The notes beneath the pieces were generated by a model that saw only the letters and a program-made list of their open reading frames with translations, was not told where the DNA came from and ran no database searches. Source: Opitutaceae bacterium (GTDB lineage Bacteria; Verrucomicrobiota; Verrucomicrobiia; Opitutales; Opitutaceae). Taken from it: a DNA stretch of 64,000 nucleotides. The stretch lies in NCBI GenBank assembly GCA_030693515.1, contig JAUYAK010000072.1:1-64000 (forward strand), written 5' to 3'. Each line of letters begins with the position of its first letter. Positions within the stretch are counted from its first letter, which is position 1. The position numbers and the translations under genes were made by a program. Shown piece by piece: positions 1-64,000 of this stretch.

Positions 1-88
1 CCGGCTGCGGCTCGGCCCACGCCGTCTCGATCTGCTTCACCACCTCTTCTCCCAACGGCGGAAATTTACGGGCCATCACCCACTTCAT
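1..88 (-). CDS. Unrecognised protein, N-terminal fragment
   Basis: The minus strand is open from the window edge to an ATG at 88, giving about 29 residues that begin MKWVMARKFPP. A second ATG lies at 76. The rest of the gene lies outside the window, so no family can be assigned. The short peptide is mixed charged and hydrophobic with no clear signal peptide. It is called only because the frame is open to the edge and no other gene occupies the space. It could also be a chance open frame. Confidence 0.35.
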   Translation of the reverse strand, partial: MKWVMARKFPPLGEEVVKQIETAWAEPQP

Positions 89-127
89 CGGTTTGCGCCT
101 GCCTAATAAAGTCTAAAAGCTAGAGGG

Positions 128-257
128 CGTTGGTATTAGACCAACGTCTTGTAACCAGCAGACTCTTCCGAGGTGGGGCCGGTTCTCCGAACCGGCCTGG
201 GTCATGGGGCGATGCGCCGGCTGGAACCCAGGCCGCTTACGGAGAAGCGGCCCCACC
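128..257. repeat. Paired palindromic intergenic repeat plus small hairpin
   Basis: A hairpin with arms CGTTGGT and ACCAACG lies at 128-146. Beyond it, two inverted copies of one unit face each other: GGTGGGGCCGGTTCTCCG from 172 and its near-complement ending GAAGCGGCCCCACC at 257. Each unit is itself partly self-complementary. The arrangement of two palindromic units in inverted orientation recurs in other gaps of this window with different unit sequences. No gene is seen between 89 and 288. Confidence 0.75.
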
Positions 258-288
258 GCCCGAAGTCCAGATTTCAACGGACGTTGGC

Positions 289-1692
289 CTACCGTCCCAG
301 CACATGCCGCAGCGCGGCCTCCAACTCGGCGTGGCGCCAGGTGAAGCCCGTCGCGCGCGCCCGCTCCGGCATAGCGCGGGTGCTCACGAGCAGCGTGTCT
401 TCGGCCATGCGCCCGAAGATCAGCTTCAGCAGGAAAGCCGGCGTCGGCAGGACCGCCGGCCGGCGCAGCACGCGCGCGAGCGTCGCGGTAAACTCCGCGT
501 TCGTCACCGGTTCCGGCGCCACCGCGTTGCACGGCCCGCGCCACACCGGGTCGAGCAGCGCCCGCTCATACATCGCCGCCAAATCGTCCGGCGCGATCCA
601 GCCCATCCATTGCCGCCCGGAGCCCAGACGCCCCGACACCCCGGCGCGAAACGCCGGCAACATCTTGGCCAAGGCCCCGCCCGCGGGCGTGAGCACCACG
701 CCGGTGCGCAGCGCCACAGTGCGCACGCCGAGCGGCTCCACCGCCGCGACCTCGCGCTCCCAAGCTTGGCACACCTCGGCCAGAAATCCGTCGCCTGCCG
801 CCGCCGCCTCGCTCAGGCGCTCGTCCCCGCGATGGCCGTAATATCCGACCGCCGAGGCGCTGACCAAAACCTCCGGCCGGGCCGACGGGGCACAGGCTGC
901 GATGGCGGCGGCCAGGGTGCGCGTGCCCTGCACCCGACTGGCCAGAATCGCCGCTTTGCGCGCAGCGGTCCAGCGGCCCCCCGCCACATTTTCCCCCGCG
1001 AGATGCACGATCGCGTCCACTCCGGCGAGCGCAGCCGGATCGATTTTTCCGGCCGCGGGGTCCCATTGAAATTCGTCGGGACCGCGTGGCGTGCCGCGCC
1101 CGAGGCTGCGCACCACATGCCCCTGTGTGCGAAGAAAAGCCACGAGCCCGCGACCAATCAGACCTGATGCGCCTGTGACCAGCACGCAGCGACGCGGCCC
1201 GGCCGTCGCGCCCTCCGTGTCTGCCTTGGTCACAGCGTGCCGGTAGACAAACATCCGCTCCAACTGGCGCCGCGCCAACGCCGCCCCGCCCAGCCGGCCG
1301 AGGGCGCCCAGCGGCAGCCGATAGCGAATCTCGTCGGTGAGCACGCAGGCGCCCGGCCCGGCCGGCTCAATCAGGTGCAGGTGCTCCCACTTGGCGAACG
1401 GTCCGCGCAGCAGCACATCCCGAAACTGCCGGCCGGCGACGTAGTCGCGGTGCACGATTTCCCACGCCGTCCAAAACGGGCCAATCCTCGTGCGCAGGGA
1501 AACCCGCGCGCCATCGCGGATCCCGCCCACGTGCGCGAGCACCTCGACCCGCTCCCAGGGCGGGCACAGGCGCGCAAACGCACCGGGCCGCTCATGCCAT
1601 GCAAAGACCTCCGGGGCCGGTCGCTCGATCCGGACGGAGCGCCGGAAAATCTCGTCCGTCTCCCGTCTCGCGCTGGTGGTCATCTCCGGCAT
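289..1692 (-). CDS. SRPBCC domain fused to TIGR01777-type epimerase
   Basis: A 467-residue protein. Residues 15-155 look like an SRPBCC lipid or ligand-binding domain. Residues 168-467 form an extended short-chain dehydrogenase with the nucleotide-binding motif GASGLIG at 174-180, a VHLAGENV segment near 229-236 and YYG further on. The C-terminus matches the small DUF1731-like tail of the TIGR01777 family (YfcH/SulA-related). The substrate is unknown for this family. It is the last gene of a likely operon with the SDR, DUF2071 and SOUL genes, 96 bases after the SDR stop. The start could also be the ATG at 1683. Confidence 0.85.
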   Translation of the reverse strand: MPEMTTSARRETDEIFRRSVRIERPAPEVFAWHERPGAFARLCPPWERVEVLAHVGGIRDGARVSLRTRIGPFWTAWEIVHRDYVAGRQFRDVLLRGPFAKWEHLHLIEPAGPGACVLTDEIRYRLPLGALGRLGGAALARRQLERMFVYRHAVTKADTEGATAGPRRCVLVTGASGLIGRGLVAFLRTQGHVVRSLGRGTPRGPDEFQWDPAAGKIDPAALAGVDAIVHLAGENVAGGRWTAARKAAILASRVQGTRTLAAAIAACAPSARPEVLVSASAVGYYGHRGDERLSEAAAAGDGFLAEVCQAWEREVAAVEPLGVRTVALRTGVVLTPAGGALAKMLPAFRAGVSGRLGSGRQWMGWIAPDDLAAMYERALLDPVWRGPCNAVAPEPVTNAEFTATLARVLRRPAVLPTPAFLLKLIFGRMAEDTLLVSTRAMPERARATGFTWRHAELEAALRHVLGR

Positions 1693-1788
1693 GGCAGGAA
1701 AGTTAGCGGCGGGCCGCGCCCACCGCGATGCAGATCTCGCCGCTCGAAAATGCGCGGGGCAGAGCCTGCGGCCCGGCAGCCGTGCGGT

Positions 1789-2661
1789 TCATGGTTGCGG
1801 CCGGCCCGGGCTGGCCGCGGGAAAATCCGTCGCGATTCCCAGTGCGGCCCAGGTGTCGAGTTCCCGTGCCGCCACGGCCAGTTTTCGCCGCGCCTTGTCG
1901 TTCGCGTATTTTCCAAGCACGAGGCGCAAGGGCGGTTGCTCCGCCTCCACGGCCGAGACGATCGCCTCCGCCGCTTTCGCGGGATCGCCGGGCTGCCGTC
2001 CATCCATTGATGCGACGAGCCGGAGAAATCGGCCGCTGGTCGCATCGTAGTCGGGGAGCCGCTCCGTGCCGCGCTCGAGCGAGCGCGAGACAAACGACGT
2101 GCGAAAAGGACCGGGTTGCACGATGGTCACGCCGAGGCCCAGCGGGCGGACCTCGGCCGCGAGCGCCTCCGCCATTCCTTCCAGCGCCCACTTCGCCGCG
2201 CCATAGATCGAGAATCCCGGGTAGTTCGCGATGGCCGCCGCCGCGCTGATCATCACGAAATGCCCGCACCGCTGCGCGCGCAGGATTGGCAGCACGGCGC
2301 GGGTGAGGCGCATCGCGCCGAAGAAGTTGGTCGCGAAACACCGTTCGATCTGATCCTCACCCAGCTCCTCCAGAGCGCCCGCGAGGCCGCAACCGGCATT
2401 GTTCACCACCACATCGATCCGTCCGAAAGCCGACACGGCCGTCGCGACGACCACGGCCGCTTGGTCCGGCTGCGCGACATCGAGCGTCAGCGCCCGACAT
2501 CGCCCGGCACCCTGCGCGACCAAGTCGGTGAGCGTATCCGGATTCCGCGCCGTCGCGACGAGCCGGTGCCCGCGCGCCAGCACATGCAGCGCAAGCGCGC
2601 GGCCGAGGCCGCTGGAGCAGCCCGTGATGAACCAGACGGGAGGCAGATTGGATTCTTTCAT
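1789..2661 (-). CDS. Classical short-chain dehydrogenase/reductase
   Basis: A 290-residue NAD(P)-dependent oxidoreductase with a Rossmann fold. The cofactor motif TGCSSGLG lies at 13-20, NNAG at 87-90, the catalytic serine near 139, and YxxxK as Y153 and K157. An arginine after the glycine-rich loop (ATAR, 36-39) suggests NADP preference. It starts within the last four bases of the DUF2071 gene (ATGA overlap), so the two are translationally coupled. The substrate cannot be told from sequence. Confidence 0.9.
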   Translation of the reverse strand: MKESNLPPVWFITGCSSGLGRALALHVLARGHRLVATARNPDTLTDLVAQGAGRCRALTLDVAQPDQAAVVVATAVSAFGRIDVVVNNAGCGLAGALEELGEDQIERCFATNFFGAMRLTRAVLPILRAQRCGHFVMISAAAAIANYPGFSIYGAAKWALEGMAEALAAEVRPLGLGVTIVQPGPFRTSFVSRSLERGTERLPDYDATSGRFLRLVASMDGRQPGDPAKAAEAIVSAVEAEQPPLRLVLGKYANDKARRKLAVAARELDTWAALGIATDFPAASPGRPQP

Positions 2662-3392
2662 GGGCGCAGGGCGGAAACCGGCTGCAGGGGGAAAATCTTC
2701 ACCTCGACCGGCTCCGCGCCGAGCAGGGAGACCGGAGCGCCTTCGAGCGCGAACCCGGCCAAGCGGCCCGGCTCGGGGGAAAATTCGGCGACGACGGGCG
2801 CATGCACGCGATACGGCTCGTGCGCCACGCGCCCGCTGAGCAGGCGACCCGCCGGATCGGTGGTGAAGAGGAGATAGCGTTCGACCAGAAAATGTTCGAG
2901 CGAGCCGGCCTCAGCCGGCGCGGCCCAAGGGCCCGGCGTCCACACGTAGCGGCACACGGGCGAGGAGGCGTAGCGCCGGCGACACGTATAGGCGATCGTT
3001 GCGCCGTGAAACTGCGCCGACATGCGCGCATGAAAGTAAGGCAAGTGGAAGAACCGTCGCGCGACTGCCACGGCAATCGGCTGGTTGCAATCGAGCGAGT
3101 AGAACCAGACGCCCGGCCGCCCGGCCTCATCCCGCACGTAGGTCCGGACATTTAATTCGAGAAACCACGACAACCAAGGCAGCGGCGGCAGGCCCACCGG
3201 ACGCACGCGCTCCATGGAAAAAGGCACGATGCCCAAAAACGCCGCGCCGCGATGCGTGTCCACCGACAATCCGGCCGGCAACGTCGCCTGCACCACCGCG
3301 GGATCGACGCGCCAGTGCGCAAAGAGCAGATGGTTCCAACGCTGGCGCCCGACCGCCGCATCCTCCGCGGGATGGCCAGCCGTCCTCATCAC
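2658..3392 (-). CDS. DUF2071 (YqjF-type) protein
   Basis: A 244-residue protein with the DUF2071 pattern: an early W-NHLLFAHWRVDP segment, a LPAGLSVDTHRGAAFLGIVPF strand region, FLELNVRTYV and the FYSLDCNQ segment. The family adopts an acetoacetate-decarboxylase-like fold, but no reaction is established. Both ends overlap neighbours by four bases (SOUL upstream, SDR downstream), so it sits inside a tight operon. It begins close to the SOUL stop with MMRTAGHP. Confidence 0.85.
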   Translation of the reverse strand: MMRTAGHPAEDAAVGRQRWNHLLFAHWRVDPAVVQATLPAGLSVDTHRGAAFLGIVPFSMERVRPVGLPPLPWLSWFLELNVRTYVRDEAGRPGVWFYSLDCNQPIAVAVARRFFHLPYFHARMSAQFHGATIAYTCRRRYASSPVCRYVWTPGPWAAPAEAGSLEHFLVERYLLFTTDPAGRLLSGRVAHEPYRVHAPVVAEFSPEPGRLAGFALEGAPVSLLGAEPVEVKIFPLQPVSALRP

Positions 3393-3928
3393 CGCGACGC
3401 TGGGCGCGAGACCAACGGGACGTGAACTTCAAAGCGCTTAAGGAATCCCGGCACGAAAGGCCCATTCCAATACACCGCATACGCGGGACCGCTGGGCACG
3501 ACGTCGGGCTGGGTTGCGAGCCACGCGAGCAATTCCTCCCGCGCTTTGGCGAAATTTGCCGCCGAGTAGCTGCCGCGGGCCCCTAGGCTCGCGACGCGGC
3601 GTTCCGGAATCTTGACGACTTCGACTCCGGCGGCATCGCCGGCGACCTTGGTCCGCTCGCTTTCCGCGACCCAGAAATACATCGCCGCCCCTTCAATCGT
3701 GGCCTCCACCGGCGTGGTCATGGCGATGTCGTGGGTCGAGATATAGTTGAAGAGCGGGCGAAACAGATTGTTCGACTGATCGAAGTAGTTGCCCCTGCCC
3801 GCCGCTTTGAGCAGCAGGCCCGCCGGCAACGTCTTCAACTCGGGCGCGCCGACCGGGGAGCGAGGAAAAGCTTCAGTGGCGGCCATGAGGGGTAAGACGA
3901 GGGTGAGCAGAAGGAACAGGTATTTCAT
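3389..3928 (-). CDS. SOUL-family haem-binding protein, exported
   Basis: The start was placed at the ATG at 3928 because it opens a clean signal peptide (MKYLFLLLTLVLPLMAATEA) in a 179-residue protein. The mature part matches the SOUL/HBP fold: a central NYFDQSNNLFRPLFNYIS segment, IAMTTPVEA, and the C-terminal YAVYWNGPFVPGFLKRFEV strand pattern. SOUL proteins bind haem or porphyrins. It is the first gene of the operon running to 289 and overlaps DUF2071 by four bases. An open frame continues upstream to 4048, but that extension lacks signal-peptide character. Confidence 0.85.
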   Translation of the reverse strand: MKYLFLLLTLVLPLMAATEAFPRSPVGAPELKTLPAGLLLKAAGRGNYFDQSNNLFRPLFNYISTHDIAMTTPVEATIEGAAMYFWVAESERTKVAGDAAGVEVVKIPERRVASLGARGSYSAANFAKAREELLAWLATQPDVVPSGPAYAVYWNGPFVPGFLKRFEVHVPLVSRPASR

Positions 3929-4073
3929 ACAAGCGCACGAAACATAAAATCCGACGAGGCGGGCTTGAAAAAAAGCTTGGCCGGAGCCGGGGTTAGGCGC
4001 CGGCATTGCGGCGTGCGCCCCACCCTGCTGCGGACCAAGCGTGTGCATGATCGGAACCGGACCAACCTCGCCA

Positions 4074-4538
4074 CTACGGGAGGATGACGGTATCGACGAC
4101 GTGGATCACGCCATTGGTGCCGACGAGGTCGGTGGCGATCACCTTGGCTTGGTTGACCATCACGCCCATGCCATCGGCCTTGAGCGTGAGTTTCTTGCCG
4201 TTGACCGTCGGCGCCTCACCAGACTTCACATCGGCCGCCATCACTTTGGCGGGGACGACGTGATAGGCGAGGATCGCCGCGAGCTTGGCCTTATTTTCAG
4301 GCAGGAGCAGGGCTTCGACAGTGCCGGCCGGCAGCTTGGCAAAGGCGGCATTGGTCGGCGCGAAGATCGTGAACGGACCGGAACCGCTCAACGTCTCGGC
4401 CAGACCGGCGGCTTTGACGGCGGCGACCAGCGTGGTGTGATCGGGCGAACCGGCGGCGATATCGACGACCGTCTTGGCCGGTGCGGTGGCACAGGCGGCG
4501 GCGACCGCGAGGGAGGCAAACAAGGTGCGTAGTTTCAT
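4074..4538 (-). CDS. Exported fasciclin (FAS1) domain protein
   Basis: A 154-residue single-FAS1 protein. The ATG at 4538 gives a signal peptide ([21 protein letters not shown]). The FAS1 landmarks follow: [15 protein letters not shown], the [15 protein letters not shown] box, ILAYHVVP and the C-terminal [13 protein letters not shown] strand. The family mediates surface adhesion, and in bacteria it is often a lone secreted domain. It lies between the SOUL operon and the MarR gene with gaps of about 145-150 bases on each side, so it is probably transcribed alone. Confidence 0.9.
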
Positions 4539-4689
4539 GGGAGCAGGATTTGTTGTTTTTCGATTGGATAAGCCCGCGGGAAAAATCCCGTGGAGCGCAC
4601 CTGCAACGCGCCACCTCCCGCGCCGGATGCATCCTCCCCATCCAATCTTCGTTCCGTGCAGGCTAGCGCACCCTGGCGCGCGCAACCCC

Positions 4690-5190
4690 TCAGCTCGATT
4701 TGTCTTCGTGCCCAATACTGCGCACCGCACCGACCCGCGCAAAGATCGTAGCGGTCATCTTGGCCTCGGACACATTCAGGTGCCCGGCGAAATACGTGGC
4801 GATGCCGGTCCGGTAGACGGGCCAGATTTTCCGCAGCATCTCCACGCCCTGATCCGTGAGCTGCGCGTAGTGGGCGCGGCCATCCTTCGGGCACGCCTTG
4901 CGCTCGATCAGGCGCGCGTGCTCCAGCTTGTCCACGAGCCGGGTCAGCCCGCTCCGGCTCAGGAGCGCGCTGCGCGCGAGGGCGCTCATCCGCAGCCGGC
5001 GGTCGGGCGCGAGGTAGAGTTCATAGAGCGCGTCATACCAGCTCAGCGAGGGCAGCTTCGCCGCCGCCAGATCGCCCTCGATCGCCGCGAACACGCGCCA
5101 GAACGCGACGTAGTAGCGCCGCCAGGCTTCGAGGTGGATCTCCGGGAGGCTGGGTTTCATCGGCCGCGAGGTTGAAGATTTTTGTTGCAT
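4690..5190 (-). CDS. MarR-family transcriptional regulator
   Basis: A 166-residue winged-helix regulator. [42 protein letters not shown] is the MarR dimer and recognition-helix region, and the acidic wing contains [13 protein letters not shown]. The ATG at 5190 was preferred; a TTG six bases upstream is possible. The gene is divergent from doxX with only 30 bases between starts. That space holds inverted repeats typical of MarR operators, so it probably represses both itself and doxX. Confidence 0.9.
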
Positions 5191-5229
5191 AGGCAATTAC
5201 TTTGGCGAGTTTAGTTGTGTATGCAACTA
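5184..5229. promoter_or_regulatory. Candidate MarR operators between marR and doxX
   Basis: Two palindromes are visible. TAGTTG(TGTATG)CAACTA lies at 5212-5229 and covers the doxX start codon; TTGCATAGGCAA lies at 5185-5196 and covers the marR start. The outer arms GTTGCATA (5184-5191) and TATGCAAC (5220-5227) are also exact inverted repeats. TAGTTG-N-CAACTA is a common shape for MarR sites next to doxX. Binding is inferred, not shown. Confidence 0.6.
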
Positions 5230-5682
5230 TCATCCCTTCTCTCCCGCGTCGCCGCCACCGGCGACTCCCTCGCGCCGGCCGTCCTGCGGCTCGCGCTCGG
5301 CGTCATGATCCTGCCGCACGGCCTGCAGAAGACCTTCGGCTGCTTCGGCGGCCATGGCTTCACCGGCACGATGGGCTTCCTGACCGGCACGGTCGGCGCG
5401 CCGTGGATTTTCGCCTTCCTCGCGATCCTGGCCGAATCGGTCGGCGGCGTGATGCTGCTCGTAGGCCTCGGCACGCGCGTCGCGGCCCTGGGCGTGGGCG
5501 CCACGATGGTCGTGGCGGGCTGGCAGCACCGGGCCAATGGCTTCTTCATGAACTGGGGCGGCCAGCAGAAGGGCGAGGGCTATGAGTTCCACCTGCTCGC
5601 CATCGGCATCGCCATCGCGCTTATGATCCTCGGCGGCGGCCGCCTCTCGGCTGATCGGGCCCTGACTCGCACGAACGCCTGA
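5221..5682 (+). CDS. DoxX-family membrane protein
   Basis: A 153-residue integral membrane protein with about four hydrophobic helices. The DoxX pattern is clear: LRLALGVMILPHGLQK near residues 22-37, a GFTGTMGFLTG loop, a second helix with AESVGGVMLLVGLGTR, and a C-terminal helix EFHLLAIGIAIALMILGGG. DoxX proteins are linked to thiol or oxidative stress responses and to quinone-like chemistry. The ATG at 5221 was chosen over a TTG at 5215. The gene is divergent from marR and ends before a strong terminator. Confidence 0.9.
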   Translation: MQLSSLLSRVAATGDSLAPAVLRLALGVMILPHGLQKTFGCFGGHGFTGTMGFLTGTVGAPWIFAFLAILAESVGGVMLLVGLGTRVAALGVGATMVVAGWQHRANGFFMNWGGQQKGEGYEFHLLAIGIAIALMILGGGRLSADRALTRTNA

Positions 5683-5711
5683 GCCAGCCGCGTGCACCCG
5701 CGACACCACCC

Positions 5712-5760
5712 GAAAAAAAAGGGGCCGGCGATAACCCCTTAACGCCGGCCCCAGTTTTTT
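5712..5760. terminator. Strong bidirectional rho-independent terminator
   Basis: An A-run (5713-5720) precedes the arm GGGGCCGGCG (5721-5730), a 12-base loop, the arm CGCCGGCCCC (5743-5752) and a T-run ending at 5760. The ten-pair stem is perfect. It closes the doxX transcript on the plus strand, and the A-run lets it work in reverse as well. Confidence 0.9.
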
Positions 5761-5941
5761 CTGTTCCCGGCGTTGCGGCCGGGTCCAAGCTGCCCAAACC
5801 CTGCTCGGGCAGTGATTTTATTTTAGCAGCGGCCATGCCAGCCGGTGCGCCGGCACCCCGGGGAGCGGCTCGCATGAGAAACATTCACGCGACGCCGCCC
5901 TCGCTTGCGCCGCGCCCGCACCTCCGCTCTCTTCGCCGCCC

Positions 5942-6760
5942 ATGCCGCTGCCGCCCATCCTCCACGAAGACGACGCCCTGGTCGCTTTCGACAAGCCCAG
6001 CGGGCTCCTCGTCGCCCCGGATCGCTGGGACAAGCAGCGCGAGAACCTGATGGGCCTCGTCCACGCGCACCCGCGCTACGGCCGCACCGTCGCGAATGTC
6101 CACCGGCTCGACGCCGACACGAGCGGCGTGCTGCTCTGTGCCAAGGGCAAGGTCGCGCTCGATTTCCTCTCCGGCCAGTTTCAATCGAAGACGGTGGCGA
6201 AAAAATACCACGCTGTCGTCGCGGTCTTGCCGCCCGGGGAGTCGATGAAGGTCGTCAGCCCCATCCGGGATGCCACCGGCGGGCTGCCCGATGAATTTAT
6301 CGTCGATGCGTCCTTGGGCGAGGATGAGCGCCAGCCCGGCCGCATGCGGATCTTCAAGGGTCGCGGCGGCAAGGAATGCCTGACTGAGTTTCGCACGCTG
6401 GAGCGGTTCCGCGGTTCGACGCACCGCGGCGCGGTCGGCACGAGCTACGCGCTCGTCGAGTGCCGGCCGCTCACCGGCCGCACCCACCAGCTCCGCCTCC
6501 ACCTCGCCGCGGCCGGTGCGCCGGTGCTCAACGACCCTTTCTACGGCGTCCCGGATCTCGCGCTACGGCTGTCGGACTTCAAACGCGGCTACAAAGGCCG
6601 CGAGGAGGAGAAGCCCCTCCTCGCCCGCCTCGCCCTGCACGCGAGCGCGCTCACCCTCAACCACCCCGCCACCCGCGAGCCGATCACCATCACGGCGCCG
6701 CTGCCGCACGAGTTCGAGGTCGCCTTGAAATACCTGCGCAAGTTCGCCGCCGCACGGTGA
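5942..6760 (+). CDS. RluA-family pseudouridine synthase
   Basis: A 272-residue enzyme that should isomerise uridine to pseudouridine in RNA. The catalytic motif HRLDADTSG places the nucleophile Asp at residue 57. GRTHQLRLHL and the LNDPFYG segment after it are the other RluA signatures. There is no S4 domain at the N-terminus, which begins directly with HEDDALVAFDKPSGLLV. The target (23S rRNA or tRNA position) cannot be decided from sequence. It follows the terminator at 5760 and appears to be a single-gene unit. Confidence 0.9.
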   Translation: MPLPPILHEDDALVAFDKPSGLLVAPDRWDKQRENLMGLVHAHPRYGRTVANVHRLDADTSGVLLCAKGKVALDFLSGQFQSKTVAKKYHAVVAVLPPGESMKVVSPIRDATGGLPDEFIVDASLGEDERQPGRMRIFKGRGGKECLTEFRTLERFRGSTHRGAVGTSYALVECRPLTGRTHQLRLHLAAAGAPVLNDPFYGVPDLALRLSDFKRGYKGREEEKPLLARLALHASALTLNHPATREPITITAPLPHEFEVALKYLRKFAAAR

Positions 6761-6815
6761 GTCCGCGCTTTCCTTGCGCCGACTCCGCGCTTACGGTCGG
6801 GGACACCTCCACCCC

Positions 6816-7676
6816 ATGACCACTCCCCTCACCCGCCGTGATGCGTTGAAGACCGCCGCCCTCGGAGTCTTCGCGCTGCCGCTTTTTACTTCCCGCGCCG
6901 CCGCACCGGCCGCGCCCGCCACGACGAGTGCCGAGCCGCTCCGCCTCGGCGTCGCCTCCTACTCCCTGCGCAATCTCCCGCTCGACGAGGCCATCGCCAC
7001 CGTCAAGACCCTGCGCATCTCCAATATCGCGCTCTTCCGCGCCCACTGCAATTGGGAGGCCGCCTCCGTGGACGAGTGCCGCGCCGTCGGTGAAAAACTC
7101 AAGGCCGCCGGCCTCGCCCTCACCGGATCCGGCGTGGTGAACCTCACCAACGACGAGGCCAAGTGCCGCAAGGCCTTCGAGAATGTCCGCGCCGCCGGCA
7201 TGGCCACGATGGTCTGCAAGCCCGACCTCGCCGCCCTCCCGCTCGTCGAGAAACTCGCCAAGGAGTTCGACCAGAAACTCGCCATCCACAACCACGGCCC
7301 CGAGGACAAAGTCTATCCCACGCCCGAGGTCATCTGGCACGCCGTCAAGAATCTCGATGCCCGCATCGGCCTCTGCATCGACGTCGGCCACACCGCGCGT
7401 TTCGGCGACGACGCCGCCACCGCGCTCAAAAAATACGCCGCGCGCCTCTACGACGTGCATCTCAAGGACAGCATCGCCGTCCCCGGCGCGATGAAGGATG
7501 TCCCCGTCGAAGTCGGCGCCGGCCGCCTCGATATCCGCGCCATGCTCCGCACCCTCCTCGAGATCAAATACCAGGGTGTCGTCGCCTTCGAGTATGAGAA
7601 GGTCGCCGGCAACCCCGTCACCGGCCTCGCCGAATCCGTCGGCTACGTGCGCGGCATGCTCGCCGCGCTGAAGTAG
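6816..7676 (+). CDS. Tat-exported sugar phosphate isomerase/epimerase (TIM barrel)
   Basis: A 286-residue xylose-isomerase-like TIM-barrel protein. The ATG at 6816 opens a Tat signal (TRRDALKTAALG then FALPLF). The mature domain has LGVASYSLRNLPLDEAI, the metal-site segments IHNHGPEDK and CIDVGHTARFG, and HLKDS before a C-terminal GVVAFEYEK strand. Family members act on keto-sugars or related polyols; the substrate is unknown. Such exported forms are abundant in Verrucomicrobia and Planctomycetes. It ends at a hairpin with a T-run. Confidence 0.88.
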   Translation: MTTPLTRRDALKTAALGVFALPLFTSRAAAPAAPATTSAEPLRLGVASYSLRNLPLDEAIATVKTLRISNIALFRAHCNWEAASVDECRAVGEKLKAAGLALTGSGVVNLTNDEAKCRKAFENVRAAGMATMVCKPDLAALPLVEKLAKEFDQKLAIHNHGPEDKVYPTPEVIWHAVKNLDARIGLCIDVGHTARFGDDAATALKKYAARLYDVHLKDSIAVPGAMKDVPVEVGAGRLDIRAMLRTLLEIKYQGVVAFEYEKVAGNPVTGLAESVGYVRGMLAALK

Positions 7677-7705
7677 GGCAGGCTTCAGCCCGCCTAGCGT
7701 TTTTT
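7676..7705 (+). terminator. Hairpin with T-run after the isomerase gene
   Basis: GGCAGGC (7677-7683), loop TTCA and GCCCGCC (7684-7694 region) form a stem with one mismatch, overlapping the stop codon and followed by six T at 7700-7705. It also resembles the dispersed palindromes of this genome, so a repeat may have been recruited as terminator. Confidence 0.6.
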
Positions 7706-7721
7706 CAGTCCCCCGGATCGA

Positions 7722-7817
7722 CACAGAGGCCCAGAGCCCCAAGCCGAGGCCACAGAGCATTTCAGCCACTCCGTGATCTCCGGTTTGTCCACTGTGCTCT
7801 CTGTGACCAACGGTCTT
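7722..7817. repeat. CACAGAG-type dispersed repeat, copy 1
   Basis: CACAGAG occurs at 7722 and 7751 and its complement CTCTGTG ends the block near 7805, followed by ACCAACGGTCTTTTT. A second block of this kind lies at 23060-23158 and ends almost the same way (CTCTGTGACTACGGTTTTTT). Both copies place CACAGAG units on the left and CTCTGTG units on the right, so each block is an imperfect inverted repeat. Confidence 0.65.
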
Positions 7818-7835
7818 TTTGAAACCACATTCCCC

Positions 7836-9083
7836 ATGAAACTCCGCCTCCTCCTTACCGCTGCGCTCGCCCTCACGTTCGCCTTCTCCGCCTCCGCCCA
7901 GGACACGAAAAAGAAAAAAGGCGGCGCCGCCCCCCTCAACAAAGGCGAGATCACCGGCGGCCTCCCGCCCGACGCCCGCCAGCTCAAGCTCGGCGACGCC
8001 GCGCCCGACTTCAAGCTGCTCGGCATCGACGGCCGCACCCACACGCTCGCCGATTACAAGTCCGCCAAGCTCCTCATGGTGGTCTTCCTCTCCAACCACT
8101 GCCCCTACTCGCACGCCGCCGAGACGCGCCTCATCCCCCTCGCCAAGCAGTTCAAGGCCCAAGGCGTCGAGGTCGTCGCCATCAATCCCAACAGCCCCGA
8201 CAGCGTGCGCCTCGACGAGCTCGGCTACTCGAAATACAACGACAGCTACGACGAGATGAAGCTCTACGCGCGCGACGCCGGCTTCCCCTTCCCCTATCTC
8301 TACGATGGAGACCACCAGGTCGCCGCCAAGGCCTACGGCTGCCTCGCCACGCCGCACGTCTTCCTCTTCGACCAGCAGCGCCGGCTCCGCTACGTCGGCC
8401 GCGTGGACGACTCGCGCTTCGAGGATCCCGCCACCGTCACCAAGCACGACCTCCGCAACGCCGTCACCGAGCTCCTCGCCGGCCAGCCCGTCACGATCCC
8501 GCAGACCATCGTCATGGGCTGCTCGACCAAATGGAACCACAAGCGTGACGACGTCGCCAAGGCCGATGAAAAATGGAAAGCCGAGCCCGTCGCCCTCGAG
8601 ACCATCGACGCCGCCGGCGTCGCCCAGCTCGCGAAAAACACCTCCAACCGCCTCCGCCTCGTCAACGTCTGGGCCACGTGGTGCGCGCCCTGCGTCGAAG
8701 AGTTTCCCGGCTTCGTCGCCCTCTCGCGCCGCCTGAGCAACCGCGACTTCGAGCTCGTCACGATTTCGATGGACGATCCGAAGATGCTCCCGCAAGCGAA
8801 GAAATTCCTGGAGCGCCAGCACGCCGTCCCCTCCGCGCGGCTGAAACGCCTGCTCACCGCCGAAGGCCGCACCGCGACCAATTTCCTCTACACCGGCGCG
8901 AGCGCCGATGCGCTCGTCGCCGCGCTCGATCCCGCCTGGCCCGGCCCGCTCCCTCACACCGTCTTGATCGCCCCCGGCGGCAAAATCCTCTGGCGCCACA
9001 ACGGCGCCGTCGACGCCGAGACCCTCAAGGACGAAGTGCTGAAACACCTGGGGGCCTACTACACGCCGGAAGAGAAACGGTAA
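7836..9083 (+). CDS. Exported protein with two thioredoxin-fold domains
   Basis: A 415-residue protein. The ATG at 7836 gives a signal peptide ending near AFSASAQ. A peroxiredoxin/AhpC-TSA-like domain follows (residues 48-210) with a lone cysteine, C89, in NHCPYSHA. The second domain (about 255-410) is TlpA-like, with the redox motif WCAPC near residues 281-285 and the cis-Pro region PLPHTVLIAP. It probably acts in periplasmic thiol redox chemistry. No cytochrome maturation genes are adjacent. The repeat block at 7722-7817 lies directly upstream. Confidence 0.85.
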   Translation: MKLRLLLTAALALTFAFSASAQDTKKKKGGAAPLNKGEITGGLPPDARQLKLGDAAPDFKLLGIDGRTHTLADYKSAKLLMVVFLSNHCPYSHAAETRLIPLAKQFKAQGVEVVAINPNSPDSVRLDELGYSKYNDSYDEMKLYARDAGFPFPYLYDGDHQVAAKAYGCLATPHVFLFDQQRRLRYVGRVDDSRFEDPATVTKHDLRNAVTELLAGQPVTIPQTIVMGCSTKWNHKRDDVAKADEKWKAEPVALETIDAAGVAQLAKNTSNRLRLVNVWATWCAPCVEEFPGFVALSRRLSNRDFELVTISMDDPKMLPQAKKFLERQHAVPSARLKRLLTAEGRTATNFLYTGASADALVAALDPAWPGPLPHTVLIAPGGKILWRHNGAVDAETLKDEVLKHLGAYYTPEEKR

Positions 9084-9118
9084 GCGGATTCGTAACCACG
9101 GACAGCTTCCGATAGCCT

Positions 9119-9517
9119 ATGCTACTTGGTCGGATAAAAATAGACCTGTGGCGAACCTTGTTCGTTTTGGTGGTGGCGTTTTTGTTTTCTGGCTGTTCAG
9201 CGACAAATTCGAGGCGCAGCGTAGAGAATCTCAAGGAATCGTTGTTGAAGCTCACTCCTCTTGGATCTTCGTTCGAGCAAGTGGACTCGGTTGTGAAACG
9301 CGAAGGATGGAAGCATGCGCGCGCTTTCCCTGCTCACGGCTTCTACGACCAGCGCTCCCGAACCGCGCGAATAATCGGCAAATCGTCGATTACCGCAACC
9401 CTTGGTGAGCATTGGTGGTTCCCGATCGGAACGGAAGGCGCCTACGCAGCTTGGTGCTTCGACGAGAATCGCCGCCTGATCGAAATCGTCGTTTTCAAAG
9501 AGATCGACACGATATAA
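9119..9517 (+). CDS. Small hypothetical lipoprotein
   Basis: A 132-residue protein starting at ATG 9119, with a hydrophobic N-terminus (LWRTLFVLVVAFLFSGC) and a candidate lipidated cysteine at 26. The mature part has no family I recognise; it contains GSSFEQVDSVVKREGW, a layout seen in small BamE/SmpA-like lipoproteins, but that link is weak. Its base composition is visibly less GC-rich than its neighbours, with many A- and T-ending codons, which suggests a different origin. It follows the thioredoxin gene by 35 bases. Confidence 0.6.
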   Translation: MLLGRIKIDLWRTLFVLVVAFLFSGCSATNSRRSVENLKESLLKLTPLGSSFEQVDSVVKREGWKHARAFPAHGFYDQRSRTARIIGKSSITATLGEHWWFPIGTEGAYAAWCFDENRRLIEIVVFKEIDTI

Positions 9518-9656
9518 AGTCCAACCCGTAGAGATCCCTGGAGTCCCCCGCTTGGGCGCACCATCCCGCCGCCCCGGTTGCCAGCCGCCACATCATCCAC
9601 AGATGCACAGCGAGCTGCTTGACGCCACCGATCCGTAAACCCATATCTACGGCCAT

Positions 9657-9935
9657 ATGAAGACCACCATCGAGCTGCCCGATCCGCTCTTCCGGCGGGC
9701 CAAGGTCGTCGCGGCCCAGCGCGGCACCACGCTGCGCGGGCTGGTCATCGAGGGATTGCGGCACGTCACCGTCGGCCCCGCGGCGGCGGCCGGTCTGGCT
9801 CTGACGACAGAAGAGTCTGCGGTTGCCACGGTCGGCAAGCACGGGCTCCCGGTGCTCCGGCGATCCGGCAGCGCAACTCGCGCCAAAGTCACCCGCGCAC
9901 TGGTCGATCGGATCCGCGACGAACTCACGCTCTGA
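9657..9935 (+). CDS. vapB: VapB-type antitoxin
   Basis: A 92-residue protein whose N-terminus MKTTIELPDPLFRRAKVVAA is a ribbon-helix-helix DNA-binding pattern, followed by TLRGLVIEGL. The C-terminal half is variable, as expected for the toxin-binding tail. The stop codon lies four bases before the vapC start, so the pair is co-transcribed. Antitoxins of this kind bind the promoter and neutralise the PIN toxin. Assignment rests mainly on pairing with the PIN gene. Confidence 0.82.
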   Translation: MKTTIELPDPLFRRAKVVAAQRGTTLRGLVIEGLRHVTVGPAAAAGLALTTEESAVATVGKHGLPVLRRSGSATRAKVTRALVDRIRDELTL

Positions 9936-9939
9936 ACGC

Positions 9940-10374
9940 ATGCACTTGCTCGATGTGAGTGTGCTCGTCGCACTGTGCGACGCGGCCCATGAGTTTCACG
10001 ATGCGGCCAACGGCTGGTTCCAGCGCATCCAACCCGCCGGCTGGGCCACGTGTCCGCTGACTGAAAACGGATTGGTGCGCATCCTCGGCCATCCGTCCTA
10101 TCCCGGCGGCACCGGTTCACCGGCCCAGGCGCGGCCCCTGTTGCAGGCACTCCTGCGCACTCCCGGCCATGCTTTCTGGCCCGACGATGTGTCGATCTGC
10201 GACAGCGCGGCCTTTCCTTCTCTGGCGCGTTCAAATTCCGCGAGCCTGTCCGACCTCTATTTGCTTGGGCTGGCGCTGAGCCACGGCGCGCGTTTCGCGA
10301 CCTTCGACCGCCGCATCGATCCGGCCGTGCTGCCCGGCGGCACAGCGGCGCTCGTGCAAGTGCCGTTGAAATGA
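9940..10374 (+). CDS. vapC: VapC-type PIN-domain toxin
   Basis: A 144-residue PIN ribonuclease. The first acidic residue is in MHLLDVSVLVALCD, followed by TENGLVRIL, then SDLYLLGLA with the conserved Asp, and a final FATFDRRI Asp cluster: the four acidic positions of the PIN active site. VapC toxins usually cut tRNA or rRNA. The ATG at 9940 was chosen because it starts the PIN fold and lies just after the vapB stop. The frame opens further upstream inside vapB, but that part is not toxin sequence. Confidence 0.85.
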   Translation: MHLLDVSVLVALCDAAHEFHDAANGWFQRIQPAGWATCPLTENGLVRILGHPSYPGGTGSPAQARPLLQALLRTPGHAFWPDDVSICDSAAFPSLARSNSASLSDLYLLGLALSHGARFATFDRRIDPAVLPGGTAALVQVPLK

Positions 10375-10378
10375 GGAA

Positions 10379-10591
10379 CTGATACCAGCGGCCCTCTGCT
10401 TTTGGACTCTTGGACCGCCTTGGGTAGGGCGGCGACTCCGCTCGCCGCCGTCGTCGTCCTTCGAACCGGCGCGGAGCGGAGTCCGCGCCCTACCACGGGC
10501 AGAAATCCAAAAGCAAAGGGCCGCCGGCGACGGAGGCATCGACCAAGGTCGAGCCCTACCAAGATGCAAATGGATTGGGCGTAGGTATCAG
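10379..10591. repeat. Nested inverted-repeat island after vapC
   Basis: CTGATACC (10379-10386) and GGTATCAG (10584-10591) bound the block. Inside, a left arm GCGGCCCTCTGCTTTTGGA (from 10388) faces a right arm ending AAAGGGCCGC (10523). Within that, GTAGGGCGGCGACTCCGC (from 10424) faces GCGGAGTCCGCGCCCTAC (to 10494). A short palindrome TCGACC-AA-GGTCGA lies near 10540. The layering of terminal repeats around inner repeats resembles a small non-autonomous element. No gene is supported in 10375-10629. Confidence 0.65.
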
Positions 10592-10629
10592 GCATCGCCC
10601 GGCAAACGGCCTGACCAAGGTGCGCCGGC

Positions 10630-11451
10630 CTACTGCGCCTGCTGCAGCAGCGGCATGATGCGGTCCTGGTAGCCGCGGCTCAGGCGGAGCTTGGTGCCGT
10701 CGGCGAGCGTCACGGCATAGTCGCCGGCGAAGGAGGGGCTCAGCTTCTGCACGCGGTCGAGGTTTACGATCGTCGAGCGGTGGATGCGCACGAAGCGGCG
10801 CGCGTCGAGCCGCGCCTCCAGCCTCGCCATCGTCTCGCGCATGAGGTGCGCGCGCGGGCCGACGTGGAATTTCATGTAGTCGCCCTCCGCCTCGATCCAG
10901 TCGATCTCGTCGGCCTTGAGGAAAAAGATCTCGCCGGAGGATTTCACGAGGATGCGGTCGCCGCCCGGCGGCACGGACGGCGCGGCGGCGGTGGCCCCGC
11001 GCGCGAGCAGTTCCATGAGCTGGCCGAGCCCGGCGCCGGCGCGATCCTGCGCGCGGTGGCGGACCTCGGCCTTGGCGCGCTGGAGCGCGGCGGCGAAGCG
11101 CGCATCGTCGTAGGGCTTGAGCAGATAGTCCACGGCGTGGACCTCGAAGGCGCGCAGCGCGTGCTCGTCGTAGGCGGTCACGAAGACGACCGCGGGCGTC
11201 GCGGCAGGCGCGAGGCCCGCGAGCGCCGCGAAGCCGTCCGCGCCCGGCATCTGCACGTCGAGAAACGCGAGGTCCGGCCGCAGGCGCGCGATGAGCGCGG
11301 CGGCCTCGCCGCCACTGGCCGCCTCGCCCACGACCTCGAACGCCGGATCGCGCGCGAGGAGCAGGCGCACGCCGCGGCGGGCGACGGGTTCATCGTCGAC
11401 GATGACGGTGCGGATGAGGGCGGCGGAGACGGTCTCGGGCGCAGTGTTCAT
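10630..11451 (-). CDS. LytTR response regulator
   Basis: A 273-residue regulator. The receiver domain (residues 13-130) has the acidic pair D19-D20, phospho-acceptor D65 in FLDVQMPG, T92 and K112 (LKPYD). The LytTR DNA-binding domain (165-270) shows ILVKSSGEIFFLKADEIDWIE and the RFVRIHRSTIVNLDRV segment. The ATG at 11451 was chosen over an upstream in-frame start. It lies 135 bases after the histidine kinase gene on the same strand and should be its partner. Confidence 0.92.
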   Translation of the reverse strand: MNTAPETVSAALIRTVIVDDEPVARRGVRLLLARDPAFEVVGEAASGGEAAALIARLRPDLAFLDVQMPGADGFAALAGLAPAATPAVVFVTAYDEHALRAFEVHAVDYLLKPYDDARFAAALQRAKAEVRHRAQDRAGAGLGQLMELLARGATAAAPSVPPGGDRILVKSSGEIFFLKADEIDWIEAEGDYMKFHVGPRAHLMRETMARLEARLDARRFVRIHRSTIVNLDRVQKLSPSFAGDYAVTLADGTKLRLSRGYQDRIMPLLQQAQ

Positions 11452-11586
11452 GATGAGGAAGGAAAAGGGCGATGCGCGGGGCGCGCGGACTGGCACCGCA
11501 CCGGTGAAACACAGCCAGTCAGCGAAAGGTTTCAGGAAAAATGCGGGCCTGCATTTCCTCGGGCAATACCACCGCGGGCGCCGGCT

Positions 11587-12672
11587 TCATGGGCGGTAAG
11601 GCAGCGTGACGAGAACCGAGAGTCCCGCCCCCGGCGCGCTGCGCAGCTGCAGCTCGGCGCGCTCGCCGTAGATCTTGGCGAGGCGCTCGCGGGTGTTGCC
11701 GAGGCCCACGCCCTCCCGGGCGGGCGGGCCGCCCCCGGGCAGGCCCGGGCCGTCGTCGCGCACCTCGAGGTGCAGCCGCCCGGCCTCGACGCGGCCGATC
11801 ACCTCGATGCGGCCGGGGCCGGCTTTGGGCGCGAGGCCGTGGAGGAGGGCGTTCTCCACGAGCGGCTGGAGCAGGAGGTGGGGGATGCGCGCGTCGAGCG
11901 CGGCCGGTTCGATCGCGAGATTCACCGCGAGGCGGTCGGCAAAACGCGCCTGCTGAATCTCAAGGTAGCAGGTAATGAACTCCATCTCCTCGCGCAGCGT
12001 GACCTCGTGCAGCCGCGTGCGATCGAGCGTGAGGCGGAGCAGCGAGCTGAGGCGCGCGATGAGGGTCACGGCCTCGCTGGTCTTCTGCTCGCGCACGAGC
12101 ATCGCGATCGTGTTGAGCGTGTTGAAGAAAAAGTGCGGCTGCAGCTGCTCGCGCAGGACCTTGAGCTCCGCCTCGACGAGCCGTGCCTCGAGCTGGGCCG
12201 CCTTGAGTTCCTCATGTTTGTAGCGCCGCCGCAGCTCGAGCCCGTAGCCAAACGCGATCATCGCCCAGTAGAAGGCCATGTCGATCAGGTTGCGGCCGTA
12301 GAAGCCCGTGAAGGCGTGGCTCCAGAAATTTTCCAGGGGCTTGTCGAAAAAAATCGTGTAGGCGAAAATCCGCCCGAGGTAGTAGGTCGCCATCACCACG
12401 AAACTCATCCCGAAATGGAAGCCGATGCCGCCGAACCAACGGCCCCGGCTGAGCGGCATCAATTCGCGCAGCCGTAGAATCAGCGGCGCCTGCAGGCTCC
12501 ACATCGCCGCGCGGCCAAACTGCGGCAGCGCCACATCCCAAAATTCCGGCTCGTGCCCGGGCTTCCCGGCCATGCCGGCGCGGTAGTTGAAGTAGAGCTC
12601 CAGCGTGAGCAGGAATCCGAGAAACGCCCAGCCGGCGACGACGGCGGCATAGCGGACCCAGCGGTGGTGCAT
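11587..12672 (-). CDS. LytS-type sensor histidine kinase
   Basis: A 361-residue membrane kinase. Four hydrophobic helices fill residues 8-145. A short coiled coil leads to the His_kinase domain with phospho-acceptor H180 in LQPHFFFNTLNTIA. The ATPase domain has the N-box PLVENALLHGL, the G1 box DDGPGLPGG and GVGLGNTRERL. There is no periplasmic sensor domain, so the signal is probably sensed within the membrane. It pairs with the LytTR regulator downstream. Confidence 0.9.
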   Translation of the reverse strand: MHHRWVRYAAVVAGWAFLGFLLTLELYFNYRAGMAGKPGHEPEFWDVALPQFGRAAMWSLQAPLILRLRELMPLSRGRWFGGIGFHFGMSFVVMATYYLGRIFAYTIFFDKPLENFWSHAFTGFYGRNLIDMAFYWAMIAFGYGLELRRRYKHEELKAAQLEARLVEAELKVLREQLQPHFFFNTLNTIAMLVREQKTSEAVTLIARLSSLLRLTLDRTRLHEVTLREEMEFITCYLEIQQARFADRLAVNLAIEPAALDARIPHLLLQPLVENALLHGLAPKAGPGRIEVIGRVEAGRLHLEVRDDGPGLPGGGPPAREGVGLGNTRERLAKIYGERAELQLRSAPGAGLSVLVTLPYRP

Positions 12673-12788
12673 GCCGCGACTTCATCCGCCGCCGCCGCCG
12701 CCCCTTCAAGCGGGAAACCGGCCCTTGCGACGAAACGCCGTTTTTTTGCGACGAATGGCGGCGTGCTGCGGCGCAAGCCGGTGCGCGT

Positions 12789-14183
12789 TCACTTCCGCAG
12801 CGCGGGCAGGCTCGCGGCGGCAGTCGCCTGGCCGTGGCGTTTGCCCTGCTCGTCGGGCGTGCTGAGGCGAATCCGTTCCTCGATCTCCGGAAACTCGTCG
12901 TGCAGCGTTTCCTTCGCCTGCTGCAAGATCACCTCACCACCCTCGCCGCTCGTCACGCGGCCGAGCACGAGCAGGTGGCGCACCTCGTAAAACGAGGCGT
13001 AGTGCGCGACCGCGTAGCCGAAGCACACGCCGATCGACTCATAGACGGCGCGGGCCCGGGCATCGCCGGCCTTCATCGCCTTTTGCACCTCCACGAGGCG
13101 ATCGGGCAGCGGCACCGCGGGGTCAAAAACGAAACCCGCCCGCTCGGCGAGCCGCGCCACGCCCTGCTGCGAAAAATACTGCACGCCGCAGCCGACGTCG
13201 CCCGACCATTCGTCGCGCGGCGCCTGCTCCCGGTAGTCGATCGGGGCAAAGGCGAGCTCGTTGAGCCACGGCGTGATGGTGCCGGCGGGCGTGACGTAGC
13301 CGCCGGCCTGGCTCGTGCCCATCGAGACGCCGAGCACGGCGTTGTCGTCCATCGCCATCGAGCCCGCGAGCGCGGTGACTTCGCCGTCGTTGACGACCTC
13401 AAAGGGCACTCCGCCCCAGCGCTCCTGCAGGGTGAAAAACATCCGCCGCACGTGCTTTTCAAAAAGCTCCTCCGGCACCCCGCGAAAGAGCGAACCGGTC
13501 CGCACCTCGTTGTTCACATACACGCCCGCCGCGCTGCCGCCGATGGCATCGACCTGCGGCAGGTGCGCCGCGGCGCGCTTGATCGATTCGTGCACGCCCT
13601 CGAGATGATAGGCCGGGTCCTGCTGAAAATACGGGTCCCACGGAATCTCCTCGGCGAAGACGACCTCGCCGTTGATGAGCGCGGCGGCCTTGCGATCGCT
13701 GCCGCCGAGGTCGAAACCGATGCGGCAGCCGTCGAGGTGGCGGCCCATCGCGAGGCTGGTCTCGGTGGCGGCCGGCAACGCGTCGAGCGCGACTGACTTG
13801 ATGCTGAACTTCCGGCCGAAAATCTTCTCGCCCATGAACGCATGGTCGAAGGCGCGCGCGCCGCCCGGGTGGTAGATTTTGTAAAGCGCCGTGGCGATCT
13901 CGGGGGCGCCGGCGACGAGGATCTCGGGAGCGCCCTTCATCCAGAGGAGAAACTTGAGCAGGCGCTCGGCGTAGCGGACGTTGAGCGCCGCCGCCGGGTG
14001 GTCGCTGGCGAGCACGCGGCTCTCGTGGCGGAAGACGGAGCCGTCGCCGCGCACCAGCGCGATCACGAACGGCCGCGCGCCGGGATCATCGGCCACCACC
14101 GTGGCAAAGGCGCGGTGCCAGAGCGCCGCGGGCAGGAATTCCGGGTCGAGCGCGGGCCGGCGCTTGGGGTCGAGGAAGAACAT
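12789..14183 (-). CDS. ROK-family protein with N-terminal extension
   Basis: A 464-residue protein of the ROK sugar-kinase group. The phosphate-1 motif appears at FDLGGSDRKAA (157-167), well inside the protein, after an N-terminal region of about 150 residues that still has actin-like strands (IALVRGDGSV). SMGTSQAGGYV is the adenosine-side loop. The typical zinc-binding cysteine cluster of ROK kinases is not evident. It lies 12 bases after the polyphosphate glucokinase gene on the same strand. Whether it is a kinase or a sugar sensor is open. Confidence 0.75.
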   Translation of the reverse strand: MFFLDPKRRPALDPEFLPAALWHRAFATVVADDPGARPFVIALVRGDGSVFRHESRVLASDHPAAALNVRYAERLLKFLLWMKGAPEILVAGAPEIATALYKIYHPGGARAFDHAFMGEKIFGRKFSIKSVALDALPAATETSLAMGRHLDGCRIGFDLGGSDRKAAALINGEVVFAEEIPWDPYFQQDPAYHLEGVHESIKRAAAHLPQVDAIGGSAAGVYVNNEVRTGSLFRGVPEELFEKHVRRMFFTLQERWGGVPFEVVNDGEVTALAGSMAMDDNAVLGVSMGTSQAGGYVTPAGTITPWLNELAFAPIDYREQAPRDEWSGDVGCGVQYFSQQGVARLAERAGFVFDPAVPLPDRLVEVQKAMKAGDARARAVYESIGVCFGYAVAHYASFYEVRHLLVLGRVTSGEGGEVILQQAKETLHDEFPEIEERIRLSTPDEQGKRHGQATAAASLPALRK

Positions 14184-14195
14184 GCGGCGCGCGGG

Positions 14196-14933
14196 CTACT
14201 TCCTCTCCGCCGCCCAGATCGCCGCCCCGGCGATGCCAGCGTTGTTGAAAAATTCCGCCGGCACGATCCGGGCGCGCGGCTTGATGAATTTGAAGAACTT
14301 CGTGTGCTTCGCACTCACGCCGCCGCCCACGATGATCAGCTCGGGCCACAGCAGCCGCTCGAGCTCGCCCACATAATCGCGGAGGCGGCCGCCCCACTCC
14401 TTCCACGAAAGATCCTTGTGCTCGCGCACCGAGGCCGCGACGTGCTTCTCGGCCGACTTGCCGTGCTTCCACTTAAAGTGTCCCAGCTCCAGCGGCACCA
14501 CCACGCCCTGATAGGCGAGCGCCGTGCCGACGCCGGTGCCGAGGGTGAGCAGCAGGGCCTTGCCCATGAAATCCCGCCCCGCGCCATAGCGCATCTCGGC
14601 GATGCCCGCCGCCGCGGCGTCATTGATCATCGCCACCGGGCAGCCGGTGGCCTGGCCAAACAGCTTGGCGGCATCGCAGCCGACGAACTTCGGATGCAGG
14701 TTGGCTGAGGTCCAGATGCGCGGTCCCTCGATCACACCTGGGAAACCCACGCCGATCGGGCCGCGCCACTTGAAGTGCGCCGCGAGTTCCGCGACCACGC
14801 GCGCGACTGCCGCGGGCGTCATCGTCTTGTCGATCTCGATGCGGTGGCGCTCGGCGAGCAGCTCGCCCGTGGCGGTGTTGACGGGCGCGCCCTTGATGGC
14901 GGAGCCGCCGATGTCGATGCCGAGGGTTTTCAT
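14196..14933 (-). CDS. ppgK: Polyphosphate glucokinase
   Basis: A 245-residue ROK-fold enzyme that phosphorylates glucose using polyphosphate (often ATP as well). The start [19 protein letters not shown] is typical of PpgK, followed by [12 protein letters not shown], the catalytic MINDAAAAG segment, [12 protein letters not shown] and LELGHFKW. The length equals that of classical PpgK. It forms a two-gene unit with the larger ROK protein downstream. A paired palindrome separates it from thuA. Confidence 0.9.
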
Positions 14934-14993
14934 CAGGAAAATAAGCCGCCATCGCCGCTCACTGCGTCGCGGCGGTGCCGCGCGCGCTCCAAA

Positions 14994-15076
14994 GGTGGGC
15001 GGGCGCGTCCCCGCGCCCGCATGGGCCGCCCGCTGAATCCCGCCGAAATGCGGGCACAGGGACGTGCCCGCCCACC
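14994..15076. repeat. Paired palindromic repeat between ppgK and thuA
   Basis: GGTGGGCGGGCGCGTCCCCG (from 14994) is matched in inverted orientation by CAGGGACGTGCCCGCCCACC ending at 15076. Each arm is itself near-palindromic around its centre. The layout is the same as at 16096-16164 and 40040-40118, with a different core. Confidence 0.8.
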
Positions 15077-15119
15077 TAATATCGCAAAAGGAGCAAGGAG
15101 CATCATGGGGCCGTGCGGA

Positions 15120-16016
15120 TTACTTTTTTTTCTTCGCCGCCGGAGTCGGCTTGTCGTCCAGATTGGCCGCGAGCTGGGCGGGCGTGACCTTGGACTCGAC
15201 GCCGTTCTTCGGCACCTCGGCCTGGGCGATCCAGAGCATGGCGTTGAGGACGACCTTGCGTTGATTGTCGTCGCCCCAGTGGGCGTGTGTATGCCCGCCG
15301 GTGAAGCCGAAGCCACGCCCGCCGTCGGGCCGCTCCATCACCCACATCATCGTCTCGGTGCGGCCCTTGGCGGCCTGGATGTGCGGATACGGACCCTTGG
15401 GATGGACATAGGGGCCGTCGCGCACCTGATCGGAGGGCTTGGCGGTGAGGATGGGCGTCACGCCTTTCTGCCCCTCGGTCCAGCGCATGTTGAAATACCA
15501 TTCGTCATGGTTGCTGAACGGCTTCACGCCGCGCGCGACCGGGTGCGCCGGGAATTCCTTATACTCGGGCGCCCACATCGGATTGCAGGACCAGGAATTC
15601 TCATAGTAGCCCCCGATCCAGTTGATGAACTCGGGGCCGCCGTTGTCCTTCAGCACCTCGACGCCGTAGTGCATGAAGCCGAGGCCGACGCCCTTCTTAG
15701 CCAAGCTGTCGAGCAGCGCCTTGCGGTTCTCCTGCACGGCCGGGTGCCGGCCGCCGCCGTCGGCGTAGATGACGACCGCCGCCGCACCCTCGAACGCCGC
15801 ATCGCTCGCGGGCCAGCCGTTGTCGTGCACCTCGAGCTTCACGCCGCGCACGCCGGCCATGCTTTGCTGGAGGAGCAGACAGCCCGCGCGAAACTCGTGC
15901 ATGCCCGACGGATGACTCGGCTTGCCGGCGATGAGGACGATTTTCTTGTCGGCGGCGCAACCGAGCGGAAGGCCGGCGACCAAGGTGAAAACGAACAAGG
16001 CAAGAAGACGTTTCAT
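15120..16016 (-). CDS. ThuA-like domain protein, exported
   Basis: A 298-residue protein with a ThuA domain (class I glutamine-amidotransferase-like fold). The ATG at 16016 opens a signal sequence with a possible lipobox at LPLGC (C20). ThuA landmarks are KIVLIAGKPSHPSGMHEFRAG, VVIYADGGGRH, GLGFMHYGVE and FGFTGGHTHAHWGDDNQR. ThuA genes accompany sugar use, but their reaction is not settled. The C-terminus ends in a lysine run. It lies between ppgK and the two esterase genes. Confidence 0.85.
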   Translation of the reverse strand: MKRLLALFVFTLVAGLPLGCAADKKIVLIAGKPSHPSGMHEFRAGCLLLQQSMAGVRGVKLEVHDNGWPASDAAFEGAAAVVIYADGGGRHPAVQENRKALLDSLAKKGVGLGFMHYGVEVLKDNGGPEFINWIGGYYENSWSCNPMWAPEYKEFPAHPVARGVKPFSNHDEWYFNMRWTEGQKGVTPILTAKPSDQVRDGPYVHPKGPYPHIQAAKGRTETMMWVMERPDGGRGFGFTGGHTHAHWGDDNQRKVVLNAMLWIAQAEVPKNGVESKVTPAQLAANLDDKPTPAAKKKK

Positions 16017-16095
16017 GGGGAGAGCAAGAGGGCAGCGGGCGGAGCGGAGTGGGACAAACCTAAAAAAGAAAACCGTGCCGCTGCGGCCGTCATAA

Positions 16096-16164
16096 GTAGG
16101 GCGGGTCACAGACCCGCCCTCGAATGCTTAACGCGTGAAAGGGCGGGTCAAAGACCCGCCCTAC
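16096..16164. repeat. Paired GGGCGGGTC-AGACCCGCCC palindromes
   Basis: Two perfect hairpins lie in inverted order: GTAGGGCGGGTCACAGACCC (from 16096, completed by GCCCT at 16120) and GGGCGGGTCAAAGACCCGCC (from 16141, ending CTAC at 16164). The GTAG ends face outward. The same core recurs at 26256-26366 and 40040-40118. Confidence 0.9.
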
Positions 16165-16178
16165 TTTCACGCACGCGC

Positions 16179-17963
16179 TCACTTCAGCGCCACACCCGCC
16201 GCCTGCACCTTGCGGCGGAAGATCGTGTTGCCGGCGCCGACGTAGAGATACGACAGGCCCGGGCCCGAGAGCACGCAGCTGACTTCGCTGCGCTCGCGGC
16301 CGCTTTTCGCGAGCACGCCGCAGAGGCGGCCCGTGGGATCGAAGACTTGGATGCCGAGCGCACTCGTCACGTAATAACGGCCCTGCTCATCCGTCGTCAT
16401 GCCGTCGCCGCTCGCGGCGGGGAGATACGGCGGCGGCTGCTGGCTCTTGAACTCGCCCTTCGGATCGATCGGTCGGCGCATCGCCATCGTGGGCGCGCCG
16501 GCGTCGAGCGAGCCGTCGGCGTTCACGCGAAACGTCCACACCGCGCCGCCGCGGTGCTCGCTCACGGCGAGCGTGCCTTGATCGGGCGAGAGCGTGATGC
16601 CGTTGGGATTGGCGATGCCGCCCGCCGCGGCGCGCAGCACCTTGGTCGCGAGGTTCACGTGCGCGACCTCCTTCTTCGCCGTGTGCGTGAAATAGAGGTG
16701 GCCGGTCGCGGTCACGACGAGATCGTTGGGCTGCACCTCGGTCGCGATCACCTCGACGGCGCCCGTCTTGAGATCGATGGCGACGAGGCGCTTCTTCGCG
16801 CCTTGGCACGCGTAGGCGCGGCCGTCGGGCCCGAACTTCAGGCCGCTCACCACTTCGTCGCTCAGTTTGGTTTTCGTGCCGTCGAGCGCGATTTTGTAGA
16901 TGCCGGGCGCGGTGCCGCGCATGTCGCAGAAGTAGAAATTGCCCGCGGCATCGGTCGCGAGCGCGTCGCCGAAGCCGATGTTCTCGACGACGGGCGTCCA
17001 GCCCTCGCCCTCGATGAGCAGGCGGTGCAGCGTCATGTCGCCGCCGAGATCGCCCTTGGTGACGATCGCGGGCTGGGGCGTCTCCTTGCGCCAGAGCCAG
17101 CGGAGCGCGTCCGGGAAGACGGAGCCGCCGTGCACCGAGCCGTGGCTGTAGCCCTCGGCCCACTCGAGATGCACGTCGTAACCCATGTAGCGCAGCGCGG
17201 CGTGCATCTGTTTGTTCGCGATCGGCCAGTTGCCGTAATTGTTGTCGAGGTCGCCGCTCACGTCCTCGAGATAGACGCGGAGGGGCTTGCGCTCCGTCTT
17301 GCGGACGAGCGCCGGGTAGGCATCGCCGCCACGGAGATTCACGAAGCTGCCCACGGTCGAGTGGACCTTGCCAAACTGATCGGGCCGCTCCCACGCGGCC
17401 GTAAACGCCGCGATACCGCCGCTGCTCGATCCGCTGATCGCGCGCATCGCGGGATCCTTGGAGACGGGAAACTGCTTCTCCACCTCGGGCAGAATCTCCT
17501 CGAGGAGCATGCGCACGTAGCGGTCGCCGAGGGAGTCGTATTCGAGGCCGCGGTTGCTGAAGGTCGTGCCGGCTTTCTTCGCCGGGTTCGGCGGCCGCGT
17601 GGGATCGTTGCCGGGGTTGACCATCACGGCGACGGTCACGGGCATCTCGCCGCGCGCGATCAGGTTCTCAAACACGATCGGGACACGGAAATTTCCCGTG
17701 GGGTTGTGGTAGTTGCGGCCGTCCTGGAAAACCATGAGCGCCGCGCTGCCGTCGGGCTTGTAGCCGGCGGGCACGTAAACCCACCAGTCGCGCGTGGTGC
17801 CCGCGAAAATCTTCGATTGCAGCGCGGGCATCGCGATGAGGCGGCCGGTCGGCACGCCCGGCTGCGGCAAGTGATCGGGCGTGGCCTTGAAGGCCTCGGC
17901 GGCGAGGGCGGAAAGCGCGGTGAGAACGAAAGCGAAAAGGGAAATGAGCGGGCGGGCGGACAT
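16179..17963 (-). CDS. Esterase (enterochelin-esterase-like) fused to SMP-30 propeller
   Basis: A 594-residue exported protein. After a signal peptide, residues 40-310 form an alpha/beta-hydrolase of the esterase D/Fes type, with nucleophile motif GSSSGG, an LEYDSLGDRYV segment and a C-terminal EGYSHGSVHGG histidine region. Residues 330-590 form an SMP-30/gluconolactonase-like beta-propeller (DALATDAAGNFYFCD, GLKFGPDGRAYAC, NPNGITLSPDQGTLAVSE). It probably acts on sugar esters or lactones. The next gene upstream is a paralog of the esterase half alone. The ATG at 17963 was preferred over a TTG at 17984. Confidence 0.85.
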   Translation of the reverse strand: MSARPLISLFAFVLTALSALAAEAFKATPDHLPQPGVPTGRLIAMPALQSKIFAGTTRDWWVYVPAGYKPDGSAALMVFQDGRNYHNPTGNFRVPIVFENLIARGEMPVTVAVMVNPGNDPTRPPNPAKKAGTTFSNRGLEYDSLGDRYVRMLLEEILPEVEKQFPVSKDPAMRAISGSSSGGIAAFTAAWERPDQFGKVHSTVGSFVNLRGGDAYPALVRKTERKPLRVYLEDVSGDLDNNYGNWPIANKQMHAALRYMGYDVHLEWAEGYSHGSVHGGSVFPDALRWLWRKETPQPAIVTKGDLGGDMTLHRLLIEGEGWTPVVENIGFGDALATDAAGNFYFCDMRGTAPGIYKIALDGTKTKLSDEVVSGLKFGPDGRAYACQGAKKRLVAIDLKTGAVEVIATEVQPNDLVVTATGHLYFTHTAKKEVAHVNLATKVLRAAAGGIANPNGITLSPDQGTLAVSEHRGGAVWTFRVNADGSLDAGAPTMAMRRPIDPKGEFKSQQPPPYLPAASGDGMTTDEQGRYYVTSALGIQVFDPTGRLCGVLAKSGRERSEVSCVLSGPGLSYLYVGAGNTIFRRKVQAAGVALK

Positions 17964-17974
17964 AGTAGGGAGGG

Positions 17975-18076
17975 GAACGCTCAACGTTTAACGCTCAACG
18001 CGGAACGCTTAAGTGTGGAAACGGGGAGTGGGCGAAATTTGAGAGTTAAACGTTAAGCGTTGAACGTTGAGCGTTC
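17975..18076. repeat. AACGCTCAACG-type inverted repeat between the two esterases
   Basis: The left arm GAACGCTCAACGTTTAACGC (from 17975) is mirrored by the right arm AAACGTTAAGCGTTGAACGT, which runs on to GAGCGTTC at 18076. The units are variations of AACGYTNAACG. A short stem CGGTGG/CCACCG follows at 18076-18092 next to the esterase stop. This family differs in sequence from the GGGCGGGTC palindromes. Confidence 0.75.
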
Positions 18077-18092
18077 GGTGGTGCAGCCACCG

Positions 18093-18971
18093 TCAGTTCT
18101 TCGGCCAGTCGCGCCAGAGCCAGCGCAGCGTGTCGGGGAAGATCGCGCCGCCGTGCTTGCCGTTGTGGCCTTCGGTGCCGAAGACGAAGGTGTGGTCGTA
18201 GCCGGCGAATTTCAGCGCGGCCGCCATGTCCTGGTTCGCAAGCGGCCAGTTGCCGTGGAGGTTGTCGAGGTCGCCGCTGCCGTCCTGCAAAAACACGCGG
18301 AGCGGCTTCGGCGCGGACTTCGACGCGCGCACGAGGCCGGCGTAGCGGTGGCCGCCCTGGATGTTGGTGAAGCTGCCGATGTGCGATACGACCTTGCGAA
18401 ACGCGTCCGGCCGCTCCCACGCGATCGTGAAGGCCGCGATGCCGCCGCTGCTGTTGCCGCCCACCGCGCGGCCCGCGGGATCGGCGGTCACATTGAGGCC
18501 CTTGAGCGCCTCGGGCAGCAGCTCGTCGAGGAGGAAGCGGGCGTTGGCGTCGCCGAGCGAATCGTATTCGTAGCTGCGCTGGCTGCGATCTTTGGCACCG
18601 GGCGCGGCGGAGGCCTTGACGACGCCGGGGTTGATGCCGACGGCGATGGTCACGGGCATTTCCTTTTTCGCGATCAGGTTGTCGAAGACGACGGGCACGC
18701 GATACGCGCCGGTGGCGTTCATCATGCCGCCGCCGTCGAAGAACACCATGAGGCACGCCGGCTTGGTCGCGTCGTATTGCGCCGGCACATAGACCTGAAA
18801 CTCGCGCGTGGTGCCGGGAAACACCTGGCTCGCCGTGAAGGTGCCGGTGCGGACGGTGCCCTTGGGCACACCGGCCTGCGGCGAAGAATCGGGGCCGAGC
18901 ACATAGGACTCGGCGGCGTGGAGGGGGAGCGCCGCAAGGAGCAGCACGAATGCGGAGGGGTGGAGGCGCAC
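18093..18971 (-). CDS. Exported esterase, paralog of the adjacent fusion
   Basis: A 292-residue alpha/beta-hydrolase with a signal peptide (MRLHPSAFVLLLAALPLHA). The nucleophile motif is GNSSGG, YEYDSLGDANARFLLDEL precedes it, and the histidine region reads GTEGHNGKHGG. It aligns along its whole length with the esterase half of the downstream fusion (shared FDNLIA-K-EMPVTIAV, GDLDN--GNWP-AN and FPDTLRWLWR segments), so the two arose by duplication. The two genes read in the same direction, separated by the repeat block at 17975-18076. Confidence 0.88.
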   Translation of the reverse strand: MRLHPSAFVLLLAALPLHAAESYVLGPDSSPQAGVPKGTVRTGTFTASQVFPGTTREFQVYVPAQYDATKPACLMVFFDGGGMMNATGAYRVPVVFDNLIAKKEMPVTIAVGINPGVVKASAAPGAKDRSQRSYEYDSLGDANARFLLDELLPEALKGLNVTADPAGRAVGGNSSGGIAAFTIAWERPDAFRKVVSHIGSFTNIQGGHRYAGLVRASKSAPKPLRVFLQDGSGDLDNLHGNWPLANQDMAAALKFAGYDHTFVFGTEGHNGKHGGAIFPDTLRWLWRDWPKN

Positions 18972-19098
18972 GCCGGATCGCTACGGGGTGGCTGAGCGGA
19001 GGGCAAGCTTGGCAACGAACATTGAGGCCGCATCGCCAAATCTACGCGCATCAACGCCGTTGTTGGCTCCAGCCCTGTCTCCTGTTAGATCACGGACC

Positions 19099-19707
19099 AT
19101 GCACCCGGACACAAAACAAGTCGCCGATCACATGCGAGACTTCGGGCTAAGCGTGTTAGGGCGCGCGATCTATGATGCAACGTTCAGCGAGCACACACGC
19201 CCCTTTGCCCACGCGTTGTCAGTTGTCCACGCCGCGCACGGAGCCGAGATCGTTTTGAAAGCCCGCATAGCACAGGAGCACCCGCTGCTCATTTTCTCAA
19301 AGCTTCCATCCCAAAGTTCGACCTCTGGATCGCTTAGCATTACTGAACTATTCGAGCATGGCCGAAGCTGGGAATTTGACGAACTCCCGAATCGATTGTG
19401 GGCCAGCACTGGCTTTCGCATTCAAAATCTCTCCGAGTTCCAGACGTTTGGAAAACTGCGCAACCAGATCGTGCACTTTGCTGTTCCCGACGTCGACCTT
19501 TCACGCGAAGCGTTGAAGTTCTGCATCGAGACGATGGAACCGATAGTCCACTCATTCTGGACGGAGTCGGCGATTCGACGTGCTGAAGAATGGGACGAAG
19601 TAATCGTCGCAGATGGTTACCTCGAGGACCAACTCAAGGAAGCCGGGATCAATGTGCCTGCCTGCGTGGCAGAATTCTTCGAAAGCAGGAGGAAGGACAA
19701 AACGTAA
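19099..19707 (+). CDS. HEPN-like protein, low GC
   Basis: A 202-residue protein, all helical by appearance. RNQIVH at 121-126 fits the R-x4-6-H motif of HEPN ribonucleases and nucleic-acid-binding proteins. The N-terminal half has AHGAEIVLKARIAQEHPLLIF, a helix typical of HEPN-like families. No TM segment or signal is present. The ATG at 19099 was chosen; an open frame runs back to 18988 but has no support. Base composition is much less GC-rich than in the neighbours, which suggests transfer. No partner nucleotidyltransferase or antitoxin is adjacent. The function is not known. Confidence 0.6.
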   Translation: MHPDTKQVADHMRDFGLSVLGRAIYDATFSEHTRPFAHALSVVHAAHGAEIVLKARIAQEHPLLIFSKLPSQSSTSGSLSITELFEHGRSWEFDELPNRLWASTGFRIQNLSEFQTFGKLRNQIVHFAVPDVDLSREALKFCIETMEPIVHSFWTESAIRRAEEWDEVIVADGYLEDQLKEAGINVPACVAEFFESRRKDKT

Positions 19708-19795
19708 CAAACAGGGAAGTGGCCGCTCGCACAGAAAACAGCACTACCCGCACGTATTTTGCTAGATCTCACTCACAACACACCGGATGCGCTGA

Positions 19796-20290
19796 TCAAT
19801 GCCCGCACCCGCACCCCGAGCCGCACCCTCCCTCGTCCGCCTTGTGCGCGTGGCCGTGGGTTAGCTCCTCGGCGGTCGCTTCGCGGGCGGCGGTGATTTC
19901 GACGTCGAAGGTCAGGTCCACGCCGGCGAGCGGGTGGTTGGCGTCGAGCAGCACTTGATCGCCCTCGATGGCCGCGACGGTCACGACCGGATCGGCGCGG
20001 TGCGGGCCGGTCTGGAATTGGTCGCCGATCTTCAGCTCGCCCTCGACCGGCAGCGCCGCGCGCGGCACGTGCTGCATCTGCGCGGGGTCGCGCTCGCCGT
20101 AGGCTTTTTTCGCCGGCACGGTCACGCGCGACTTGGCGCCCGCGGCGGCGGTGCGGAGCTGCTCGTCGAGCCCGTCGATAATCTGGCCCGAGCCCTCGAG
20201 GTAGCTGATGGGCTCGCCGCCGGCGGAACTGTCGAGCACGCGGCCGCTCGGATCACGGAGAGTGTAGTGGAAGGAGACGACGCGCGGCAT
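19796..20290 (-). CDS. slyD: SlyD-type FKBP peptidyl-prolyl isomerase
   Basis: A 164-residue FKBP-fold isomerase and chaperone. The N-terminal FKBP strand VVSFHYTLRDPSGRVLDSS, SYLEGSGQIIDGLDEQL and KKAYGERDP match SlyD; the insert-in-flap domain spans about 70-125 and the second FKBP part is DANHPLAGVDLTFDVEI. The tail is rich in His and Cys (HGHAHKADEGGCGSGCGCGH), the nickel-binding tail of SlyD. The ATG at 20290 follows a pyrimidine-rich leader. It is probably cytoplasmic and acts in protein folding and metal delivery. Confidence 0.93.
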   Translation of the reverse strand: MPRVVSFHYTLRDPSGRVLDSSAGGEPISYLEGSGQIIDGLDEQLRTAAAGAKSRVTVPAKKAYGERDPAQMQHVPRAALPVEGELKIGDQFQTGPHRADPVVTVAAIEGDQVLLDANHPLAGVDLTFDVEITAAREATAEELTHGHAHKADEGGCGSGCGCGH

Positions 20291-20294
20291 GGTT

Positions 20295-20420
20295 TGAAGA
20301 GAGGGAGATAGGGAGAGGGTGAGAGAGGGAGACAAAACAAAAACGTCCGTCCCAGTCTTCCCCGTCACCCTGTCTTCCTCTCTCCCCCGTCTTCCTCCCT
20401 TCCAAGTCTTCCGTTCAAGT
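20295..20420. repeat. Polypurine/polypyrimidine mirror tracts
   Basis: A purine tract (GAAGAGAGGGAGATAGGGAG and on to about 20333) faces a pyrimidine tract with repeated GTCTTCC and CCTCTCTCCC units (about 20354-20420), so the block is an imperfect inverted repeat with strong strand asymmetry. It separates slyD from the ABC permease gene and reaches the permease stop. Confidence 0.6.
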
Positions 20421-23030
20421 CTCCTGCCGCAGCACTTCGAGCGGCGGGTGGTTCGTCACGCCGCGGCTTGTGAGCAGGCCGGTGAGCACGGTCACCAGGC
20501 TCACCGCGACGATGCTGGCGGCGAGCAGCAGCCCCGGCACGGCCGGCGTGATGCGGAAGACGAAATGCGCCAGCAACGCATTGCCCGCGAGGGCGAGCCC
20601 GCCGCCCACCACGGCCGCGAGCGCACCGAGGATCGCGTATTCCACGACCTGGATTTGCAGGAGCTGCCGGCGGGTCGCGCCCAGCGTGCGGAGCAGCACC
20701 GTCTCGCGCAGCCGCTGAAACCGCCCCGTGAGCACCGCGCCCGCGAGCACGATCAGCCCTGTCACAACCGTGAAGGCCGACATCAGCCCGATCACGAGCG
20801 CGACCTTGGAGAAGATGCCGTCCACCGTCTCCAGCACCAGCGCGAGGTCGATGGCCGTCACGTTGGGATACGCGGCCACCACCGCGCGCTGCACGCGCGC
20901 CGAGTGCGCGGAATCGTCCGCGCGCACGGCGGCGACGTGAAACTTGGGCGCGGGCTCCAGCACGCCGAGCGGAAACACCACGAAGAAATTCGGCTCCAGC
21001 CGCCGCCACTCCACGGCGCGCACGCTGCCAATGCGCGTGCGCAGGAGCACACCCTGCACGTCCCACTCCATCTCGTCGCCCAGCGCGAGGCCCATCTCCT
21101 TGAACAGCCCCTCCTCGATGGAAATGGGAATCACGGCCTCGCCGGGTGCGACCTCGCCGGTGAACTTTCCGCTCACGAGGCGCTCGGTGTTCGTGAGCGC
21201 GGCGCGGTAGGTCGAGCGATACTCGCGGCGCAGGGTCCAGCCCGGCAGGCGGTCGCCGGCGGGGCCCTTTTTCGCGTCCGTCTCTTTCACCGTGTCTCCG
21301 CGCCTCCCTTTCTCCGCGTCCCGTCCCTCGCCCGCCGCGCGCGTGCGACGGATCAACTCCTCGACGGGCCGGCCCTTCACCGTGGCGATCTTCATCGTCA
21401 CGATGGGCGCCTGCACCAGCAGGGGCGCGCCCGCGGCGGTGAGTGTCTGGACGAGGCCCTCGACCTGATCGTCCTGGATGTCGAAGAGCAGGAGATTGGG
21501 CCGCCCGCCGCCGCCGGAAAACTCGATCTCCTTGAGCAGCGTCGAGCGCGTGAGCAGGAGCGTGAGGATCAAAAACGTCCCGAGGCCGAGCGAGAGCAGC
21601 AGGAGGACGGTGCGGTTGTTGGGCCGATGGAGATTGGCGATGCCTTGCCGCACGACATAGGGCCAGCCGCGCGGCAGCCAGCGCCGCGCCGCCCACGCGG
21701 TGAATTTCGCCACCAGCGCCAGAATGCCGAAGCCCGCCGCGAGCACCGCGGCGAAACCGAGCCCATCGCGGACCTTGCCCGTCTGCCAGATCGCAAAGCC
21801 CGCCACCGCCACCGCGATAAACACCCCGATCGCGATCCGCCACGGATCGCGCCCGCTGCCTTCGTCCGCCGCGGCCGAGCGCAGCGCCACGAGCGGCGAG
21901 ACTCGCCGCACCGCGAGCAGCGGCAGCAGCGTGAAGAGCAGCGAAATCACCAGCCCCGCGCCCATGCCCCGCGCCACGGCCGGCCAAGAGACAAAAAAAT
22001 CCACCTGAAACGGCAGCACGTCCGCCAGCAGCCGCGGCATCGCGAACGCGACGCCGAGGCCGAGCAGCGCACCCAGCGCCGCGCCGATCAGACCGATCGC
22101 CAGGCCTTGCACCAGATAAACCGCAAAACTCTGCCGCGCACTCGCACCGAGGCACCGCAGCACCGCGACCGTCGCGATCTTCTGCCGCACATAGACGTGG
22201 ATCGCGCTCGCGACTCCGATGGCGCCAAGGAACAGCGCGATGAAGCCGACGAGCCCGAGGAAATTTTCCACGTTCTCCAGCGCGCGCCCGAGGTTCCGCC
22301 GCCGCTCCGCCACGGTCTCGAAGCCCACGCCCTCGCCCCGCAGCGCCGCGCGCAGCTCGCGTTCGACGAGCCACGGCTCCGTGCCCGCCGGCAGGCGCAG
22401 CATCGTGCGATGCCGGATGAGCACGTTGCGCTCCGCGAGGCCCGTAGCCGCCAGCGCCGCCTGCGGGATGAGCGCGCGCGGCGCGATCGTCGCCGAGAGG
22501 GCCGACGACTCGCCGGGATATTTCTGGAGCGCGCCCACGACCGTAAACGTGGTGGCGCCCAGCCGCACGGTGCCGCCGACCGGCGTGTCGAACTGCCGCA
22601 AGAGCGTCTCCTCGACGATCACGACATTGCCGCCGGCGCGCAGCCGGGCCGGCGCATCGGCCGGCACCGTGACGAAATCGCCGTAGAACGGAAACCTGCC
22701 CTCGACCGCGCGGACGTTGACGAGCCGCGTGAGATCCTTCGCGGCCGGAAATGACATCATCGAAGAGAAACTGATCTCCGCCGCCCGCTCCCCGCCGACC
22801 GCGGCGACCTGGCGCTGCGCCGCGTCGCTGAGCGGCGCGCGGCCCGAGAGGACGAGATCGGCGCCGAGGAGCCCCTTGGCCTGATCGTCGATGGCGCGCT
22901 CGAGGTTGGCGCCGAGGGAGCCGATGGCGACGAGCGCCGCGATGCCGAGCACGACGGAAAACGAAAACAGCACGAGCCGCCGCCGCGAAGCCCGCGAATC
23001 CCGCCAGGCCATTTTCAATATGAAGCTCAT
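20415..23030 (-). CDS. FtsX/MacB-type ABC transporter permease (YbbP-like)
   Basis: An 871-residue permease. It has an N-terminal TM helix (LVLFSFSVVLGIAALVAIG), a large periplasmic domain, and two FtsX modules (residues about 260-390 and 730-860), each with several helices, plus extra TM helices around 410-480. The C-terminus reads NHPPLEVLRQE, the usual FtsX ending. The architecture and neighbours (ATPase, then divergent tesA) match the ybbP-ybbA-tesA module of proteobacteria. The transported molecule is unknown; lipid or hydrophobic substrates are likely from the family. Confidence 0.9.
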   Translation of the reverse strand: MSFILKMAWRDSRASRRRLVLFSFSVVLGIAALVAIGSLGANLERAIDDQAKGLLGADLVLSGRAPLSDAAQRQVAAVGGERAAEISFSSMMSFPAAKDLTRLVNVRAVEGRFPFYGDFVTVPADAPARLRAGGNVVIVEETLLRQFDTPVGGTVRLGATTFTVVGALQKYPGESSALSATIAPRALIPQAALAATGLAERNVLIRHRTMLRLPAGTEPWLVERELRAALRGEGVGFETVAERRRNLGRALENVENFLGLVGFIALFLGAIGVASAIHVYVRQKIATVAVLRCLGASARQSFAVYLVQGLAIGLIGAALGALLGLGVAFAMPRLLADVLPFQVDFFVSWPAVARGMGAGLVISLLFTLLPLLAVRRVSPLVALRSAAADEGSGRDPWRIAIGVFIAVAVAGFAIWQTGKVRDGLGFAAVLAAGFGILALVAKFTAWAARRWLPRGWPYVVRQGIANLHRPNNRTVLLLLSLGLGTFLILTLLLTRSTLLKEIEFSGGGGRPNLLLFDIQDDQVEGLVQTLTAAGAPLLVQAPIVTMKIATVKGRPVEELIRRTRAAGEGRDAEKGRRGDTVKETDAKKGPAGDRLPGWTLRREYRSTYRAALTNTERLVSGKFTGEVAPGEAVIPISIEEGLFKEMGLALGDEMEWDVQGVLLRTRIGSVRAVEWRRLEPNFFVVFPLGVLEPAPKFHVAAVRADDSAHSARVQRAVVAAYPNVTAIDLALVLETVDGIFSKVALVIGLMSAFTVVTGLIVLAGAVLTGRFQRLRETVLLRTLGATRRQLLQIQVVEYAILGALAAVVGGGLALAGNALLAHFVFRITPAVPGLLLAASIVAVSLVTVLTGLLTSRGVTNHPPLEVLRQET

Positions 23031-23059
23031 GCGGGGATTTGGAATGTTCGGAATTGGGA

Positions 23060-23158
23060 CACAGAGGTCTCAGAGGAGACACAGAGTCCACGGAGAGGCG
23101 GAAACACAAAGCTCTGTGTCCTCTGTGTCATCTCTCCGTGCCCTCTGTGACTACGGTT
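23060..23158. repeat. CACAGAG-type dispersed repeat, copy 2, entering the ybbA gene
   Basis: CACAGAGG (23060), CACAGAG (23080 region) and the complementary CTCTGTG units (23112, 23121, 23143) form an imperfect inverted repeat ending CTCTGTGACTACGGTTTTTT. The right arm overlaps the 3' end of the ATPase gene and supplies its last residues ([10 protein letters not shown]) and stop codon. The similar block at 7722-7817 ends in nearly the same bases. Confidence 0.7.
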
Positions 23159-23844
23159 TTTTCATCGCTCACGACCGCGCCACTGCGCAGGCGGATCACC
23201 CGCTGGCAACGCGCGGCCAGCTCCAGGTCGTGCGTCACGAGCACCAGCGTCGTCTGCTTCTCGCGGTTGAGCCCGAAGATCAGCTCCACCATCGCGTGAG
23301 CAGTGTCGCCGTCGAGGTTGCCGGTCGGCTCGTCGCAAAACAAAATTTTCGGCCGGTTCATGAACGCCCGCGCGAGGGCCACGCGCTGCTGCTCGCCGCC
23401 GGAGAGCTGCACCGGGTAGTGGTCGCAACGCTCGCCCAGGCCCACGCGCGCGAGCAGGCCGCGCGCTTCCGCCTCGGCCGCCGCGCCGCCCTCGCCGCGC
23501 AGCTCGACCGGCACGAGCACGTTTTCCAAGGCGGTGAGCGTTGGGATCAGCTGGAAGTTTTGAAACACGAAGCCCACGTGGCGGTTTCGCACCAGCGCGC
23601 GCGCATCCTCGCTCAGCGCGCCGATGGATTCGCCGGCGAGGATCACCTCGCCCGTGCTCGGCCGATCGAGGCCGGCGCAGAGGCCGAGGAGGGTGGTCTT
23701 GCCGCTGCCGCTCGGGCCCACGATCGCGAGCGTCGCGCCCGCCGCGAGGTCAAACGCGACCTCGTGCAGGACCGTCAGCGGGCCGGCGGCGGTCGGATAG
23801 GTCTTGGTGAGCCGCTGGACTTTCAGCATCGACGGAACATTCAT
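23128..23844 (-). CDS. ABC transporter ATPase (YbbA-like)
   Basis: A 238-residue ATPase of the MacB/LolD group. Walker A is GPSGSGKTT, the Q-loop is FVFQNFQL, the signature is LSGGEQQR and Walker B is ILFCDEPTG, followed by the LVTHD switch. It should power the permease at 20415-23030; the two are separated by about 100 bases that hold a repeat. The start at 23844 (MNVPSM) or 23829 is possible. The last ten residues come from the repeat block and probably replaced the original C-terminus. Confidence 0.92.
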
Positions 23845-23852
23845 GTCGGGCG

Positions 23853-23880
23853 CCCACGAAACACACGAACCACGCGAAAT
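23853..23880. repeat. CACGAAA-type short direct repeat
   Basis: CCCACGAAACACACGAACCA, then CGCGAAAT, is a run of three degenerate CACGAAA units in the 45-base space between the divergent ATPase and tesA genes. It is too short to say more; it may be the remnant of a longer dispersed repeat. Confidence 0.45.
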
Positions 23881-23888
23881 CGAGCCCC

Positions 23889-24533
23889 ATGCCCATTTCA
23901 TTTCCCGCCCGCCGCCTGCTCGGCCTGATCTGCGCGTGCTTCGCGAGCGCTCTCAGCCAGGCGACCGCCGCCGAGTCATCGCGCACGATCGTGTTTTTCG
24001 GCGACAGCCTGACCGCGGGCTACGGCCTCGATGATCCGTCGTCGCAAGGCTACCCCGCCCTCATCCAGAAAAAGATCGAGGCCGCCGGCCTCCCTTGGCG
24101 CACGGTGAACGCCGGCCTCAGCGGCGAGACCTCGGCCGGCGGCCTGCGGCGCATCGACTGGATTCTGCGCCAGCCCATCGACGTCTTCGTGCTCGCCCTC
24201 GGCGCCAACGACGGCCTGCGCGGCATCGATCCGGCCTCCACGCGCCAGAACCTCCAGAAAATCCTTGAGCGCGTGCGCGCCAAATATCCACAGGCCCGGC
24301 TGATGGTCGCCGGCATGAAGATGCCGCCGACAATGGGCACTGATTTCGCGCAGGCGTTCGACGAGATGTATCCCGCGCTGGCGGCAAAAAACGACGCCAC
24401 CCTAATCCCGTTCCTGCTCGACGGAGTCGCCGGCGACCCGCGCCTCAACCAAGGCGACCGCATCCACCCCACCGCCGCCGGCCAGGCCATCCTGGCCGAC
24501 AACGTGTGGACGGTGCTGCGGAAGATGCTCTGA
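23889..24533 (+). CDS. tesA: GDSL arylesterase/lysophospholipase TesA
   Basis: A 214-residue exported SGNH hydrolase. After a signal region (residues 1-28), block I GDSLTAGYG gives S40, GLSGETSAGG is block II, GANDGLRG block III, and DRIHP gives D190 and H193. TesA cleaves acyl esters and thioesters in the periplasm. It is divergent from the YbbAP-type ABC genes, the same grouping known in proteobacteria, which suggests shared lipid or ester handling. Confidence 0.92.
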   Translation: MPISFPARRLLGLICACFASALSQATAAESSRTIVFFGDSLTAGYGLDDPSSQGYPALIQKKIEAAGLPWRTVNAGLSGETSAGGLRRIDWILRQPIDVFVLALGANDGLRGIDPASTRQNLQKILERVRAKYPQARLMVAGMKMPPTMGTDFAQAFDEMYPALAAKNDATLIPFLLDGVAGDPRLNQGDRIHPTAAGQAILADNVWTVLRKML

Positions 24534-24547
24534 AGCGGCGGCGCGCC

Positions 24548-24949
24548 TCAGTTCGTGATGTCGTGCGTCGTGCTCGACTCGCGGATCGACGTGTAAACCT
24601 TATACCACTCCTTCTGCGCGTCGCTGTCGGCGTAGGCCTTGAGCGCGGCCTCGTTGGCAAACTCCATCACGAAGGCGTGCGTGCGCGGCAGCGTCGTGCC
24701 GGCGGCGTTCTGCACCTTGATCGAGCGGGTCCAGACGCGGGTGATGCCCGGGAAGCTCGCGGGCAGCGCGCGCACGCCGTCGAGCGCGGCTTTGATCTGC
24801 GCCTCGGTGGCGTCTTTTTTCCACGCCACGGTGACGACGTGGATGACGCTCTTGGGCGCCGGGTTCTTGGTGGACTTGGCCGCGTCGGCCATGAAGGCGG
24901 CGGCGGGCAGGAGCGTGGCGATGAGCAGGAGGCGGATGAGTTTTTTCAT
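24548..24949 (-). CDS. Exported Dabb (stress-responsive A/B barrel) protein
   Basis: A 133-residue protein with a signal peptide (MKKLIRLLLIATLLPAAAFMADA). The mature part is a Dabb dimeric alpha/beta-barrel domain: VIHVVTVAWKKDATEAQIKAAL, an FPGITRVWTRSIKVQ strand, then THAFVMEFANEAALKAYAD and the final EWYKVY segment. The function of exported members is not known. It is convergent with tesA, with 14 bases between the stops. Confidence 0.85.
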   Translation of the reverse strand: MKKLIRLLLIATLLPAAAFMADAAKSTKNPAPKSVIHVVTVAWKKDATEAQIKAALDGVRALPASFPGITRVWTRSIKVQNAAGTTLPRTHAFVMEFANEAALKAYADSDAQKEWYKVYTSIRESSTTHDITN

Positions 24950-25061
24950 GAGGATGGTCTCGGAGGTTGAAACGGCGGCGCCAAAAAACGGGCCGCACCG
25001 AAGCTCGGGTTTGCGGCTTCCCGCGAAACCGGTCAACTCCAACCGGCCCACGCCCTCTGCC

Positions 25062-26114
25062 ATGAAACTCCCTGCCCTCTCCCGCCTGTTCGCCGTGCTC
25101 GCCCTCGCCACCCTCCCGCTCCACGCCGCGCGCATCGTGCTCGTCGCCGGTGGCGACGACGACCGCACCGGCATCGCCGCGACCGAGGCGAAACTCCGCG
25201 AACCCTTCGGCGCGGACTTCGATGCGGCCGGCCATCTCTTCATCGTCGAGATGGCCAGCGGCAACCGCCTCCTCCAGGTCGATGTCCGCGGCACCCTCAC
25301 GCACCTCGCCGGCCTGCCCACGGCGGGCGATGCCGGCGATGGCGGCCCCGCCCTCGCCGCGCAGTTCAACGGCCCGCACAACCTCGCCGTGCTCCCCGGC
25401 GGCGACGTGCTCATCAGCGACACGTGGAACGGCCGCGTGCGCCGTGTCGATGTCGCGCGCGGCACGGTGACCAGCCTCGCCGGCTTCAACGTGCCCGCCG
25501 CCCGCGCGCGCGCCGCCGGCCCCTACTGCATCACCCTCGATTTCACCGGCACGCAGCTCATCGTCGCCGATCTCACGCGCGTCCACGCGATCGACGTAAA
25601 GACCGGTGCGACCCGCATCCTCGCCGGCAACGGCACCAAGGGTCGGCCCGCCGACGGCGCGATCGCCACCGAAGCCCCTCTCTCCGACCCACGCGCCGCC
25701 GCCCTCGACCGGCAGGGCAACCTCTACATCCTTGAGCGCAACGGCCACGCCCTGCGTGTCGTCGGGCGCGACGGCAAAATTCGCACCGTGGTCAACGCCT
25801 CCGGTCAGAAAGGCGCGACCGGCGACGGCGGCGACGCACTCGCCGCGACGATGAGCGGCCCGAAACACCTCTGCATCGATCGCGACGACACCGTGCTCAT
25901 CGCCGACGCCGAAAACCACCTCATCCGCCGCTACGTGCCCGCCACCGGGAAAATCCTCCGCGTCGCCGGCACCGGCCAGAAAGGCGCCGCCGGACTTGGC
26001 GGCCCGCCCGAGCAGTGCGAACTCAACCGCCCGCACGGCGTGACGGTCCACCGCGACGGCACCCTCTACATCACCGACAGCTACAACAACCGCATCCTGA
26101 AAATCGTGAAGTGA
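25062..26114 (+). CDS. Exported NHL-repeat beta-propeller
   Basis: A 350-residue protein with a signal peptide (MKLPALSRLFAVLALATLPLHA). At least six NHL-type blades are visible, each with a pattern like GP-NLAVLPGGDVLISDTWNGRVRRVD, and the last is HGVTVHRDGTLYITDSYNNRILKI. GDGG repeats between blades (AGDGGPAL, TGDGGDAL) are typical of this group. It is probably a periplasmic binding or scaffold protein, with no catalytic motif. It is divergent from the Dabb gene and followed by an array of palindromes. Confidence 0.88.
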   Translation: MKLPALSRLFAVLALATLPLHAARIVLVAGGDDDRTGIAATEAKLREPFGADFDAAGHLFIVEMASGNRLLQVDVRGTLTHLAGLPTAGDAGDGGPALAAQFNGPHNLAVLPGGDVLISDTWNGRVRRVDVARGTVTSLAGFNVPAARARAAGPYCITLDFTGTQLIVADLTRVHAIDVKTGATRILAGNGTKGRPADGAIATEAPLSDPRAAALDRQGNLYILERNGHALRVVGRDGKIRTVVNASGQKGATGDGGDALAATMSGPKHLCIDRDDTVLIADAENHLIRRYVPATGKILRVAGTGQKGAAGLGGPPEQCELNRPHGVTVHRDGTLYITDSYNNRILKIVK

Positions 26115-26122
26115 GTAAACAT

Positions 26123-26366
26123 CCCCGGAGCAAGCTCCGGGGCATTTGACCAAACCACTCGAAACTCTTCCGACCATCGTGAAGCCCACGCCGCAACCCG
26201 TTCCACCGACCAAGGCGAAGCAAGCTTCGCGGTATCGGACCCAAAGCGAATGAACGTAGGGCGTGGTCTGTGACCCGCCCTTGGTCGAACACACCATTGA
26301 AGTGGAGTGCGTCCCCCTCAACACGCTCCACCTATCGGAAAGGGCGGGTCACAGACACCGCCCTAC
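26123..26366. repeat. Array of five palindromes
   Basis: In order: CCCCGGAGC-AA-GCTCCGGGG (26123-26142, perfect, just after the NHL stop); CGAAGC-AA-GCTTCG (26216-26229, perfect); GTAGGGCGTGGTCTGTGACC with CGCCC (26256-26281); GTGGAGTGCGT with ACACGCTCCAC (26303-26332); and AGGGCGGGTCACAGACACCG with CCCTAC (to 26366). The third and fifth are inverted copies of the GGGCGGGTC unit and enclose the fourth. The first could act as a terminator. No gene is seen in 26115-26377. Confidence 0.85.
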
Positions 26367-26377
26367 CTCGATCCCGC

Positions 26378-27514
26378 TCACTTCACCTCGAACTCAACCG
26401 TCACCCGACGCACTTCGTCGCGGCGGTCGACCTTCTCAAATAGATCCACGTCGAAAGGCTTGCCGACGTTGTTGCCCGCGAGGTCCTCAATCGTGGTCTC
26501 GATTTCCAGCGCATGCCGGCCGCGGGTCCACGGCTGTTCCGGCGAAAATCTCCACCCGCGCTCCTCATGCGTGAGCGTGGCCTCGCCCGCAAGGGCGCGA
26601 CGCCCGCCCTTCAGCCCGACCACCCGAATCAGCCGGAGCGCGAGCGCCTGCTCCAGCGGCTCGCCAAACTCCACCGCCAACGTCGTGCGTGTGCCGGCGG
26701 CCGGCGCGCTGATCGTCCATCGGAGAGGATCGGGCGGCGTGCGGTCGGCGGCGGCGATGCGGAAGGTCTTCTCGAACGCCGCGCGCAGCGGCCGGCCTTC
26801 CGCGTCACGGCAATCCGCGCCGACCACGAGCGAGTAGCTGTTGCCCTCCTCGAAGACGGGGCCGATGTCCTCCAGCGGCTTCACGCCGCGCTTAATGCGG
26901 CCGGGATCGATGAGGAGCGTGAGTCGCGTCATCGACGGATCCCACAGCTCCTCGTCGAGTTCGAGAAACGGCAGCTCGATCACCCGGCCCGCCGCATCGC
27001 GGATCTGCACCTGGCCGTAGGTGCCGCCGCGGCTCATCGGCGCGGAAAACTGCACATAGAACTTGAGCTGGTTCTCCGGCAGCATCGCGGCGCTCGGAAA
27101 CACTCGCTCGACCGCTGTCGTCGGAGTCATCGTGTCAGCGGGCAACGTGAAAAACGCCAGCACCGGCGCCGCGCCGGGCAGGCGCAACTCGGCCCGGTAG
27201 CGCACCCCGCGCACCGGCGGAAAGCGCGGCTCGAAGCGCAGGCGACCCGACGCCATCGACCACGTCCCGGCCATCGGCGGGGTCGCAGTCTCGCCCGCCT
27301 GCTCCGCATACACCGCGAGGATGCTCGGCCACACCGCATCATCCACCGGCGCGGGGCCGAGTCTGCGCAGTGTCTCCGCCGGCACGCCGACGGCCTCGAC
27401 CACCGGAGGCGCGGCCGACCGGAGCCAGTGGAGGGCAGGCGCCTCCGCCGCCGGCAGAGCTGCGGCGATACCGGCAAGCGCGGCGCAGACCGCCGGCCGC
27501 GCCCACGCGATCAC
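26378..27514 (-). CDS. Hypothetical exported protein with Ig-like domains
   Basis: A 378-residue protein with a signal peptide (MIAWARPAVCAALAGIAAALPAAEA). The body is beta-rich with Big_5-like segments (LKFYVQFSAPMSRGGTYGQVQI, DGKP-type turns, LEIETTIEDLAGNNVGKPF), so it is probably two or three Ig-like domains. No enzyme motif is seen. Its start overlaps the stop of the upstream gene by four bases, so the two are coupled and may work together. Confidence 0.7.
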   Translation of the reverse strand: MIAWARPAVCAALAGIAAALPAAEAPALHWLRSAAPPVVEAVGVPAETLRRLGPAPVDDAVWPSILAVYAEQAGETATPPMAGTWSMASGRLRFEPRFPPVRGVRYRAELRLPGAAPVLAFFTLPADTMTPTTAVERVFPSAAMLPENQLKFYVQFSAPMSRGGTYGQVQIRDAAGRVIELPFLELDEELWDPSMTRLTLLIDPGRIKRGVKPLEDIGPVFEEGNSYSLVVGADCRDAEGRPLRAAFEKTFRIAAADRTPPDPLRWTISAPAAGTRTTLAVEFGEPLEQALALRLIRVVGLKGGRRALAGEATLTHEERGWRFSPEQPWTRGRHALEIETTIEDLAGNNVGKPFDVDLFEKVDRRDEVRRVTVEFEVK

Positions 27515-28623
27515 GGGAGCGCGAGCGTCTCGAGCATGCTCGCCTGCCCGGCTCCGCCGCTGCGCAAGACGAGCGCGTGGCGCGCATCGAGCAGGGCGAG
27601 CCGGTTGACGCCGGCCCAGTCGAGCTTCTCGAATTTCAGACCTTCGGTGTCGCCCACCTTGGTCATAATCGGGGCGGCGCCGGTAATCTGATCGGCGGCG
27701 ACCTTGATCACCCCGCGGGCACTGTTGGCCATCAGGAGAAAGTCTTTTCCGTCCTTCTGATAAACGACTATGTCGAGCGGGCGGTTGCGGTTGCCGAACT
27801 CGGCGATGGTCTTGCCGCGGATTTTTGCGCCGGGCTTGAGGTCATCGAGGGCAAACTGCACGAGCGGCGTGCAGGTGTAGGCGGCGAGAATCTGCTGCTC
27901 CTGGCCGACCTTGTAGGGGACGAACGTCCGCACCGGCGCGCGCGTCTCGAAGGCGCCGTGCGCGCCGTGGTAAATCTCGACCGCGGTGCCGCGGTCCACG
28001 GCCTTGAACGGGAACGGAATCGCACGGAGCGTCGAGGCGAACTCCTCGTTGGAGAGGCCGGCGACGAGAACCTTGCCATCAATGTAGGCGATGTCGGTGA
28101 TGGCCTCGAGGCGGCGGTTCTGCTGCTTCTTGCCGGGCTCGGGCGCGGTGTCGGCGGCCGGGTTGGGCAGATCGGCGCGGGCGAAGCGCACCCGGTCGAG
28201 CGCCACAATCTCGGGCTGGCCGGCGGCGTTGACGCGCACGAGCACAGGCGTGGCATCGGGCCCCTTGCCGCGCGACACGGCGAGGTAGGCGCGCCGCGAG
28301 ATGGGATTCACCGCGAGGTCCTCGATGATGATCTGGTCGGGCTTGGTGCCAAGGAGCGCGGCAATTTTTTGGTCGATGGCCTCGGCCTTGATCGGGGCGG
28401 AGCCGGAGGCGGGCTGCGTGTCGCCCGTGGCGATGGCGATGATGGCGGCGGCGCGGGTGTCGGCGATGAAGAGCACGCCCTCAGGGCCGAAGGCGAGCTG
28501 GCTCATGGCCCGGAAGGCGGGCTTGCCTTCCTTCATATCGGACGTGAGGCCCGCGCGGGCGGACGGAACAAGGAGGGCAAGCGCCAGCGCGCCGAGCGAG
28601 ATCAGGGGGAGGAATTTTTTCAT
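27511..28623 (-). CDS. Hypothetical exported propeller-like protein
   Basis: A 370-residue protein; the ATG at 28623 opens a signal peptide (MKKFLPLISLGALALALLVPSARA). Repeating beta patterns such as MSQLAFGPEGVLFIADTRAA, ITDIAYIDGKVLVAGLSNEE and DFLLMANSARGVIKV suggest a beta-propeller. No catalytic motif is seen. It is translationally coupled (ATGA) with the Ig-like protein downstream. The pair resembles two-gene units of Planctomycetes and Verrucomicrobia in which a propeller protein precedes an Ig-domain protein. Confidence 0.72.
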   Translation of the reverse strand: MKKFLPLISLGALALALLVPSARAGLTSDMKEGKPAFRAMSQLAFGPEGVLFIADTRAAAIIAIATGDTQPASGSAPIKAEAIDQKIAALLGTKPDQIIIEDLAVNPISRRAYLAVSRGKGPDATPVLVRVNAAGQPEIVALDRVRFARADLPNPAADTAPEPGKKQQNRRLEAITDIAYIDGKVLVAGLSNEEFASTLRAIPFPFKAVDRGTAVEIYHGAHGAFETRAPVRTFVPYKVGQEQQILAAYTCTPLVQFALDDLKPGAKIRGKTIAEFGNRNRPLDIVVYQKDGKDFLLMANSARGVIKVAADQITGAAPIMTKVGDTEGLKFEKLDWAGVNRLALLDARHALVLRSGGAGQASMLETLALP

Positions 28624-28820
28624 GGGGGACGTGGGGGGAGGGGCTTGCCGTAAGACGCACCCGGCCGAGCAAAGGTGCGGTCGGGCGCGCACCAGGCCTT
28701 CCGGTCTGAACTCCCCGTTCAAGCGGCGTCGGGTTGCGCCACCACGCCGACTCTCCATCACACCGCTACCCTACGAGTAGCTTGAAAAACCAAGGTATGA
28801 GCGTCTTGTCGCACTACCCC

Positions 28821-29342
28821 ATGAAGCCCGCCCTCATCATCGTCGGCTCGCTCTTCGCGTTGCTCGCGCTGGTTGCCCTCGTGTTCCAGATCGCGGGGTC
28901 ACGCATGCCGCGCGACCACCGCTCGGTCGTCACCGCCACCTTCAAAGCGAACCGCGCGGCCGTGTGGGCCGCGATTACGGACTACGCCGCGATGCCGCGG
29001 TGGTGGCCGGCCGTGACAGCCATCCGAATCGAGAAACTTCCCGATGGCACCGAACTCACTTGGAACAAGGATAAGCACGGGCAGGAGATTCCGTTTCGCA
29101 CCGCCGAGTCGCACGCCAACGAGAAGCTCGTCCGCGTGATCGCCAAGGACGACCTGCCCTTCGGCGGCACGTGGACCTTCGAGCTGGCCGACGCGCCCGG
29201 CGGCGGCACGCAGCTCACGCTCACGGAGGACGGCTTCATCAAACCCGCAATCTTCCGGGCTATCGCGACGTGGTTCATGGGCCTTGATGCCACGCAGAAG
29301 GATTTCGTCGCGCATCTGGAGCAGCGCCTCACGGCCAAATAA
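28821..29342 (+). CDS. Membrane-anchored SRPBCC protein
   Basis: A 173-residue protein with an N-terminal TM helix (residues 4-24) followed by an SRPBCC/polyketide-cyclase-like domain: SVVTATFKANRAAVWAAITDYAAMPRWWPAV, then FRTAESHANEKLVRVI and GGTWTFELADAPGGGTQLTLTEDGF. Such proteins bind lipids or other hydrophobic ligands. The ATG at 28821 was chosen; one at 28797 adds eight residues. It reads alone on the plus strand between two minus-strand blocks. Confidence 0.8.
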   Translation: MKPALIIVGSLFALLALVALVFQIAGSRMPRDHRSVVTATFKANRAAVWAAITDYAAMPRWWPAVTAIRIEKLPDGTELTWNKDKHGQEIPFRTAESHANEKLVRVIAKDDLPFGGTWTFELADAPGGGTQLTLTEDGFIKPAIFRAIATWFMGLDATQKDFVAHLEQRLTAK

Positions 29343-29357
29343 CGCGCAATCCCGCTC

Positions 29358-29440
29358 GTAGCCCGTCTCGTCCGAGGCGGGACCGAAGACGGCCCCGCAA
29401 CGGACCACCGTGCTTTCCCGCTTCTCCCGAAACGGGCTAC
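29358..29440. repeat. Paired GTAGCCCG-type palindromes
   Basis: GTAGCCCGTCTCGTCCGAGG with CGGGA (29358-29382) is matched by an inverted copy TCCCGCTTCTCCCGAAACGG with GCTAC (29416-29440). The GTAG ends face outward, as in the GGGCGGGTC pairs. Confidence 0.75.
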
Positions 29441-29477
29441 CAGCCCAAACCGCGCCAAGCGGGGATGCGCGCTGGCG

Positions 29478-30068
29478 TCACTTGGGCGGGGCCACCGTGC
29501 GGAGGCTCAGCTTGAGCCCGAAATCCTGCGCCGCCTGCTTCGCGTGCTCCGCGATCACATCGACGCTTTGCTTCACCTTGTCGAAGGGCACGCCCTCCTC
29601 CGTTTTCGGCAATTGCAGCCGGATCTCGAACGCGCTGCCACGGGGCAGAGCCGAGAGCTGCTGTCGCAACGCGGCGGGTTCGAACCTCTGGCCGTCGCGC
29701 GCGAGGTTGCCGTCGATGCTGATGCCGATGGCCGCCACCAGCGCCGGCGGCGCGGGCGGGGCGGCTGCCGTGGCGGCGAGTGCTTGCTCCCGCTTCTCCA
29801 GATTATCCCGCGACTTTTCGATTTCGCCCCGCAACCGCACGACGGCGGCACGATCCGCCCGCAACTCCTCCAGCTTCGTCGACGGCGGCAGTGCCGCCGC
29901 CAGCCGCTGGTTCTCCGCGCGGAGGCGCGCCAGCTCACGGCTGTCGTCGCGGAGCAGCGCGAGCTCGTCGCGCAAATCCGTCGCGACCTGCCGTTGCACC
30001 CACAGCGCCGCGCCAGCCACCATGGCCAGCGCGAGCAACGATCCGGATAACCAGCGCGATGCGGACAT
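29478..30068 (-). CDS. Membrane-anchored coiled-coil protein
   Basis: A 196-residue protein with one N-terminal TM helix (residues 5-23), a long coiled coil (about 28-100) rich in Leu, Glu and Arg heptads, an Ala/Pro linker, and a C-terminal globular part ending in FGLKLSLRTV. No known family. It starts nine bases after the stop of the TonB-domain protein, whose N-terminal layout it shares (TM helix then coiled coil), so the two may form a complex. Confidence 0.7.
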   Translation of the reverse strand: MSASRWLSGSLLALAMVAGAALWVQRQVATDLRDELALLRDDSRELARLRAENQRLAAALPPSTKLEELRADRAAVVRLRGEIEKSRDNLEKREQALAATAAAPPAPPALVAAIGISIDGNLARDGQRFEPAALRQQLSALPRGSAFEIRLQLPKTEEGVPFDKVKQSVDVIAEHAKQAAQDFGLKLSLRTVAPPK

Positions 30069-30077
30069 CGGTTTCGG

Positions 30078-30920
30078 CTAGGGTTTGGGCGCAATCACGG
30101 CCGCGCCCTCCGGCGTGAAAACCGTTGCGCCGCCTGGCGCGATGATCTTCGGCCCGTTGAGCAGCACCTTGCCGTCGGACAAGGTGAAGATGATCGGGAT
30201 CTGCATGTGCGTGTTGACGTCGCGACCGCCCTTCTGCCCGGGCTTGAACTGCCACTGGCCAACGGCCGCGACGGCCGCCGCCGCCAGCAGCTGCGCGCTT
30301 TGGGCCGCGTCCAGCCCGTTCGATGCCGCTCCTCCGCTCCCAGTGCCGGCCACGGTGAACTCGCTCAGCTTCACCACGGAGGTGCCGCCATCCGCGCCCG
30401 GGCCACCGCCGGTCGGGGCGGCCTTGTCGCCCTCGAGGGCCGACCTAATCGCGCGTGCATTGCGGACCAAGCCATTGGCATCGACGATAAAATCCACGAT
30501 CACCGTGCCCTCGACACCGACGTGCCGCAGCTCGGCGGGATACTCGGGGCGAGCTTGGAACCGAGGCGTCGGCGTGCGATCGAGTTGGGAGATATTGAAA
30601 ATCTCCACAGCCTGCGCCGCAACCGCCGCGCGGGCCTGTTCGGCGCGCACGACCTGCTGCAGGCGCCCTTTCATCGCGGTCGCCTCGTCGTTCAGCCGCG
30701 TGAGCTCGATGTCGTCGCGCCGCAGATCGGCGACCTCAGCGGTGGCGCGCGCGAGCTGAAGATTTTCGGCCCGTAGGGCCGCGAGGCCGGCGTTCTCCTG
30801 GCGGAGGCTGGCGACTTCGTGGCGCAACGCCGCATTGGACTGGGCTTGCAGGGCAAAACCCGCTGCGCCCGTCACGGCGAGCGCGCTGGTGATTCCGACT
30901 TGTAGTTTGGTCAGGCTCAA
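30078..30920 (-). CDS. TonB C-terminal domain protein with coiled coil
   Basis: A 280-residue protein. The TTG at 30920 was chosen because it overlaps the sigma-factor stop (TTGA) and gives a sensible TM helix (residues 9-27). A coiled coil follows (33-100), then a TonB-like domain: PEYPAELRHVGVEGTVIVDFIVDANGLVRNARAI (126-158) and a second half AAVAAVGQWQFKPGQK. Between the halves is an unusual insert of about 50 residues with SVVKLSEFTV at 181-190. It may link the inner membrane to an outer component, but no ExbB/D genes are present. Confidence 0.8.
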   Translation of the reverse strand: MSLTKLQVGITSALAVTGAAGFALQAQSNAALRHEVASLRQENAGLAALRAENLQLARATAEVADLRRDDIELTRLNDEATAMKGRLQQVVRAEQARAAVAAQAVEIFNISQLDRTPTPRFQARPEYPAELRHVGVEGTVIVDFIVDANGLVRNARAIRSALEGDKAAPTGGGPGADGGTSVVKLSEFTVAGTGSGGAASNGLDAAQSAQLLAAAAVAAVGQWQFKPGQKGGRDVNTHMQIPIIFTLSDGKVLLNGPKIIAPGGATVFTPEGAAVIAPKP

Positions 30921-31615
30921 AAAGTGGCCATCAGGCCTCCGGCGGCCGCGGCCGCGGCAGCGGCGCCGCTGCCGGCGAGCGCCACGCCTGTAACGGTGAC
31001 CGCGAGGCCGGCCGGTGCGGCCACGACGGCTTGGTGGGCCAGGGCGGCGGCGAGCGCGGCGCCCGTGGACTTGATCCCGCGCCGTTCGAGCAAGGCGCGC
31101 AATTTGTCGAGCGCGCGCTCCGTGCGCATGCGGGCGGTGTTGTCGTTCACATTGAGCCGGGCGCCGACGCCGGCGAAGTCGCGGCCCTCGAAGAAGCGCA
31201 GCAAAATCGCCTCGCGATCGCCGTCGCTGAGTTCGCCCAGCACCTCGTCGAGCACCGGGCGCACGCGCGCCCAGTCGAGCTGGGCCGCGGGATCGCGGCT
31301 GAGTTCTTCCATAAGGTGGGCCTCCGCCTCGCGCGCGTGCCGGCGCTGCTCGCCCCGCACCGCCTTGGCCGCCGCGAACCGCGTGCTCGTGAACAGCCAG
31401 CCCGCCAGCACGCGATGCGATGCGACCGACTCCGCCTTCCTCGCCAAGTCGGTGAACACGACCTGCGTGATGTCCTGCGCCAGATGCGCGTCGCCGTTTA
31501 CCTGCCGCAACGCGCACGAGTAAACGAGGTTCACCTGCCGCCGCACAATTTCGGCAAAATCCGCCTCAGTGCGGTTTGCGGCGTAGCGGCGGAGCAGTTC
31601 GGTATCTTCCAGCAT
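30917..31615 (-). CDS. ECF sigma factor with hydrophobic C-terminal tail
   Basis: A 232-residue sigma-70-family factor. Region 2 spans about 5-85 (LRRYAANRTEADFAEIV, AHLAQDITQVVF, HRVLAGWLFTSTRF) and region 4 about 115-175 (LGELSDGDREAILLRFFEGRDF, then NDNTARMRTERAL). Residues 183-232 are almost wholly Ala, Gly, Val and Leu and could cross the membrane, which would tether the factor. The ATG at 31615 was chosen. It is coupled to the TonB-domain gene by a TTGA overlap. Confidence 0.88.
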   Translation of the reverse strand: MLEDTELLRRYAANRTEADFAEIVRRQVNLVYSCALRQVNGDAHLAQDITQVVFTDLARKAESVASHRVLAGWLFTSTRFAAAKAVRGEQRRHAREAEAHLMEELSRDPAAQLDWARVRPVLDEVLGELSDGDREAILLRFFEGRDFAGVGARLNVNDNTARMRTERALDKLRALLERRGIKSTGAALAAALAHQAVVAAPAGLAVTVTGVALAGSGAAAAAAAAGGLMATF

Positions 31616-31688
31616 GGCGATTTTCACAACGTAGCACCCGCCGCCCGGAAAATCGCACGGAAAATTTCTGATGTGCAGCCGGGTCTCG

Positions 31689-31715
31689 CGTAGCAACGGG
31701 CGTCCCGCCGCTACG
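31689..31715. repeat. Single palindrome between ECF and VWA genes
   Basis: CGTAGC-AA-CGGG, centre CGT, then CCCG-CC-GCTACG: a nearly perfect 27-base palindrome in the 110-base gap between the VWA-protein stop and the next sigma-factor start. It fits the GTAG-ended palindromes found elsewhere in the window and could also slow transcription. Confidence 0.7.
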
Positions 31716-31725
31716 GCTGAACGCC

Positions 31726-33918
31726 TCACTCCACCAGCGCCTGCGTCCGGCGCACGAGGTCGAGGAATTCCGCGCGGTAGCCGCCGAGGTCGTCGCTGTC
31801 GGCCGTGGCGGCGGCGCTCCACCGGAGCGTGTCCGCGATCGTCGCGGCGCCGCGGTGCGGCGAGCCGCGCAGAATCATGCCGTAGTGGGCGACAGCGGCG
31901 GCGAAACGGAAATCCGCGCTCGCCTGCGCGAAGGGCGTGCGCGCATCGGCCAGCGGAAAGTCGAGCTTCCGGCTGAAGAAGCCGCCGGGCCGCTTGTAGT
32001 GCACCCTCACTTTTAGCAACTCGCCGCGGGCTTGGTCGGCGCCGGGCGCAGGGACGATTTCGTAGAGGGCCGTGAGTGTGTGGCCCGCGCCGATTTCACC
32101 GGCGTCGGGGCGATCCGCGGCGAAGTCTTCGCGGCGGAGCAGGCGGTTTTCGTAGCCGATGAGGCGGTGGCTCGCGACCTTGGCCGGGTTGAACTCGACC
32201 TGCACTTTCACGTCCTTAGCGATGGTGTGGAGCGTGCCGCTGACCTGCCCGACGAGGAGCGTCTCGGCCTCGCGGAGGGTCTCGATGTAGCCGTGATGGC
32301 CGTGGCCGTGACCCGCGAGATGCTCGAGCATGGGATCCTCGTAGTCGCCCATGCCGAAGCCGAGCGCCGTCAGGTTAATCCCGGAGGCCGCCTGTTCAGC
32401 GACGAGCTGCACCAGTTCGGCCTCGCCGGTGGTGCCGACGTTGAAGTCGCCGTCGGTGCAAAGGATGACGCGGTTGAGGCCGTTGGGCGCAAAGTGCGCG
32501 CGCGCGAGGTCGTAGGCGAGCCGTAGGCCGGAGCCGCCGTTGGTCGAGCCACCGGTCGTGAGCGCATCGAGGGCGTGCAGGATTTCGGGCGCACGCGCGA
32601 CCGGCGTCGAGGGCAGCGCCACGCCGGAATCGCCCGCATACGTGACGATGGCCACGCGATCATCGGGGCGGAGCCGGCCGACCAGCAGGCGCAGCGCCTG
32701 GCGGACGAGCGGCAGCTTGTTGGGCTGGTTCATCGAGCCGGAGACATCGACGAGGAAGACGAGGCTGGCGACCGGGCGCGCGGCGACCGCGACGTCGCGG
32801 GCCTTGAGACCGATCCGCACGAGCCGGTGCCCAGGCGTCCACGGGGCCTCGGCCACCTCGAGGGCGGCGGCCAGGGGCGCATCGCTGCCCGCCGGCGGCG
32901 GCGCGTAGCGGAAAGGAAAATAGTTCAACAACTCCTCGATGCGCACGGCCTCCCGGGGTGGCGGCGTGCCGTGGAGCAAAATGCGGCGGACCTGCGAGTA
33001 GCTGGCGGTATCGACGTGGATCGCCAAGGCCGACACCGGCTGCCGCGCCGTGCCCACGAAATCGTTGTCACCCACGGGCGCGAGCAATGGGGCTCCGCGG
33101 CCGAAGCGCGCGCCGGGTGGCGGCGGTGGTCTCACCTCGCGCGAATCGATCAGGGCGCGGCCGCTCGCCGGGCCGCCGACGGCGAGCCGGCTCGCGCGCA
33201 CGGTGAAAGTCGGCAGCCGCACGATCTCGCCGGGCGCGGAGGCGCGCGGCCCGGCATGCGCGACCGAGCCGAAACTGCCGGGCGGCACCACGAGGTTGCC
33301 CCACGCCACCTGCGGCGTGATCGGCGCGTGGAACGGCGGGGGCGTCGCAAACGTGAGCCGCAGCCGCGGCGAGGTCAGCTCCGCGCGAGGAAACAAATCC
33401 ACCGCCGGCCTCAGCTCGGTCGTCGTCGCCGCGAGCGTGTGGGTGAACTCGAGGGGATTCTCGGGCTCGGTCGGCTCCGGCGCGACCGCCAGGAGTTCAC
33501 CGGTCAGCGGCGCGGAGCCCTCCCACGCGTTCACGGACGCGGACGAGGTCGCTGTATGCACCATCGTCGTCAGGGTCGCGCCGGGCCGGCGCGGCTCAGG
33601 CCGCGGGCTCAACACGACGAACACCGCGAAGCACGCCGCGGCCAGTCCGCCGATGAGGAAGTAGGCCAGCGGAAACTCCAACAGCCGCCCTCGGCAGGAC
33701 CCGCGTGCCGCGGCGCGCACGGCCGGCAGCGCCTCGGTGGCGAGCGCGGCCTCGAGGTTGTCCGCGGTCTCGCGGATCTCCGCGACGGCGGCCCGCAGGG
33801 CCGGATCGCGGCGCAGCGCGGCCTCGACCGCAGCGTGGTCGGCGGCGGGCAGTTCGCCCAGCGCGTAGGCGGTCAGGCGCGGGTCGTCAGCCGCAAGCTC
33901 GGGGTCGTCGGCGTTCAT
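31726..33918 (-). CDS. VWA-domain protein (YfbK-like) with anti-sigma-like N-terminus
   Basis: A 730-residue protein. Residues 10-60 (LTAYALGELPAADHAAVEAAL) look like the short cytoplasmic domain of ECF anti-sigma factors. A TM helix follows (about 82-103), then a Pro-rich region with the motif EIVRLPTFTV (231-240). Residues 295-385 fit the vWF_A N-terminal domain, the VWA domain begins at FLVDVSGSMN (388-397, MIDAS DxSGS), and the C-terminus fits the YfbK_C (DUF3520) domain. It follows an ECF gene by 12 bases, so it may control that sigma factor. Confidence 0.88.
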   Translation of the reverse strand: MNADDPELAADDPRLTAYALGELPAADHAAVEAALRRDPALRAAVAEIRETADNLEAALATEALPAVRAAARGSCRGRLLEFPLAYFLIGGLAAACFAVFVVLSPRPEPRRPGATLTTMVHTATSSASVNAWEGSAPLTGELLAVAPEPTEPENPLEFTHTLAATTTELRPAVDLFPRAELTSPRLRLTFATPPPFHAPITPQVAWGNLVVPPGSFGSVAHAGPRASAPGEIVRLPTFTVRASRLAVGGPASGRALIDSREVRPPPPPGARFGRGAPLLAPVGDNDFVGTARQPVSALAIHVDTASYSQVRRILLHGTPPPREAVRIEELLNYFPFRYAPPPAGSDAPLAAALEVAEAPWTPGHRLVRIGLKARDVAVAARPVASLVFLVDVSGSMNQPNKLPLVRQALRLLVGRLRPDDRVAIVTYAGDSGVALPSTPVARAPEILHALDALTTGGSTNGGSGLRLAYDLARAHFAPNGLNRVILCTDGDFNVGTTGEAELVQLVAEQAASGINLTALGFGMGDYEDPMLEHLAGHGHGHHGYIETLREAETLLVGQVSGTLHTIAKDVKVQVEFNPAKVASHRLIGYENRLLRREDFAADRPDAGEIGAGHTLTALYEIVPAPGADQARGELLKVRVHYKRPGGFFSRKLDFPLADARTPFAQASADFRFAAAVAHYGMILRGSPHRGAATIADTLRWSAAATADSDDLGGYRAEFLDLVRRTQALVE

Positions 33919-33930
33919 CGGTGTCGGTCG

Positions 33931-34473
33931 TCAGGGCCGCTGCGCGGCGAATTCCGCGCGCAGGCGCGCGACGGCGGTGTGGATGAGGAAGCCCACGTTG
34001 GTCACCGAGAGCGCGGTGATGCGGGAGATTTCCTTGTAGCTGAAACCATTTTGAAACTTGAGCCGCACGACCTCCTGCTGGTTGGCGGGCAACCGCTCGA
34101 TCAGGCCGACGATCGCGGCGTGGATCTCCGCTTGCTCGAGCGCGCGGCCCGGGCGCGGCTCGGCGGCGCGGACGCGCTCCATCTGGCCCTCGGCGAAACG
34201 CATCACGCGACCCTCCTTGCGCAGCACGTCCAGCGCGCGGTGGCGGCACACGGTGAACAGCCACTCGACCGCATGCCCGTCGACGGCCGCGAGCGGCTGG
34301 CCCATGAGTTTGACGAAAGTGTCCTGCACCACATCGCGGGCGCGCTCCGCATCGCCGGCGAGCAGGCGCGTGGCGTAGCGGAGGAGCGGCGCGTGATGTT
34401 CCGCGAAGGTGCGTTCCAGAAAAACGGTGGCTTCATGCGACGTAACCCGAGCGTTCGGGGATTCGAGGGACAT
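33931..34473 (-). CDS. ECF sigma factor
   Basis: A 180-residue sigma-70-family factor. Region 2 includes LLRYATRLLAGDAERARDVVQDTFVKL and WLFTVCRHRALDVLRK; region 4 includes IERLPANQQEVVRLKFQNGF, SYKEISRITALSVTNVGFLI. It lies directly upstream of the VWA protein with an anti-sigma-like N-terminus and the gap is 12 bases, so the two form a unit. The regulon is unknown. The start at 34473 has no closer alternative. Confidence 0.9.
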   Translation of the reverse strand: MSLESPNARVTSHEATVFLERTFAEHHAPLLRYATRLLAGDAERARDVVQDTFVKLMGQPLAAVDGHAVEWLFTVCRHRALDVLRKEGRVMRFAEGQMERVRAAEPRPGRALEQAEIHAAIVGLIERLPANQQEVVRLKFQNGFSYKEISRITALSVTNVGFLIHTAVARLRAEFAAQRP

Positions 34474-34558
34474 GAGGGTTCTCCTGATCTACGCGTGAGG
34501 CACGGGATTCTTAGAAAAGATTTTTGCCTGCGGGGCGAGCCGAGGTTTGCGTGGCGCC

Positions 34559-36193
34559 ATGCTTATCAGCCCCCCGGCCTCCCTCCGCCCCACGCTGGCG
34601 ACAGTCCTGATTCTGATCGGCGTAACGTTGGGCGCGGCAGGCTGCGCCCAGCGCGAGACCTCCGTCGAGGAGGGCATCCGCACCAAGACCCTGCTCGTGG
34701 GCAACCAAAACGAGCCGGCGACGTTCGACCCGCATCTCTGCGACTCCTCGACCGAGGTTTACCTCATCGCCGCGCTCTTCGAGGGCCTCACCGTATTTGA
34801 CGAAAAGACCGCCGCCGCCGCGCCCGGCACCGCGGAGCGCTGGGAGGTCTCGCCCGACGGGTTGGTTTACACCTTTCACCTGCGCGCCAATGCCAAGTGG
34901 TCGAACGGCGACCGCGTGACCGCGCGGGATTTCGCGTGGTCGTTCGAGCGGTTTCTGTCGCCGGGGCTCGCGTCTCCCTACGCCTACATGCTCTGGCCCA
35001 TCCGCGGCGCCGAGGCGTTCACCGCGGGCAAGGCGAAGGATTTTTCCGCCGTGGGCATCGAGGCGCTCGGCGACACCGCGCTGCGCCTGACTCTCGCCCA
35101 GCCGGCGCCGCACATCCTCACGATCCTGGCGACCGCGATGCCCCTGCACCGCGCGTCGGTCGAGCAGGCGGGCGGCGTCGGCGACCGCACCTCGCCGTGG
35201 GCGCGGCCCGGCAAGCTCGTGGGCAACGGCGCCTTCACGCTCGCGGAGTGGCGCCCCGGCGCGCACGTGATCGCCGCCAAAAATCCGCACTACTGGGGCG
35301 CCGCCACCAATCGCCTGAAGCGCGTCGTCTTCCTCCCCATCGAGAAATCCGACACGGAGGAACTCAACTTCCGCGCCGGGCAGCTGCACGTCACCTTCGA
35401 CGTGCCGCCCACGAAGATCCCGGTCTATCGCGCCGAGGCCCCGGAGCGCCTGCGGCTCGATCCGCAGCTCTCGACCTTCTACGTGAACTTCAACGCCACC
35501 AAGCCGCCGTTCACCGATGCGCGCGTCCGCCGCGCCTTCGCGCTCGCCCTCGACCGCGCCGCGATTGCCGCGACGGTCTTCAATGGAGCGCGCGAGCCCG
35601 CGCGCACGCTCGTGCCGCCCAGCTGCGGCGGCTACACCGGCCCTGCGGGCCAGCGCGACGACTTTGCCGCCGCGCGCGAACTGCTCGCCGCCGCGGGTTT
35701 TCCCGGCGGAAAGAATTTCCCCGCCTTACCCATGCTCGTGCGCAACGACGCCGCGATGCCCAAGGTCGCCGAGGTCATCCAGGCGATGTGGCGGCGCGAA
35801 CTTGGGGTGACGATCACCATCGAGCCCTCCGAGCAGAAAAACTGGATCGAGGCGCAAAACACCCTGCGCCACACGATCGCGATCCGGGGCTGGACGGCGG
35901 ATTTCCCGGACCCGACCAATTTCCTCGATCCTTTCCGCGGCGGTGTCGGCGGCAATTCGAGCGGCTGGGCCAACCCGGCGTTTGACCGCCTGCTCGACCA
36001 AGCCGCGACCGCGCTCGATCCCGCCGCGCGCTTTGCGCTGCTGCGCCAAGCCGAGGCGCTGCTGCTCGAAGACGCAGGGCTGGCGCCGCTCTACCACGGC
36101 GCGCGCACCTACCTCATCCACCCCGCCGTGAAGAACTGGGAGCCGGCCCCGATGGGCATCCACCGCTATCAACTCATCGAGCTGTGGAATTGA
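34559..36193 (+). CDS. OppA-type peptide-binding lipoprotein
   Basis: A 544-residue solute-binding protein (SBP_bac_5). A lipobox GAAGC puts the lipidated cysteine at 29. Family landmarks are EPATFDPHLCDSSTEVYLIAALFEGL, WSNGDRVTARDFAWSFERFL, NGAFTLAEWRPG and DARVRRAFALALDR. It should bind oligopeptides for an ABC importer, but no opp permease or ATPase genes are adjacent. The ATG at 34559 was preferred over a TTG at 34547. It is divergent from the ECF gene. Confidence 0.92.
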   Translation: MLISPPASLRPTLATVLILIGVTLGAAGCAQRETSVEEGIRTKTLLVGNQNEPATFDPHLCDSSTEVYLIAALFEGLTVFDEKTAAAAPGTAERWEVSPDGLVYTFHLRANAKWSNGDRVTARDFAWSFERFLSPGLASPYAYMLWPIRGAEAFTAGKAKDFSAVGIEALGDTALRLTLAQPAPHILTILATAMPLHRASVEQAGGVGDRTSPWARPGKLVGNGAFTLAEWRPGAHVIAAKNPHYWGAATNRLKRVVFLPIEKSDTEELNFRAGQLHVTFDVPPTKIPVYRAEAPERLRLDPQLSTFYVNFNATKPPFTDARVRRAFALALDRAAIAATVFNGAREPARTLVPPSCGGYTGPAGQRDDFAAARELLAAAGFPGGKNFPALPMLVRNDAAMPKVAEVIQAMWRRELGVTITIEPSEQKNWIEAQNTLRHTIAIRGWTADFPDPTNFLDPFRGGVGGNSSGWANPAFDRLLDQAATALDPAARFALLRQAEALLLEDAGLAPLYHGARTYLIHPAVKNWEPAPMGIHRYQLIELWN

Positions 36194-36244
36194 GGCCGCG
36201 ATTTCGTTGTCGAAGCCGTCTTCGCCCCCTCTCATTCTCCGGCC

Positions 36245-36712
36245 ATGCGTTTCCTTGCTTGCCTCCTGCTGATTGCGTTGCCGGCCCGCGCCGCCGCGGC
36301 GGAGGCCGAGTTCGTCCGCGTCTGGCCCGGCTGGCGCGCGGCGGAAACGTTCGAGCGCATCGGTGAATATTTCGGCGGCAGCGAGCCCTCCACCCGCGAA
36401 CCCATCCTCCGCACGCAACCCGCCACGCGCGACGGCTACTATTTTCTCGTGCGCATAAAGACCGCCGCGGCCGTGCCTGGGGCGAAGTTCGCCCTCAGCG
36501 TCATCCGCCCCGATCACCCGGAAGCGAAGGTCTTCACGTTTCCCGCCGCGTTGACGGGCAAGGAGACCGTTTTCCATCTCGGCCTCACCGGCGCCGATTG
36601 GCCGGGCGGCGGAAGCGCCCATCCCCTCGCGTGGAAAGTCGCGCTCCTCACCGCCGACGGCCGCACGCTCGCCGAGCACAAGAGCTTCCTGTGGGAAAAA
36701 CCGGCGAAGTGA
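36245..36712 (+). CDS. Hypothetical exported protein
   Basis: A 155-residue protein with a signal peptide (MRFLACLLLIALPARAAAA). The mature part looks beta-rich (FVRVWPGWRAAETFERIGEYFGG, GYYFLVRIKTAA, KFALSVIRP) and ends LAEHKSFLWE. I do not recognise the family. Its stop overlaps the GTG start of the OGG gene (GTGA), so the two are co-translated, an odd pairing of an exported protein with a DNA-repair enzyme. Confidence 0.7.
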   Translation: MRFLACLLLIALPARAAAAEAEFVRVWPGWRAAETFERIGEYFGGSEPSTREPILRTQPATRDGYYFLVRIKTAAAVPGAKFALSVIRPDHPEAKVFTFPAALTGKETVFHLGLTGADWPGGGSAHPLAWKVALLTADGRTLAEHKSFLWEKPAK

Positions 36713-37626
36713 GCGAATGGTCCGCGTGGCAGCCGCTCGCGGGCGGTCTCACGCTTTCCGACGCCGTCCTCGCCGAGACGCTTGATGGCGGTCAGGCCTT
36801 CCGCTGGCACCGCCAGGCCGACGGCACCTGGATCGGCGTGTGGGGCGAGTGCGTGGCGCACGTGCAGCGCGAGGCCACGGGCCGCATCACGTGGCGCGCC
36901 CCGGGGCCGCTGGCCGGCCGCGTCGCCGCGGCGCTCCCGGTTTATCTCGGGCTCGATCGCAATTTTGCAGCGCTCACCGACACGCTGCCGTGGCGCAGCG
37001 ACCCGCATGTCGCGCACTGCCTCGCGGCGTTTCCCGGCCTGCGGATTTTGCGGCAGCCCTTTGGCGAGACGCTCCTCGGATTCCTTTGCAGCGCGACGAA
37101 GCAGATCGTCCAGATCAAGCAGATGATCGCCCTGCTGGCCGAGCGCCACGGCGCACCCGTGGCGGGGCACGTTGGGGTCAACACGATTCACCGTCTCCCG
37201 ACTTGGCGCGAACTTGCTCTGATTCCCGAGCCCGATCTCCGCGCGTGCCAACTCGGCTTCCGCGCACGCTATATCGCGGAGACCGCGCAGTGGATCGCGG
37301 CGCGTCCCGGCTGGCTGGAGGAAACCGAAGCCGCGCCCTACCCGCTCGCCAAGGAACGCCTCTGCTTGCTGCCCGGTGTCGGCGAAAAAGTCGCGGATTG
37401 CGTGCTCCTTTTCGGCGCCGGGCGCCTGGAAGCGTTTCCCGTCGATACCTGGATTCTGAAGGCCCTCGCGCGCCGCTACGGCCTGGCGGATTGGCGGCCT
37501 GCACAGGTCGCGCACTTCGGCCGCGCGCACTTCGGGCCGCTCGCGGGGCTGGCGCAGCAGTTTCTCTTCGCCTACGAGCGTGCGGCCGCGCGCTTGGACC
37601 AGAGCCAGGCCCACGGGAAAAAATAA
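36709..37626 (+). CDS. 8-oxoguanine DNA glycosylase (OGG1-like)
   Basis: A 305-residue glycosylase/lyase for 8-oxoguanine. The GTG at 36709 was chosen because the conserved fold begins right after it and it overlaps the previous stop. Landmarks: AETLDGGQAFRWHRQ (22-36), the helix-hairpin-helix LPGVGEKVADC with catalytic K227, and D246 in FPVDTW. The asparagine triplet of the OGG1 CSSNNN segment is replaced by TKQ (CSATKQIVQI), which should change the contact to the base opposite the lesion. The 3' end overlaps the next gene by 55 bases tail to tail. Confidence 0.88.
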   Translation: MSEWSAWQPLAGGLTLSDAVLAETLDGGQAFRWHRQADGTWIGVWGECVAHVQREATGRITWRAPGPLAGRVAAALPVYLGLDRNFAALTDTLPWRSDPHVAHCLAAFPGLRILRQPFGETLLGFLCSATKQIVQIKQMIALLAERHGAPVAGHVGVNTIHRLPTWRELALIPEPDLRACQLGFRARYIAETAQWIAARPGWLEETEAAPYPLAKERLCLLPGVGEKVADCVLLFGAGRLEAFPVDTWILKALARRYGLADWRPAQVAHFGRAHFGPLAGLAQQFLFAYERAAARLDQSQAHGKK

Positions 37627-38288
37627 ACCGCATAAACGACGGCATAGACGGCGAAATTATCCAGGCCCGCGAAGTGGGCGCCCGCAAAGAAGAAGATCAG
37701 CAGATGCATGCGGACGACGTTCTTGTAGGGGGCGAGGAGCGCTCCGTCGTTACGCACGGCCTTGGGGCGTGCCTTGGCCTGCTTCGCCGCCGGTTTCGGC
37801 ACCCGCCGGAAAGCCGACCGCTCGGCTAAAAACGCCACCGGCAGCCAGACCCAGTAGCGCGCCACCACCTCCGCGTAGGTCGCCCAGCCAGGCAGGCCCC
37901 GCCCTGGCTCAATCGGAAAAAACGAGGCGAGAAACACGGAGTGCCCGAAGTGAAACCCGCCGAAATGCACCGTGAAAAACGCGAGCAGGAAAAGCCCGCC
38001 CAGCACTGAAATCGCCCCCGCCGGGATCGCGTCGCCCAACGACGCGGCGACGAACCCCCGATCGCGCCAGATCTGTGGCAGCCGCACGATGGCCGGCCCG
38101 GCGATGCTCCAAACAATCAGGGTGAAGCCGACCACGAGGCTGGAGAGCCACAGGCTCCACACGAGGTCCGTTGTCTGCCAGCCTTTCAGCCAGGCGAGGA
38201 GCAGACCGGCGGCAAAGCCGGCGGCATCAAGCCAGCCGGGCGGAGCCACCGCGGATTTGTCGTCAGGCTGCGAGACCGACACGCTCAC
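37572..38288 (-). CDS. Hypothetical integral membrane protein
   Basis: A protein of about 238 residues with five or six TM helices (for example LDAAGFAAGLLLAWL, LWLSSLVVGFTLIVWSIAG, ISVLGGLFLLAFFTVHFGGFHFGH, and the C-terminal YAVVYAVYFFPWAWLW). His-rich loops (HFGGFHFGHSVF, MHLLIFFFAGAHF) could bind metal. It is possibly related to DUF6498, but I am not certain. The GTG at 38288 was chosen just after the VOC stop; a GTG at 38282 is also possible. Its last 18 codons overlap the OGG gene on the other strand. Confidence 0.7.
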   Translation of the reverse strand: MSVSVSQPDDKSAVAPPGWLDAAGFAAGLLLAWLKGWQTTDLVWSLWLSSLVVGFTLIVWSIAGPAIVRLPQIWRDRGFVAASLGDAIPAGAISVLGGLFLLAFFTVHFGGFHFGHSVFLASFFPIEPGRGLPGWATYAEVVARYWVWLPVAFLAERSAFRRVPKPAAKQAKARPKAVRNDGALLAPYKNVVRMHLLIFFFAGAHFAGLDNFAVYAVVYAVYFFPWAWLWSKRAAARS

Positions 38289-38289
38289 T

Positions 38290-38670
38290 TCACTTCGCGC
38301 GCTGGATGAGCTCCACCTCGTAGCCTTCGGGCGCATCGATGAAGGCGATGGTCGAGCCGCTACTCGTGGGCGTAGGGCCATCGCTGAGCTTGAAGCCGCG
38401 CTGCTCAAGCCCGCGCGTGAACTCGGCCAGATCCTCCACCTCAAACGCGAGGTGCATGAGGTCCGGCTGCACCTGCACCGCCGGGCTGTGGGGCAACTGG
38501 CAAATCTCGATCTCCTCGTCGCTGTTGGGCGTCGCCAGGAAGACGATCTGGGCGCCGCGCGGCGAGACGCTGCGCCGCGCCACCGTGAGGCCGAGGGCGT
38601 CCTGATAGAACTTCACGGTGCGCTCGATGTCGTTCACGCGCATGCGGGTGTGGAGGAGTTTTTTGACCAT
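38290..38670 (-). CDS. VOC-family protein, glyoxalase I-like
   Basis: A 126-residue vicinal-oxygen-chelate protein close to bacterial lactoylglutathione lyase. The four metal-ligand positions of GloA can be matched: H7 (LLHTRMRV), E55 (EIEICQL), H73 (LMHLAFEV) and E120 (GYEVELIQ). TVKFYQDALGL is the typical first helix. Detoxification of methylglyoxal is the likely role, but other VOC reactions are possible. It is followed within a few bases by the membrane-protein gene. Confidence 0.85.
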   Translation of the reverse strand: MVKKLLHTRMRVNDIERTVKFYQDALGLTVARRSVSPRGAQIVFLATPNSDEEIEICQLPHSPAVQVQPDLMHLAFEVEDLAEFTRGLEQRGFKLSDGPTPTSSGSTIAFIDAPEGYEVELIQRAK

Positions 38671-38759
38671 GCCCGCGATCGTGGGATCGGCGGGATGAAA
38701 CGCAAACCCGGTGTCGCGGCGCGCTCGCCAAAACCGCGCCGGTCGCTTTTCTCGCCGCC

Positions 38760-40040
38760 ATGCCGTCCTCTGACCTGCCCGCCCAGCTCACCGCGTGGCG
38801 TCGCGATTTCCACCGGCACCCGGAGCTGGGATTTTGCGAGTTCCGCACCGCCGCGCGCGTCGCGGGTGAACTCGAAAAACTCGGCTGGCACGTCGCCGCC
38901 GGCGCCGAGGTGATGCGCGCCGAGGCTCGCATGGAGGTCCCGCCCGCCGCCGAAATCGCCGCCGCGCGCGCCGAAGCGCTGCGCGACGGCGCCGATCCCG
39001 CGTGGGTCGCGCGCTTCGGCGATGGGCTCACGGGCGTCGTCGGCACGCTCGACACCGGCCGCCCGGGGCCGACGGTCGCCTTTCGCGTCGACCTGGACGC
39101 ACTCCCCGTCTGCGAGAGCGACGACCCCTCGCACGCGCCCACGCGCGAACATTTTTCCTCCGCCCGGCCCGGCCGCATGCACGCCTGCGGACACGACGGC
39201 CACACGGCCATCGGCCTCGGCCTCGCCGCGACGCTGCCCGCGCTGGCGCGCGATTGGCGCGGCCGGATCAAACTCATCTTCCAACCCGCGGAGGAGGGCT
39301 GCCGGGGCGCCAAGTCGATGGTCGCCGCCGGTGTGCTCGCGGACGTCGATCACTATTTCGCCACGCACCTCGGCATCTCGCTCACCGAGACCGGAGCCGT
39401 GGCCTGTGGCGCCGATCACATCCTCGCCACGGTGAAGCTCGACGCCACGTTTCGCGGCGTGGCCGCGCACGCCGGGGTCGATCCGCACCTCGGGCGCAAC
39501 GCCCTCCTCGCCGCCGCCACCGCCACGGTGCAACTGCATGCCATCGCGCGGCACGGTGCCGGCGCCTCGCGGATCAACGTCGGCCTGCTCGAAGGCGGCT
39601 CCGGCCGCAACGTGATCGCTGATCGGGCGGTGCTAAAACTCGAGGTCCGCGGCGCGACCACGCCCATTTGCCAATGGATGGCTGTCGAGGCGGAGCGCGT
39701 CCTCCGGGCCGCCGCCGCGATGCACGGCGTCGAGGTCGTGGTCGAAAACATGGGCGAGGCCGGCAGCGCGCCCTGTGACGCCGCCGCCCGGGCCGTCGTC
39801 CGCCGCGCGGCGGAGCGCAGCGGCGCGCCGCGCATCGTCGAATTTGCGCCGCTCGGCGGCAGCGAGGATGCCACGCTCATGATGGAGGCGGTGCAGGCCC
39901 GCGGCGGCTCGGCCACCTATCTCATCGTCGGCACGCCGCTGCCCGCCGGGCACCACCATCCGCGCTTCGATCTCGACGAAGCCGCGCTCCCGCGCGCCGT
40001 CGCGCTTCACACCGAAATCGCGCGCGAACTCCTCCAGTAG
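38760..40040 (+). CDS. M20 amidohydrolase, AbgA-like
   Basis: A 426-residue M20 metallopeptidase. It resembles subunit A of p-aminobenzoyl-glutamate hydrolase: WRRDFHRHPELGFCEFRTAARVA at the start, FGDGLTGVVGTLDTGRPGPT, RVDLDALP, the metal motif HACGHDGHTAIG (140-151), FQPAEEG and the late GSEDATLMM. AbgA normally works with AbgB, which is absent here, so substrate and partner are uncertain. It is divergent from the VOC gene and ends in a palindrome with a T-run. Confidence 0.85.
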   Translation: MPSSDLPAQLTAWRRDFHRHPELGFCEFRTAARVAGELEKLGWHVAAGAEVMRAEARMEVPPAAEIAAARAEALRDGADPAWVARFGDGLTGVVGTLDTGRPGPTVAFRVDLDALPVCESDDPSHAPTREHFSSARPGRMHACGHDGHTAIGLGLAATLPALARDWRGRIKLIFQPAEEGCRGAKSMVAAGVLADVDHYFATHLGISLTETGAVACGADHILATVKLDATFRGVAAHAGVDPHLGRNALLAAATATVQLHAIARHGAGASRINVGLLEGGSGRNVIADRAVLKLEVRGATTPICQWMAVEAERVLRAAAAMHGVEVVVENMGEAGSAPCDAAARAVVRRAAERSGAPRIVEFAPLGGSEDATLMMEAVQARGGSATYLIVGTPLPAGHHHPRFDLDEAALPRAVALHTEIARELLQ

Positions 40041-40118
40041 GGCGGGCTGTGACCCGCCCTTTTTTCGCACGCTAAAGTCTATCGCTCATTCCTTGGGCGG
40101 GTCACAGACCCGCCCTAC
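40040..40118. repeat. Paired GGGCGGGTC palindromes; first one doubles as terminator
   Basis: GGGCGGGCTGTGACCCGCCC (40040-40059) overlaps the abgA-like stop and is followed by a T-run to 40065, a good rho-independent terminator. The inverted copy GGGCGGGTCACAGACCCGCC with CTAC lies at 40095-40118, just upstream of the dehydratase gene. The unit and spacing match those at 16096-16164 and 26256-26366. Confidence 0.88.
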
Positions 40119-40129
40119 TGCGCAACCCT

Positions 40130-41083
40130 ATGACCGCGCCCCTCACCCTCGCCGATATCCGCACCGCCCACGATCGCATCCGCGGAAAAATCCATCGCAC
40201 GCCCGTGCTCACGAGCACGTGGCTCGACGCCGGTTGCGGCGGGCACCTGTTCTTCAAGTGCGAGAATTTCCAAAAGGTCGGTGCGTTCAAGGCCCGCGGC
40301 GCGGCCAACGCCGTGTTTGCGCTCTCGGACTCCGAGGCCGCGCGCGGCGTCGCCACGCACTCCTCCGGCAACCACGGGCAGGCCCTCTCCTGGGCGGCGC
40401 GCGAACGCGGCATCGCCGCCCACATCGTCATGCCGGCCAACGCGCCGAAACTGAAGGTGCGCGGCGTCGAGGGTTTCGGCGGGCGCGTGATTTTCTGCGA
40501 GCCCACGCAGGAAGCGCGCGAGGCCGCATGCACGCGCGTCCTCGCCGAGACCGGCGCGACGCTCGTCCATCCCTACCTCGACTACCGCGTGATGGCCGGC
40601 CAGGGCACCGCCACGCTCGAGCTGATCGAGCAGGCCCCCGATCTTGATCTCGTGCTCTGCCCGGTGGGTGGCGGCGGCCTGCTCTGCGGCACCGCCATCG
40701 CTGCGCACGGCGCGCGCCCGACGATGAACGTGATCGCCTGCGAGCCCGCGGCGGCTGACGACGCGGCGCAGTCCTTCCGGGCTGGGAAAATCATCGCGAC
40801 CACGCCGCACACCATCGCCGACGGCCTGCGCACCACCGTGGGCGAGCCGAATTTCGCCATCATCCGCCAGCATGTGCATGATGTCGTGACGGTCTCCGAG
40901 GAAAGCATCGTCGCGGCGATGCGCCGGATCTGGGAAGTCCTCAAGATCGTGGTCGAGCCCTCCGGCGCCGTGCCCTACGCCGCCGTGCTCGAGCGGAAGA
41001 TCGACGTGCGCGGCCGCCGCGTGGGGCTCATCCTCACCGGCGGCAACGTGGATCTCGACGTGCTACCCTGGCAGAAAAAGTGA
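40130..41083 (+). CDS. PLP-dependent threonine/serine dehydratase
   Basis: A 317-residue fold-type II PLP enzyme. The Schiff-base lysine is K54 in KVGAFKARGA; SSGNHGQALS binds the substrate carboxylate, GGGGLLCG the phosphate, and VEPSGAVPYAAVL lies near the cofactor ring. There is no C-terminal ACT domain, so it is the catabolic (TdcB-like) or serine-racemase-like form and lacks isoleucine feedback. It should deaminate threonine or serine, or racemise serine. No pathway partner is adjacent. Confidence 0.9.
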   Translation: MTAPLTLADIRTAHDRIRGKIHRTPVLTSTWLDAGCGGHLFFKCENFQKVGAFKARGAANAVFALSDSEAARGVATHSSGNHGQALSWAARERGIAAHIVMPANAPKLKVRGVEGFGGRVIFCEPTQEAREAACTRVLAETGATLVHPYLDYRVMAGQGTATLELIEQAPDLDLVLCPVGGGGLLCGTAIAAHGARPTMNVIACEPAAADDAAQSFRAGKIIATTPHTIADGLRTTVGEPNFAIIRQHVHDVVTVSEESIVAAMRRIWEVLKIVVEPSGAVPYAAVLERKIDVRGRRVGLILTGGNVDLDVLPWQKK

Positions 41084-41101
41084 GCTGAGCGCATTCCCAC
41101 C

Positions 41102-41132
41102 GTCCGCGGTCGCGCGCGTTGCGAGCGCGGAC
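41102..41132. repeat. Hairpin upstream of the acetylesterase gene
   Basis: GTCCGCGGTCGC (41102-41113) and GCGAGCGCGGAC (41121-41132) are complementary except for one pair. There is no T-run. It lies between two plus-strand genes and may be a lone palindromic repeat or part of the leader of the downstream gene. Confidence 0.6.
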
Positions 41133-41153
41133 CGCGCTGCTGCGCTAGGCCGC

Positions 41154-41882
41154 ATGAAACGCCTCCTGCTCCCCTTTCTGTTTTTTATCGCGGGGCTCAC
41201 GGCCGCCGAAGCGCCACGGATTCTGCTCGCGGGCGATTCCACGATGGCCCCCAAGCCCCTCGACCTGCCGGAGCGCGGCTGGGGCATGGCGCTCGGCGCT
41301 TTTTTCCAGCCCGGAGTGGACGTGCGCAACCACGCCATGAATGGCCGCAGCACGCGCAGCTTTGTCGACGAAGGCCGCTGGCAAAAGCTCCTCGCCGAGA
41401 CGCGCCCCGGCGACTTCGTGATCATCCAGTTCGGCCACAACGACGAAAAGGTCGATGACCCCAAACGCGGCACCGACCCCGCGACGACGTTTCCCGACAA
41501 TCTCCGGCGCTTTGTGCGCGACGTGCGCGCGAAGCAAGCGACGCCGATTCTCGCCACGCCGGTGTGCCGGCGAAAATTCGACCGCGCCGGCCAGCTCACG
41601 ATGACTCACGGAGCCTACCCCGACGCGATCCGCCGCGTCGCCGCCGAGGAGCAGGTCGCTTTGCTCGAACTTGAGCTCGCCACCGCCCAATGGCTGCGCG
41701 CGACAGGCGACGAACCGTCGCGAAAGTTCTTCATGTGGATCGAGCCGGGCACGCACCCAAAGATCCCCGACGGCCGCAAGGACGACACCCACTTCGTCGA
41801 GGCCGGCGCCGCCAAGGTCGCCGAAATGGCCGTGGCGGAGCTGCGCGCCAAGCAGGTGCCGCTCACCCGTTGGCTGAAGTGA
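41154..41882 (+). CDS. Rhamnogalacturonan acetylesterase-like GDSL hydrolase
   Basis: A 242-residue exported SGNH esterase (carbohydrate esterase family 12 type). The signal peptide ends near AAEA. Block I is LAGDSTMA with S29, the oxyanion block reads NHAMNGRSTRSF, block III is QFGHNDEK, and the C-terminal DDTHF gives D210 and H213. Such enzymes remove acetyl groups from rhamnogalacturonan or other plant polysaccharides. Together with the sulfatase and rhamnose mutarotase nearby it suggests use of rhamnose-containing polysaccharides. Confidence 0.88.
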   Translation: MKRLLLPFLFFIAGLTAAEAPRILLAGDSTMAPKPLDLPERGWGMALGAFFQPGVDVRNHAMNGRSTRSFVDEGRWQKLLAETRPGDFVIIQFGHNDEKVDDPKRGTDPATTFPDNLRRFVRDVRAKQATPILATPVCRRKFDRAGQLTMTHGAYPDAIRRVAAEEQVALLELELATAQWLRATGDEPSRKFFMWIEPGTHPKIPDGRKDDTHFVEAGAAKVAEMAVAELRAKQVPLTRWLK

Positions 41883-41886
41883 TCGG

Positions 41887-43416
41887 TCATTTTCCTTCGC
41901 GCGCCCACTGCTTCATGAGCGCGATGTTCTTCTCGGTCGCGGTCTCGCCTTTGCCCTTCTGGGCACGCCCGCCGGTGTAAACCGCCATGTCGCTGTCATA
42001 CATCGCGTCGGACTCGGGGCCGCGATCCTTGGTCTCGGCCATCCAGCGATCGAGGCGGGCGCGGAGTTTTTCGAGCGTGGCCCGATGCGCCGGATCGGCG
42101 GCGAGATTCTTCACCTGCCACCGATCGGTGGTCCATTCGTAGAGTTCCTCGACGGGACGCGTGGGCGCAAAGAGCAGCGACTCTGCGAGCGGATCAAGTT
42201 TTCCCGCGGCGTGGAGCGCGCGCAGGGTTTGCACGATGGACTTGCCGTCCTTGTAGGCGTTGGGCTGGAGCAGCGGGCGCTGCGGATGGAAATTGCGGAT
42301 GTAGAGGAACCGCCCGTCGCGCACGCTGCGCAGGCGCTCGACGGTCTCGTCGCAACGATCGCGGGCGGCAAAGGCGAATTCGCGCGGCGCGGCGCCGGCG
42401 GCGAATACGTTGCGCCCCTGCATGACCGCCGGCACCGGCAGTCCGGCCACGGCGAGCGAGATGGGTGCAAGATCGATAAGCTCGACCAGATCGTCGCGCA
42501 CCTGGCCGCGCGGGATGCCGGGGCCGCGCACCACGAGGGGCACATGCGCGCCCTCGTCGTAGAGAAACTGTTTCCCGCGCGCATGGCTGATGCCGTGGTC
42601 GGTGGCGAAGATGACGAGCGTCCGATCGAGCAGGCCCTCGCGCTCAAGGCGCGCGATCACGTCGCCCACGTGCTTGTCGGTGAAGCGCACGGCGTCGAGA
42701 TAGGCCGCCCAGTCGCGCAGCAGCACCGGATCGCGCGGGTAGTAGGGCGGCAGCACGACCTTCTCCGGATCCGTGGCGGCGCCAAACTCGGCCTTCGCGC
42801 GCGCAGCGAGCGCCTGCGCGCTGGCATCGGTGCCGCCGCGGAGTTTTCCACCGGCGAGCTGCACCTGCATGAAGAACGGCTGGCCGGGCTTGCGCCCAGA
42901 CCAGTCGGCGGCGTCATAGATTTTCGGGTCCCAATCAAAGTTGTAGTCGGTCTTGCCGAGCCCTTCCCCGCCCCCCTCGCCGTCGGCGGATTTTTTCCGC
43001 GCAGCCTTGGCCTTGCCGTTGCGGCTCACGGCCGGGAGGCCGCTGCCAATGCACGTGAAGTATCCGGCGCGCTGGAAAATCGCCGGCACGGGCTCCACGC
43101 CGGCGGGCAGCGTGACCCTCTCGGTCCCCCGCCCGCTGCGGTGGTGATGAGCTCCGATGGTCGTCTGATACATGCCGGTGATGAACGCCGAGCGGCAGGG
43201 CGAGCACACGGGCGCCGGCGTGAAGGCGCGGGTGAAGCGCGTGCCCTCGCGAGCCAGGCGGTCGAGGTGCGGCGTCGCGATCAGGGTCTCACCGTAGCTG
43301 GACAAATTGGCCGACATATCGTCCACCATGAACCAGAGGATATTGGGCCGTTCCTGCGCGCCCGCGCGGCCGGCGAATAGAGCAAGGAGAACGAGGAGAG
43401 CGAGGAAGCGAGTCAT
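41887..43416 (-). CDS. Exported type I sulfatase
   Basis: A 509-residue sulfatase with a signal peptide (MTRFLALLVLLALFAGRAGA). The N-terminal metal site is NILWFMVDDMSANLSSYG. The formylglycine site is CSPCRSAFITG with C71 as the residue to be oxidised. VIFATDHGISHARGKQFLYDEG is the second metal region. It needs a formylglycine-generating or anSME enzyme, which is not in this window. The substrate is probably a sulfated polysaccharide. It is convergent with the acetylesterase, with 4 bases between the stops. Confidence 0.92.
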   Translation of the reverse strand: MTRFLALLVLLALFAGRAGAQERPNILWFMVDDMSANLSSYGETLIATPHLDRLAREGTRFTRAFTPAPVCSPCRSAFITGMYQTTIGAHHHRSGRGTERVTLPAGVEPVPAIFQRAGYFTCIGSGLPAVSRNGKAKAARKKSADGEGGGEGLGKTDYNFDWDPKIYDAADWSGRKPGQPFFMQVQLAGGKLRGGTDASAQALAARAKAEFGAATDPEKVVLPPYYPRDPVLLRDWAAYLDAVRFTDKHVGDVIARLEREGLLDRTLVIFATDHGISHARGKQFLYDEGAHVPLVVRGPGIPRGQVRDDLVELIDLAPISLAVAGLPVPAVMQGRNVFAAGAAPREFAFAARDRCDETVERLRSVRDGRFLYIRNFHPQRPLLQPNAYKDGKSIVQTLRALHAAGKLDPLAESLLFAPTRPVEELYEWTTDRWQVKNLAADPAHRATLEKLRARLDRWMAETKDRGPESDAMYDSDMAVYTGGRAQKGKGETATEKNIALMKQWAREGK

Positions 43417-43438
43417 GGGGTGGGTGAAAATGCGAAGT

Positions 43439-43753
43439 TCAGGTGAGGTGGAAAACTTCCTTCAGCCCGCGCGACACCGGGCTGTGGTCGGGGTTGCTGG
43501 GCATCACATCGCCCATGTGCTGCCACCAGCGCTGGCAGACCTCGGTCCGCGCGATGGCGGCCCAGCGAGCCTCGTCCTCGATCTCCGCGTAGGCGAATAG
43601 CTGGCGGGTATCCTCGTGCAGGAAGATGGAATAGTTGTGCACGCCGTGGGCCTTGAGCACGGCTTCCAGCTCCGGCCAGATGGGTTGGTGGCGGCGCGCA
43701 TACTCGGCCTCGCGGCCGGGTTCGACGGACATCACGAAGGCTTTGCGGATCAT
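43439..43753 (-). CDS. rhaM: L-rhamnose mutarotase
   Basis: A 104-residue dimeric alpha/beta-barrel enzyme interconverting rhamnose anomers. RhaM features: [20 protein letters not shown] at the start, [26 protein letters not shown], then [16 protein letters not shown] and the [14 protein letters not shown] segment near the C-terminus. The ATG at 43753 overlaps the stop of the gene upstream by four bases. It lies 22 bases ahead of the sulfatase gene on the same strand. No rhamnose kinase or isomerase is in the window. Confidence 0.9.
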
Positions 43754-45507
43754 GGCTGGGGTTTGACGAGATAAGCGTCGAGGGTCTTGGGCTGCTCCGG
43801 CGCTGCAGTGGGCGCAGGTGGCGCAGCATCCTGAGTGAAAGCCGCGGCGAGGGTCTGGAAGCGATCCCGGTCGGCCGGATCGCGCGCGACCTTGGTGCCG
43901 CGCTCCGCGAGTTCCCGCGCGCGATTCATAAAGCCCCGCTTGGCCGCGAGCAACGTCGCCTGCAGGAGCAGCGCCGTGTCGCGCGGGAAACGCACCACAC
44001 CCTCGAGCACCACCGCGAGATGCTCCTCCTGCGGCGGCAGCGCGGAGAGCGCCCACGTCTCGGCAATCAAGGCGTAAACCTCGGCCAGCGGTGGCGGCTG
44101 CTCGCGCGCGGTGAAGAGCGGCGTGAGCACCGCGCCGACTTGCTCGACGGAGAGCTGACCCTGGCCGTTCTTAAAACCGGCGCGCGCCTCGTCGAGCCGC
44201 AGCCGGGCCAGCTCCAGATAGGCGCGGGCGCGGCCGACCTTGGCGGCGGCGGCGGCCTCGAGGAATTTCCGGGCGCGCGCGTCGTTGCCCGCGAGTTTCT
44301 CGTCGAGCCCGAGCGCGGCCAGCAGCCGTGGATCGCGCTCCCCGCGCACATAGGGGGCGATGAGATGATTGCGCGCGGAGGTGCCGTGGCCGCCGAGGCG
44401 CAGCACCTCGCCCTTGAGGCGGCCCACATCGGCATCTGCGCCGGCCTTCAGCATCACGGGCGGCGGCTCCGGCAGCTCCTTGCCCTTCTTGGCACGGAAC
44501 TCGATCTTCTTGCCCGCGGTGAAGCCGATGTGCCCGCGCAGCTCGATCGCGAACTGCTTGTAGGTTTTGCCGAAGCACTCCTGGAACAGCTGCTCGGTCG
44601 GCTCTTCGTCGTTGAGCCGATAGACATAACGGATGAAGGCCTGCTGCTTCTTCTTGTCCAAACCGTAGAGGCAGTAGTGGACGAAGGCGTAGCACTGCGC
44701 CGCCCAGAACGTCCCGCGCGTGCGCGGCTCGGCCGCCAGCATCTCGCCGAGCGGCATCAGCGCGCGCTGGTGCAGCAGGCGGTTGAAATCGCCGATCTTC
44801 TCCGCGCCAAAACCGTCGCCGATTTGCGCAAACACGATCGTCTTGCGGTCAAACTCCGTCGCGGCGAAAAGCTGCACCAGGCCCTCCTCGAACCACGGCG
44901 GCGGCGCCTTCGACAGCTGACGCCGGATGAGAAAGCGGAAATAGGCCGCGTAGAACGCCCGGTAGGGATCGGATTCGAGCCGGGTGTCGCCCTCGAGCTG
45001 CAGCTCCGCGATGGCAAAGTCCACGACGATGGCCGCGCGCTCGGGCGACTGGAAAAAGAGGCTGTTCGAGCCGTAGCGCTCGACCGAGCCATCGGCCGGC
45101 AGGAACTCGTCGAAACCCTTCCCGCGGCCGCAGAGCAACAGCGCCGTCGGCACGGGCACGTGGCCGCCCATGAGGCCGGGCATGATTTCGCGGATGACTT
45201 CCTGCAGGAGGAGAAAGTCGCGCACGAAGCGCTTGGTCTCGCGCTCCGAGATGTTGGAGAGGATCTCGAAGCCCGGGACTTCCGCGTAGAGCCATTTCTC
45301 GGGCAGCGGCAGAAGCCGGCTGTCGGTGACCTCAAACTTCGGCAGTTCGATGACTGGGCCGGGGACAGTGGGCACATCGGCGGCAGCGAGCCGCACTGCC
45401 ACTGCGAGCAGGAGCGCGGTGCTTAGGCGGCCAGCTTGCGGGCGCGCGCCCAAGCCGCGCCCGCAAGCGGTCTGCCGACTCGGACGGATTGCAGCGCTCA
45501 GAGGCAT
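43750..45507 (-). CDS. Degenerate peptidase-like exported protein, copy 2
   Basis: A 585-residue protein, paralog of the gene upstream. A signal-like segment ends near residue 44. The N-terminus has [21 protein letters not shown] (around 52-72), which is also in its paralog. The middle matches the DUF1570/MA-type gluzincin fold, but the zinc site reads AAYFR (187-191) where HExxH is expected, although WFEEGL (205-210) is kept. It therefore should not be a zinc peptidase. A TPR-like helical region fills the C-terminal half. The stop overlaps the rhaM start. Confidence 0.8.
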
Positions 45508-45524
45508 CGCAGCCGGGGAAAGGC

Positions 45525-47381
45525 TTACTTCTTCTTCGTCGCGGCCGGCTGCTTGGCCGCCGGCGGCGGTTCGGCGGCGGGTGGAGCCGGCGGCAAGCTC
45601 GCCTTCAGATCCTGAAAGCGTTTTCGGCCCGGGCCCTCCGGCGTATGCTTGATGCCGTGATCGGCGAGCGCGTGGGCGGCCTGGAGTTCGTTCACATCGG
45701 CGGCGAAACCGGCCGCGACAAAGATGAGCTTCATGCGCATGGGGAAAAGCTGCGCCCCATCGATCATCACCTTCACATCGTCGAGCTGCGGCTTGGCCGC
45801 GCTGCGCGTCCACGTGTCAGCCACGAGATCGTAGAGCGCGGGCATGTGCGGCGGGCTGAGGCGGACGGCGAGGACCGGGGCCAGAATCGCCGCGACCTGC
45901 GCGGGCGCGAACTGACCCTCCGGACCGGCAGGCTTGGCGAGCGCATCAGCGTAACGCATGCGGGCGAGCTCGAGGCCGGCATCAGGGCGCTTGGTTTTCG
46001 CGGCGTAGGCGGCCTCAAGAAATTTCCGGCCACGCTCAGACTCGCCATTCTCGCGATCATAGAGGCCGAGCGCCGCCAACAAATCGGGATCGCGTTCGCC
46101 GCGGGTGTAGGGCGCGACCAGCTCGGTGCGCGCGAGCTTGGTGTGACCGGCGAGCACGAGGGTCTCGCCCTTGATGCGGCCGACCTCAGACTGCGTGGCG
46201 TCGCGCAGCTCGAGGGGTTTCGGCGCAACGACGAGGTCCTCCTTGCCGGTGGCCTTGAAAATTTTCGCCTCATAGACGGTGAAGTCGCAGTAGCTGCGAA
46301 TCTCCATGAGCATATCCTTGTAGCTCATTTCCCTGAACGTCTCCTTGCCGTCCTTCCCCTTGCCCTTCGAGAAGCGGAAGCACTCCTTGAACATCTGCTC
46401 CGTCACCGGCTCGCGCGCCGAGCGCTGCAGGAAGGTCATGAACTGCTTCTGGTATTTGCCCTTGTAGCCGTAGAGGCACATGTGAACGAAGGCGTAGGCC
46501 TGCTTGCCCCAGCGGTTGTTGCCGAGGGTGTTGGTCGCCTCGGGCGAGTCGTGCTGCACCTCGAAAAATTTCTGCAGCGGCAGCAGCGCCCGGCGGCGCA
46601 ACGCGGCGGGAAAATCGCGATCCTCGGCGGGTGCGCCCGCCAGCGTGGTGGCATCACCGTCTTCGCCGCCGGCGGCGGCGTTGAGCTCGTTGATCTGCGC
46701 CACCATGGCGGCCGCAGCCGAAATGGTGTTGGGATCCTCCAGCTTCGCGAACTCGATGTAACGCTTGTCGAACTGCATCCGCATGATGATTTGCGAAAGC
46801 CCCTCCTCGAACCAAGCGGGCAGGCGCGGTTCGTTGTTCGAGAGCAGGTAGCGGACGTATTCGCGATAGAGCTGCTTGTCGTGCTCGACGGACATCAGGG
46901 TGTTGTCCGTGCCCGCGGAGTCGTTGCCAAGATCGAGGACGTTGAGCGTCGTGGACTCGAGATCGATCACGATGGCGGTCTGCGTGCCGCGCTTGAGGAA
47001 GAGACTGGCAAAGGCGGTGTCGGCCGAGATCTTGCCCGCCGGGATGAACTTGTCGAACTTCGCGCCCTTGCCGCAGATGATCAGCGCGGTGGGCTGCGAG
47101 ATGCGCTGCGGCATGGGCCAGATGAGACTGAGCGCCTGGCGAAACATATCGAAATCGCGCAGCAGACGCTGGGTGCCTTTGACCGAGGCGTTGCTCAAGA
47201 TCTCGAAGCCAGGCATCGTGCCGTAGCGCCACGACTCGGGCGGCGGCAGCTCGCGGTTGTCGGTGACGACGAACTTGGGCAGCTCAACCACGGGGTCGGC
47301 GGCGGCGGGGCGATCTTGCGCCGAAAGCGGCGCAATGAACCAAAACAGCGCAAGGGCAGGCAAGGCAGCCAGCAGTTTCAT
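45525..47381 (-). CDS. Degenerate peptidase-like exported protein, copy 1
   Basis: A 618-residue protein with a signal peptide (MKLLAALPALALFWFIAPLSA). Near the N-terminus is VVELPKFVVTDNRELPPPES (31-50). The central fold matches DUF1570-like gluzincins; the zinc motif is changed from HEYxH to REYVR (173-177), keeping the glutamate and the downstream PAWFEEGL (188-195). Helical repeats fill the C-terminal half, which ends in a Pro/Ala/Lys tail. It lies 17 bases upstream of its paralog, so the pair arose by tandem duplication. The ATG at 47381 was chosen for the signal peptide. Confidence 0.82.
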   Translation of the reverse strand: MKLLAALPALALFWFIAPLSAQDRPAAADPVVELPKFVVTDNRELPPPESWRYGTMPGFEILSNASVKGTQRLLRDFDMFRQALSLIWPMPQRISQPTALIICGKGAKFDKFIPAGKISADTAFASLFLKRGTQTAIVIDLESTTLNVLDLGNDSAGTDNTLMSVEHDKQLYREYVRYLLSNNEPRLPAWFEEGLSQIIMRMQFDKRYIEFAKLEDPNTISAAAAMVAQINELNAAAGGEDGDATTLAGAPAEDRDFPAALRRRALLPLQKFFEVQHDSPEATNTLGNNRWGKQAYAFVHMCLYGYKGKYQKQFMTFLQRSAREPVTEQMFKECFRFSKGKGKDGKETFREMSYKDMLMEIRSYCDFTVYEAKIFKATGKEDLVVAPKPLELRDATQSEVGRIKGETLVLAGHTKLARTELVAPYTRGERDPDLLAALGLYDRENGESERGRKFLEAAYAAKTKRPDAGLELARMRYADALAKPAGPEGQFAPAQVAAILAPVLAVRLSPPHMPALYDLVADTWTRSAAKPQLDDVKVMIDGAQLFPMRMKLIFVAAGFAADVNELQAAHALADHGIKHTPEGPGRKRFQDLKASLPPAPPAAEPPPAAKQPAATKKK

Positions 47382-47421
47382 ACGCGGATGAGACGAGCGC
47401 CGCCGCCGCAAGTTGCCGAGA

Positions 47422-47449
47422 CTAAAAATCCCCCTCGGCGGCGAGGGGG
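47422..47449 (-). terminator. Terminator after the symporter gene
   Basis: Read on the minus strand: CCCCCTCG, loop CCGC, CGAGGGGG, then ATTTTTAG. The eight-pair stem is perfect (plus-strand arms at 47430-47437 and 47442-47449) and is followed by five T. It lies about 70 bases past the symporter stop and ahead of the peptidase-like gene. Confidence 0.8.
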
Positions 47450-47520
47450 AGCACGTTGACCTCAACGCGCTTTCAGGAGCCACGCCGCGACCCAAGCGCG
47501 TTGGGTCAACGCGTTCCACC
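47449..47520. repeat. Inverted pair of GCGTTGAC units
   Basis: GAGCACGTTGACCTCAACGC (from 47449) is mirrored by GCGTTGGGTCAACGCGTTCC, ending in ACC at 47520. Each arm is itself palindromic around GTTGACC/GGTCAAC. The right arm touches the stop codon of the symporter gene. A similar GTGGAG-CTCCAC unit lies at 26303-26332. Confidence 0.7.
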
Positions 47521-49547
47521 TACGGCCCCGCCGCGCGCAAAGCCCAGACAAACAGCCCGATAATCGCCCCCGAAAGCGCACAGCAGGCGGCAAAGCCGAT
47601 GGCATCGACGCGGTCCCAGCGGCAAAACTCCCAGTTCGAGCGCGGCAGGAGCTTGGTGTCGTCAAACCGGGCGGGCCGCCGCCGCGTCGCCTCCAGCGCT
47701 GCGGCCTCAAGCTCGGGCGTGGCGCCGACCGGCGTCTTCATCTTGCCGTAGAAAATCGCCACGCGTTCGGCCTCCGTGCGCCGTGTGATCAGGCTGACGC
47801 CGATCAGCACCGCGAAGGGAAACAAGGCGTCGAAAAAAAACTGGAGCGTGAAGCGCTGGTTGGGCGTGAGAGCGGCGACATCCACGCCGGCCCGGCCCAG
47901 CACCCAAACCTCGAGGTTGAAACGGTTGAGCCCACCGGCCGCGACCAGCGGGCTGGAGGGATCGCCGACGCGCTCGCGCACGACCTTGCCAAAATACACC
48001 CCCGTGCCCGGCTTGGCGCTCATCGCCGTGAGCTCTGGGTGCGCGGCGAGGCTCGGCACATGCGACGCCGTCCAAGGCACGACCAGAATCACGAGCGACG
48101 AAAGCACCACGCAGGCCCACACCGCAGGCGCGGTCGTGCGCCGCCAGAAGAACGTCAGCAGCACCGCCGCGCCAAACGGCAGGTTCACCGTGAGCACCAC
48201 GTTCATGATCGAGAAAAAGCTGCCCATCATCAGCGCCGAGACCGTGCCCAGCACGAGCACCGCGACAATCACCAGCCGCGCACTGAAAATCGCCTGCGCG
48301 GTCGTAAGACCCGGGGCGATCGGCCGGAAGACATTGCGCACAAAGAGCGACGAGATCGCGAGGGCCTTGGCCGCCAGCGTGGACATCGTGCCGGCGAGCA
48401 CGCCCGCGAGCATCAGGCCCACGAGCCCCGGGCCCAGCAGGCGGTTGGACATCGCCCCCCACACCTCGTCGGGATCGGCGAGCCCGCCCACCCCGAAGAG
48501 CGCGACGGCAATCAGCCCGGCAAACGCCCAGAGCACGATCATGACCCGCTTGAGGTAGTTGCCGGATACGCCGCAGCGCGCGGCAAACTCGTCCTTCGCC
48601 GAACCGCAGATGCCCATGTTGTGGCTGAGGCCGGCGTTCTGCACGATGCTCACGAGCAGAATCGCGCCGAGCGCCACGACGGAGAGCTGATCCGCACCAC
48701 CGCTCGCGAAGAGCTCGAACATTTTCGCCGGCACCTTGTGCGCGAGCTCACCCCACCCGCCAATCGCGGCCAGCCCCGTGGGGATCAGCAGCAGCGAAAA
48801 CACGATGATGAGGATGCTCTGCAACCCCTCGTTGACGGCCGCCGCGGACATGCCGCCGATCACGATGTAGCCGCCGACAATCAGCGAAAACACGACGTAG
48901 AACACCATCGCATTGAGCTCTGTCGCGGCGCTGCCGAGCTGCCCGCGGGCATTCCGATCGCGCAGTTCCTCCAGGCGCGAGAGGGGTTCGCCGACCACCG
49001 GCACCGCGGCGTGCTGTTTTTCCAAGGCCTTCAGCTCGCGATAGCCCTCGACGCGCGCGCGATCCGCGGTCGTCCACGACGTCTCGGGCTTCACGACCAG
49101 CGACGACGCGATCTTGTAAGCCGTCACGTTGCCGAAGCCGAGAAACACGCACGCCACGAGAATCTGGAAAAGCGCGTAGAACATGCTCAGCCCACGGCTC
49201 CCATAGCGATCCTCGAACAGGTCCGAGAGCGTGGTCAGCCGCACGCGCCGGAACCAGACGTTCATGAACCAGAAATACGGATTCATGAAGACCGTCTGGA
49301 AAGTGAGCCAGACTCCCGTGGCCCCGCGCTCGAAAACCTGGCTGGCGGTAAAGACCGCGCCCTGCGGTTCGGTGGCGTTGCCGAAATTCAGGAAGAACTG
49401 GTAGAGTTTACCGAGCTTGCGGCCCGCGAGGAAGAATCCCTCCTCCGAGGCCGAGGCCCGGGCCGCGCGCAGGCCGATCCAGACGACCGCGATGAGATAC
49501 GCGGCGATAATCGCCAGATCGATAACGTGCAAACTGCCGATGCGCAT
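47520..49547 (-). CDS. Sodium:solute symporter (SSS family)
   Basis: A 675-residue membrane transporter with about 13-14 TM helices. It starts with LHVIDLAIIAAYLIAVVWIGL, then GFFLAGRKLGKLYQFFLNFGNATEP, a typical SSS opening, although longer than most members, and has a large cytoplasmic loop near 180-250 and an extended C-terminal region. The substrate is probably a sugar or uronate given the neighbours (sulfatase, rhaM, divergent LacI regulator). The ATG at 49547 was chosen over an upstream frame extension. Confidence 0.9.
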   Translation of the reverse strand: MRIGSLHVIDLAIIAAYLIAVVWIGLRAARASASEEGFFLAGRKLGKLYQFFLNFGNATEPQGAVFTASQVFERGATGVWLTFQTVFMNPYFWFMNVWFRRVRLTTLSDLFEDRYGSRGLSMFYALFQILVACVFLGFGNVTAYKIASSLVVKPETSWTTADRARVEGYRELKALEKQHAAVPVVGEPLSRLEELRDRNARGQLGSAATELNAMVFYVVFSLIVGGYIVIGGMSAAAVNEGLQSILIIVFSLLLIPTGLAAIGGWGELAHKVPAKMFELFASGGADQLSVVALGAILLVSIVQNAGLSHNMGICGSAKDEFAARCGVSGNYLKRVMIVLWAFAGLIAVALFGVGGLADPDEVWGAMSNRLLGPGLVGLMLAGVLAGTMSTLAAKALAISSLFVRNVFRPIAPGLTTAQAIFSARLVIVAVLVLGTVSALMMGSFFSIMNVVLTVNLPFGAAVLLTFFWRRTTAPAVWACVVLSSLVILVVPWTASHVPSLAAHPELTAMSAKPGTGVYFGKVVRERVGDPSSPLVAAGGLNRFNLEVWVLGRAGVDVAALTPNQRFTLQFFFDALFPFAVLIGVSLITRRTEAERVAIFYGKMKTPVGATPELEAAALEATRRRPARFDDTKLLPRSNWEFCRWDRVDAIGFAACCALSGAIIGLFVWALRAAGP

Positions 49548-49674
49548 GACGGTGGGGCTAGGCGCACCTTGCGCCCGCCGAGTGGACCACGGCGAGCAAA
49601 CACCGCCGGCGAGCGTCAGGCGGACGGCCAAAATGGAGAAACAAGTTGCCTTAGCCGTTTGGCCCATGACTATC

Positions 49675-49685
49675 CGGACAGTCCG
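49675..49685. promoter_or_regulatory. Small palindrome ahead of the LacI-type gene
   Basis: CGGAC-A-GTCCG is a perfect 11-base palindrome three bases before the start codon of the regulator, in the 141-base space between it and the divergent symporter gene. Its place fits autoregulation. LacI sites usually have a central CG pair, which this lacks, so the link is weak. Confidence 0.35.
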
Positions 49686-49688
49686 ACA

Positions 49689-50723
49689 ATGGCTGCCTCC
49701 ACCCCAACCCTACGTTCGCTGGCCAAGGAACTGGGGCTTTCACGCACCACCGTGTCCGACGCCCTCCGCGGCTCGCCGCGGGTAGACCCAACGACCGCAC
49801 AGCGCGTGAAAGATGCCGCCGCCGCCGCCGGCTATCGGCGCAATCCGCTCGCCGGTGCACTCATGTCCGAGCTGAGGCGCTCGCGGGGCACGGCGTTTCG
49901 GGGCGTGATCGCGGTGGTGGACTGCGAGGAGCCGGAGCGGCCCAAAGTCGCCCAGCGCTTTCACAGCGAGCTGTATGCCGGTGCAGGGGCGAAGGCGGAA
50001 GACCTCGGGTTCATGGTCGAACGTTTCCCGGTGGGCCCCACGGGCGTGACGGTGTCGCGACTCGGGTCGATTTTGGAGTCCCGCGGCATCCTCGGGCTCA
50101 TGCTGCTCCCCACGTGGGGCGAACCGGACCTCTCGGCGCTGGACTGGACGCGTTTCTCGGGCGTCTACACCGACTACCGCATCGAGCATCCGGCGCTGCA
50201 CTCAGTCTGCTCCGATCACTACCGTTCCATGCTCGCGACACTGCGGCATCTGCACGCCTTGGGCTACCGGCGACCCGGGCTGCAACTCCAGCGCCGCCAC
50301 GACGAACGGCTGGAATTCCGCTGGGCCGCGGCCTTCCGCGCGTTTCAGGAGCACGCGCTCGGCCTGGAGATCGTGCCGCCGTTGATCGTGGATGCGTTTT
50401 CACAGCGCGAGTTCGCGAAATGGTTTCGCCGCCATAAGCCCGACGTAGTGCTCAGCCACAGCACGGAAGCGCTCGACTGGATGGAAGGCTGCGGCGCGCA
50501 GGTGCCGAAAACACACGGTTTCGTCTGCCTGAACCTCCTCAGCCGCACGCGCCCCTGCGCAGGCCTCGATCTCCAGCCCCGCACCATCGGTGCCCGAGGG
50601 ATGGAATTGCTCATCGCCCAGCTGCAGCGCAATGAAACAGGCATCCCCGAATGGCCCTCGACCATGACGATTCCCGCCAAGTGGGTGGACGGGCCCACGC
50701 TCCGCGAAGCTGCGCCCGCCTGA
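49689..50723 (+). CDS. LacI-family transcriptional regulator
   Basis: A 344-residue regulator. The HTH and hinge occupy residues 6-60: TLRSLAKELGLSRTTVSDALRGSPRVDPTTAQRV, then AAAAGYRRNPLAGALMSELRR. The rest is a periplasmic-binding-like effector domain (GILGLMLLPTWG, RRPGLQLQRRHDERLEFRW). It is divergent from the symporter gene and probably controls it in response to a sugar. The effector domain is more divergent than usual, so the ligand cannot be guessed. Confidence 0.9.
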   Translation: MAASTPTLRSLAKELGLSRTTVSDALRGSPRVDPTTAQRVKDAAAAAGYRRNPLAGALMSELRRSRGTAFRGVIAVVDCEEPERPKVAQRFHSELYAGAGAKAEDLGFMVERFPVGPTGVTVSRLGSILESRGILGLMLLPTWGEPDLSALDWTRFSGVYTDYRIEHPALHSVCSDHYRSMLATLRHLHALGYRRPGLQLQRRHDERLEFRWAAAFRAFQEHALGLEIVPPLIVDAFSQREFAKWFRRHKPDVVLSHSTEALDWMEGCGAQVPKTHGFVCLNLLSRTRPCAGLDLQPRTIGARGMELLIAQLQRNETGIPEWPSTMTIPAKWVDGPTLREAAPA

Positions 50724-50727
50724 GAGG

Positions 50728-50748
50728 CGCGGGCGCACGAAGCCCGCG
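50728..50748. terminator. Hairpin between convergent lacI-type and cytochrome genes
   Basis: CGCGGGC (50728-50734), a seven-base loop and GCCCGCG (50742-50748) form a perfect stem in the 30-base gap between the two stops. There is no T-run, so it would rely on pausing or Rho. It may serve both directions and marks the end of the respiratory operon. Confidence 0.5.
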
Positions 50749-50753
50749 ACCAC

Positions 50754-51416
50754 TTACGGCAGCTTCTCGAGATCGGCTGCGGTCCAAGCCGCGCTGCGCG
50801 CGCCTTCTTTGGTCCGGACCGCCGTCACCTTGTCCACCGCGATCGGTCCCGCTTTATTCCCCCACTCCTGGCGGATGTAGGTGAGGACGGCGGCGATCTT
50901 GTCGTCGGACCAGTTGAAACCAGAGCCTTGGCCAAAGCCGGGCATCGCTGAGTTGTAATCAGCCCCCGCAACCTTGATCGGACCCTGCAAGCCATGGAGC
51001 GCGATGCGGATGAGGCGCTCCTCGGAACCGGTGACCCACTCGGAATTGGCCAGCGGAGGAAACGCACCAGGCAAGCCCGCGCCGTTCGGCTGATGGCAAG
51101 TGATGCAACCTCCGGGGATCGCATAGAGCTTCTTGCCGACGGCCACAGGATCGAGCGGGGCCGCCGCCACCACGGCCGTGCCGGTCGAGTATTCGTTGAA
51201 GACGCTGGGGCTGAAATAGCCCGAGAAGCGGCCAAGATAGGTGCCGCCGAAAAAGATCATGCCCGAGAAAATGAACAACAGATTCAGGGGCATCAGACGG
51301 TAGCGGCCCTTTTCGTCGGGCTGCTGGCCGAGGAGCTTGGCGTGAGAAGCCATCAAGGTCTCATCGGAGACGGCCGCGGTGTCGGCCCGCGGATCGGGCT
51401 GGGATGGCGTGCTCAT
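50754..51416 (-). CDS. CcoP-like membrane-anchored monohaem cytochrome c
   Basis: A 220-residue protein. One TM helix (residues 42-60, LMPLNLLFIFSGMIFFGGTYLG) follows a cytoplasmic N-terminus. The cytochrome domain has CITCH (C104, C107, H108) and a Met ligand M158 in NSAMPGFG, so one normal His/Met c-type haem. Classical CcoP has two haems, so this is a shorter form. It is the last gene of the respiratory operon, with ATGA coupling to the CcoO-like gene, and is probably the electron entry or exit of the CcoN-like module. Confidence 0.88.
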   Translation of the reverse strand: MSTPSQPDPRADTAAVSDETLMASHAKLLGQQPDEKGRYRLMPLNLLFIFSGMIFFGGTYLGRFSGYFSPSVFNEYSTGTAVVAAAPLDPVAVGKKLYAIPGGCITCHQPNGAGLPGAFPPLANSEWVTGSEERLIRIALHGLQGPIKVAGADYNSAMPGFGQGSGFNWSDDKIAAVLTYIRQEWGNKAGPIAVDKVTAVRTKEGARSAAWTAADLEKLP

Positions 51417-52036
51417 TTCTTGGCCTCCTCTTTTTTCGCGGGCTCGTAGGGCTTGGCCTCGGGATAATCGTAGCTGGTGTTCAAGCTAAGCAAGTAGGCG
51501 ACGAGGGCGCGGGCGCGCTCGGTAGGCACGGTCTCGTGGCCGGCGGCCTGGCCGGCCACCTTGACGGCGCGCGGCGAGGATTCGCCGGCGATCGCGCGAG
51601 TCTCAAAGAGGAATGAGTAACCGGGATGTGTCGCCGATCCGTGATAGAGCAGACCCAAAAGCGCTTCTTCGCTCTTCTGCCGGGCACCGAGATTGGTGAG
51701 GTCCGGTCCGAGGCGCGAGGCACCGAGCTGCGGCCGGGCTTGGTGGATGTAATCGCGGGCGACACTCTGGCGCTCGCCCCAACCGCGGTCCTTGTCGCTG
51801 CCATAGCCCGGGCGGCGCACCTGCTGCGTGTGGCAGGCGGCGCAGCCGAGATCGGCGTAAACCAGCTGGCCGCGTGCGGCCAGGCCGGAAGTGCGCTGGG
51901 GAAAGGAGCCGCCCTCAGTGTCGTCGTGATACGGCGTGAGGCCGCCGAGCTGGCTGTGCGAACCCAGCACCAAGGCGGAGAACGAAATCAAGATCGCGAG
52001 GAAAACCCCGGTGAAAAGGAAGGGGCCGTTTTTCAT
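51413..52036 (-). CDS. CcoO-like monohaem cytochrome c with altered axial ligand
   Basis: A 207-residue protein with an N-terminal TM anchor (residues 7-26) and a haem site CAACH (C65, C68, H69) followed by TQQVR, as in CcoO (CHSQMIR). SRLGPDLTNLGAR is a second CcoO segment. The sixth haem ligand of CcoO is the Met in KMPSYPW; here the aligned stretch is THPGYSF, with H137 at the Met position. That suggests bis-His ligation and a lowered potential. The gene overlaps its neighbours on both sides by four bases. Confidence 0.85.
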   Translation of the reverse strand: MKNGPFLFTGVFLAILISFSALVLGSHSQLGGLTPYHDDTEGGSFPQRTSGLAARGQLVYADLGCAACHTQQVRRPGYGSDKDRGWGERQSVARDYIHQARPQLGASRLGPDLTNLGARQKSEEALLGLLYHGSATHPGYSFLFETRAIAGESSPRAVKVAGQAAGHETVPTERARALVAYLLSLNTSYDYPEAKPYEPAKKEEAKK

Positions 52037-53457
52037 GACGCGTGCGCCTCCTCAGTCGCGGCCCGGAAGAGCGTGGGCGTGGGCTCCGCGGTCCGGGTCC
52101 ACGGGCAGGCGGAACGGAGGAAATTCACCAGCAGCAGGAGGTTTGCGCTGAGCAGCACGGCCTGCGCGGCGGTGTTAATCAGCAGCGGCGTGCTCATGCG
52201 ACCGAACATGTCGGGAAAACTCACCTTCGGATCGAGCAGGCCCTCACCCTGAGCGCCGCCGGCGATGCCCAGCGCGGCGATGGAAATAACGACCCCTGCA
52301 AGCACCAGCCAGCGGTGACCGCTGATGAGGCTGGCCGAGGCCCACGCGAGCCCGGTCAGCCGGGGCACGGCGAAGTAGATGCCGCCGAAGAAAATCATCG
52401 AAATCGCGCCGTAAAGGCCAAGCTGCTCGATGGCGGCGTTGAACAGCGTGAAGTGCGTGTGCGCCGCGACGCCCCGGAACGAGGCGATGAACTCCGCCAC
52501 ACCGAAGACCAAATAGGCGACAAACCCGAAGCGGATGAAGGCCGCCGTCGTGCCACCCACACCCCAAATCGCCCGCAAATTGAGCAGGATGATCAGGTAG
52601 TGGAAGAGCATCATCGATTGCGCCACCACGGCCATCGTGGGAATCCAGGCCGGCACCGGCCCGCCGACGAGATGGCGTCCACCGCTCCACGAGCCGATGA
52701 AGAGCAGCGTCCAGAAACCGAGCGACGCCCATTCATACACCGGAATGATTCGGCCGCTGATCTTGGGCACGATGTAATAGACCACGGCCAGCGCAAGTGG
52801 CGCGAGCCAGAGCGCCCACACGCCTTGGGCAAACCAAGTCGCCGCGATCGGCTGGACGACGCCGCGGACCGGCATCCAGAGCAGCACCGCCTGGGCCGCG
52901 ATCAAAAGCCAAGGAAAGAGGAAGATAGCCGCCACCGCATACCACTGCGAGGCATACATCGCGTCTTCACGTCGGCCCGACCACGCCAGCACACCGGAGA
53001 CGCCCATGCACGCATAGGCAAACACGAGCAGCGGCTGCACATAACGCGGCATCTGGAGCAGGCCAAACGAGGTCATGTCGCCGATCGCGATGCCGACAAG
53101 ACCGAGCGCGACGCCGGCGTTCCAGAACAAGGATCCCGCCACGACCCAGTTGAGACCGCGCAACGGGCGGCCACCGAGGCGGGCGAGAATCCAGAGCGCC
53201 AGGCCGAGGCCCGCGTTGGCCAGCCAGCCATAGACGAAGGCCGTCTCACGCAGCGCCTGCGCGCGGCCATGCGTCAACTGCGGGCAATCCGCGAGGAACT
53301 GCGGCGCATGCAGCTGGATGGAAGTGAGGAGCGCGAGGACACCGCTGACGACGAGCCACACCAGCCCGGAGCCCAGCAAGAGCAGCAGCGGGCCGCGCGC
53401 TTGGGTGTCGATGGCGGTGACTTCGGCCGTTGTGGCGTGGGTCGGAGGGTTGGGCAT
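52033..53457 (-). CDS. CcoN-like protein lacking most haem and copper ligands
   Basis: A 474-residue protein with about 12 TM helices that aligns with cbb3 oxidase subunit I. The fold landmarks match (LTHGRAQALRETAF, VYYIVPKISGR, FWTLLFIGSWSGGRH, SMIFFGGIYFAVPRL), but metal ligands do not. The helix-II low-spin haem His is R70, the helix-VI copper His of YGHN is Q211, the HH pair is R261-H262, the cross-link Tyr is G256, and helix-X HxH is I343-E344-Q345. Only H262 remains. It should not bind the binuclear centre. It sits between a one-helix protein and the CcoO-like gene, sharing the operon with alternative complex III. Confidence 0.85.
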   Translation of the reverse strand: MPNPPTHATTAEVTAIDTQARGPLLLLLGSGLVWLVVSGVLALLTSIQLHAPQFLADCPQLTHGRAQALRETAFVYGWLANAGLGLALWILARLGGRPLRGLNWVVAGSLFWNAGVALGLVGIAIGDMTSFGLLQMPRYVQPLLVFAYACMGVSGVLAWSGRREDAMYASQWYAVAAIFLFPWLLIAAQAVLLWMPVRGVVQPIAATWFAQGVWALWLAPLALAVVYYIVPKISGRIIPVYEWASLGFWTLLFIGSWSGGRHLVGGPVPAWIPTMAVVAQSMMLFHYLIILLNLRAIWGVGGTTAAFIRFGFVAYLVFGVAEFIASFRGVAAHTHFTLFNAAIEQLGLYGAISMIFFGGIYFAVPRLTGLAWASASLISGHRWLVLAGVVISIAALGIAGGAQGEGLLDPKVSFPDMFGRMSTPLLINTAAQAVLLSANLLLLVNFLRSACPWTRTAEPTPTLFRAATEEAHAS

Positions 53458-53481
53458 CTCTAAAGGTCGGTTGAGGGCGCG

Positions 53482-53814
53482 TTACTTTTTCGCGCCGTAT
53501 TTCTGCGCAGTCAGTTCCATGGCTCGGTCGATGGGCAGCTGCACCACGCCGGCGCCCTGATCGATCCAAGCGTAGCTCGCGGCCTGCGCGGCTTGCTTCG
53601 CCTTGTGCTCCTCAAGGGCCTTGCGCCGGCTGGCGACCGAGGCGCGCCAAGCGAGCTCCTTGGGCAGGTTCTCCGCAACGTCATTCTGCGGCGACACGTT
53701 CGCCGGATGATAGGCCCAGCGCAGCACGAGCAGGAAGAGCGCGAACAGCGCCAAAACGAAGACCAAGGAGAAGAGCGAAACCGGGCGGGCCGGCGTGGCG
53801 GGCGTGTCACTCAT
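53482..53814 (-). CDS. Small one-helix protein of the complex III operon
   Basis: A 110-residue protein. One TM helix (residues 13-32, SLFSLVFVLALFALFLLVLR) is followed by a charged helical region and a C-terminal motif YAWIDQGAGVVQLPIDRAME (81-100). The ATG at 53814 overlaps the actF stop by eight bases, and the CcoN-like start lies 24 bases downstream. I recall similar YxWxD-PIDRAMxL tails in proteins next to respiratory complexes in other phyla, but cannot name a family. It may be a linking subunit between complex III and the CcoN-like module. Confidence 0.75.
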   Translation of the reverse strand: MSDTPATPARPVSLFSLVFVLALFALFLLVLRWAYHPANVSPQNDVAENLPKELAWRASVASRRKALEEHKAKQAAQAASYAWIDQGAGVVQLPIDRAMELTAQKYGAKK

Positions 53815-55084
53815 GGTGCGTGAGGCTTTCGCCAATGCGCGGGTCGCGGATCGGGATGAGTTTCGCGGTCGGCAGACTGCGGAGGTAGGACCAGACGCAG
53901 ACCCCACCGACCCCGACCACGGAGGTCAGAACCCAGAGGAGATTGAGCGTCAGGAAAGGCCGCGCGTCGCCATGTGCATCCTTCAGGATCGGCAGCACGT
54001 TGTAGCAGACGTCGATCAGGATCACGCCGAGGATCCAGAGGGCGGCGGGCTTAATCTTCGAATGGACGACCTTGTGCTTGTAGGAAAGCAGGTAGAGGAA
54101 CGGCACCACGAAGTGACCGAAGAGGATCACGAGGCCGACATACCACCATTGGTTCGTCGAGCCGTCATGGTTCAATTCGCGGAGGTTATACCAGAAGGTC
54201 TCCTCGGGCACGTTGGCGTTCCAAATCAGGAAGTATTGGGAGAACGTGACGTAGGCCCAGAATACCGTGAACGCGAAGCTGAGCATGCCGATCGAGTAGA
54301 AGTGGTTCGTGTTAAGCACGCCCTTGTAGTCGCCGCGGTTCCACAGCCAGATCATGATGAGGATGCCGATGGCGAGTGCGCCGCGCGCACAATTGGCGAA
54401 GAACCACACGCCATACATGGTGGAGAACCAATGGTATTCGAGCGACTTCACCCAGTAGATGGCCGCAGCCGTGAGCGTGAGGGCGCCAATCGGGATGCCG
54501 AAGGCCGCGGTCTTGCGGCTCATGAAGGTCCACTTCAGGTCGCCGTCGGAGTCCTGCGAGAATGATGCTTTGCGCAGCCGGGCCGAGAGCCACATCCAAA
54601 GCAGGAAGAAACCGATCGTGCCGAAGACGAAGGCCCACTTGTTGAGGAAGCCCGCCTTCTTCAGATACAGCGGGTCGTGGCCGACCGTGTGGCCGCCGTG
54701 AATCTCGCCGTCCAGGTTCATCCAAGGCCAGACCAGATCGCCATGGGCGATCCAAGGCGTGATGAGCAGCGGGATGAAAAGGACGAGCAGCCACTTGAAC
54801 GACGCGAGGCCGTGCTCAAACTGGCGGCGGATCACCGTGGACCACGAGGCGTCGAAGATGTGGTGAATCATCACCAGCATCAGCATGCCGATGGCCATCG
54901 CGGACCAGAAGGTGAGGCCGACGAGCCAGGAGGTCGCGACGACCTTGGCGCCCGCGCCGGGGACCAAGAGGCCGATGGCGGTGAGCGCGATGCCCACGAT
55001 GCCCACGGTGAGGGCTTTTTTCGCCGAAGCGTCGCCAGACTCCGCGGGGAGCGCCACGGGGGCGGTTGTAGCTTGGGAAATCAT
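53807..55084 (-). CDS. actF: Alternative complex III subunit ActF
   Basis: A 425-residue membrane protein with about ten TM helices, a homolog of ActC without its full quinone-site set. Landmarks are LTFWSAMAIGMLMLVMIHHIFDASW, a GSFKWLL-like loop, WAFVFGTIGFFLLWMWLSARLRKASFSQD and GHFVVPFLYLLSYKHKVVH. In alternative complex III ActF packs against ActC and contributes to the membrane domain and possibly proton movement. It overlaps actE by four bases and the small protein gene by eight. Confidence 0.92.
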   Translation of the reverse strand: MISQATTAPVALPAESGDASAKKALTVGIVGIALTAIGLLVPGAGAKVVATSWLVGLTFWSAMAIGMLMLVMIHHIFDASWSTVIRRQFEHGLASFKWLLVLFIPLLITPWIAHGDLVWPWMNLDGEIHGGHTVGHDPLYLKKAGFLNKWAFVFGTIGFFLLWMWLSARLRKASFSQDSDGDLKWTFMSRKTAAFGIPIGALTLTAAAIYWVKSLEYHWFSTMYGVWFFANCARGALAIGILIMIWLWNRGDYKGVLNTNHFYSIGMLSFAFTVFWAYVTFSQYFLIWNANVPEETFWYNLRELNHDGSTNQWWYVGLVILFGHFVVPFLYLLSYKHKVVHSKIKPAALWILGVILIDVCYNVLPILKDAHGDARPFLTLNLLWVLTSVVGVGGVCVWSYLRSLPTAKLIPIRDPRIGESLTHHE

Positions 55085-55725
55085 GGGAGGCCGAGGGTTT
55101 GTTTGCCGGCCGCGTCGGTCACATCCGCCGCTGTGCCTTGCTGAGCCCGCTGGAGTGCGCGCAGGTAGGCGACGACGGCCCAGCGGTCTTCGGGCGCAAT
55201 CTTGTCGGCGTAGCCCTGCATGGTGTTTTTGCCGTTGGCGATGGTGTTGTAGATCTCGCCTTCCGGCATCGTGCGGAGGCGCGGATCGTGAAACGTGGGC
55301 GTGGCGCCCATGCCGTAGCGCTTGGTGATGCCGTTGCCGTCGCCGGTCGCACTATGGCAAGGGGCGCAGTAGATTTGGAACTGACCCTGGCCGCGGCGCA
55401 CGAAATCGAGGTCAATCTTGCCGGCGAGCGCAGCCGGGAAGCCGGCCGCAAACGCGCCAGCCGCGGTCTTGCCGAGGTGCAGGTGATCGTCGTCGCGCAG
55501 CATGCCACGCGCGACGGTGTGCGCCGGCGGCATGCGATCAGCACGGCCATCGGCGAAGAAAGCGCTCTCGGACTGCGGGCGCAGCTTCGGCTGGTATTTC
55601 ATGCCCGGGAAGGCCCACTCGGGAAACACATCGAGCGGGGGCGCGGTGAATTTCGTGTCGCGGAATCCGAGCAAGGAAACCGTGAGCACGCAGACGAAGA
55701 AGGTGGCGAGATAGACGTGGCGCAT
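55081..55725 (-). CDS. actE: Alternative complex III subunit ActE, monohaem cytochrome c
   Basis: A 214-residue cytochrome with an N-terminal membrane segment (MRHVYLATFFVCVLTVSLLG; C12 could be lipidated) and one haem site CAPCH (C120, C123, H124), followed by GDGNGITKRYGMGATPTF. Mets near the C-terminal half (NTMQGYADKI) can supply the axial ligand. ActE passes electrons from the ActA/ActB arm towards the terminal acceptor. It starts three bases after actD and overlaps actF. Confidence 0.92.
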   Translation of the reverse strand: MRHVYLATFFVCVLTVSLLGFRDTKFTAPPLDVFPEWAFPGMKYQPKLRPQSESAFFADGRADRMPPAHTVARGMLRDDDHLHLGKTAAGAFAAGFPAALAGKIDLDFVRRGQGQFQIYCAPCHSATGDGNGITKRYGMGATPTFHDPRLRTMPEGEIYNTIANGKNTMQGYADKIAPEDRWAVVAYLRALQRAQQGTAADVTDAAGKQTLGLP

Positions 55726-55728
55726 GGC

Positions 55729-56262
55729 TCAGGGCTCCAGCTCCGTGACGGCGGCGCCGCCGATTTTTTCCAACATCGCCTTGGTGTTGGCCAAGTTGAA
55801 ACGCGGATCGCGCGCCTCGATGACGATGAAGAACGTGTCGTCCATGCCGCGCACGATGTGGTCGTATTTCAGCACAGGGTGGTAGTGGCGCGGCAGGCCG
55901 TTGACGAGGAACATGCCGATGATGGTGGCAAAGGCCGTGAAGAGGATCGTGAGCTCGTAGCTCACCGGAAACGCGAACATCGGGCTGAAGAGCGGCTTGC
56001 CGCCGACGATCAGGGGATAGTCCACCGCACCGGTCCACCAGATCATGGTCATGCCGGTGATGAAACCGGTGATGCCGCCGGCGAGCGAGATGCGCGGCAC
56101 GATCGAGCGCTTCAGGCCCATGGCTTTGTCGAGGCCGTGCACGGGGAAGGGCGTGATGCAATCCCAGTGGCGGTAGCCCGCGTCGCGGACCTGCTCCGCC
56201 GCATGGTAGAGCTCAGGAGCCGTGTTGAAGGTGGCGATGACGCCGTAAGGTTGGACAGCCAT
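55729..56262 (-). CDS. actD: Alternative complex III subunit ActD
   Basis: A 177-residue membrane protein of the DUF3341 type. A soluble N-terminal part (YGVIATFNTAPELYHAAEQVRDAGYRHWDCITPFPVHGLD) precedes two TM helices (LAGGITGFITGMTMIWWTG and VSYELTILFTAFATIIGMFLVNG). A short cytoplasmic tail follows (DTFFIVIEARDPRFN). ActD is a structural subunit of alternative complex III with no cofactor. It lies five bases after actC. Confidence 0.95.
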   Translation of the reverse strand: MAVQPYGVIATFNTAPELYHAAEQVRDAGYRHWDCITPFPVHGLDKAMGLKRSIVPRISLAGGITGFITGMTMIWWTGAVDYPLIVGGKPLFSPMFAFPVSYELTILFTAFATIIGMFLVNGLPRHYHPVLKYDHIVRGMDDTFFIVIEARDPRFNLANTKAMLEKIGGAAVTELEP

Positions 56263-56267
56263 GGCGA

Positions 56268-57707
56268 TCAGTGCTTGCCCTCCGCGCCGTGCCCGCCGTG
56301 GACGTCAGCCTGCGGCGTGACGGCCTTGAGTTCGGCCATCGGCATGATCGGCAGGAAGCGGATGAAGAGGAGGAAGAGGACCGAGAACACGCCGAAGGTC
56401 CCGAAGAACGTGAAGATTTCCACGATGCTCGGCGAGTAGTAGCCCCAGCTCGAGGGCAGGAAGTCGCGGGCGAGCGAGGTCACGATGATCACGAAGCGCT
56501 CGAACCACATGCCCACATTGACGAAGATCGAGAGGATCCAGACCAGTGCGGTGTTGTTGCGGACAGCCTTGAACCAGAAGAACTGCGGCGTGATGACGTT
56601 GCAGCCGATCATGATCCAATAGGCCCAGGCGTAGTGGCCAAACGCGCGGTTGATGAAGGCGAAGCCCTCATACGGGTTGGCACCATACCACGCGATGAAG
56701 AACTCGATGCCGTAAGCGTAGCCGACGATGGTGCCGGTCGCCAACGTGATCTTGCACATGCAGTCGATGTGATACTGCGTGATCAAATCCTGCAGGCCAT
56801 AGACCGCGCGCAGCGGGAGCATGAGCGTAAGCACCATGCCGAAGCCGGAGAAGATGGCGCCCGCCACGAAATACGGAGGGAAGATCGTCGTGTGCCAGCC
56901 CGGGATCAGCGAAACCGCGAAGTCGAACGAGACGATGGTGTGCACCGAGAGCACGAGCGGCGTCGAGATGCCGGCGAGGATCAGGTAGGCCATCTCGTAG
57001 TTGCTCCAGTGGCGGTTGGAACCGCGCCAGCCCATGGCAAACAGGCCGTAGAGGAACGAACGAATCTTGTTGCCGGCGTTGAAGAACCGGTCCCGGAGCA
57101 CCGCGAGGTCGGGAATCAGGCCGATATACCAGAAGAGCACCGAGACCGTGCCGTAGGTCGAGACCGCGAACACGTCCCACTCAAGCGGCGAGCGGAAGTT
57201 CTGCCAGATGACGTTCGAGTTCGGGATCGGGAAGAGATACCACGCATACCACACGCGGCCGACGTGGAAGACCGGGAAGATCGCGGCGCAGACGACCGCG
57301 AAGATCGTCATCGCCTCGGCGGCGCGGTTGATGGATGTGCGCCATTTCTGGCGCAGCAGGCAGAGGATGGCCGAGATGAGCGTGCCGGCATGACCGATGC
57401 CGATCCAGAAGACGAAGTTGACGATGTCCCACGCCCAGTTGACCGGGTTGGCGTGGCCCCAGACCCCGACGCCCGTGATGACGAGGTAGGTGATGCCGGC
57501 GACCGTGAAAGAGGCGACAAAGCAAGCGAGGATGAAGCAGACCCACCACCAGGTGGGAGTCTTGCCCTCGATGATGCCGCAGATCTTCTCGGTGATCCAA
57601 TTGAAGCTGCGGTTATTCTCGACGAGGGTGGCGCGCGGGAGGACCGCGGGCTTCACTTCGCTGAGGATCGCCGGGGCGTCGGCGGCGTGATCGGATGCGT
57701 GGGCCAT
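56268..57707 (-). CDS. actC: Alternative complex III subunit ActC (NrfD-like)
   Basis: A 479-residue protein with ten TM helices of the NrfD/PsrC family, the quinol-binding subunit of alternative complex III. Landmarks are [44 protein letters not shown] (quinol-site region), [22 protein letters not shown] and [17 protein letters not shown]. Quinol oxidised here passes electrons to the iron-sulfur clusters of ActB. It begins 36 bases after actB and ends with a His-rich tail ([12 protein letters not shown]). Confidence 0.95.
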
Positions 57708-57743
57708 TAGCGGAGCCCTCCGAGGTTGGATTCAGCGCTCATC

Positions 57744-60700
57744 TTAATGCGCACCTTTCTTGGCGGCGCCGTGGGCGGCGGGGGCGTGGCCGTGATCGTG
57801 GGACGGCGGCACATTCTTGCGGTCGTATTCCGTGCGGCTGTGGGGCAGCGGCTTGTAGTCGGGCATCTTCGGGTTCGGATTCCGCAGCTTGCCCGAATAC
57901 GTGGTGCGCGGACGGACGTTGAGGTAGCCGAGCACGGCGTAGTCCTGCTCGCGGGCCTTCGCCTTGGAGACGGCGCTGTTGGGATCGAGGATGTCGCCGA
58001 AGGTGATCGCACCGACCGGGCAGGTCTGCTCGCAGGCGGCCTTGATGGTGCCGTCCGGCACTCGCACGTCGCCGGGCTTGCCCTCGCGGGTCATCTTCAC
58101 CTTGTGCTGAATCTTCGCGTTCTGGATGCGCTGCACGCAATAGGTGCACTTCTCCATGACGCCGCGCATGCGCACGCTGACCTCGGGGTTCTTCGCCATC
58201 TTGACGAGTTCCGGGGTGCCGAAGTCGGCGAGCGGCCCGAGGTAGAGCTCGTCGAGTTTGCGCTGGTTCCAATCGAAGAAATTGAAGCGCCTGACCTTGT
58301 AAGGGCAGTTGTTCGCACAATAGCGGGTGCCGATGCAGCGGTTGTAGGCCATCGTGTTGATGCCTTCGTCGTCGTGCACGGTGGCGTTGACGGGGCACAC
58401 GGTCTCGCACGGGGCGAGCTCGCAGTGGACGCACGTCATCGGCTGGAGCGAAATCTGGGGCTCCTCGGGGAGCATCTTGTTGCCCTCGCCGCCAAACGCA
58501 GAGCCGTCGATCTGGCCGTCCGAATAGTAGCGGTCGATGCGGATCCAGTGCATCTCGCGACCGCGCATGACCTGCTCCTTGCCGACAATCGGGATGTTGT
58601 TCTCGGCTTGGCAGGCGACGACGCAGGCGTTGCAACCGATGCAGGTGTTAAGGTCGATCGACATGCCCCACTGGTGGTGGCCGTCGAACTTGGGGGTGGA
58701 GTAGAGCGAATTGCCGCGCGGGATCTGCACGGCGCGCTCCTGCGGCGTCATCTTTTCGCCGACCGGGCCGATGTTGCTCGGCGCGTGGGACTCCATGCCG
58801 ATCGTGTTAACGAAGGCCGGATTCTCCTGGTAGCTCTTGCCGTCGGGGGTCGCCGCGGGCTCGTAGTTGGCCTCGCGAATGATGTCGCGGCCTTCCATCG
58901 ACCAGTGCTCCTGGGTGTTGGCGAGGAGCGCGCGGGTGCCGGTGTTGGTGAGCGTGCCGGAGGCCACGTGCATCGCGTCCGAAGCGCGGGCGGGATAGGC
59001 ATTGAAGCCGGCGTCCTTCCCGACGCGACCGGTGACCGAGCGGCCATAGCCGAGCGGGACGATGACGGTGTAGTTGGCGAGGCCGGGCTGGATGTGGACG
59101 GGGCCGCGGATCTTGCGGCCGCCGACCGTCAGTTCGAAGACGGGCGCGCTCTGCTTGCCCATGGTGAACTCCGCCTCCTCCTTGCGCGCCACCTGAATCG
59201 CTGAGCCCTTGGGCTCGATATTCAGATCCTTGGCGAGGCGGGGGCTGACGAGAATCGCGTTGTCCCACGAGATCTTGGTGATCGGATCGGGGCACTCCTG
59301 AAGCCAGCCGTTGTTGGCGAAGCGGCCGTCGTCCATCTTGTGATCGGCGACGAATCGGACCTCCACGTTGCCGGCACTGAATTGGATGACCGGCTTGGGC
59401 GCGCCGAGCAGTTGCCTCACGCCGTTGACCGAGAAGCGCACGGCCACGGGGCGCGGGGCGGACTTGGCGAGCACACCGTCGTGGAGGAAGCGCGCCATCG
59501 TCTTCTCCGCGGTGGCTCCGGCACCCGCGAGGCCCGTGATGGTGGTGGCGACCAAGGCGTAGGAATCGGGGGTCTTTTCGCCGGTGATGCGGGCGATGAT
59601 TTCGTTGTCGGTAAGGCCGCCGAAGAGCGGCTGAATCATCGGCTGCACGGGCACGACCGTGCCGTCAACCGTGCGGGCATCGCCCCACGATTCGAGGTAA
59701 TGCGCCCGGACAACATGCACGACGCCCTGGCTGGCGGCGGTCGTCTCGTCGACGTGGTAGCCCACGCGAACGACTTCGCCCACGGATTTCTGCAGCGCCG
59801 CCCAGCCGAGATCGGCGGGGGCGTTGTAGGCGGGATTGCCGCCCAAAATCACGAGCGTCTTGACCGAGCCGCCCTTGATGGCGGTGGCGAGGGCGCTGAT
59901 CGTCGAGACCCCGGGTGTCGTCTCGATGGGGATGAACTCCACCGTCTGACCCACCGCGCCGATGGCGACGTTGATGCCGTAGACCAGCGCATGGACCTCG
60001 GCCGGCAGATGGGCTCCGGCGACCACGAGCGCGGCGCCCTTCTGGGCGAGGAGATCGTTGGCGCACTCGTTGATCCAAGCTTGGGAGACGCCGATTTCGT
60101 GCACGTAAGGCACGAGCTGATCGACGGCCTGCTGGTAAGTCGCCGCCGCGAGGCGGGCCGCAAACGACAGCATGTGGCTCGACGACAAGCGCAGCCGGTG
60201 ATCAGCCATGCTGCCGGTGAGCGTGAGACCGCTCTCCACCGCATAAAGGCGGTTCATCGGATCGCTCTTCTTCGCGACGCGACGCCCTTGGGCAAAGCCG
60301 CGGGCGTGCGCGAGGCTGCCGGCCTCGGTTTGCAGGAAATCAGCGTCGATCGAGACGATGCGCTTGGCCTTGGCGAAATGATAGACGGGCTTCACGGCCG
60401 CGCCGAAGGCGGCCTGGGCCGCGGCGATCGGGGCTTCGTCGGTCACGGGCTCATACTCAGCCCAGACGGAACGCGGGAACTTGGCCCGGAGCGCGGCGAC
60501 GAGGCGGCGGCGCGTGGGCGACGAGGATTCCTCCGCGAGGAAGGCCAGCCCGGCGCCCTGCGTCGCGGCGTAGTTCTGCGAAATCGTATCAAGGATCTGA
60601 TCGACTTGCTCACGGGTGACCGTGGCGCCGGCCTTGGTGTGCGCCGTGGCGCGGTCCGGATCGTAGAGATCGAGGATGGAGGCCTGCGCGGCGAGCGAGG

Positions 60701-61112
60701 CGGCGCCACCGTGCGGCTCGAAGCTGGCGTTGCCCTCCAGCTTGGTCGGGCGGCCTTGGTGCGTCTCGGCCAGCAGCGGGATCGCCCATTTGCGCACCGG
60801 CATCGCGGTCGCGTAGCAGGAGGGCAGGCCGGGGATGACACCCTCGACCGATTTGCCATAGGGCAAAATGAATTTCTCCGGACGGCGGCAACCCGCGAGG
60901 CCCGCGCCTCCGAGCGCGAACGACGCCGCCATGATCTTCATGAAGTGGCGGCGATCCACGCCCTCCAGCGTGTCGGCCCCCTCGGGAAACTCGCGCTCCA
61001 TCTGCGCGCGGAAGCCGGGCGTAGACTGCAGCTCGTCGAGGCTGCGCCAGTAGGCCGGGCCGGTGAGCTGCTCGCGTTCAGACGGAGCCGGATGTTCAAA
61101 TTTGCGTTTCAT
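57744..61112 (-). CDS. actB: Alternative complex III subunit ActB (iron-sulfur/molybdopterin-like)
   Basis: A 1122-residue subunit. A Tat signal is present (DRRHFMKIMAASFAL, R54-R55) with a candidate lipobox at LAGC (C75). Residues 80-780 are the molybdopterin-oxidoreductase-like domain, which in this complex carries no molybdenum. The C-terminal ferredoxin domain holds the clusters: CIGCNACVVAC near 820-830, CVHCELAPCETVCP near 890-903, CIGTRYCANNCP near 925, then CTYCVQRI near 987 and CEQTCP near 1027. It takes electrons from ActC to ActA. The gene overlaps actA by four bases. Confidence 0.95.
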   Translation of the reverse strand: MKRKFEHPAPSEREQLTGPAYWRSLDELQSTPGFRAQMEREFPEGADTLEGVDRRHFMKIMAASFALGGAGLAGCRRPEKFILPYGKSVEGVIPGLPSCYATAMPVRKWAIPLLAETHQGRPTKLEGNASFEPHGGAASLAAQASILDLYDPDRATAHTKAGATVTREQVDQILDTISQNYAATQGAGLAFLAEESSSPTRRRLVAALRAKFPRSVWAEYEPVTDEAPIAAAQAAFGAAVKPVYHFAKAKRIVSIDADFLQTEAGSLAHARGFAQGRRVAKKSDPMNRLYAVESGLTLTGSMADHRLRLSSSHMLSFAARLAAATYQQAVDQLVPYVHEIGVSQAWINECANDLLAQKGAALVVAGAHLPAEVHALVYGINVAIGAVGQTVEFIPIETTPGVSTISALATAIKGGSVKTLVILGGNPAYNAPADLGWAALQKSVGEVVRVGYHVDETTAASQGVVHVVRAHYLESWGDARTVDGTVVPVQPMIQPLFGGLTDNEIIARITGEKTPDSYALVATTITGLAGAGATAEKTMARFLHDGVLAKSAPRPVAVRFSVNGVRQLLGAPKPVIQFSAGNVEVRFVADHKMDDGRFANNGWLQECPDPITKISWDNAILVSPRLAKDLNIEPKGSAIQVARKEEAEFTMGKQSAPVFELTVGGRKIRGPVHIQPGLANYTVIVPLGYGRSVTGRVGKDAGFNAYPARASDAMHVASGTLTNTGTRALLANTQEHWSMEGRDIIREANYEPAATPDGKSYQENPAFVNTIGMESHAPSNIGPVGEKMTPQERAVQIPRGNSLYSTPKFDGHHQWGMSIDLNTCIGCNACVVACQAENNIPIVGKEQVMRGREMHWIRIDRYYSDGQIDGSAFGGEGNKMLPEEPQISLQPMTCVHCELAPCETVCPVNATVHDDEGINTMAYNRCIGTRYCANNCPYKVRRFNFFDWNQRKLDELYLGPLADFGTPELVKMAKNPEVSVRMRGVMEKCTYCVQRIQNAKIQHKVKMTREGKPGDVRVPDGTIKAACEQTCPVGAITFGDILDPNSAVSKAKAREQDYAVLGYLNVRPRTTYSGKLRNPNPKMPDYKPLPHSRTEYDRKNVPPSHDHGHAPAAHGAAKKGAH

Positions 61113-61768
61113 CGGTGGCAGCCGGAGCAGCTCTGGGGAGGCGTCACTTTCCAGTCGTGGACAAACTTCTGGGCGGTCTTCAGACCTTCGGGCCCCTTGT
61201 CGGCGAGGCGGGGGGAATTGAGATTAAAGACGTCCTTCGGATCGCGCAGCCGGGCCGCCGGATCGCGGTGGCACTCGATGCAGAAGGCCATGCTGAGGGG
61301 CTTGGAGTGGGAGACGACGTCCATCTCGTTGACCTTGCCGTGGCACTCGACGCAGGAGACGCCGCGGTTCACGTGCGCTGCGTGGTTGAAATAGGCGTAG
61401 TCCGGCGTGGTGTGAATCCACACCCAGGGCACCGGCGTTCCCTTCTCGGCGCTCTCCCGGACCGGGGCGAGCAGCGGACTGTTGGCCTTCACCACACTAT
61501 GGCAATTCATGCACGTCTGCGCCGAGGGAATGTTGGAATGGCCGGACTTATCGACGTTCGAGTGGCAGTAGCGGCAATCGAGCCCGATCTCCTGCACATG
61601 CTGGGCGTGGCTAAACGGCACCGGCTGCACCGGGGCATAGCCGACCCGCGTGTATTTCGGCGTCATGTAGTAGGTGACACCCGCGGTGGCGATGCCCGCC
61701 AGCACGACCAGATAGATGACGATCTGGAAGGGAAGGGTGTTGGCCGACTTCGGAAACAGTTTCGACAT
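61109..61768 (-). CDS. actA: Alternative complex III subunit ActA, pentahaem cytochrome c
   Basis: A 219-residue protein with one N-terminal TM helix (residues 14-34) and five CXXCH sites: C65 (CRYCH), C86 (CMNCH), C139 (CVECH), C163 (CIECH) and C214 (CSGCH, four residues before the end). This is the exact haem count of ActA. It carries electrons from ActB to ActE on the periplasmic side. It is coupled to actB by an ATGA overlap and is preceded by a small Tat-like reading frame. Confidence 0.95.
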   Translation of the reverse strand: MSKLFPKSANTLPFQIVIYLVVLAGIATAGVTYYMTPKYTRVGYAPVQPVPFSHAQHVQEIGLDCRYCHSNVDKSGHSNIPSAQTCMNCHSVVKANSPLLAPVRESAEKGTPVPWVWIHTTPDYAYFNHAAHVNRGVSCVECHGKVNEMDVVSHSKPLSMAFCIECHRDPAARLRDPKDVFNLNSPRLADKGPEGLKTAQKFVHDWKVTPPQSCSGCHR

Positions 61769-61797
61769 GAGCGTGGTATTTAGTCGGTCGTCGCCAA

Positions 61798-61986
61798 CTA
61801 GACCATGTCGCGCCGGGCAACGGCACGCGCATCGGCGCGGATTTCAATCTTCCGGGCCGACCGGCCGGGGGCGGCAGCCACCGCCGCACCGGGTGAACTC
61901 GCCATCGCCCCGGGAAGCGCAGCGGAAGCCGCAGCGGCCCCGAGCAGCTTGGCGAAGAATTGTTTTCGCGAGGAGGGTTGGTTCAC
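61798..61986 (-). CDS. Small Tat-signal-like protein ahead of actA
   Basis: A 62-residue frame with a GTG start. It begins MNQPSSRKQFFAKLLGAAAA, close to a Tat signal (S-R-x-x-F-F-x-K, with RK instead of RR), then a hydrophobic stretch and a tail EIRADARAVARRDMV. I recall short proteins with Tat-like signals and an RAVARR-type tail in related genomes. It ends 29 bases before actA and so would be the first gene of the operon. The 150 bases upstream (61987-62136) hold no gene and probably contain the operon promoter, with no clear -35/-10 match. Confidence 0.5.
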   Translation of the reverse strand: MNQPSSRKQFFAKLLGAAAASAALPGAMASSPGAAVAAAPGRSARKIEIRADARAVARRDMV

Positions 61987-62136
61987 GGGAAGCGGTGGGA
62001 AGAAGCCAGAGTTGCGCCCGAAACAAGGGAGCGCCGTTTCGCTTGTAAACCCTTTTTTCCGCGCGGTTGTTTTCAGCGCGCGGGGAATTAGCGCCGACGC
62101 GCCGCGCGCGTGCCCGTGCTTATTGACGCAACGGCC

Positions 62137-62838
62137 TCAGACAAAGACCCCGTCGCGCATCGGGCGCGTAAAATCGCAGCGCTGCGCGATCTCGGGGTTG
62201 TGGGTGACGAGGACCACCGCTTGCCCCTGCTCCTTCGCGAGGTGCGTGAGCAGATCGAAGACGAGGCCGGAGTTCTTGCCATCGAGATTTCCCGTGGGCT
62301 CGTCGGCCAGCAAAATGGCGGGCTGGTTGGCGAGGGCGCGCGCGACCGCGACGCGCTGCTGCTCGCCGCCGGAGAGCTGGGTGCCGAGGCGGTGGGTCTT
62401 GGACCCGAGGCCCACCGAGTCGAGGAGCGCATGGGCGCGCGCCTGCATCGCCTCAGGCGCGAGGCGGCCGAGCTTGCGCATCGGCATCATCACATTCTCC
62501 AGCGCCGTGAACTCGAGCATCAGGAAGTGAAACTGAAACACGAAGCCGATGTGCTCGCCCCGCGCCCGCGTGCGCGCGAGGTCGTCGCTGTTGGACATGA
62601 GCGCGCCGTTGATCTCGATCTGGCCGTCGTCCGGCTGGTCGAGCAGGCCGAGGAGGTAGAGCAGCGTGCTCTTACCGCAACCGGAGGGACCGACGATCGC
62701 GCACACCTCGCCGCGCCGCGCCTCGAACGTGACGCCCTTCAGCACATGCACCCTCCCCTCGCCCTGGCCGAGTGAGCGATGGAGGCCTGTGCACCGCAGC
62801 GCGACCGCGCCGGGATTCTGTTTCGCCGCGCTGCTCAT
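62137..62838 (-). CDS. lolD: LolD-type ABC transporter ATPase
   Basis: A 233-residue ATPase. Walker A is GPSGCGKST, the Q-loop segment is FVFQFHFLMLEFTALENVMMP (typical of LolD), the signature is LSGGEQQR and Walker B is [12 protein letters not shown], followed by VLVTHN. It should energise release of lipoproteins from the inner membrane to LolA. It starts within the stop of the LolC/E-type permease gene (ATGA), so the two are coupled. Confidence 0.9.
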   Translation of the reverse strand: MSSAAKQNPGAVALRCTGLHRSLGQGEGRVHVLKGVTFEARRGEVCAIVGPSGCGKSTLLYLLGLLDQPDDGQIEINGALMSNSDDLARTRARGEHIGFVFQFHFLMLEFTALENVMMPMRKLGRLAPEAMQARAHALLDSVGLGSKTHRLGTQLSGGEQQRVAVARALANQPAILLADEPTGNLDGKNSGLVFDLLTHLAKEQGQAVVLVTHNPEIAQRCDFTRPMRDGVFV

Positions 62839-64000
62839 TGCGCGGTGCCGCGGACGATGTCGCCCGGCTCCAGCCGCGCGGCGCGGCGGGCGGGGATGAG
62901 ACTCGCAACCATCACCATCACCACGGCGGTGGCGATCGCGGCGAGGTAATGGTTCACGTCGCGCACGACGATGAAATGGTCCGTCTTGAAAATCCCGGTG
63001 ATCGACAGCGGCACCTGCTCGACCATCCACGTCACGACGTAGCCAAAAAGCGCGCCCAGCGCGGCCCCGATGCCGAGCACGATGCCGGCCTGCCAGAGGA
63101 AGACCTGGGTGATGTCCTTCCGCTCGTAGCCCATCGAGCGGAGGATCGCGATGTCCTTGGTCTTCTCGAGGACGATCATCGCGAGGGTGTTGAACATCGC
63201 GAGGCTGGCGATGAGCGTGAACACCGAGACCGTGATCATCGTCGAGATGCGCAGCGCCCGGAACACATCGAGCCACGTCTTCTCCCGCTCCTGCCAGGGC
63301 TTCGCATCGTGCCGCAGGATTTGTTTCATGCGGGCGGCGTCGCGTGGCGCGCGCGTGGGATCGTGCAGGCTCACCTGCAGGAAGGTCGCGCCCGTGGGCC
63401 GCCGCAGCAGCGAGCGCGCCTCGGGCAGGAGCACATAGACGTTGGCCTTGTCCACCTCGCGGTAGCCGGTCTCGAAGATCGCCGAGACCTTGAGCGCCCG
63501 CGACTGCCCGCGCGCGGCGACGGAAAACGAATCGCCCACGGCGAGCTGCAGGCGATCCGCGAGCACGCGGCCCACCAAGGCTCCGCCCGTGGCGCTGCGA
63601 AACGTCTCCAAGTCCCCGGCCGTGATCTGCTCCTCCAGATCGGAGACGCGCACGTGGTCCTCGAGCTTGATGCCGAAGACCTGCGCATCCTCGGTCTTGA
63701 ACGAGGTGGTGATCTGCACATTGCCGCGCACGACAGCGGAGACGGCGCGGACATTGGGAAACTCGCGCACGGCCTCGGCCAGGCGCTGCGGCTCCTCGAC
63801 CCCTTCGATGTATTTCACGCCCTCGCGGTTCACGATGTAGAAATCCGCCGAGCCCGCGGCGGCCATGCTCGTCATCGTGTCCTGGATGCGGTCCTCGATG
63901 CGGATCGCGCCGTTGATGCCGAGGATCGTCTTCGTGAAGAATTTCTCGAAGCCGCTCGTCGTCGCCTGCGTGACGATGAAGAGCCCCACGCCGAGGATCG
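62835..64000 (-). CDS. LolC/LolE-type permease, 5' end outside window
   Basis: The visible part has about 388 residues. It lacks the true N-terminus, because the frame stays open to the window edge. It shows the end of the first TM helix (ILGVGLFIVTQ), a periplasmic domain, and an FtsX module with three TM helices (ISTMITVSVFTLIASLAMFNTLAMIVLEKTKDIAILRSMGY is the LolC/E signature), ending ARLEPGDIVRG. It partners LolD in lipoprotein release. Confidence 0.9.
   Translation of the reverse strand, partial: ILGVGLFIVTQATTSGFEKFFTKTILGINGAIRIEDRIQDTMTSMAAAGSADFYIVNREGVKYIEGVEEPQRLAEAVREFPNVRAVSAVVRGNVQITTSFKTEDAQVFGIKLEDHVRVSDLEEQITAGDLETFRSATGGALVGRVLADRLQLAVGDSFSVAARGQSRALKVSAIFETGYREVDKANVYVLLPEARSLLRRPTGATFLQVSLHDPTRAPRDAARMKQILRHDAKPWQEREKTWLDVFRALRISTMITVSVFTLIASLAMFNTLAMIVLEKTKDIAILRSMGYERKDITQVFLWQAGIVLGIGAALGALFGYVVTWMVEQVPLSITGIFKTDHFIVVRDVNHYLAAIATAVVMVMVASLIPARRAARLEPGDIVRGTAQ

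Follow-up and report, generated by a model that had tools for sequence, protein, structure and literature searches.

The ACIII operon of the window

Subunit I is treated as the catalytic core of haem-copper oxidases, and the presence of its gene is taken as a capacity for oxygen respiration, at low oxygen in the case of the cbb3 type. An alternative complex III (ACIII) operon in the window analysed here, a stretch of 64,000 nucleotides from a genome of the Opitutaceae, carries a gene for a cbb3-like subunit I without most of its metal ligands. The gene concerned (ccoN*) is intact, in agreement with an earlier note made from the sequence alone (the sequence-only reading); it lies on the minus strand and encodes 474 amino acids (protein P0001). 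Counted from actA, it stands eighth in a same-strand run of the order actABCDEF–fixQ-like–ccoN*–ccoO–cytochrome c, with the act genes extending from 61768 down to 53807 on the minus strand and the start of the ccoO-like gene overlapping the ccoN* stop by 4 bases:

61109..61768, minus strand: actA, pentahaem cytochrome c with five CxxCH motifs (Pfam search and motif reading)
57744..61112, minus strand: actB, iron-sulfur protein (Pfam search)
56268..57707, minus strand: actC, NrfD-like (NrfD, 83.2 bits)
55729..56262, minus strand: actD (ActD, 219.5 bits)
55081..55725, minus strand: actE, monohaem cytochrome c (Pfam search and operon reading)
53807..55084, minus strand: actF (place in the operon only; without a Pfam match)
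53482..53814, minus strand: small FixQ-like protein (weak Pfam FixQ match, E 0.0068, 16.8 bits, below the cut-off of 29)
52033..53457, minus strand: ccoN*, ligand-less CcoN-like protein (Pfam COX1, 107.5 bits; alignment; predicted structure)
51413..52036, minus strand: CcoO/FixO-like monohaem cytochrome c (FixO, 33.3 bits, cut-off 29.6; CxxCH kept)
50754..51416, minus strand: CcoP-like monohaem cytochrome c (CxxCH and Met kept)

The run shows the characteristics of an ACIII operon, namely the actA-F order, a pentahaem ActA, an iron-sulfur ActB, two NrfD-like proteins, ActD and a monohaem ActE (ActF by place only). From gene order, CcoN* is predicted to be a physical subunit of ACIII. Past the end of the operon, inspection by eye for motifs indicated what we take to be a sodium-solute-symporter-like protein (47520-49667, minus strand) and, at about 49600-50723 on the plus strand, presumably a LacI-type regulator. 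The translations of two neighbouring minus-strand ORFs at 43750-45813 and 45525-47519 look, by eye, mutually paralogous.

Cofactor ligands and fold of CcoN*

The ligand sites of P0001 were aligned without gaps to the genome's own true cbb3 CcoN (L085) and to ligand-complete ACIII-linked relatives. At the canonical H/H/Y/H/H/H/H sites, P0001 has R70/Q211/G255/R261/H262/I343/Q345, i.e., five of the six metal ligands and the cross-link Tyr are replaced. The claim of the sequence-only reading that H262 is the sole surviving ligand is thereby upheld; its loss of the cross-link Tyr also stands, but the aligned residue is G255 and not G256. The histidines H50, H63, H286, H333 and H335, which had been named as possible substitutes, lie off the ligand columns and were rejected on alignment and on conservation, and the reading as a loss stands. 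No His column was gained by the ligand-less relatives either, as judged from 58 ligand-less rows: His occurs in at least half of them only at columns 50 (33/58) and 381 (52/58), which are His in the ligand-complete relatives as well (29/31 and 31/31, respectively).

The active-site Glu, which we assume to be that of the TFEGP motif, corresponds to position 321, where P0001 has A and where L085 is the only one of 33 ligand-complete rows to have Glu. P0001 also lacks the pattern of the cNOR subunit NorB, six His plus an active-site Glu, with Q211 and A215 instead of the helix VI His and of the Glu presumably located one turn after it. As far as the available parts of PMC5492636 go, the active-site Glu is mandatory for authentic cbb3 oxidases; the paper also refers to a haem-copper oxidase group that it calls 'unknown'.

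The fold, in contrast to the ligands, appears to be kept. An AlphaFold model of P0001 calculated with 57 sequences from the window and related genomes reached a pLDDT of 90.5 and a pTM of 0.90, whereas a single-sequence model was poor (pLDDT 47.7) and was set aside. The best structure match of the former was the cbb3 CcoN 3mk7_D (Z 51.1, rmsd 2.0 Å, 439 residues), and nitric oxide reductases ranked next (Z 44.5 and 42.7). The modelling that had been proposed as a check thus gave a confident cbb3 subunit I fold, and the statement that this fold is retained is supported by the predicted match to CcoN structures. Consistent with this, P0001 scored 107.5 bits against Pfam COX1 (PF00115; cut-off 34.8). 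Against the NCBIfam model ccoN (TIGR00780) it reached only 82 bits, far under the equivalog cut-off of 583.15. Compared with cbb3 CcoN (3mk7, 8smr), the window protein is alike in its fold, in its ccoO and ccoP-like cytochrome c partners and in the small FixQ-like protein, but differs by the missing ligands, Tyr and Glu and by an identity of about 20%. Tested as a C-family subunit I it shows the fold, and lacks the set of six His, the cross-link Tyr, the active-site Glu and a score at the ccoN cut-off.

CcoN* would accordingly represent a C-family subunit I in which the ligands of CuB and of both haems, the low-spin b and the high-spin b3, have been lost. No catalytic capacity is expected of it; its product should not reduce O2, and we infer from the ligand sites that bound haem is absent. 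A functional cbb3 oxidase that was misread through an alignment or assembly artefact would fit the continued recognition of COX1/ccoN by Pfam and NCBIfam and the naming of this locus type as cbb3 in print, but it is hardly credible in view of the gap-free ligand sites, the low TIGR00780 score and the fact that dozens of other assemblies, single-contig ones among them, show this loss as well.

Distribution of ligand-less and ligand-complete proteins

Homologs were found in 80 of 95 related genomes searched (some places, e.g., partial ones of G013 and G069, were not taken). In an alignment of 85 sequences, from which the partial L087 and the duplicates L002 and L003 were left out, 56 ACIII-type loci had lost the ligand set and 22 kept it; two of the latter (L059, L076) had no act genes in the flank examined. 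The ligand set was also complete in two other CcoN-like sequences and in all five cbb3 CcoN(O) sequences of the alignment. A separate full-ligand CcoN-like protein with 28% identity, accompanied by a ccoO-like gene and without act genes in the flank, was observed in G029 (L082) and G032 (L083).

A scan of named genomes used the best 80 of 287 relatives, mostly metagenome bins of Opitutae/Opitutaceae, and the fragments L145 and L163 as well as L200, which is without ccoN, were left out. The proteins of the cultured Cephaloticoccus primus (L142) and C. capnophilus (L143) are ligand-less, that of strain IMCC26134 (L166) is ligand-complete, and contig C59 of G201 holds a 472-residue frame without stops. 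A ligand-complete ACIII-CcoN operon was also seen in a record titled Candidatus Omnitrophota (L161), where it points to transfer or misbinning.

For a census, 288 genomes were drawn evenly from across the Verrucomicrobiota, and 94 of them matched the family profile. Counted were 65 ACIII-type CcoN loci, all from the window's class and with the best place of each genome judged ACIII-type by score; 44 of these are ligand-less and 21 complete. Since the five aligned cbb3 sequences all keep the set, this frequency of loss goes beyond chance. The act genes lie upstream in 64 of the 65 loci, which, together with the adjoining act genes in the window and the relatives, supports the view that the gene is locked in an operon. 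Excluded from the census were 28 genomes of other classes, for which the four copies retrieved (G127, G240, G257, G296) are ligand-complete with no act genes found, and G168, whose copy is short, ligand-less and without act genes. The latter (L261) is a CcoN-like open frame of 347 aa with ccoO and a cytochrome c beside it and no act genes in the flank.

The ligand-complete ACIII-linked relatives (L042, L049, L055, L170 and others) occupy the same gene place and have about 33-41% identity to the window protein; they keep the six His and the Tyr, but also lack the canonical Glu. Because this Glu is absent from all but the true cbb3 L085, the complete ACIII-type proteins would form a distinct C-family branch whose oxidase activity is putative.

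Homologs had been proposed as a check of whether the substitutions are conserved. The loss does recur across related Verrucomicrobiota; a single conserved substitution motif was not found, the residues being lineage-specific and the losses at least four in number. The ligand-less rows show a wide variety of residues at the ligand sites, with differences from lineage to lineage. Of the six His, 18 of the 58 ligand-less tree rows have none, 33 one, six two and one three, and H262 is retained in 17. Only L171, together with its near copy L172, keeps both H70 and H345 among the ligand-less tree rows. These class-level relatives have retained the low-spin haem b pair and lost the ligands of the binuclear centre, possibly a half-way state, and from such sites not all of the 'lost' members need be haem-free.

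The proteins might still bind one or more haems via non-canonical ligands and act as redox subunits with new chemistry. The retention of H262 in 17/58 and of H381 in 52/58 ligand-less rows and the pair kept in L171/L172 would agree with such a role. However, H381 is present in 31/31 complete relatives and hence is no replacement ligand, different lineages have different residues where the ligands were, and L187 and L189, which are close to the Methylacidiphilum kamchatkense Kam1 protein, hold only 6 and 5 His in total. Furthermore, apart from C58, no column has gained a His, Met or Cys in half or more of the 58 ligand-less rows relative to the complete ones, and we regard this explanation as unlikely. 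Cys58 itself, located in the helix I-II loop, occurs in 34/58 ligand-less and 1/31 ligand-complete rows.

Repeated loss of the ligands

A CcoN tree of 91 rows was calculated with the ligand columns removed; the 11 rows omitted were near copies, except for the ligand-complete L161 with its doubtful binning. This tree, which has long branches that may draw ligand-less rows together, requires four changes, the same number if only starred branches are considered, with a bootstrap range of 4-4. The changes are losses because the first-branching rows are ligand-complete. One concerns the large clade containing the window, the second L050 and L068, the third a clade of L153/L156/L202 that adjoins the complete L049/L055/L203/L204, and the fourth other families of the class, adjoining the complete L170. 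A single ligand-less clade was rejected by the AU test (p-AU 0.002). The ligands were lost at least four separate times. A single ancestral loss had been compatible with a smaller tree, from which 16 near or redundant rows were left out and which had one change, a number also obtained in 62% of the 200 bootstrap replicates (range 1-3), and was rejected once more lineages were included.

The tree of the ActBCDF proteins, a quick tree with a simple model, requires 16 changes, at least 12 of them forced by starred branches; L059 and L076 were omitted for having no act genes and L034, L036, L159, L174 and L189 for having too few. A number of 12-16 losses is not claimed, as the conflict between the ActBCDF and CcoN trees may also reflect an exchange of ccoN between operons. 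The disagreement of the two trees is seen, e.g., for the Cephaloticoccus loci L142/L143, and such an exchange could account for some of the additional changes.

Selection on the ligand-less genes

In eight of nine pairs, the dN/dS of ligand-less ccoN was 0.09-0.17 (the ninth pair was saturated, and three of the eight usable pairs were drawn from the Methylacidiphilum-like members L186-L188). Of seven pairs of complete ccoN, two were saturated and the other five had values of 0.05-0.12. In each of the eight ligand-less pairs, actC was below ccoN. Ligand-less ccoN is under purifying selection, which is somewhat relaxed. Between ccoN* and its nearest relative L090 the ratio was 0.118, and neither the broken frame nor the dN/dS near 1 of a pseudogene was found; the sequence-only reading was right in regarding the gene as not decaying. 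Conserved in both the ligand-less and the complete group are 63 columns, 48 of them within residues 1-275, and the mean identity to the complete consensus by segment was 0.35-0.49 for the ligand-less versus 0.66-0.88 for the complete proteins.

This lower identity, which reflects faster evolution, and the somewhat higher dN/dS are what would be seen in a functionless relic that is kept by the need for the other genes of the operon through translational coupling. Against a relic, which we consider quite unlikely, speak the frames without stops among the matches listed, the dN/dS values far under 1, the 63 columns conserved in both groups and the persistence across families of the class. Fold, operon and selection indicate that ccoN* still does something. 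This might be the handling of ions or quinone as an ACIII subunit, e.g., in a proton path, rather than the holding of cytochromes, and several charged and polar residues are indeed conserved in the ligand-less rows (D17 56/58, K232 52/58, R93 53/58, R366 49/58, Y227 56/58 and Y228 54/58). All six are found in 31/31 complete relatives, however, and hence are no mark of a gained function, and some may contribute to folding or to contacts between subunits, which makes a role of this kind very unlikely.

Neighbouring cytochromes and the route of electrons

The CcoO-like cytochrome keeps its CxxCH motif in 54/54 ligand-less and 21/21 complete loci. The distal Met, which we take to be the axial haem ligand, is kept in 21/21 complete but only 26/54 ligand-less loci, in which His (25/54) or other residues (3/54) occupy the remaining sites. 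The window CcoO has His at this position (alignment column 142), which would predict a bis-His haem. In the ligand-less loci the CcoO haem has thus been altered and may not act as a fast relay, a point against the scaffold explanation given below. In the second cytochrome, CxxCH and the aligned Met are kept in 55/56 ligand-less loci. The retention of CxxCH in both cytochromes indicates that the electron carriers outlast the oxidase centre.

The window genome (G000) contains two further PF00115 matches, an A-type subunit I on contig C93 with HPEVY, HH and HxH kept and, on C38, a ligand-complete cbb3 CcoNO-like protein; its A-type oxidase lies outside the ACIII operon. In the relatives set, every genome that holds one of the 56 ligand-less loci has two or more PF00115 matches and hence at least one other oxidase-like gene. 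Among 21 genomes with a complete copy, this copy is the sole PF00115 match in G065 (an 80% complete genome) and G070; the same applies to G227. A same-strand A-type cox1 gene follows downstream in 20/44 ligand-less versus 1/21 complete census loci (Fisher p 0.0013), an association confounded by phylogeny because all 20 ligand-less cases come from outside the window's order and cluster in a few families; the flanks read were also of uneven length (about 1.5 to 10 kb). The M. kamchatkense Kam1 locus runs act - small ORF - ccoN* - ccoO - cytochrome c - COX1 - COX3 - COX4 - COX2, and the downstream COX1 keeps HPEVY, HH and HxH. By analogy, this suggests a link of the window CcoN* to an aa3 oxidase.

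The probable explanation, in our judgement, is that CcoN* is a pseudo-oxidase subunit whose retained role is that of a cofactor-free scaffold in the membrane, fastening CcoO and the cytochrome c to ACIII while the electrons go to another oxidase. Both monohaem cytochromes c, the CcoO-like and the CcoP-like one, would be anchored by it in the membrane next to ACIII. From menaquinol, electrons would pass via the ACIII haems and these cytochromes to a genuine oxidase, whose genes lie on another part of the genome or, for other families of the class, in the A-type operon directly downstream. This scaffold role, the non-catalytic half of the former CcoN function, would be the most economical one. 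With another oxidase accepting the electrons, the protein's own centre would be dispensable, which would explain its repeated loss. Both the physical assembly with ACIII and this route we infer from the combined observations.

According to the accessible parts of PMC5928083 and PMC8552683, direct electron transfer is established for ACIII-caa3/aa3 supercomplexes. The systems of Rhodothermus marinus (ACIII-caa3) and Flavobacterium johnsoniae (ACIII-aa3) are alike in that ACIII feeds the oxidase directly and the oxidase genes lie beside act. No CcoN-type subunit is described for them in these parts, whereas here the genes for a pseudo-CcoN and two cytochromes c follow those of ACIII and, in some families, precede those of the oxidase.

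Published descriptions of the locus and M. kamchatkense Kam1

The sequence-only reading could match the protein to no described system. In this form the statement is too broad, because the locus type is already in print: Opitutaceae and verrucomicrobial methanotrophs are reported to have an ACIII cluster with a 'C-type/cbb3' oxidase behind it (PMC8498564, in the parts available). There it is described as an oxidase, however. No description of a ligand-less CcoN was found in the open-access library searched, and the available parts of PMC6688271, PMC8498564, PMC4013037, PMC8706344, PMC10205796, PMC5928083, PMC5492636 and PMC8552683 do not mention a loss of ligands. For Kam1, co-location of the ACIII genes with a high-affinity cbb3 oxidase is reported and tied to low-oxygen growth (PMC6688271, likewise in part), and aa3, ba3 and cbb3 types are listed for verrucomicrobial methanotrophs in a section of PMC10205796. 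The published ACIII-linked C-type oxidase (PMC8498564, PMC6688271, as far as available) is found in the same operon as the family analysed here, which includes Kam1 (L188). It is described as a cbb3 oxidase, whereas the Kam1 copy is ligand-less, with S/E/S/S/H/F/V at the H/H/Y/H/H/H/H sites.

Four further PF00115 matches were obtained in Kam1, with 435, 432, 268 and 198 bits compared with 51 for its ccoN*. The CcoN profile gave four matches, and those listed besides ccoN* reached only about 33 bits, whereas other CcoN-type proteins among the matches listed had at least 125 bits over most of their length. Among the matches listed for this profile, no second cbb3-type subunit I was seen in Kam1.

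A more far-reaching version of the scaffold explanation is tentative and falls a little short of probable: the cofactors were stripped at least four times while the subunit was kept in an ACIII-cytochrome c-aa3 supercomplex, and the 'cbb3' of Methylacidiphilum is no oxidase, its cytochromes instead wiring ACIII to the downstream A-type oxidase. Databases and papers name the ligand-less protein an oxidase; it is probably a structural part instead. If this is true, the inference of respiration from ACIII-linked 'cbb3' genes would be wrong for most of those in Verrucomicrobiota (44/65 in the census), including Kam1, where the published oxygen-affinity argument rests on cbb3 (PMC6688271, in its available parts). 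Relatives that differ in whether they keep the ligands, but share the operon, also form natural pairs that make a scaffold role in ACIII supercomplexes directly testable. As a minor observation on the Kam1 locus, its actC (L188:2677-4121) consists of two overlapping frames of 381 and 112 aa, versus one frame of 482 aa in L186/L187, which points to a frameshift, either of the gene itself or of its database record.
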